The position numbers were made by a program, and so were the translations under genes. The notes under the pieces are model-generated. The model did not search any database. It was not told the origin of the DNA and saw only the letters and a list, made by a program, of their open reading frames with translations. Positions 1-20,796 of a DNA stretch of 20,796 nt are shown here, piece after piece; within the stretch, counting starts at the first letter, position 1, and every line of letters begins with the position of its first letter. This DNA is from a virus, in IMG/VR virus record IMGVR_UViG_3300030419_003137, positions 1 through 20,796 of that record; one strand, 5' to 3'.

Positions 1-3000
1 GCCCGATGGTTCAGCAGGCCACGGTGAGGGAGCATTCCAAAAATGTGTTGCTTATAATTACCCTGCTTGTCCATTAAGATTGGACGAGAAACAAGTTGCA
101 TTACATAATAATCCAGCATCAATAAGAGGAAATATTTCTAGAGAAAGAGAATTAAGATTACTTGAAGGATATGGTCCTGATGGTCAAGGACCAATACCAC
201 CAATAGTTATCGGGTGGGGAGATTGTTCCAGTGATCTGGGGGGTGGGTCTGCTTGGTGGGCAATAACATCTGAATGTGGAGGAAAGGCTTGTGCTTGGTC
301 GAGTGACACCAATTCAAGTGTTTTAGGTTCCATGGCTGTGCCCATACAGGGATGTGGTAATCAAATTCAAGCCCCGATAAGCAATGTCCAGCAGGGTTAT
401 CTCACAGGTGGTGCAGGATCTGATCACAATACAAATGTTCCTTGTGAAATAGAAATGGGTTGCGGAAAGAGAACATTTGGACCTGGTAGTGGTAATGAGG
501 GTGTTCAGGGTTGGTGTGCTATGGTTGAAGATAATATAGATCCATCGAGTCCTTCACCTGAAATAGTAAGAATGGATATTACAAGTTGTCAAACTCGATT
601 AAATGAACTTCATAATGAAGATAATAACATTGTTGGGGCACGTTGGGAATTACTTTCGTCTACCATGTTAGACATGGATGAAAGACACTGGGAAGCAGAC
701 TGCAATCAATGTTTATATCCACACTATAAATTTGATGATGATGAACTTAATGTTCCTGGCGAAGAAATCGATACTCAAACTACTGATGGAACTAGTAAGT
801 TGGGTTCATGTTGTATTCGACTTGGTGATAGAGGTTGGCCTGGAAATCCAGACGAACCACTTGAAAGAATATGGACATCGCCTTGGGGTGATGGTTCAAC
901 CCTCAAAACAAAAACAGACACTTTAGTAATAGAGGATTCTGGAGCAGAAGATTCAAATCGAACTGACAGAGAGTGGCACGCTCCTTGGTTTAGGTCAGAT
1001 CGAAACTCTGAATTTGATGAAGGCTTTCCAAGTGGTTGGTCATACGCACCAAACTTTAGATGGGAACTTGCAGGTGATGTTGCATGGGGACCACAACTTG
1101 TTGGTTGGGTATGTGGATTTAATTCACCTGCATATCAGACAGCAAAGGCAATATATGATACAGCAACACAAAGTTGGAAAAAGACTATTAACTATTGTTT
1201 CGATTCCTTTACATGTCCTGCTCTATGGAAAGAACCAACAGAAGAAAATCTAACTGAGGCTGGTTTATGGGGACATGAAGAATGTGTTGAACCTACATTA
1301 TGGGGATACGGTGGATTAGCAACAGGAACATTTGCACAGGTCGGCGACCAGCCGTGGAATATTCCAGATGAAGATAGTCCTCTTGGTAGAGTTTGTTATG
1401 GTGTATTTGTAAATGCTAAAAATATATGGGATATTAGTTCGAGTGCAATAGAACAAGTTCCAGTGCCTGGTTTACAAGCACCAATAGACTGTGAGCAATG
1501 TTCTTTAGGTTATATCAATGCACCAGATGATGGAAGTCAACAATACATAGGTTTAGGTCATAAAGATGATGTGGCACCAAATGTTTGGACGCCTGGTGCT
1601 GCAATGACAGCAAGAAACTTAAGAGGTGCGCCACACATTAATAGTACTTGCATGGCTCCCGAAATAGAAATTAAAAATCATAATACACTTTGGACTGACT
1701 GGGACGGAAATATTTCACTTTCACAAGATTCGGTATTCGGCATTTGCAACAATCCAGACGGTGGTTCCTATGAAGATGGAAATTATGTAGATGGTGGTGG
1801 GGTTCATCCTGATGCTTTAATTCGTTATGGGGAGAGTGACAAGGATCAAGGTTACTTCCCATGTAGATGTACTGCTAGAAACTTAACACATTATACTGAC
1901 ACATCATATAAAGATCATATCGATCCAAACAGTGAAGGGTGGATGGGTTATCCAACACCTGCTTTATCAGATCTTCATCATGCACACCACGTTGAATCTC
2001 TTTTCTCATGGCAACTTCAATATCATATTCATCAGAATCCTTTCTCATGGCAAGAAGGAGATTATATAAGTGATCCAAGATTACCAGGCGTTTGTGCATT
2101 AAAGCATAACTTTGTCCCATCACTTGTTGTAGAACTATCTCCACAGGAAGGTACAGAGATCGATCTAGATGAAGAATCATTGGACTGGAAACAGAGATTT
2201 GATTGGAAGAGAAGAACCGTAAATCAAGCACACGGAGATCATCATCACACAACAAGTTATTTAAGAAATTATGCATCAGATGATGAATTTACGAATTTAA
2301 ATAATCCAATAGAAAGTAGTAATATGATAGGATCATGTTGCTACTATGATGGTGAAAATAAAAAATATACAGCAGTAGATGGAATATCACAAACAGACTG
2401 CGAAAATAATAAGTTGGGAATTTGGGATAGAGATAAAACATCAGATTATAGAGTAAAACACAAAGAACCATTGTGTTGTAAAACTTGTAGTAAATATGCA
2501 AGAACAGATTATGAAAAACAACAAATTAATAGATCACAAAGAGTAACATTTAGATCTATGGTTCATAATAACTCTGTAATTGCTGTTTCTCCCACCAAAA
2601 AGGACATAGAAGAAAATTATTCTTTATTACAAGAGTTAATTTCTATCTGCGAAAATTGTGATCATTCTAATGAATATAATTTGAACGCTTGTAGTAGAGT
2701 TGCTCAAATTATTAAGATATATGAAGACGAGAAAGACATCTCTTGTTTTAATTCTAGAAAAGAAGGATTAGAAGACACATTAAAAGAATATTACAGATGT
2801 AAGTGTACTTTACTAGATGAAATTGTATCAAATCTATTACAAGTCTATAAATTAAATGTTTGTGTTAAAGACATAAATCCAAGTTCTGTAGAAGAAACAA
2901 CACTCATGTCTTCTATAAACGAATTATTATCAAACTACAAAATATTAGAAGATAATTGTTACGAGATAATCAAAGATCATGATGATATCATTTCTACAAA

Positions 3001-3718
3001 AGAAAAACAGAAAGGATGTTGTTGCCAATACATTAAGCCTGGAAGCGTTGAGTTTATTAATATATCAAGTGGAACGAAAATATATAACGGTGGTGATCTA
3101 AGAAAATGTGGAAATATGACTAAGTTTGAATGTAGCAAACTACAAGCATATGATACAGTTTGGAATAGATGTGTAGATGATTGTTCAGACAATTGTAGAG
3201 ATAATGATAATCCAGATAATTGTCAATTATGTAATAGTAAAATTAATAATACTAACATTCCTTACTCTAAAGAAATATTAACTGCAATACAAGAAGAACT
3301 TAATGAAGAAGAAGGAACGCCAATAAGATCATGTTGCTTTGGAAGAACACCAACAAGAGAAGAAGTTCCAAGAGGAACTGATCCAGAGAGATATACAATA
3401 TACGATTGTGCTTATGGATTTACTAAAAATGAGTGTCATAATTCTAAATGGTTAGATGATGACAAAATTAAATCTACTCGATGGAGAGAAGATGATTGTG
3501 GTAAATGCACTTGTTGTAAAGATGGAGAAAGATATTGTTTACAGTCTGGTGGATGTAATCCAACCAACAGGTCTTCCAGTCCAGATTCATATATTCCTGA
3601 ATCGAGTGGTGTTTCTTCTGTTTCCCCAACACAAACTGGAGGGGCATCAACACAAAGATCTAGTTCTCAATCTCCTGCTCCGCAAACTGGAACATCATCT
3701 GGAGGATATGGGTATTAA
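1..3718 (+). CDS. Large cysteine-containing phage protein, 5' end outside the window
   Basis: The frame is open from base 2 to the TAA at 3716-3718, so at least 1238 residues are visible. The gene starts upstream: the codons before the TTG at 80 are open and read as protein, with two cysteines, so that TTG is not the start. The first ~2280 bases encode a Trp/Gly/Pro/Asp-rich region with scattered cysteines and one Cys-Cys pair (809). From about 2330 on, the protein is Asn/Lys/Glu/Ser-rich with Cys-Cys sites at 2336, 2474, 3017 (triple), 3332 and 3512. These are followed by single cysteines, a Trp and a closing C-x2-C, the same pattern as in the next four genes. About 2590-2990 looks alpha-helical or coiled-coil. 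The last ~50 residues are a Ser/Thr/Pro/Gly tail. Function is not recognised. Neighbours suggest a virion surface or fibre protein (inference). Confidence 0.85.
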   Translation, partial: PDGSAGHGEGAFQKCVAYNYPACPLRLDEKQVALHNNPASIRGNISRERELRLLEGYGPDGQGPIPPIVIGWGDCSSDLGGGSAWWAITSECGGKACAWSSDTNSSVLGSMAVPIQGCGNQIQAPISNVQQGYLTGGAGSDHNTNVPCEIEMGCGKRTFGPGSGNEGVQGWCAMVEDNIDPSSPSPEIVRMDITSCQTRLNELHNEDNNIVGARWELLSSTMLDMDERHWEADCNQCLYPHYKFDDDELNVPGEEIDTQTTDGTSKLGSCCIRLGDRGWPGNPDEPLERIWTSPWGDGSTLKTKTDTLVIEDSGAEDSNRTDREWHAPWFRSDRNSEFDEGFPSGWSYAPNFRWELAGDVAWGPQLVGWVCGFNSPAYQTAKAIYDTATQSWKKTINYCFDSFTCPALWKEPTEENLTEAGLWGHEECVEPTLWGYGGLATGTFAQVGDQPWNIPDEDSPLGRVCYGVFVNAKNIWDISSSAIEQVPVPGLQAPIDCEQCSLGYINAPDDGSQQYIGLGHKDDVAPNVWTPGAAMTARNLRGAPHINSTCMAPEIEIKNHNTLWTDWDGNISLSQDSVFGICNNPDGGSYEDGNYVDGGGVHPDALIRYGESDKDQGYFPCRCTARNLTHYTDTSYKDHIDPNSEGWMGYPTPALSDLHHAHHVESLFSWQLQYHIHQNPFSWQEGDYISDPRLPGVCALKHNFVPSLVVELSPQEGTEIDLDEESLDWKQRFDWKRRTVNQAHGDHHHTTSYLRNYASDDEFTNLNNPIESSNMIGSCCYYDGENKKYTAVDGISQTDCENNKLGIWDRDKTSDYRVKHKEPLCCKTCSKYARTDYEKQQINRSQRVTFRSMVHNNSVIAVSPTKKDIEENYSLLQELISICENCDHSNEYNLNACSRVAQIIKIYEDEKDISCFNSRKEGLEDTLKEYYRCKCTLLDEIVSNLLQVYKLNVCVKDINPSSVEETTLMSSINELLSNYKILEDNCYEIIKDHDDIISTKEKQKGCCCQYIKPGSVEFINISSGTKIYNGGDLRKCGNMTKFECSKLQAYDTVWNRCVDDCSDNCRDNDNPDNCQLCNSKINNTNIPYSKEILTAIQEELNEEEGTPIRSCCFGRTPTREEVPRGTDPERYTIYDCAYGFTKNECHNSKWLDDDKIKSTRWREDDCGKCTCCKDGERYCLQSGGCNPTNRSSSPDSYIPESSGVSSVSPTQTGGASTQRSSSQSPAPQTGTSSGGYGY

Positions 3719-3746
3719 CTCATATATATTATTAAAAGGGTAACAT

Positions 3747-6700
3747 ATGCCTCTAGGATATACCGCATATTTTGGAACAAGTACAATAAGGCCTTATACT
3801 GGACCTACAGGGGCTCAAGGTAATCCTATAACTGGAACAGGTGGTATAAAAGGTCCATGTGGTCCTTCCCCACTGTCTACTGATGCTCCTACAGGACCAA
3901 CTGGTATTACTGGATTTGCTCTTGTTGGAACTTATTATCAGCACGATCCAGAAAAACCTGCATATGGTTATTATGTTTTAAGATTCTCCGATCAAGCGGG
4001 TAATGAAGTTACCGCTGCCCCAAGGGGACTGACTGGTAAAGCAGGACCCGTTTCTCGTTGGGCAGATGCTGACGGTGTTATTCATGATCCAGAAAATGCA
4101 AACTTTTATAATGTAGGAACTGGTGTTACTGCAATATTTGCTGGAGTAACCTATGGTTCTTTAGATCCAAATAGACTTGCTCCTTTTTATGGTGTGAGTG
4201 GAGCAACTCTTAGTTTTAGAAGATTGGGTGTTAGCGGTGACTTGGTTTTCTATTCCGATTTGAAAACAATAGGAACAGGTCCTACTTATGATGTAATTGG
4301 TATTTCTGGACCTATTCCTGAAGAATTATATGGGACGGTAACAGGACAATCTGTTGGTGAACTTGCATATCTTTCTGACAAGAAAAATACTAAAGATGCA
4401 CATGGATTAACTTTCACAGACGACTCAACAATCATTCCTCCAGGCTTACCATCAGGTGGATTAACTTGGGGAACTATCACACCTAAACTTATAAACACAA
4501 CTAACTTTTTCCACACACATGGTAATGAAGTAGAGGGAGTTAATAAAGATCCTTTTATTATTAATACAGATCAGGGAGGTGTGCATGTAATTCATACTCC
4601 ATTCACTCTTTCTGGTATTACTTTTGATAAACATACAACTAAAAATCCAATTGCTGTGGCACCATCTTGGGTTTCTGCACATTTAGATCTCTCTGGAAAT
4701 ACCGCAAATTACGGAGAAGCAGTAAACACCACCCTCATAATCAAGAATGGACCATTGGGGGTATCATTTGGTGGAGATTTTTACTTTGATCCACATAATA
4801 ATAAATTAGCAGAAGGTATTAATATTGTAAATTGTTTATCTTATGATGATGCTGAATCTTGGTTATGCACTATAGCAGGAAATAAATTTGGATTTACTGG
4901 AGATACTTCTGAAGTTATTCAATATGGTGCTTGTTGTAATAGCACTCCAGAGAGTTTTTCGTTTGGTGACTGTCAAGAATTTTTAACTTTAGGTGAATGT
5001 AATCAAAAAGAAGATTATGATTTTTATCTAAACTCTTCTTGTGGAGAGAGTCCATGTTCTGCGGTTCCTATCATTGGTTCTTGTTGTCTGAATAAAGATC
5101 CACTAATTCCTGATGAAACATTGTGCGTAGATGGTGTAGAAAAAATAGTATGTCAAACTTTTGGTGGTGTGTTTAGACTAGGTATTCCATGTAATAGTCA
5201 GTATCCTTGTGGTAATTCTTGTGATGAAGATTTTGGCGAGACAGGATCGTGTTGTAAATTTGATGAAACGGGATCTTATATTGGTTGCGAAGATGATTTA
5301 ACTTTAGAGGAATGTATAGAAAGTGGAATATTAAATGTATATAATGGTGATGGAAGTTTTTGTATTAATATAGATTGTTGTTCAATTGAAACTAGAGTGG
5401 GCGCCTGCTGTACAGATATTGGTGTTTGTACAGACCAAACTACTCCCGTAGAATGTTCTCACCTTGGTGGAGTTTATCAAGGTCACAATACAACATGTTC
5501 GGGTGTGGTATGTGCTTGTACTTCTGGTGGTGGTGAATCTCCACCAGAATGTACTGAAGATTATGATTGTGACGGTAATCCCAATGGTCCACGCTGTTGT
5601 TTTGGAGAGTGTACAGATTTACCTAGTTGTGATCCAGTTACCACTATGCCCTGTTGTCTCGGTAATGGTACTTGTGTAGATGTTGAAAATGAATCAGAAT
5701 GTACTGATTATGGTGGAACTATAGTCGGGACACAAGGAATATTATGCTCTACTATAGATTGTGAAGGAGGAACTGGAATTCTTCATCCTTGTTGTATTCA
5801 ATTAACAGGAGGAGATTATACATGTCAATTACTTGATTCACCTACTTGTTTTGATGTTGGTGGAACTTTTTATCCAAACCAATCTCAATGTTACGAAATA
5901 CCGTGTGGTTCAATTGGTGATCCCGACTGTACGGAGGATGCAAATTGTCCCCCAGGCCAATGTTGTATTAATGGATTATGTGAAGATTGTGATTCACCTC
6001 CTGGCTCGGGAACTCCTGGCGGTGGCGGTAGAACAGTAGGAAAATGTTGTAATGCAATTGGATTCCCAGGCTATGATAAAGGAAGAAGACCATGCTGTGA
6101 AGATCATATGGGAATACTTAGTGGAGATTCTGTTGGCGAATTACATCCTGCCATGTCAAACGATGGGTCAATTTCAACTGATATTTATGATCCCGAAACA
6201 GGAGAAATTACACCGTTTTGTTCGGAAGAATTAAATTGGCACTACATAACGGATTATGTTTATAACCCCAATCTCCAAGCACATCCAGTATGTGATTGTG
6301 TTGATGGACTCACAGAGAATGAATGCACTGAAAGGTTTGGTGATGAAGCAAGATGGGAAGAAGGATTACAATGTACAGAATATATTAACAACCAAGGCAG
6401 TGCATACAAAACTTGTGGACCGTATAAAGCATTAATCGGATTAGCATATCAAAAAGAATGTATAGATTCTAATTTATGTAATTCTGGAACCATTCGTGAA
6501 TGGTATCCATGTATGGGACAAATATACATGAGATGTAATGTGTGGACCGACAGTGATGCAACCAATAGTAGTGGATGGATTGGTATTGGAAGTAGATATA
6601 ATGATGGAAATTACTTTCTTCAAACATTTGGTGAATATTGTCCTATCTGCGGACCATGTTATGGTTATGGTGAAACATTCGATCCATCTAATTCAAACGT

Positions 6701-6899
6701 ACCAGCGCCACCATGTTACGAAAATTCAGAAGGTACTGGGGGTGCATGGTGTACTGGACTTGAATGGGTAGATGAGTGGTCTTGTACTTGTTGTGATGAA
6801 ACACTATACCCTGATGGTTGTGTCTGTGATCAACCCTTCTGTGATGGTGGTTATAGTATAGATGATTCAGATGGACCAATAATAAACCCTCAACCTTGA
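3747..6899 (+). CDS. Collagen-like, cysteine-repeat phage structural protein (probable fibre or adhesin)
   Basis: 1050 residues from the ATG at 3747, preceded by AAAAGGG at 3734-3740. Residues 19-56 carry a short interrupted Gly-x-y tract (GPTGAQGNP, GPTGITG), a collagen-like signature common in phage fibres. Residues 60-390 are a beta-rich, low-cysteine region with no recognised fold. It includes an HTH triplet (His256, His258) and ends in a segment resembling fibre-tip or trimeric domains. Residues 394-1030 are a chain of cysteine modules, with Cys-Cys pairs near 396, 446, 502, 554, 636, 682 and 767. Two inner units (602-628 and 728-748) have the pattern C-x5-C-x(4-8)-CC-x(3-4)-C-x(2-5)-C, reminiscent of small disulfide-rich domains. 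There is no signal peptide or membrane segment. The architecture (N-terminal shaft, beta-rich body, cysteine modules) and the position upstream of gp13 suggest a tail or neck fibre. The function is inferred; the gene call itself is firm. Confidence 0.9.
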   Translation: MPLGYTAYFGTSTIRPYTGPTGAQGNPITGTGGIKGPCGPSPLSTDAPTGPTGITGFALVGTYYQHDPEKPAYGYYVLRFSDQAGNEVTAAPRGLTGKAGPVSRWADADGVIHDPENANFYNVGTGVTAIFAGVTYGSLDPNRLAPFYGVSGATLSFRRLGVSGDLVFYSDLKTIGTGPTYDVIGISGPIPEELYGTVTGQSVGELAYLSDKKNTKDAHGLTFTDDSTIIPPGLPSGGLTWGTITPKLINTTNFFHTHGNEVEGVNKDPFIINTDQGGVHVIHTPFTLSGITFDKHTTKNPIAVAPSWVSAHLDLSGNTANYGEAVNTTLIIKNGPLGVSFGGDFYFDPHNNKLAEGINIVNCLSYDDAESWLCTIAGNKFGFTGDTSEVIQYGACCNSTPESFSFGDCQEFLTLGECNQKEDYDFYLNSSCGESPCSAVPIIGSCCLNKDPLIPDETLCVDGVEKIVCQTFGGVFRLGIPCNSQYPCGNSCDEDFGETGSCCKFDETGSYIGCEDDLTLEECIESGILNVYNGDGSFCINIDCCSIETRVGACCTDIGVCTDQTTPVECSHLGGVYQGHNTTCSGVVCACTSGGGESPPECTEDYDCDGNPNGPRCCFGECTDLPSCDPVTTMPCCLGNGTCVDVENESECTDYGGTIVGTQGILCSTIDCEGGTGILHPCCIQLTGGDYTCQLLDSPTCFDVGGTFYPNQSQCYEIPCGSIGDPDCTEDANCPPGQCCINGLCEDCDSPPGSGTPGGGGRTVGKCCNAIGFPGYDKGRRPCCEDHMGILSGDSVGELHPAMSNDGSISTDIYDPETGEITPFCSEELNWHYITDYVYNPNLQAHPVCDCVDGLTENECTERFGDEARWEEGLQCTEYINNQGSAYKTCGPYKALIGLAYQKECIDSNLCNSGTIREWYPCMGQIYMRCNVWTDSDATNSSGWIGIGSRYNDGNYFLQTFGEYCPICGPCYGYGETFDPSNSNVPAPPCYENSEGTGGAWCTGLEWVDEWSCTCCDETLYPDGCVCDQPFCDGGYSIDDSDGPIINPQP

Positions 6900-6918
6900 T
6901 AGGAAACGGAATACCATA

Positions 6919-7473
6919 ATGACAACATTTAGACGAAGAAAAAAATTTGCACCGTGCTGTTTTGAAAATGGAGAATGTAGGGAAATTGAAAGTGGTCGTC
7001 TAAGGGCAGATCTTGAGTGTGAAAGACTAGGAGGTACTCCTGGCTATTTAAACACTCCATGTTCAGATCTATGCTGTGGTAAAGATTTAAATTATTTTGA
7101 ATTAGATGATCTCGATGAAAGAGCAAGATCTCCAGAATCGGATGATTACGAAAATTGTAAAAATAGATCTCTAGTAAAAAGAAAGAATTGTTTCGAAAAT
7201 TGTAAGAATTCCTCAGACAAAAAAGAATGCTATAAAACATGTCATTGTAACAATTCTATTCGAATGCAGCAATGTATAAGAGAACATAGAGATGAATTTG
7301 AAAATTGGCGAGAGTTTTGTGAAGAAGCAAAAAGTTCAGTTTGTTCTACTATTCCTCAGTGTAGAGGTGTTAATGATCCAGTGTATTTAGAAAGACCATG
7401 TTATTGTAAATGTAATTGTAATGAACCAATTTGTTCTGCATGTAAGGGAACTATTTTCGATATTTTCGGTTAA
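6919..7473 (+). CDS. Small cysteine-rich protein with one N-terminal repeat and a duplicated C-terminal module
   Basis: 184 residues with 23 cysteines. The N-terminus is basic (FRRRKK). Residues 12-53 form one copy of the shared module: Cys-Cys, C20, C34, a Gly-Gly step, C48, then C52-C53. Residues 71-181 are a second cysteine domain, about 60% identical by eye to the C-terminus of the following gene. Its core reads GVNDPVYL, one variable residue, then RPCYCKCNCNEP. A conserved SIRMQ-x-C and an aromatic FxxW..FC segment lie before it. The ribosome-binding site is weak (AGGA at 6901-6904, 14 bases from the ATG, or ACGGA nearer). The alternating C-x-C-x-C could bind metal or form disulfides; the sequence does not decide. 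Function unknown. It lies in the cysteine-rich block and is probably a virion or accessory assembly protein. Confidence 0.88.
   Translation: MTTFRRRKKFAPCCFENGECREIESGRLRADLECERLGGTPGYLNTPCSDLCCGKDLNYFELDDLDERARSPESDDYENCKNRSLVKRKNCFENCKNSSDKKECYKTCHCNNSIRMQQCIREHRDEFENWREFCEEAKSSVCSTIPQCRGVNDPVYLERPCYCKCNCNEPICSACKGTIFDIFG
7129..7461 (+). repeat. C-terminal cysteine module, copy 1
   Basis: Encodes residues 71-181 of the 184-residue protein. About 71 of 112 aligned residues match copy 2 (9533-9862), counted by eye with one single-residue gap. All cysteines are conserved, as are SIRMQ, GVNDPVYL, RPCYCKCNCNEP and the GTIFD end. DNA similarity is clearly lower than in the leader that follows each copy, apart from the block coding for GVNDPVYL to CNEP. 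Confidence 0.9.
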
Positions 7474-7485
7474 TAAAACTTATAA

Positions 7486-7526
7486 GTCTAAATAATATAA
7501 AGAACATAAGGCAACAAACATGAGTA
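7486..7526 (+). promoter_or_regulatory. Repeated leader, copy 1 (late-promoter-like plus ribosome-binding site)
   Basis: A 41-base stretch spanning the gap before the gene at 7520 and its first codons. It is identical to 9878-9918 except at one base (7516). It holds TCTAAATA (7487-7494) and TATAAAGA (7496-7503), each 7/8 to the T4 late promoter TATAAATA, and AAGG (7508-7511), 8-10 bases before the ATG. A sigma-gp55-type late promoter with a very short leader is the simplest reading. The conservation may also include a translational element. Confidence 0.5.
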
Positions 7527-9877
7527 AACATCAATCATACACAGAAAAAACAAATATAATAAATCCTCCTCTTCGGAGAAAGGATTATTATAATTTAGTT
7601 CCATCTAGAAAAACTATTTTATCTGGAATAATGTGTGATGAAAATGGATGTCATTATATTACAGATTTTTATGATTATATAAAAAGAGGCGGCTCTACCA
7701 ATACTACTTTCTATCCATACCTAAACAACATATATGATCGTTTAGAAAAGGGATCTATAACTTTCGATCAATCCAATAAAGACCATTTTGTTGGAATGTA
7801 TGTTGATGGAAATAAACATGGTTTTGAAGGAAGATTAACAGTCGAACAAATGTTTGCTGCTCATAGTGGAGATTCTTCAACACTAACTAAAAATGATATA
7901 AGAGCGATGATTGTTTCATATGAGGTAGAAAAATCATTTAAAAACGAAAGAAATTGTATATGTGATATTTTAAGTATTAGACAATTTCCAACAGAGTCAT
8001 ATAATTTAATATTTGATTATGTTACTTCTCCTATAGAAAGTGGATGTGTAAACATTACTGTCCCAAAAGGAACTATAAAACAAGTAGCAAAACGAATAGG
8101 TGCAACACCAACTCGTTCTGGTATTTGTGATAATGAAAACTTTATTTCAAATACAACTGTAGATTCTAGATCTTTATCATCCAAGACACACACAAAAACA
8201 CCAGAAGAAATAGTTGGTATGTGTCATTGTCCTGATGGTTCTACTGTTAAAACAAGTAAAGGTTTATGTAGATCATTGCATGGTGAATTTAAAAAAATAG
8301 ATTTTGATTTTATTGATAATATCTATACAAAAAGAAAAGATACAAAATCAATTTCATATAAAAGGGATGATTATAGAAAGTTACCAAATTTAACAAACAA
8401 AACATATATTGATGATATTACTATACCTTCTTCAAATACAATTGATTCTAGTTTAATTAATACTTGTTGTCCCGATCTTTGTATTGATTGTTTACTTGAT
8501 GCGATAAGAGAAAGAGAAACTGGTGAAGATGATGGATGTAATGCAAGAGATGAATGTGATGGTATGGGTTGTGGAGGAAATTGTGAAGCATGTGGTTGTA
8601 GTAAACCTTGGACTAATCAAAAGAAAGATAAATGTTGGTCATGCGGTCCTTATAAAATAAAAAGAGATTTATTTGAAAATGCAAGCAAGGCAGATGAAGC
8701 CCCATGTCGGGTTCTTAAAAACTTAAATTGGGAAAAGGAACTTTGCAATCCATGTCAAGGAACCAAAAAAGAAGTTAAAAAGTGTTGTGAAAGAAAACAT
8801 GAAATAAGTAAACTTGTTATAAGATGTTATTGGAGTTACTATACAAGAAATGGTAATTGTAAAAATGGACATGGTAAGTGCATGTCAACAAATTCAGACG
8901 GTAAATGTTTTACTTGCGAAGATCTTATAAGACAATTTACTAGTGGTCCTTGTGGTCATAATCATTCACCCAGAAGTAAATCTGCAAAATATTGGAAGAG
9001 TATAAAAAATATTTTATGTAGATTAAGTGGAAGATGTAAAGATTGTGGAAATAGTATTTCTAAATGTGGTGCGAATAAACACACTCCTGTTTATGATTCT
9101 GCATGTTCACCTAAAGCAATTAATGAAAGAACCATGTTTAACAATAAAATATGTGACACAGATGAAAGTGGTTGCGGAGACTCTTTATCTCGTAGTAAAT
9201 TAGGAACATGTTGTGTTCGTGCAGATTGTAGTCATATTGATAAAAGTAATAAAACGGCAAAATGTTGGGAATGTGTTGGTATGCCTCTAAAGAAATGTGA
9301 ATGTGCTGCATATGTTGGTGAAACTAGTTGTAAAGAAGGTTTTAGTGAAACTTGGATGTGGAAACCAGAAGAGGATAGTATCGGTGCTTGTGGATCTTGT
9401 CTTTGTAATATTCCAGAATCAAGAGATTATCAAATAGATGAACATTGTAATAAACCTCAAATTGCAAATAGTTTAAAAAGAAAATTCAGGGAACGAAAGA
9501 TAAATGAATTTAAAGTTGGAAAAAGAGGGTCATCTCCTGAAAAAGATAATTACGAAAATTGTAAAAAAACTTCTATAAAACAGAGAAAAAAATGTTTTGA
9601 GGACTGCAAAAAAAGTGCTAATAGAGACTGCTTTAAATCATGTCATTGTAATCATTCTATTCGAATGCAAACGTGCATGAGTAAACATAAAGATGAATTT
9701 CCAACTTGGAAAGATTTTTGTAGAGAATCTCATGCTCAGGTTTGTGCTACTATTACTCAATGCAGTGGCGTTAATGATCCAGTATACTTAAATAGACCAT
9801 GTTATTGTAAATGTAATTGTAATGAACCAGATTGTCCTGATTGTTATGGAACCATTTTTGATGATTGGAAACTTTAG
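7520..9877 (+). CDS. Large lysine- and cysteine-rich protein, unknown function
   Basis: 785 residues starting with ATG at 7520, 10 bases after AAGG of the repeated leader. Residues 1-205 are a cysteine-poor domain I do not recognise. Residues 235-255 hold a partial cysteine repeat (CHCPDG). Residues 316-630 are dense in cysteines with many C-x2-C pairs (for example C320/C323, C355/C358/C360, C372/C375, C464/C467, C506/C509) in a Lys/Asn-rich background. Residues 561-629 form a module that recurs near the C-terminus of the next gene: LGTCC, then C-x-E-C, C-x-C-A, S-C, W-x-P-E-E and C-x-C. Residues 672-781 are the ~110-residue module shared with the preceding gene. Zinc-ribbon-like C-x2-C spacing is present, but no known zinc-finger family is clear. 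The protein is probably a paralogue assembled from shared modules. Its role is unknown. Confidence 0.88.
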   Translation: MSKHQSYTEKTNIINPPLRRKDYYNLVPSRKTILSGIMCDENGCHYITDFYDYIKRGGSTNTTFYPYLNNIYDRLEKGSITFDQSNKDHFVGMYVDGNKHGFEGRLTVEQMFAAHSGDSSTLTKNDIRAMIVSYEVEKSFKNERNCICDILSIRQFPTESYNLIFDYVTSPIESGCVNITVPKGTIKQVAKRIGATPTRSGICDNENFISNTTVDSRSLSSKTHTKTPEEIVGMCHCPDGSTVKTSKGLCRSLHGEFKKIDFDFIDNIYTKRKDTKSISYKRDDYRKLPNLTNKTYIDDITIPSSNTIDSSLINTCCPDLCIDCLLDAIRERETGEDDGCNARDECDGMGCGGNCEACGCSKPWTNQKKDKCWSCGPYKIKRDLFENASKADEAPCRVLKNLNWEKELCNPCQGTKKEVKKCCERKHEISKLVIRCYWSYYTRNGNCKNGHGKCMSTNSDGKCFTCEDLIRQFTSGPCGHNHSPRSKSAKYWKSIKNILCRLSGRCKDCGNSISKCGANKHTPVYDSACSPKAINERTMFNNKICDTDESGCGDSLSRSKLGTCCVRADCSHIDKSNKTAKCWECVGMPLKKCECAAYVGETSCKEGFSETWMWKPEEDSIGACGSCLCNIPESRDYQIDEHCNKPQIANSLKRKFRERKINEFKVGKRGSSPEKDNYENCKKTSIKQRKKCFEDCKKSANRDCFKSCHCNHSIRMQTCMSKHKDEFPTWKDFCRESHAQVCATITQCSGVNDPVYLNRPCYCKCNCNEPDCPDCYGTIFDDWKL
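9200..9406 (+). repeat. LGTCC module, copy 1
   Basis: Encodes residues 561-629 of the 785-residue protein. It shares with 12273-12461 the order LGTCC, C, C-x-E-C, C-E-C-A, S-C, W-x-P-E-E and C-x-C with similar spacing. The protein match is visible by eye; DNA similarity is low, indicating an old duplication or convergent shuffling of one domain. Confidence 0.75.
9533..9862 (+). repeat. C-terminal cysteine module, copy 2
   Basis: Encodes residues 672-781 of the 785-residue protein and is the paralogous partner of 7129-7461. As in copy 1, it ends a gene and is followed within a few bases by the 41-base leader, so module plus leader form one duplicated unit about 2.4 kb apart. Confidence 0.9.
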
Positions 9878-9918
9878 GTCTAAATAATATAAAGAACATA
9901 AGGCAACTAACATGAGTA
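9878..9918 (+). promoter_or_regulatory. Repeated leader, copy 2 (late-promoter-like plus ribosome-binding site)
   Basis: Second copy of the 41-base leader, beginning immediately after the TAG of the upstream gene and ending two codons into the gene at 9912. It contains TCTAAATA (9879-9886), TATAAAGA (9888-9895) and AAGG before the ATG. The single difference from copy 1 is T at 9908. The match stops a few bases after the ATG, so the shared unit is the leader plus ATGAGTA rather than the gene body. Confidence 0.5.
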
Positions 9919-12557
9919 TAAATTTTAGAACAAGATCAGTTACATATTTTGCGAAACAAGAATCCATGATGGGTGCTTGTTGTCATGCTGGTGGTTGTTC
10001 TTATACAAATGCAAAAGATTGTGGACAAAGAACTAATAGTACATTTCACCACCATTTAAAATGTGAAGATGTTGATTGCAATCTTGGTGTTTGTTGTACC
10101 AATGGAATTTGTTCTGAAACAACACTGGAAGGTTGTGTATCACAAAATGGCACATGGGTTGGTGGAGAGTTTGATTGTTCTAGTTTTGATTGTTCAAGAA
10201 TATCATCAGAACCTTTGCAGGCATGTTGTCTTGATTTAAATACATGTAAGGATCTGAAACCATCAGAGTGTTTGGAATTAGGCGGTAGTCCTAGAGGTCC
10301 AAATAGTACATGTTCTATTATAGATGCTGCTGGTGGTTGTGGTATTACAGGGGCAACCGCTCATGGTGTCTGTTGTGTTGATGGTAATTGTTTAGAAGTA
10401 GAAGGAAGAGATCCAAACGGAACCTTAAGAGTTGTTGGTTATACTGCTGGTGATTGTTCTGCTCTTGGTGGTTTATGGGGAGGATCAGGTAGCACTTGCG
10501 GTTCAGGAAACACCTTTGATATGAGTTGGCCTTGTTCATGGCCAACAGGTGCATGTTGTTTTGGTAATTCTCCAGTCGGAGGAATTACATATTGTGATTC
10601 TGGATTAACTTATGGTGATTGTTTAAATCCTCCATCATTAGGTGGTAGTGGTGGTGCTGGTTGGTTATATGGTGTTACATGTGATCAAGTAACAGAAATA
10701 ACTTCACCTACTGGGGAACCTGTTTCTTGCACCCTTACGGATGAAGAAAGTGGTGCTTGTTGTATTCCAGAATATGTGCAATTTAATCTAGAGGGACAAT
10801 ATGAAAATGAAACTTTAATTGTTGATTATATCTGTTATCAAACTTCAATTGGTGCATGTACATCTGTTGGTGGTATTTTTAGTGGGGGTGTTGGTTGTGA
10901 TGAAATAGATTGTTGTTCTTTGCATGGTGATTGTACTGGAAATATGGTTGGTTGCTGTGGTCAATACACGGAAAGTATGGATGGTAGTCAAATTATCAGA
11001 GAATGTCTTGAGAATGAAAGTATAACATCATGTCAGGCTAAAAAAGATTCTTGGTGGCAAAATATAGAAGATCCAAATGATTGGAGAGTTATTCGTTTTG
11101 GATTTTCAAATGGTTGCGAAGAATTAGAATCATTAGCAATATGTCCATCAGACAATCCATACGGAGATGAGTATCAGGGTCTTTGTTGTGGATTTATGCC
11201 TCCTTGGTCGAGTGATAATCCATCAGTTTGTGAATTGGAATTTGTACCAGATCCAGCAATGTGGGACGATATCGGTTTCAGTGGAACATGTCCGTTACAT
11301 CCAGAAAATCATGCACCTGGCTATATTTGGACTGAACTTTTTGCCATGAAAACAAATCCCTTAATGTCATGTGAAATTTGTTCGAATTTTAAAATGGGAG
11401 CATGTTGTTCAAATGGAAACTGTTCTGATACAATTGAAACACATTGTTCTGGAGATTTTTATGAGGGATTAAACTGTTCGGATAATTGTGGTTTTATTCC
11501 TTGTTGTGACGGTACTGGAAATGAGGTAAAGATTTGCGTAAATGAAACTTTAGTTGATGCAGACGAACATTCTCTTAACTCTTATTCTCATTGCTTCGAT
11601 AAATATAGTTTCTCTGTTAGTCAATTTAATCAAGAAACTGCAATAAGCATAATAGACAGTGTATATGAAAATGTAGAAGCATACAACATTTATGAAAATC
11701 CATTAATAGATTGTGAAAATTGTGGTTCTCCTTGTTCAAGAAAAAGAGGGACTTGCTGTTGGAACGGTAAACCAATTTACAATACCACTAGAGATGAATG
11801 TAATCTTTTCGGTGGTGTTTATATGGGTTGTGAAGGTATTCCTTATAATAAAGCATCAATTGGTGGATTAGATTATGACACACCAAATATTGATTGTAGT
11901 ACAGTTTATTATGGAGCAGATACACCAACAAATGTAAGAGCGGTTGCTATACCAAAACACGGAAAACATAGATTTAGAAGAGGCCCATTTAAAAGAGATA
12001 ATATAGAGTTATGTGCAGCGAGTCAAGAAAACTGGACAGAATTAGAATGGCAAAATGGATCTGCACTTGGGGAAGATGGTGCAGATATGAATATAATTAC
12101 TGGAATGGATCAACTTCCCACAAAACCCATAGTTCAAATTTTCTGGAATTCTAGCAACACCACTGAAAGAAATTATAGATCGGGTAGAGAAGGAAATATA
12201 TTAAGAGATTTAGATGATGCCTCTATATGTAATGATGTTAATTTACAAGATTGTCCTTGGCCTTTAGATAAACTTGGAACTTGTTGTATTACAAATAATA
12301 GTTGTGGGGATGACACTAGATTAAATTCATTAGAGCATAAATGCTATGAGTGTCATCCAGAATTAACAACTCAGTGTGAATGTGCAAGGCTAAATAATCA
12401 AAGATCATGTAATAATATGAAATGGATTCCAGAGGAAATAGATCCTTCTAAATGTCCATGTCAGGATATAAATAATTCAGAGTATCAAACTAACTTCAAG
12501 TGTGTGACGGAAAGTACCTCCGTTAATGATAACACTTTGAATGAAGGAGAGAATTAA
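9912..12557 (+). CDS. Multi-repeat cysteine-rich protein (about 12 Cys-Cys modules)
   Basis: 881 residues. This gene shows the module most cleanly: G-x-C-C, 3-9 residues, C, a Thr/Ser-led segment, C, Gly-Gly-x-aromatic-x-Gly, C, 3-5 residues, C. Copies begin near residues 21, 59, 103, 152, 213, 281, 346, 424, 497, 529, 613 and 789; the later ones are more degenerate and contain insertions. GACC-type repeats of this kind are, from memory, also seen in large surface proteins of some bacteria such as planctomycetes, but no function is established that I can name. Residues 788-850 match the module in the preceding gene. A basic patch lies at 681-695 (KHGKHRFRRGPFKR). The start is preceded by the second copy of the 41-base leader (AAGG, 10 bases upstream). 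The stop TAA directly abuts the GTG of the protease gene, suggesting translational coupling. Probable extracellular or virion-surface protein (inference). Confidence 0.9.
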   Translation: MSINFRTRSVTYFAKQESMMGACCHAGGCSYTNAKDCGQRTNSTFHHHLKCEDVDCNLGVCCTNGICSETTLEGCVSQNGTWVGGEFDCSSFDCSRISSEPLQACCLDLNTCKDLKPSECLELGGSPRGPNSTCSIIDAAGGCGITGATAHGVCCVDGNCLEVEGRDPNGTLRVVGYTAGDCSALGGLWGGSGSTCGSGNTFDMSWPCSWPTGACCFGNSPVGGITYCDSGLTYGDCLNPPSLGGSGGAGWLYGVTCDQVTEITSPTGEPVSCTLTDEESGACCIPEYVQFNLEGQYENETLIVDYICYQTSIGACTSVGGIFSGGVGCDEIDCCSLHGDCTGNMVGCCGQYTESMDGSQIIRECLENESITSCQAKKDSWWQNIEDPNDWRVIRFGFSNGCEELESLAICPSDNPYGDEYQGLCCGFMPPWSSDNPSVCELEFVPDPAMWDDIGFSGTCPLHPENHAPGYIWTELFAMKTNPLMSCEICSNFKMGACCSNGNCSDTIETHCSGDFYEGLNCSDNCGFIPCCDGTGNEVKICVNETLVDADEHSLNSYSHCFDKYSFSVSQFNQETAISIIDSVYENVEAYNIYENPLIDCENCGSPCSRKRGTCCWNGKPIYNTTRDECNLFGGVYMGCEGIPYNKASIGGLDYDTPNIDCSTVYYGADTPTNVRAVAIPKHGKHRFRRGPFKRDNIELCAASQENWTELEWQNGSALGEDGADMNIITGMDQLPTKPIVQIFWNSSNTTERNYRSGREGNILRDLDDASICNDVNLQDCPWPLDKLGTCCITNNSCGDDTRLNSLEHKCYECHPELTTQCECARLNNQRSCNNMKWIPEEIDPSKCPCQDINNSEYQTNFKCVTESTSVNDNTLNEGEN
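12273..12461 (+). repeat. LGTCC module, copy 2
   Basis: Encodes residues 788-850 near the C-terminus of the 881-residue protein. It is the counterpart of 9200-9406. Key matches are LGTCC, KC-x-EC, QCECA, RSC, KWIPEE and CPC. Confidence 0.75.
12544..12549 (+). promoter_or_regulatory. Ribosome-binding site of the protease/LRR gene inside the upstream gene
   Basis: AAGGAG lies 8 bases before the GTG at 12558, within the last codons of the 881-residue gene. Its strength and spacing fix the GTG as the start although it directly abuts the preceding TAA. No separate leader is present, so translation probably depends on the upstream gene or on termination-reinitiation. Confidence 0.75.
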
Positions 12558-15500
12558 GTGGCAAATAAATTTCACAATGATATAGGTTATGATCAAAATA
12601 CAGAATGTATTTGGTTATACAATAATAACACAACGCCAACAATCTCTGGATTAAATACTAGTAATAGATGGTATCAGGCTGGTGTAAATTTTAATTGTAT
12701 CTCTCCACCAAATACAATAAAAGGAGGAAGTGAGGGACTTGCACAGGTTGCTCAGCCTGGTATGGGAAACAATGGTTGGCAAAAAAATGCAAATCCTATC
12801 ATTGATTGTGATGGTGACGGTGTTGGTCTTTGTTCCAATAATTCGTCGGGAGCAAATTGTAATGGACATATGATGTATGGTCCTAGAGTTTATTTAATAT
12901 CTCCATACTTAGCAATTGCATCACAGCATTATAGACCACATTTTACTCAATGCGGAGAGGGTGATGATGGTATTGAAGATACTATTAAATTTTGGTACGA
13001 AGAGGGTTCATATGATGCAAAAGTAGAAGCATATAGATTAATTAAAAATGAACAATCTGGTGGTGGGGGTTGTTATCAATATAATCCAGGCGCATGTAAT
13101 GTTCCTTCGGGTGTTGCTGATATATCCTCTGATAATGAACAAATACTTCTTGCATGTATGCCTGATAGAGTTCTTATTAAGTTTAAAGAACCAGTTCCAG
13201 CATTTATAAAACCAACTAAATTAGTAACTGAAAGATTTTTAAACAAATATATGAACGAGTTTGAAAATCCAGAAACAGCACAAAATAATAGACTTTTAGT
13301 TATGGTTGATCAATATCAAAGACCACTCATTAGAAGAGATGCTTTTACTTTTGAAAACGCAGATCAACCAGAAACTGCTGACTACTTAGTAAATGGATCT
13401 TCCTGCCCAGCAGATCAACAAATAGGAGTTATTCCAGACAATAATTATCATATTAATATAAACACTTATGGTGCTGGAATATCGACTATAGGAGGAGAGT
13501 GGTTATCCTCATCAGTCAAAGATAAGTATAGTATCTCTACTGTCTTTGGAAATTTTACAACAAAAACTAGATCAGGTGGGTCATTTTTCCCTGGCATGGG
13601 AAGTTATATACCATCTTCTGATTATATTCCAAATGAAAAATCAATACCCGTTGACTATGATTTGCGGGATGGAACTTCAAGAGATTCAACAACTGAAGCA
13701 GTTTGGGCTGGAGATTCGGGGTCTGCTAGTTTTATAGTTATGAATGATGGAACTACTGGTTTTATTGGACTGACTAATACTATTGGGGGTTCTATAGATT
13801 ATTGGGGAAATTATGGATGGGAGGCTGCTGTTAAAGCAATATGTGATGAATATGAAATTCCTCATCCAGAGATGATCGATGAAGATCATGATTTTACAGA
13901 GTACACCACTCCGCTTTCTTCTAGACCATCATTAGGTTATAAAATTTATAAGTCTGCAATTTCCGAGACTGGCCCATTTTATGATATAACAAGTCAAATT
14001 GCACCACAAACAACTTCAAATTTAATGAATAATGATTTAACTGGATATCCTTGCATAGACCCGTCTGTGCCTTGTTATACAATCCATGAAAATTTCATAG
14101 ATGAATATGTAGGCGAAGAAAACAATTATTGGTATTATATAACCACTCTTAACCAAGTCGATTCTACTGTTATAGAATCTCAACCAAGTGATGTAATATC
14201 TGTTAATATACCTCAGAGTTGTAATTATTCAGATGAAAGACAACTGTTCATTAGTAGAACATCTGCAAATGATGGTTTTTCTTCTCCATATCAAAATCCA
14301 GATTACCCAACAACAAGTGAAGATATGGGTAGAGATATTCTTTGTATAGGATGGAATATGGGAGACAATACATATTCTATTCCTTTGTTGGGGTTTTCTG
14401 ATAACTTTAATTCTCCAATAAAACCAAGATTACCCATGTCTCAACTTCCTCTTTTCTATAGTGTAGAAGGAGGTAATAATTATAATAATGGGATCCAGAG
14501 AAAATTACCATTACCTATTGATAATACATCATACCAATATGTTATGGGTCACAAATATGACATAGGTGAAACAGAAGGAAATAATAAGTCAAACAATAAT
14601 TTGTATATAGATTACAATTTTGAAGATTTTGAAGTTTATCAGAGTTGGAAGAATTCTGTTGAAAGTTTAAACTTTACTAGATTCTATAGAGAAGATGGTG
14701 AAAATAGAGGGAAATATGAACCGTTTTTCCATTCTCGAATATTTCCAGGCATATTTATAAACCTAAAAACTATTTTAATTAATCCTGCTAGATATGGAAA
14801 TGGTAGATCTACTTGGTCAGAGGATTGGTCATATGGAGAATCTGGTCAGATAAATGGAATAGAAGAAAGTTATATTGGGTTTTATATGGGAGAGTATTTG
14901 AAGAATGATATTGCTGAAAAAAATTCAGAAACATTAGACACACTAATTGCAAAGGATTCATCTATGGATACTTTACATCAACAATTAGAATATTTTAATA
15001 CAATTGGTTTATCTTTATCTTATCTTGATATGTCAAACAATAATCTTTACAGAATTGATTTTGATAATTCTAGTTTAAGTAATCTCACACATTTAAATCT
15101 TCAAAACAATAATATTTGTTCTGATGCATCATACGATGGAAAGTGGTTAAATGATGCTTCTTTCCCAAATAAAATTAATTCCTTAGACTTGTCGGGTGCA
15201 GGTTCTCTTGAATATTTAAATGTCAAAGACAATCCAAATTTAGAATTGATTCTACCACCATCAATGAATAATTTATTATACTTTGATGCATCAAACACTA
15301 ATGTTGGTGTGAATAATCCTCTTATTATTAACAGTTCATCTATTCGACAATTTATTTTAACAAATACATCTACAGAACATGTGACTTTTAAAAATAGTTT
15401 AAATCTAGAGAACATCTCAATATCAAATACAAATATATCGAAAATAAAAACAATAAAAGGAAATCCAACTGGATGTTCCCCATTTTCTGCATTAAAATAT

Positions 15501-15989
15501 ATTGATGCTCAATATTCAAGTTTAACTTCTTTGAATTTAAGATATTCTAATTCTCAAGATTGGTCTTCTAGAACAAATCCAACAAATGAAGAATCTTCAT
15601 ATGATTATAATGAGTTTGGAGATGTTTCATATAAATTAACAGATATTAATTTGGAAAATTCTTCCAATCTAAAAAGACTATATTTACCAGATCCGTCTGT
15701 AAATGATAGTAGTTGTATTAGTGGTGAACAGAAACTTTTAGAAACTATTGATGTTAGAGGATGTAAATTGGGTGTTAATGATAGCCTAGAATTTTTCTTA
15801 AGTCAAGAAGCATTTGATCCAAAAAATTATCCTGTTGGACATACATTGACTGTAAATGCAATTAATAATAAAGATTCTGTTACAGGAAATAATGTTGAAA
15901 CCAATTTAATGTTTATATATAATTTGGTGGATAGTTGGTCTTATGAGGGTAAAACTCTTATATTGAATGTAGATTTGACAACGACTTAA
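12558..15989 (+). CDS. Trypsin-like serine protease with FN3-like and leucine-rich-repeat domains
   Basis: 1143 residues from a GTG that follows the previous stop codon with no gap; AAGGAG at 12544-12549 is 8 bases upstream and supports this start. Residues ~105-425 look like a chymotrypsin/trypsin-fold (S1-type) protease. The candidate triad is His124 (IASQH, cf. TAAHC), Asp203 (DRVLIKF followed by a Pro-Val-Pro segment, cf. DIALLKL) and Ser387 in GDSGS, followed by a beta-strand and a GFIGLTN segment. The His-Asp and Asp-Ser gaps (79 and 184 residues) are longer than in trypsin (45 and 93), so insertions are implied. Residues ~458-552 resemble a fibronectin type III domain (YKIYKS, YYITTLNQ, ES-x-PSD). 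Residues ~815-1080 are leucine-rich repeats: LSYLDMSNNNL, LTHLNLQNNNI, INSLDLSGAGSL, LENISISNTNI, LTDINLENSSNL. There is no signal peptide. A virion-borne or self-processing protease is possible; its substrate is unknown. Confidence 0.88.
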   Translation: MANKFHNDIGYDQNTECIWLYNNNTTPTISGLNTSNRWYQAGVNFNCISPPNTIKGGSEGLAQVAQPGMGNNGWQKNANPIIDCDGDGVGLCSNNSSGANCNGHMMYGPRVYLISPYLAIASQHYRPHFTQCGEGDDGIEDTIKFWYEEGSYDAKVEAYRLIKNEQSGGGGCYQYNPGACNVPSGVADISSDNEQILLACMPDRVLIKFKEPVPAFIKPTKLVTERFLNKYMNEFENPETAQNNRLLVMVDQYQRPLIRRDAFTFENADQPETADYLVNGSSCPADQQIGVIPDNNYHININTYGAGISTIGGEWLSSSVKDKYSISTVFGNFTTKTRSGGSFFPGMGSYIPSSDYIPNEKSIPVDYDLRDGTSRDSTTEAVWAGDSGSASFIVMNDGTTGFIGLTNTIGGSIDYWGNYGWEAAVKAICDEYEIPHPEMIDEDHDFTEYTTPLSSRPSLGYKIYKSAISETGPFYDITSQIAPQTTSNLMNNDLTGYPCIDPSVPCYTIHENFIDEYVGEENNYWYYITTLNQVDSTVIESQPSDVISVNIPQSCNYSDERQLFISRTSANDGFSSPYQNPDYPTTSEDMGRDILCIGWNMGDNTYSIPLLGFSDNFNSPIKPRLPMSQLPLFYSVEGGNNYNNGIQRKLPLPIDNTSYQYVMGHKYDIGETEGNNKSNNNLYIDYNFEDFEVYQSWKNSVESLNFTRFYREDGENRGKYEPFFHSRIFPGIFINLKTILINPARYGNGRSTWSEDWSYGESGQINGIEESYIGFYMGEYLKNDIAEKNSETLDTLIAKDSSMDTLHQQLEYFNTIGLSLSYLDMSNNNLYRIDFDNSSLSNLTHLNLQNNNICSDASYDGKWLNDASFPNKINSLDLSGAGSLEYLNVKDNPNLELILPPSMNNLLYFDASNTNVGVNNPLIINSSSIRQFILTNTSTEHVTFKNSLNLENISISNTNISKIKTIKGNPTGCSPFSALKYIDAQYSSLTSLNLRYSNSQDWSSRTNPTNEESSYDYNEFGDVSYKLTDINLENSSNLKRLYLPDPSVNDSSCISGEQKLLETIDVRGCKLGVNDSLEFFLSQEAFDPKNYPVGHTLTVNAINNKDSVTGNNVETNLMFIYNLVDSWSYEGKTLILNVDLTTT

Positions 15990-15997
15990 TTTATTTT

Positions 15998-16002
15998 GGA
16001 GG
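15998..16002 (+). promoter_or_regulatory. Ribosome-binding site that decides the start at 16011
   Basis: GGAGG in the 21-base gap after the protease/LRR gene is 8 bases upstream of ATG 16011. The in-frame TTG at 15996 overlaps this site and so cannot use it. Confidence 0.8.
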
Positions 16003-16010
16003 TTTTGAAT

Positions 16011-16493
16011 ATGGAAGAAAAGGATAAAAATTTTAAAAATTCATCCTTTAAAGAAAAGATTGGAATGGCAAAAAATTACGCGGGGTCTTTGATGTCTCGC
16101 GGACTAAACAATAAAAAAGCAGACAAAAGAACAAAACAACTTCGTGTTTTAAGTTGTTTAGGTGATGATGGAGAACTTATTCCATGTGAATATTTACGAG
16201 ATAGTAAAGAAAAACCAGGCGAAAAATATTGCGGAGGATGTGGTTGTGGAGATAGAAAAGCAACATGGTTAAGTGCAGTATCTGAAGATTATGGAAAATT
16301 GGATTATCCAAAAGTAGTCTGTCCTTTAAATATGCCTGGTTTCGCAAATTACGAACAAAGTGAACCAGATGAAGCAGAGGAACCCATTACTAGAAGATAT
16401 TATATCGAACAAATGAGTGAGGATAGAATCGATAGCATTGTGGTAAATTCACCAGAACCACCAGAGATTAAAAAGAAGGATACTAAAAAATAA
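16011..16493 (+). CDS. Small protein with CxxCxC motif, unknown function
   Basis: 160 residues. I place the start at ATG 16011, 8 bases after GGAGG (15998-16002). An in-frame TTG at 15996 would sit on the ribosome-binding site itself, so it is rejected. The N-terminal 45 residues are Lys-rich and likely helical. Six cysteines follow: C49, C59, the cluster C74-x2-C77-x-C79 within YCGGCGCGDRKATWL, and C104 in a KLDYPKVVCPLNMPGF segment. The C-terminal ~50 residues are acidic, then basic. The compact arrangement suggests metal binding (zinc or iron-sulfur), but no named family is recognised. It lies between the protease/LRR gene and gp13, roughly where T4 has wac (fibritin), but it has no coiled-coil fibritin features. 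Its cysteine pattern differs from the repeated Cys-Cys modules upstream. Confidence 0.85.
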   Translation: MEEKDKNFKNSSFKEKIGMAKNYAGSLMSRGLNNKKADKRTKQLRVLSCLGDDGELIPCEYLRDSKEKPGEKYCGGCGCGDRKATWLSAVSEDYGKLDYPKVVCPLNMPGFANYEQSEPDEAEEPITRRYYIEQMSEDRIDSIVVNSPEPPEIKKKDTKK

Positions 16494-16538
16494 TATAGGC
16501 ACGCTGCCGAATATACATAGTATATAAAGGAGAAACAA
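16494..16538 (+). promoter_or_regulatory. Leader of gp13 with possible late promoter and strong ribosome-binding site
   Basis: This 45-base gap contains ATATAAAG (16522-16529), an octamer also present in both 41-base leaders. It also contains AAAGGAGA (16526-16533) close to the ATG at 16539. TATAAAGG is 6/8 to the T4 late promoter and overlaps the ribosome-binding site, so a promoter using it would leave almost no leader. The promoter reading is weak; the ribosome-binding site is firm. Confidence 0.35.
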
Positions 16539-17348
16539 ATGGCAGCAGCACCCTATTCAACAGATACTTTGATTGATTATGCTTTTAGAAGACTAGGTTC
16601 TCCAGTAATTGATATAAATGTATCAAGAGAACAAGCGGAAGAGCGAGTAAATGATGGTCTTCAATTTTTCTATGAAAGACATTTTGATGGTGTAGAAAAA
16701 CACTATTATAGTCATAAAGTAACTTCAGATAATATTACCAATGGATATATCGATACCAGCGGCTTAACCGCAGGTAGTGGTGGTGGATATACTGGCGCAC
16801 CATCTGGTGACAATATTGTTAGTGTGACAAAAGTTCTTCCGTTAGGAGCGTCAAACGCTAACATGTTTAATGTTCGTTACCAGATGTCATTAAATGATTA
16901 TTTTGGAATTAATAGAAATACAAACTATGGGGTTGCATTAGGTCTTGCATCATACGATTCTACAAAAAGATTTATTAATTTAGTTGAGCAATTTTTCGAT
17001 ACTGAGAAAAATTTTAGATTTAGTAAAGTTACTAATAAACTATACATTGATATGGATTGGAGTGAAGATATAGAAGCAAATGATTATATTCTTTTTGAAG
17101 CATATTCGATTCTTGATCCAACAGTTTACACTGAAATTTATAATGATAGACTATTAAAAGAATATATAACTGCTTTAATAAAAAGACAGTGGGGTGCAAA
17201 TCTCTCAAAGTTTGAGGGAGTACAATTGCCTGGAGGAGTTTCTCTAAGAGGGGCAGAGATATTCTCAGAAGCGAATGAAGAGGTTCAGAGAATAGAAGAA
17301 AGAGTTCTAATGGAATACGAACTTCCAATCGATTTCATGGTAGGATAA
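16539..17348 (+). CDS. 13: Neck protein gp13 (T4-like head completion protein)
   Basis: 269 residues (T4 gp13 is about 309). Gp13 is a neck component added to the filled head with gp14, allowing tail attachment. The N-terminal DTLIDYAFRRLGSPVIDINV followed by a segment with EQAEERVNDGLQFFYERHFDG is typical of T4-like gp13, as is the C-terminal part with LLKEYITALIKRQWGANLSK, the LPGGVSLRGAEI segment and an ELPIDFMVG end. A glycine-rich loop lies at residues 74-90 (TSGLTAGSGGGYTGAPSG region). A strong AAAGGAGA (16526-16533) precedes the ATG by 5 bases. The gene is followed after 3 bases by gp14, and the order 13-14-15-16-17 matches T4 exactly, which supports the call. Confidence 0.95.
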   Translation: MAAAPYSTDTLIDYAFRRLGSPVIDINVSREQAEERVNDGLQFFYERHFDGVEKHYYSHKVTSDNITNGYIDTSGLTAGSGGGYTGAPSGDNIVSVTKVLPLGASNANMFNVRYQMSLNDYFGINRNTNYGVALGLASYDSTKRFINLVEQFFDTEKNFRFSKVTNKLYIDMDWSEDIEANDYILFEAYSILDPTVYTEIYNDRLLKEYITALIKRQWGANLSKFEGVQLPGGVSLRGAEIFSEANEEVQRIEERVLMEYELPIDFMVG

Positions 17349-17351
17349 AAC

Positions 17352-18242
17352 ATGGCAAGAAATCCTTACTTCAAAGATTATAGTGGCGAACAAAATCTCG
17401 CTGAAGATTTAACCATAGAAACAATTCAAACTATGGGAAGGGATATGATTTATATTCCCAGAGACAGCGTTACCAGAGATGATTTGTTTGGAGAATATAC
17501 TACAACTAAATTTACTAATGGAATAAATTTAGAAATGTATGTTTTATCTGTTGATGGGTTTGAAGGAGAAGGAGATATTATCTCTCAATATGGATTACAG
17601 ATAAAAGACCGTGTTGATCTTTTAGTTGCGAAAAAAAGATTTGAGGAGGAGGTAAAACTTTTAACAGGATTAGATAGACCAAGAGAAGGTGATTTAATAT
17701 TCTTTCCTCTAAGTAAAACTCTTTTTGAAATTAACTTTGTTGAGCATGAAAACCCATTTTATCAACTAGGAAAACTATACACTTACAGATTATCATGTGA
17801 GGTATTTACTTATGAAATTGATCAAGAAATCGATACTGGTATTGAAGATATAGATTCTGTAGAAGATGAAAGAAAGCAATTTGCGATTCGATTAACTCTC
17901 GGAACTAATAACGGTTCTGTCACAGACTATCGTTTAGGAGAAAGAGTATCTACTTCTACCACACCATCTGCTAGTGGTATAGTAAGTGAGTGGAATCTCA
18001 CTACCAAATCAATTCTATTGTCAGATCTATCAGGAACATTCGACACCTCATCTAATCTAGTAGGAGATGTGTCTGGTGCAGATTACGCAATATCTACGGT
18101 AACTACCACAAACATTATTATTCCACAAGATCCTCAAGATAATGATACAGCAGGGGATAATGATGATTTAGAATTCTATGCAGATAGGGATAATATATTC
18201 GACTTTACAAACACAGATCCATTTTCTGAAGGTGATTATTAA
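17352..18242 (+). CDS. 14: Neck protein gp14 (T4-like)
   Basis: 296 residues (T4 gp14 is about 256). Partner of gp13 in the neck that closes the filled capsid. Diagnostic features are the N-terminal NPYFKDYSGEQNLAEDLTIE segment, then a MIYIPRDSVTRDDLFGE segment, and the C-terminal IFDFTNTDPFSEGDY. Residues ~190-260 form a Ser/Thr/Asp-rich stretch (TSTTPSASGIVSEWN and following, through PQDPQDNDTAGDNDD) that probably accounts for the extra length. The start follows the gp13 stop by 3 bases, with AGGA at 17342-17345 as ribosome-binding site inside the end of gp13. The stop TAA shares one base with the ATG of gp15 (TAATG), so these genes are likely translationally coupled. Confidence 0.95.
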   Translation: MARNPYFKDYSGEQNLAEDLTIETIQTMGRDMIYIPRDSVTRDDLFGEYTTTKFTNGINLEMYVLSVDGFEGEGDIISQYGLQIKDRVDLLVAKKRFEEEVKLLTGLDRPREGDLIFFPLSKTLFEINFVEHENPFYQLGKLYTYRLSCEVFTYEIDQEIDTGIEDIDSVEDERKQFAIRLTLGTNNGSVTDYRLGERVSTSTTPSASGIVSEWNLTTKSILLSDLSGTFDTSSNLVGDVSGADYAISTVTTTNIIIPQDPQDNDTAGDNDDLEFYADRDNIFDFTNTDPFSEGDY

Positions 18243-19114
18243 TGTTTAGATCATACTATAACGAGTCAATAAGAAAGTTGGTAGTTGCCTTTGGTTCTTT
18301 GTTTAATAATATTCAAATAAAGAATACTGATTCTGGTGGAACAGAACAATTAATTCGAGTACCTTTGTCTTATGGTCCAAAGGAAAAATTTCTTCGGAGA
18401 ATAGAAGAAGCAAGTTCTATAACAAATAGTACTAAAGTTCAGATAACATTACCTAGACTGGGTTTTAATATAACAAATATTCAATATGATCCTCAAAGAA
18501 AAAGAAATTCTTTAACTAGAAGATATCATTATCCCACAGGAGCAACTGCTGGTTTTCCTTCTTATTCTTATGCAGAAGTTCCATATAGTTTTGATTTTTC
18601 TTTGTATGGTTTTACTAGAACCATGACAGATGCTCTTCAAATAACAGAACAAATACTTCCATATTTTACTCCAGAATTTATGGTGTCTATTAATTTTGAT
18701 AGTGTAAATGACGCAGTGGATGTTCCGATTGTATTGAATAATGTTATTATGGAGGAAGAATATGAAGGAGATTTTGATACTAGAAGAAATATAACAACCC
18801 AATATGATTTTAGTGTCAAGTCTTATGTTTATGGGGAAACGAAGAAATCAAATACTATTCTATACACAGAGAGTACTTTCTTTGAATTGGTTGATGATAA
18901 TTATCTTAGATCTGGACCAACAGGAGCATTGTCTAGAGTTGATGTTGGTGTAAGTGGTGCATCTGGAAGTGGTGCTGTAACTGCTGGAAACTACATTCCA
19001 TATACTAATACCTACACCAGAGGACCAAGTGGTTCTGGTATGACATCTGGAATGAGATATATCGATACTTATGGAAATACATATGAAGGTGCAACATTTA
19101 ATCCGCCTAATTAG
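18242..19114 (+). CDS. 15: Tail sheath stabilisation protein gp15 (T4-like tail completion)
   Basis: 290 residues (T4 gp15 is about 272). In T4, gp15 forms a hexameric ring capping the tail tube and sheath and provides the interface to the neck. The N-terminal MFRSYYNESIRKLVVAFGSL, followed by a segment with IRVPLSYGPKEKFLRRIEE, and the central LPRLGFNITNIQYDPQRKRN, are typical of gp15 of T4-like phages. The last ~65 residues are a Gly/Ser/Thr/Tyr-rich, low-complexity tail (GPTGALS, GVSGASGSGAV, GPSGSGMTSGM). I do not recognise this tail as part of T4 gp15; it is probably a lineage-specific extension. The start overlaps the gp14 stop by one base. The stop TAG is part of the TTAGGAG ribosome-binding site for gp16. 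Confidence 0.95.
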   Translation: MFRSYYNESIRKLVVAFGSLFNNIQIKNTDSGGTEQLIRVPLSYGPKEKFLRRIEEASSITNSTKVQITLPRLGFNITNIQYDPQRKRNSLTRRYHYPTGATAGFPSYSYAEVPYSFDFSLYGFTRTMTDALQITEQILPYFTPEFMVSINFDSVNDAVDVPIVLNNVIMEEEYEGDFDTRRNITTQYDFSVKSYVYGETKKSNTILYTESTFFELVDDNYLRSGPTGALSRVDVGVSGASGSGAVTAGNYIPYTNTYTRGPSGSGMTSGMRYIDTYGNTYEGATFNPPN

Positions 19115-19123
19115 GAGTGAAAT

Positions 19124-19615
19124 ATGAATAAAGAAAGTGAAGATAGGTTATCAAATTTTTTGGATGTGAAGTCCACGGAGTCTGTCTCGGAGGAAAAACA
19201 CTCTCCAATTGTGAAACGAGTGGACAATGTACCTATAACGAAAGAAAAGATGGAGAAGGATCTTGGAGCAGATTATAGGGAAGTTAGAAAAAATCTAAAG
19301 GATTTAATTAATACAGGACAGGACGCAATTGATGGTATTCTTTCAGTGGCAACAGATAGTGATTTACCAAGAGCATATGAGGTTGCTGGTCAAATGATTA
19401 AGACCGTCGCCGAAATGAATAAAGATTTAATCGAAATGCATAATAAGATGAAGACCATTAAAAAAGAAGAAACCAATTTAAACCACACCACCAATAATTC
19501 AATATATGTGGGGTCTACTTCAGATCTTCAAGATCTTATTAATCAATCTAGAAGTGCAAAGAAAGCATTCACAAATGATATTATTGATGTAGAGGTTAGT
19601 GAGGATGACGAATAA
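19124..19615 (+). CDS. 16: Small terminase subunit gp16 (T4-like)
   Basis: 163 residues, close to T4 gp16 (164). It forms the oligomeric small terminase that recognises DNA and regulates gp17 ATPase and nuclease activity during packaging. The central helical region, residues 48-112, carries the family signature: a DYREVRKNLKDLINTGQDAI segment, then LPRAYEVAGQMIKTVAEMNKD, predicted to form the coiled-coil oligomerisation core. The N-terminal ~45 residues are polar and acidic/basic, as in T4. The C-terminus (LQDLINQSRSAKKAF, then an acidic end) follows an Asn/Thr linker. The ribosome-binding site AGGAG (19113-19117) is 6 bases from the ATG. The 3' end overlaps the gp17 start by 11 bases in another frame. 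Confidence 0.95.
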   Translation: MNKESEDRLSNFLDVKSTESVSEEKHSPIVKRVDNVPITKEKMEKDLGADYREVRKNLKDLINTGQDAIDGILSVATDSDLPRAYEVAGQMIKTVAEMNKDLIEMHNKMKTIKKEETNLNHTTNNSIYVGSTSDLQDLINQSRSAKKAFTNDIIDVEVSEDDE

Positions 19616-20796
19616 AAAACAAGGTTATCTTGGAAATGAAAATTTAAAACCCGCTGGTATTGATATTGAATATACGAAAGAACAGGTAGAGGAGTATCTG
19701 AAATGCTCTCAAGATCCTGCTTATTTTATTCAAAAATATATTAAGGTTGTTTCTCTGGATGAAGGATTAGTTCCTTTTAATCTATATGATTATCAACAAG
19801 ACATTGTAGAAAAGATTCACAATAATCGTTTTGTAATTGCTAAACTTCCTCGTCAGTCAGGAAAGTCAACAACTGTAGTGGCTTATATTTTACATTATGT
19901 CATGTTCAATCAGAGCATGAATGTTGCCATTCTTGCAAATAAACAGGCAACTTCAAGAGAGATATTGAGTAGATTAAAATTAGCATATGAATATCTCCCA
20001 CAATGGTTACAACAAGGTATTATAGAATGGAATAAAGGATCTATTGAACTGGAAAACGGATCAAAGATTATTGCATCCTCAACATCTGCATCAGCAATTC
20101 GTGGTGGTTCTTTCAACATGATTTTCTTGGACGAATTTGCTCACGTTCCGACTGGTGTTGCAGAAGAATTCTTTAGTTCAGTATATCCAACTATCAGTTC
20201 TGGACAAAGCACTAAAGTATTGATGGTTTCAACTCCCAATGGATTAAATATGTTTTATCATTATTGGAGAGGAGCAACTAAAAAGGTTGGAGAGGTTGGG
20301 AAAAATGAATATGTTCCTATCGAAGTTCACTGGAGTCAGGTTCCATTATACGCTGGAGGACCACTACGAGATGATAAATGGAAACAACAAACAATTGCAA
20401 ATACAAGTGAACAGCAATTTCAATCAGAATTTGAATGTGATTTTGTTGGTTCACAAAACACATTAATATCTTCACATAAATTAAAATCACTTTCTTGGAC
20501 TAATCCAGTATTGAAAAATGCAGAGGGATTGGCAGTTTATTTTGAACCAATAAAGGATCATACTTATGTTTGTTGTGTGGATACTGCCCGTGGTCAAGGA
20601 TTGGATTATAGTGCATTTTGTGTCGTCGATATAACTTCAACACCATATAAATTAGTGGCAAGATATAGAAATAATATTATATCTCCAATGGTATATCCTA
20701 CAGTCATTAAAAGTTTATGTAGTCAGTATAATAATGCATTTGCTTTAATTGAAATTAACGATATTGGGGGTCAGGTTGCAGACGTTCTTCATGAAG
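19605..20796 (+). CDS. 17: Large terminase subunit gp17 (T4-like), 3' end outside the window
   Basis: 397 residues are visible and the frame is open to the window end. This is the ATP-driven packaging motor and headful nuclease. The ATPase domain shows Walker A RQSGKSTT (residues 83-90, Lys87), Walker B NMIFLDE (171-177, Asp176-Glu177) and a coupling segment MVSTPNG. The nuclease domain shows VDTARGQGLDYSAF (Asp326, equivalent to T4 Asp401) and LIEINDIGGQVAD (Glu383, equivalent to T4 Glu458). The third catalytic aspartate (T4 Asp542) should fall just beyond the window. The start at ATG 19605 is supported by AGAGG (19591-19595, 9 bases upstream) and by alignment of YLGNENLKPAGI with T4 residues ~87 onward; the ~80-residue T4 N-terminal extension is absent. 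Overlap with gp16 by 11 bases suggests coupling. Confidence 0.96.
   Translation, partial: MTNKKQGYLGNENLKPAGIDIEYTKEQVEEYLKCSQDPAYFIQKYIKVVSLDEGLVPFNLYDYQQDIVEKIHNNRFVIAKLPRQSGKSTTVVAYILHYVMFNQSMNVAILANKQATSREILSRLKLAYEYLPQWLQQGIIEWNKGSIELENGSKIIASSTSASAIRGGSFNMIFLDEFAHVPTGVAEEFFSSVYPTISSGQSTKVLMVSTPNGLNMFYHYWRGATKKVGEVGKNEYVPIEVHWSQVPLYAGGPLRDDKWKQQTIANTSEQQFQSEFECDFVGSQNTLISSHKLKSLSWTNPVLKNAEGLAVYFEPIKDHTYVCCVDTARGQGLDYSAFCVVDITSTPYKLVARYRNNIISPMVYPTVIKSLCSQYNNAFALIEINDIGGQVADVLHE

Follow-up and report, generated by a model that had tools for sequence, protein, structure and literature searches.

A six-cysteine repeat in the late gene cluster of an uncultured T4-like phage, probably a disulfide mini-domain of virion surface proteins

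Five consecutive cysteine-rich genes lying ahead of the neck genes of an uncultured T4-like phage are best explained, with a probability that we put at about two in three, as a block encoding virion surface adhesins or fibres made of arrays of disulfide mini-domains. The DNA that we analysed, hereafter the window, is a fragment of this phage, 20,796 nucleotides long and taken from an IMG/VR virus record, in which the main open reading frames (ORFs) all lie on the plus strand. Its right-hand genes follow, on that one strand, the T4 neck and packaging order gp13-gp14-gp15-gp16-gp17: a gp13-type neck protein or head-tail adaptor (16539..17348, +; phrog_211, E 7.6e-35), the gp14 neck protein (17352..18242, +; PF11649, E 5e-37), gp15 (PF16724), gp16 (PF11053) and the N-terminal part of the terminase gp17. 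The gp17 shares about 62% identity with the terminases of cyanomyoviruses, which places the phage among the T4-like ones but in none of the cultured groups; no enrichment of the T4 late promoter TATAAATA was seen. Phage structural proteins are usually cysteine-poor, and gp13 to gp17 contain 0-1.5% cysteine, whereas the five ORFs of the block, A to E, contain 4.8-12.5%, with 60, 79, 23, 67 and 82 cysteines, respectively.

The repeat itself is, in our view, nearly certain to be real. Its consensus reads CC-x4-10-C-x7-8-C-x12-14-C-x4-C, with GG-aromatic-x-G ahead of the fifth cysteine, and the units span 36-45 residues (38 positions in the profile); the loop of 4-10 residues ahead of C3 holds for most units. 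This profile, seeded on ten units of the window and iterated over the ORFs of relatives, collected 213 domains in 54 proteins and admitted no shuffled or reversed decoy in iterations 2-3, while 100 shuffles of each window protein yielded a total of 0-4 spurious units per protein. The cysteine module that the initial annotation had proposed in this phage context is thus confirmed by a profile clear of decoys. Nor does the spacing of cysteines vary at random between copies: among the 157 complete phage units, that is, those with exactly six cysteines, C3 and C4 are separated by 7 or 8 residues in 148, and C5 and C6 by 4 residues in 147. Compared with shuffles of equal composition, the CC doublet is in excess in A (p 0.04), in B (p 0.003) and in E (p 0.008), and is not so in C and D. 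No Pfam, NCBIfam or PHROG model was found for the unit, and no earlier description of the repeat came to light in the full-text literature, mostly outside subscription journals.

All features of the block lie on the plus strand. ORF E (9912..12557, 881 aa) carries seven clear units and a weak one: E1 (9972..10079, 22.0 bits), E2 (10086..10193, 27.7 bits), E3 (10221..10322, 34.8 bits), E4 (10365..10505, 18.7 bits), which has an insertion between C3 and C4, the weak E5 (10548..10688, 4.4 bits), E6 (10752..10913, 25.4 bits), also with an insertion, E7 (11397..11489, 15.8 bits) and the four-cysteine form E8 (11748..11831, 22.2 bits). Relatives of E with conserved cysteines occur in at least six contigs (L073, L004, L019, L005, L176, L178). 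ORF B (3747..6899, 1050 aa) opens with a collagen-like Gly-x-y N-terminus, continues with a cysteine-poor middle and then presents six units, B1 (4926..5057, 20.3 bits), B2 (5076..5204, 21.0 bits), B3 (5244..5378, 17.9 bits), B4 (5400..5513, 37.6 bits), the cleanest copy, B5 (5649..5762, 26.9 bits) and B6 (5787..5906, 23.2 bits); its relatives, in G002 and G014, are 45-48% identical. These profile counts mean that the earlier figures of about twelve copies in E and about seven in B were too high. ORF C (6919..7473, 184 aa) holds one unit (6955-7077), in agreement with the single copy first proposed, followed by a C-terminal cysteine domain (7111..7461) that is 62% identical over 117 aa to positions 9515-9862 in ORF D (7520..9877, 785 aa; E 1e-48). 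This second domain is distinct from the six-cysteine unit, and its presence in both proteins suggests a duplication or a domain exchange inside the block. ORF A (2..3718), at least 1238 aa long and open at the 5' edge of the window, contains one partial unit (2330-2428, 12.4 bits) and a marginal one, and has weak relatives in G002 and G014 only. It follows that the view of five genes built from a common repeat stands clearly for B, C and E; of the diverged copies expected in A and D, those in A are weakly supported, and D has no unit above the profile threshold and is tied to the others through the C-terminal domain of C alone.

Between the block and gp13 lie two further ORFs. ORF F (12558..15989, +; 1143 aa), which adjoins E, is cysteine-poor, and its leucine-rich repeats and GDSG motif make it look like a trypsin-type peptidase fused to the repeats. 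Relatives retain the motif wholly or nearly (GDSGS, GDSGL, GDSSS), a histidine lies upstream of it, and in two contigs (L019, L005) the C-terminal part of the F relative is fused to E-type repeats. ORF G (15996..16493, +; 165 aa) is a conserved non-repeat protein with an invariant CxxCxC, in full CGxCGCGD, and served as our marker. In at least 578 environmental contigs its gene lies next to gp13; neither Pfam nor PHROG gave a match to it, and it was not found in any of 50,697 phage records. The proteins of the block likewise have no curated family match at usable significance in Pfam, NCBIfam or PHROG, and no recognised fibre domain; Pfam matches such as those to TEX19, MoeA_C and EGF1_RECK were discarded, as their scores did not reach the curated cut-offs.

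The same unit occurs in bacteria. A DNA pattern covering the first half of the unit only retrieved sequences from Planctomycetota (mostly Phycisphaerae), Candidatus Eisenbacteria and a few others, and the phage-only profile then recognised 125 ORFs among them, with a best E-value of 9e-149; the sole decoy below E 1 scored 0.02. The second half, which lay outside the fetch pattern, is equally conserved, C5 being present in 850 of 851 aligned units. The repeat of Planctomycetota and Candidatus Eisenbacteria can be written GACC-x-x-D-G-x-C-x7-C-x3-GG-x-aromatic-x-G-x4-C-x4-C, and the phage units agree with this six-cysteine repeat in their conserved spacing and in GG-aromatic-x-G; no Pfam or NCBIfam model covers it. 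The proteins differ in their setting. Those of bacteria usually combine a signal-peptide-like start with extra domains (Reprolysin-like, CARDB, Ig-like), whereas those of phages have no signal peptide, belong to a virion gene cluster and are more variable in their loops and in C6; a crude hydropathy test assigned a likely signal peptide to 69 of the 113 repeat proteins from bacteria and to none of the 114 from phages. One bacterial protein (L245:386-6796, -) combines more than 30 tandem units with an Ig-like anchor domain, a CARDB-like domain and a Reprolysin-like metallopeptidase region.

The position of the block among viral relatives speaks to its function. A peptide pattern of E found no direct relatives in viral contigs; relatives were reached through gp14 (80 of them), through G, with matches in at least 578 contigs, and through the alignment of E. 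Of the 57 G loci with 6 kb or more of sequence upstream, 53 have units there, in the same orientation as G, and none has any downstream or on the opposite strand; 17 of 22 longer records also contain units. Single proteins of these relatives contain up to 217 cysteines. No cultured counterpart was found among 50,697 phage records, where tblastn with E, B, G and two cysteine-rich proteins of relatives gave no match. In the longer record G001, baseplate wedge genes (phrog_232, phrog_219, phrog_438) are followed by a tail-fibre gene (phrog_4492, E 2e-43), the cysteine block, G and gp13; in such longer relatives the block sits between baseplate or tail-fibre genes and gp13. The first proteins of the G001 block show weak collagen or tail-fibre matches at their N-termini: two B-like proteins match collagen-like phage tail fibres (PHROGs 5073, 6320, 366, 1806) at E 2.6e-6 and above, and B of the window, which matches no PHROG, also opens with Gly-x-y triplets. 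Collagen-like N-termini are typical of fibres; the remainder of the B-like proteins, unlike these fibres, consists of cysteine repeats and domains of no recognised kind. In a few gp14 relatives (G003, G004), genes resembling VrlC and gp8 are present and the region ahead of gp13 is cysteine-poor. In G003, where the block is otherwise absent, a 913-aa protein with 14.1% cysteine and one unit is encoded far from gp13 (L090:14887-17625, -).

A cultured point of comparison is the cyanophage Syn19, in which VrlC and a YadA-domain protein are encoded upstream of gp13, at the same place relative to gp8, gp13 and gp14. Both blocks encode giant proteins whose function is tentative or without assignment, but those of Syn19 are almost devoid of cysteine (6 in 2430 aa and 0 in 2162 aa), which bears out the initial remark that such a cysteine load is unusual for phage structural genes. 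Cyanomyoviruses are known to be without wac, g10, g11, g12, g34, g35 and g37, and unnamed structural proteins may stand in for some of the missing tail fibres (PMC2984593). Taken on its own, the identification of the block as a virion adhesin appears likely to us, its place in the virion and its binding of a receptor being inferred. The block might instead encode non-virion late proteins, for instance proteins set free when the cell lyses or exposed on the surface of the infected cell, an idea in keeping with the apparent secretion of the bacterial relatives and with the metallopeptidase-like domain of one of them (L245); we regard it as unlikely, since the phage proteins are without signal peptides, keep a constant place amid baseplate, fibre and neck genes and have collagen-like N-termini as fibres do.

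A further resemblance concerns animals. When sequences of the PDB were compared with the phage-only alignment, four matches were obtained at E up to 1, all of them iRhom1 or iRhom2 chains (best 1.4e-4); the bacteria-only alignment returned the identical four chains alone (best 0.02), and the mixed alignment reached iRhom1 at E 4.2e-6, with both CC units matched and iRhoms as the sole match below E 0.4. A reversed control, which is rough in that it had fewer rows and was entered by hand, gave other proteins at 0.02 and no iRhom. The matched region, the iRhom homology domain (PDB 8snl, 9xy4) that animals have in iRhom1 and iRhom2, contains two CC units, and both fit the profile. This domain is extracellular and has 8 disulfides (PMC11248996, PMC12184519), its units lie inside a single domain of 243 residues (PMC12184519), and no similar structure was found by its authors (PMC11248996). 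In iRhoms the units lie within a membrane pseudoprotease and the first is without the standard second half, whereas the phages have arrays, in proteins without membrane segments. We found no membrane-like segment in A-F, no rhomboid family match and no placement of units between TM1 and TM2 of a rhomboid core; the phage proteins are therefore not iRhoms, and the unit alone is held in common. Common descent of the phage and iRhom units is plausible on these alignments, although it is not proven because the match is short and cysteine spacing can converge.

Modelled alone from 76 aligned phage units, with B4 as the input, the unit is predicted by AlphaFold2 to adopt a confident single fold, beta-beta-alpha-beta (pLDDT 93; 93.4 for B4). 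The claim of a common fold is upheld to that extent, but the tandem model of E (residues 1-334, seven sequences) was poor, with a mean pLDDT of 49, and was set aside as unreliable. Foldseek with the 38-residue model, a very short query, gave no PDB match at E up to 10 and two meaningless viral matches. The initial annotation left the choice between a disulfide and a metal-bound fold, and the manner in which cysteines are lost argues for the former. Cysteines are also the best conserved residues: along residues 1-334 of E, seven relatives leave 34 of 36 cysteines unchanged but only 58 of the 298 residues of other kinds (Fisher p 2e-19). Among units with C2 substituted, 9 of 12 from bacteria (background 81/843, p 2e-7) and 7 of 8 from phages (background 128/369, p 0.004) also have no C6. 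The p-values are optimistic because related units are not independent. All 14 phage units without C3 have an even number of cysteines, 12 of them four; C3 and C5 are jointly lost in one unit, and C4 is lost in two only, both also without C1 and apparently from one protein. Two observations speak against this reading: more than one phage unit in three has no C6, and the cysteine number is odd in 19 of 76 short CC-to-CC segments. From the joint losses, the most likely pairing would be C1-C4, C2-C6 and C3-C5.

Cysteines that are conserved and lost in pairs favour disulfides over metal, and together with the signal-peptide-bearing bacterial relatives and the iRhom match they lead us to consider that the cysteines of the unit very probably form disulfides; the metal part of the earlier claim is less likely. 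Cytoplasmic synthesis is unfavourable to disulfides, and the phage proteins, having no signal peptide, are presumably made in a reducing cytoplasm, which together with the invariant CxxCxC of the neighbouring G would suit zinc-ribbon-like structural sites that fold there. It seems rather improbable that the clusters are of this kind: cysteines are lost in specific pairs, conserved histidine is almost absent, and an adjacent CC and six cysteines per unit make an atypical layout for a zinc site. The unit also recurs in bacterial proteins with likely signal peptides and in the extracellular, disulfide-bonded iRhom domains (PMC11248996). The sulfhydryl oxidase Evr1/Alr was not found, but the positive control was silent too. 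The only thioredoxin match, a weak one with a Pfam score at the cut-off, is the N-terminus of an ORF that also has a glutamine-synthetase-like domain (L084:12387-13829, +, equal to G002:46387-47829). As for an artefact of composition, in which independent cysteine-rich sequences would share chance CC motifs without common ancestry, the unenriched CC of C and D and the differing loop lengths would fit it, but the decoy-clean profile, the fixed C3-C4 and C5-C6 spacings and the invariant cysteines kept along long alignments of E relatives give it a negligible probability, and it is already refuted for B, C and E.

It is thus tempting to propose that the block encodes large virion surface proteins, either adhesins or tail-fibre and collar components, whose exposed parts would be strings of 38-residue beta-beta-alpha-beta mini-domains, each stapled by three disulfides, most likely in the pairing given above. 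The chains would be made in the host cytoplasm, as expected of proteins with no signal peptide, and would probably be oxidised during or after lysis. The outcome may be rigid, protease-resistant and easily shuffled arms that would contact the next host. We also entertain, tentatively and at somewhat less than even odds, a wider scenario in which the unit would be an ancient mobile disulfide fold, common by descent to planctomycete secreted proteins, this T4-like clade and the iRhom homology domain; a repeat of bacteria or phages would then be the source of the ectodomain of animal iRhoms, and the exposed adhesin arrays of the phages would be oxidised after lysis. The kinship with iRhoms, if confirmed, would be the most surprising part of this work.

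What is new here is a repeat family for which we found no description, put to use in phage adhesin or fibre modules that are themselves of a known kind. We found no Pfam, NCBIfam or PHROG model of the unit, so that at present it goes unannotated in many proteins of bacteria and viruses. A large clade, seen here from environmental contigs alone, carries from tens to more than 200 cysteines per protein at its probable host-facing end, and the question arises as to how arms that depend on disulfides are assembled by a virus whose proteins are made in a reducing cytoplasm. With a block placed where genes for tail fibres would be expected, these uncultured T4-like phages appear to build host-facing parts from a disulfide mini-domain that has no entry in the protein-family libraries.
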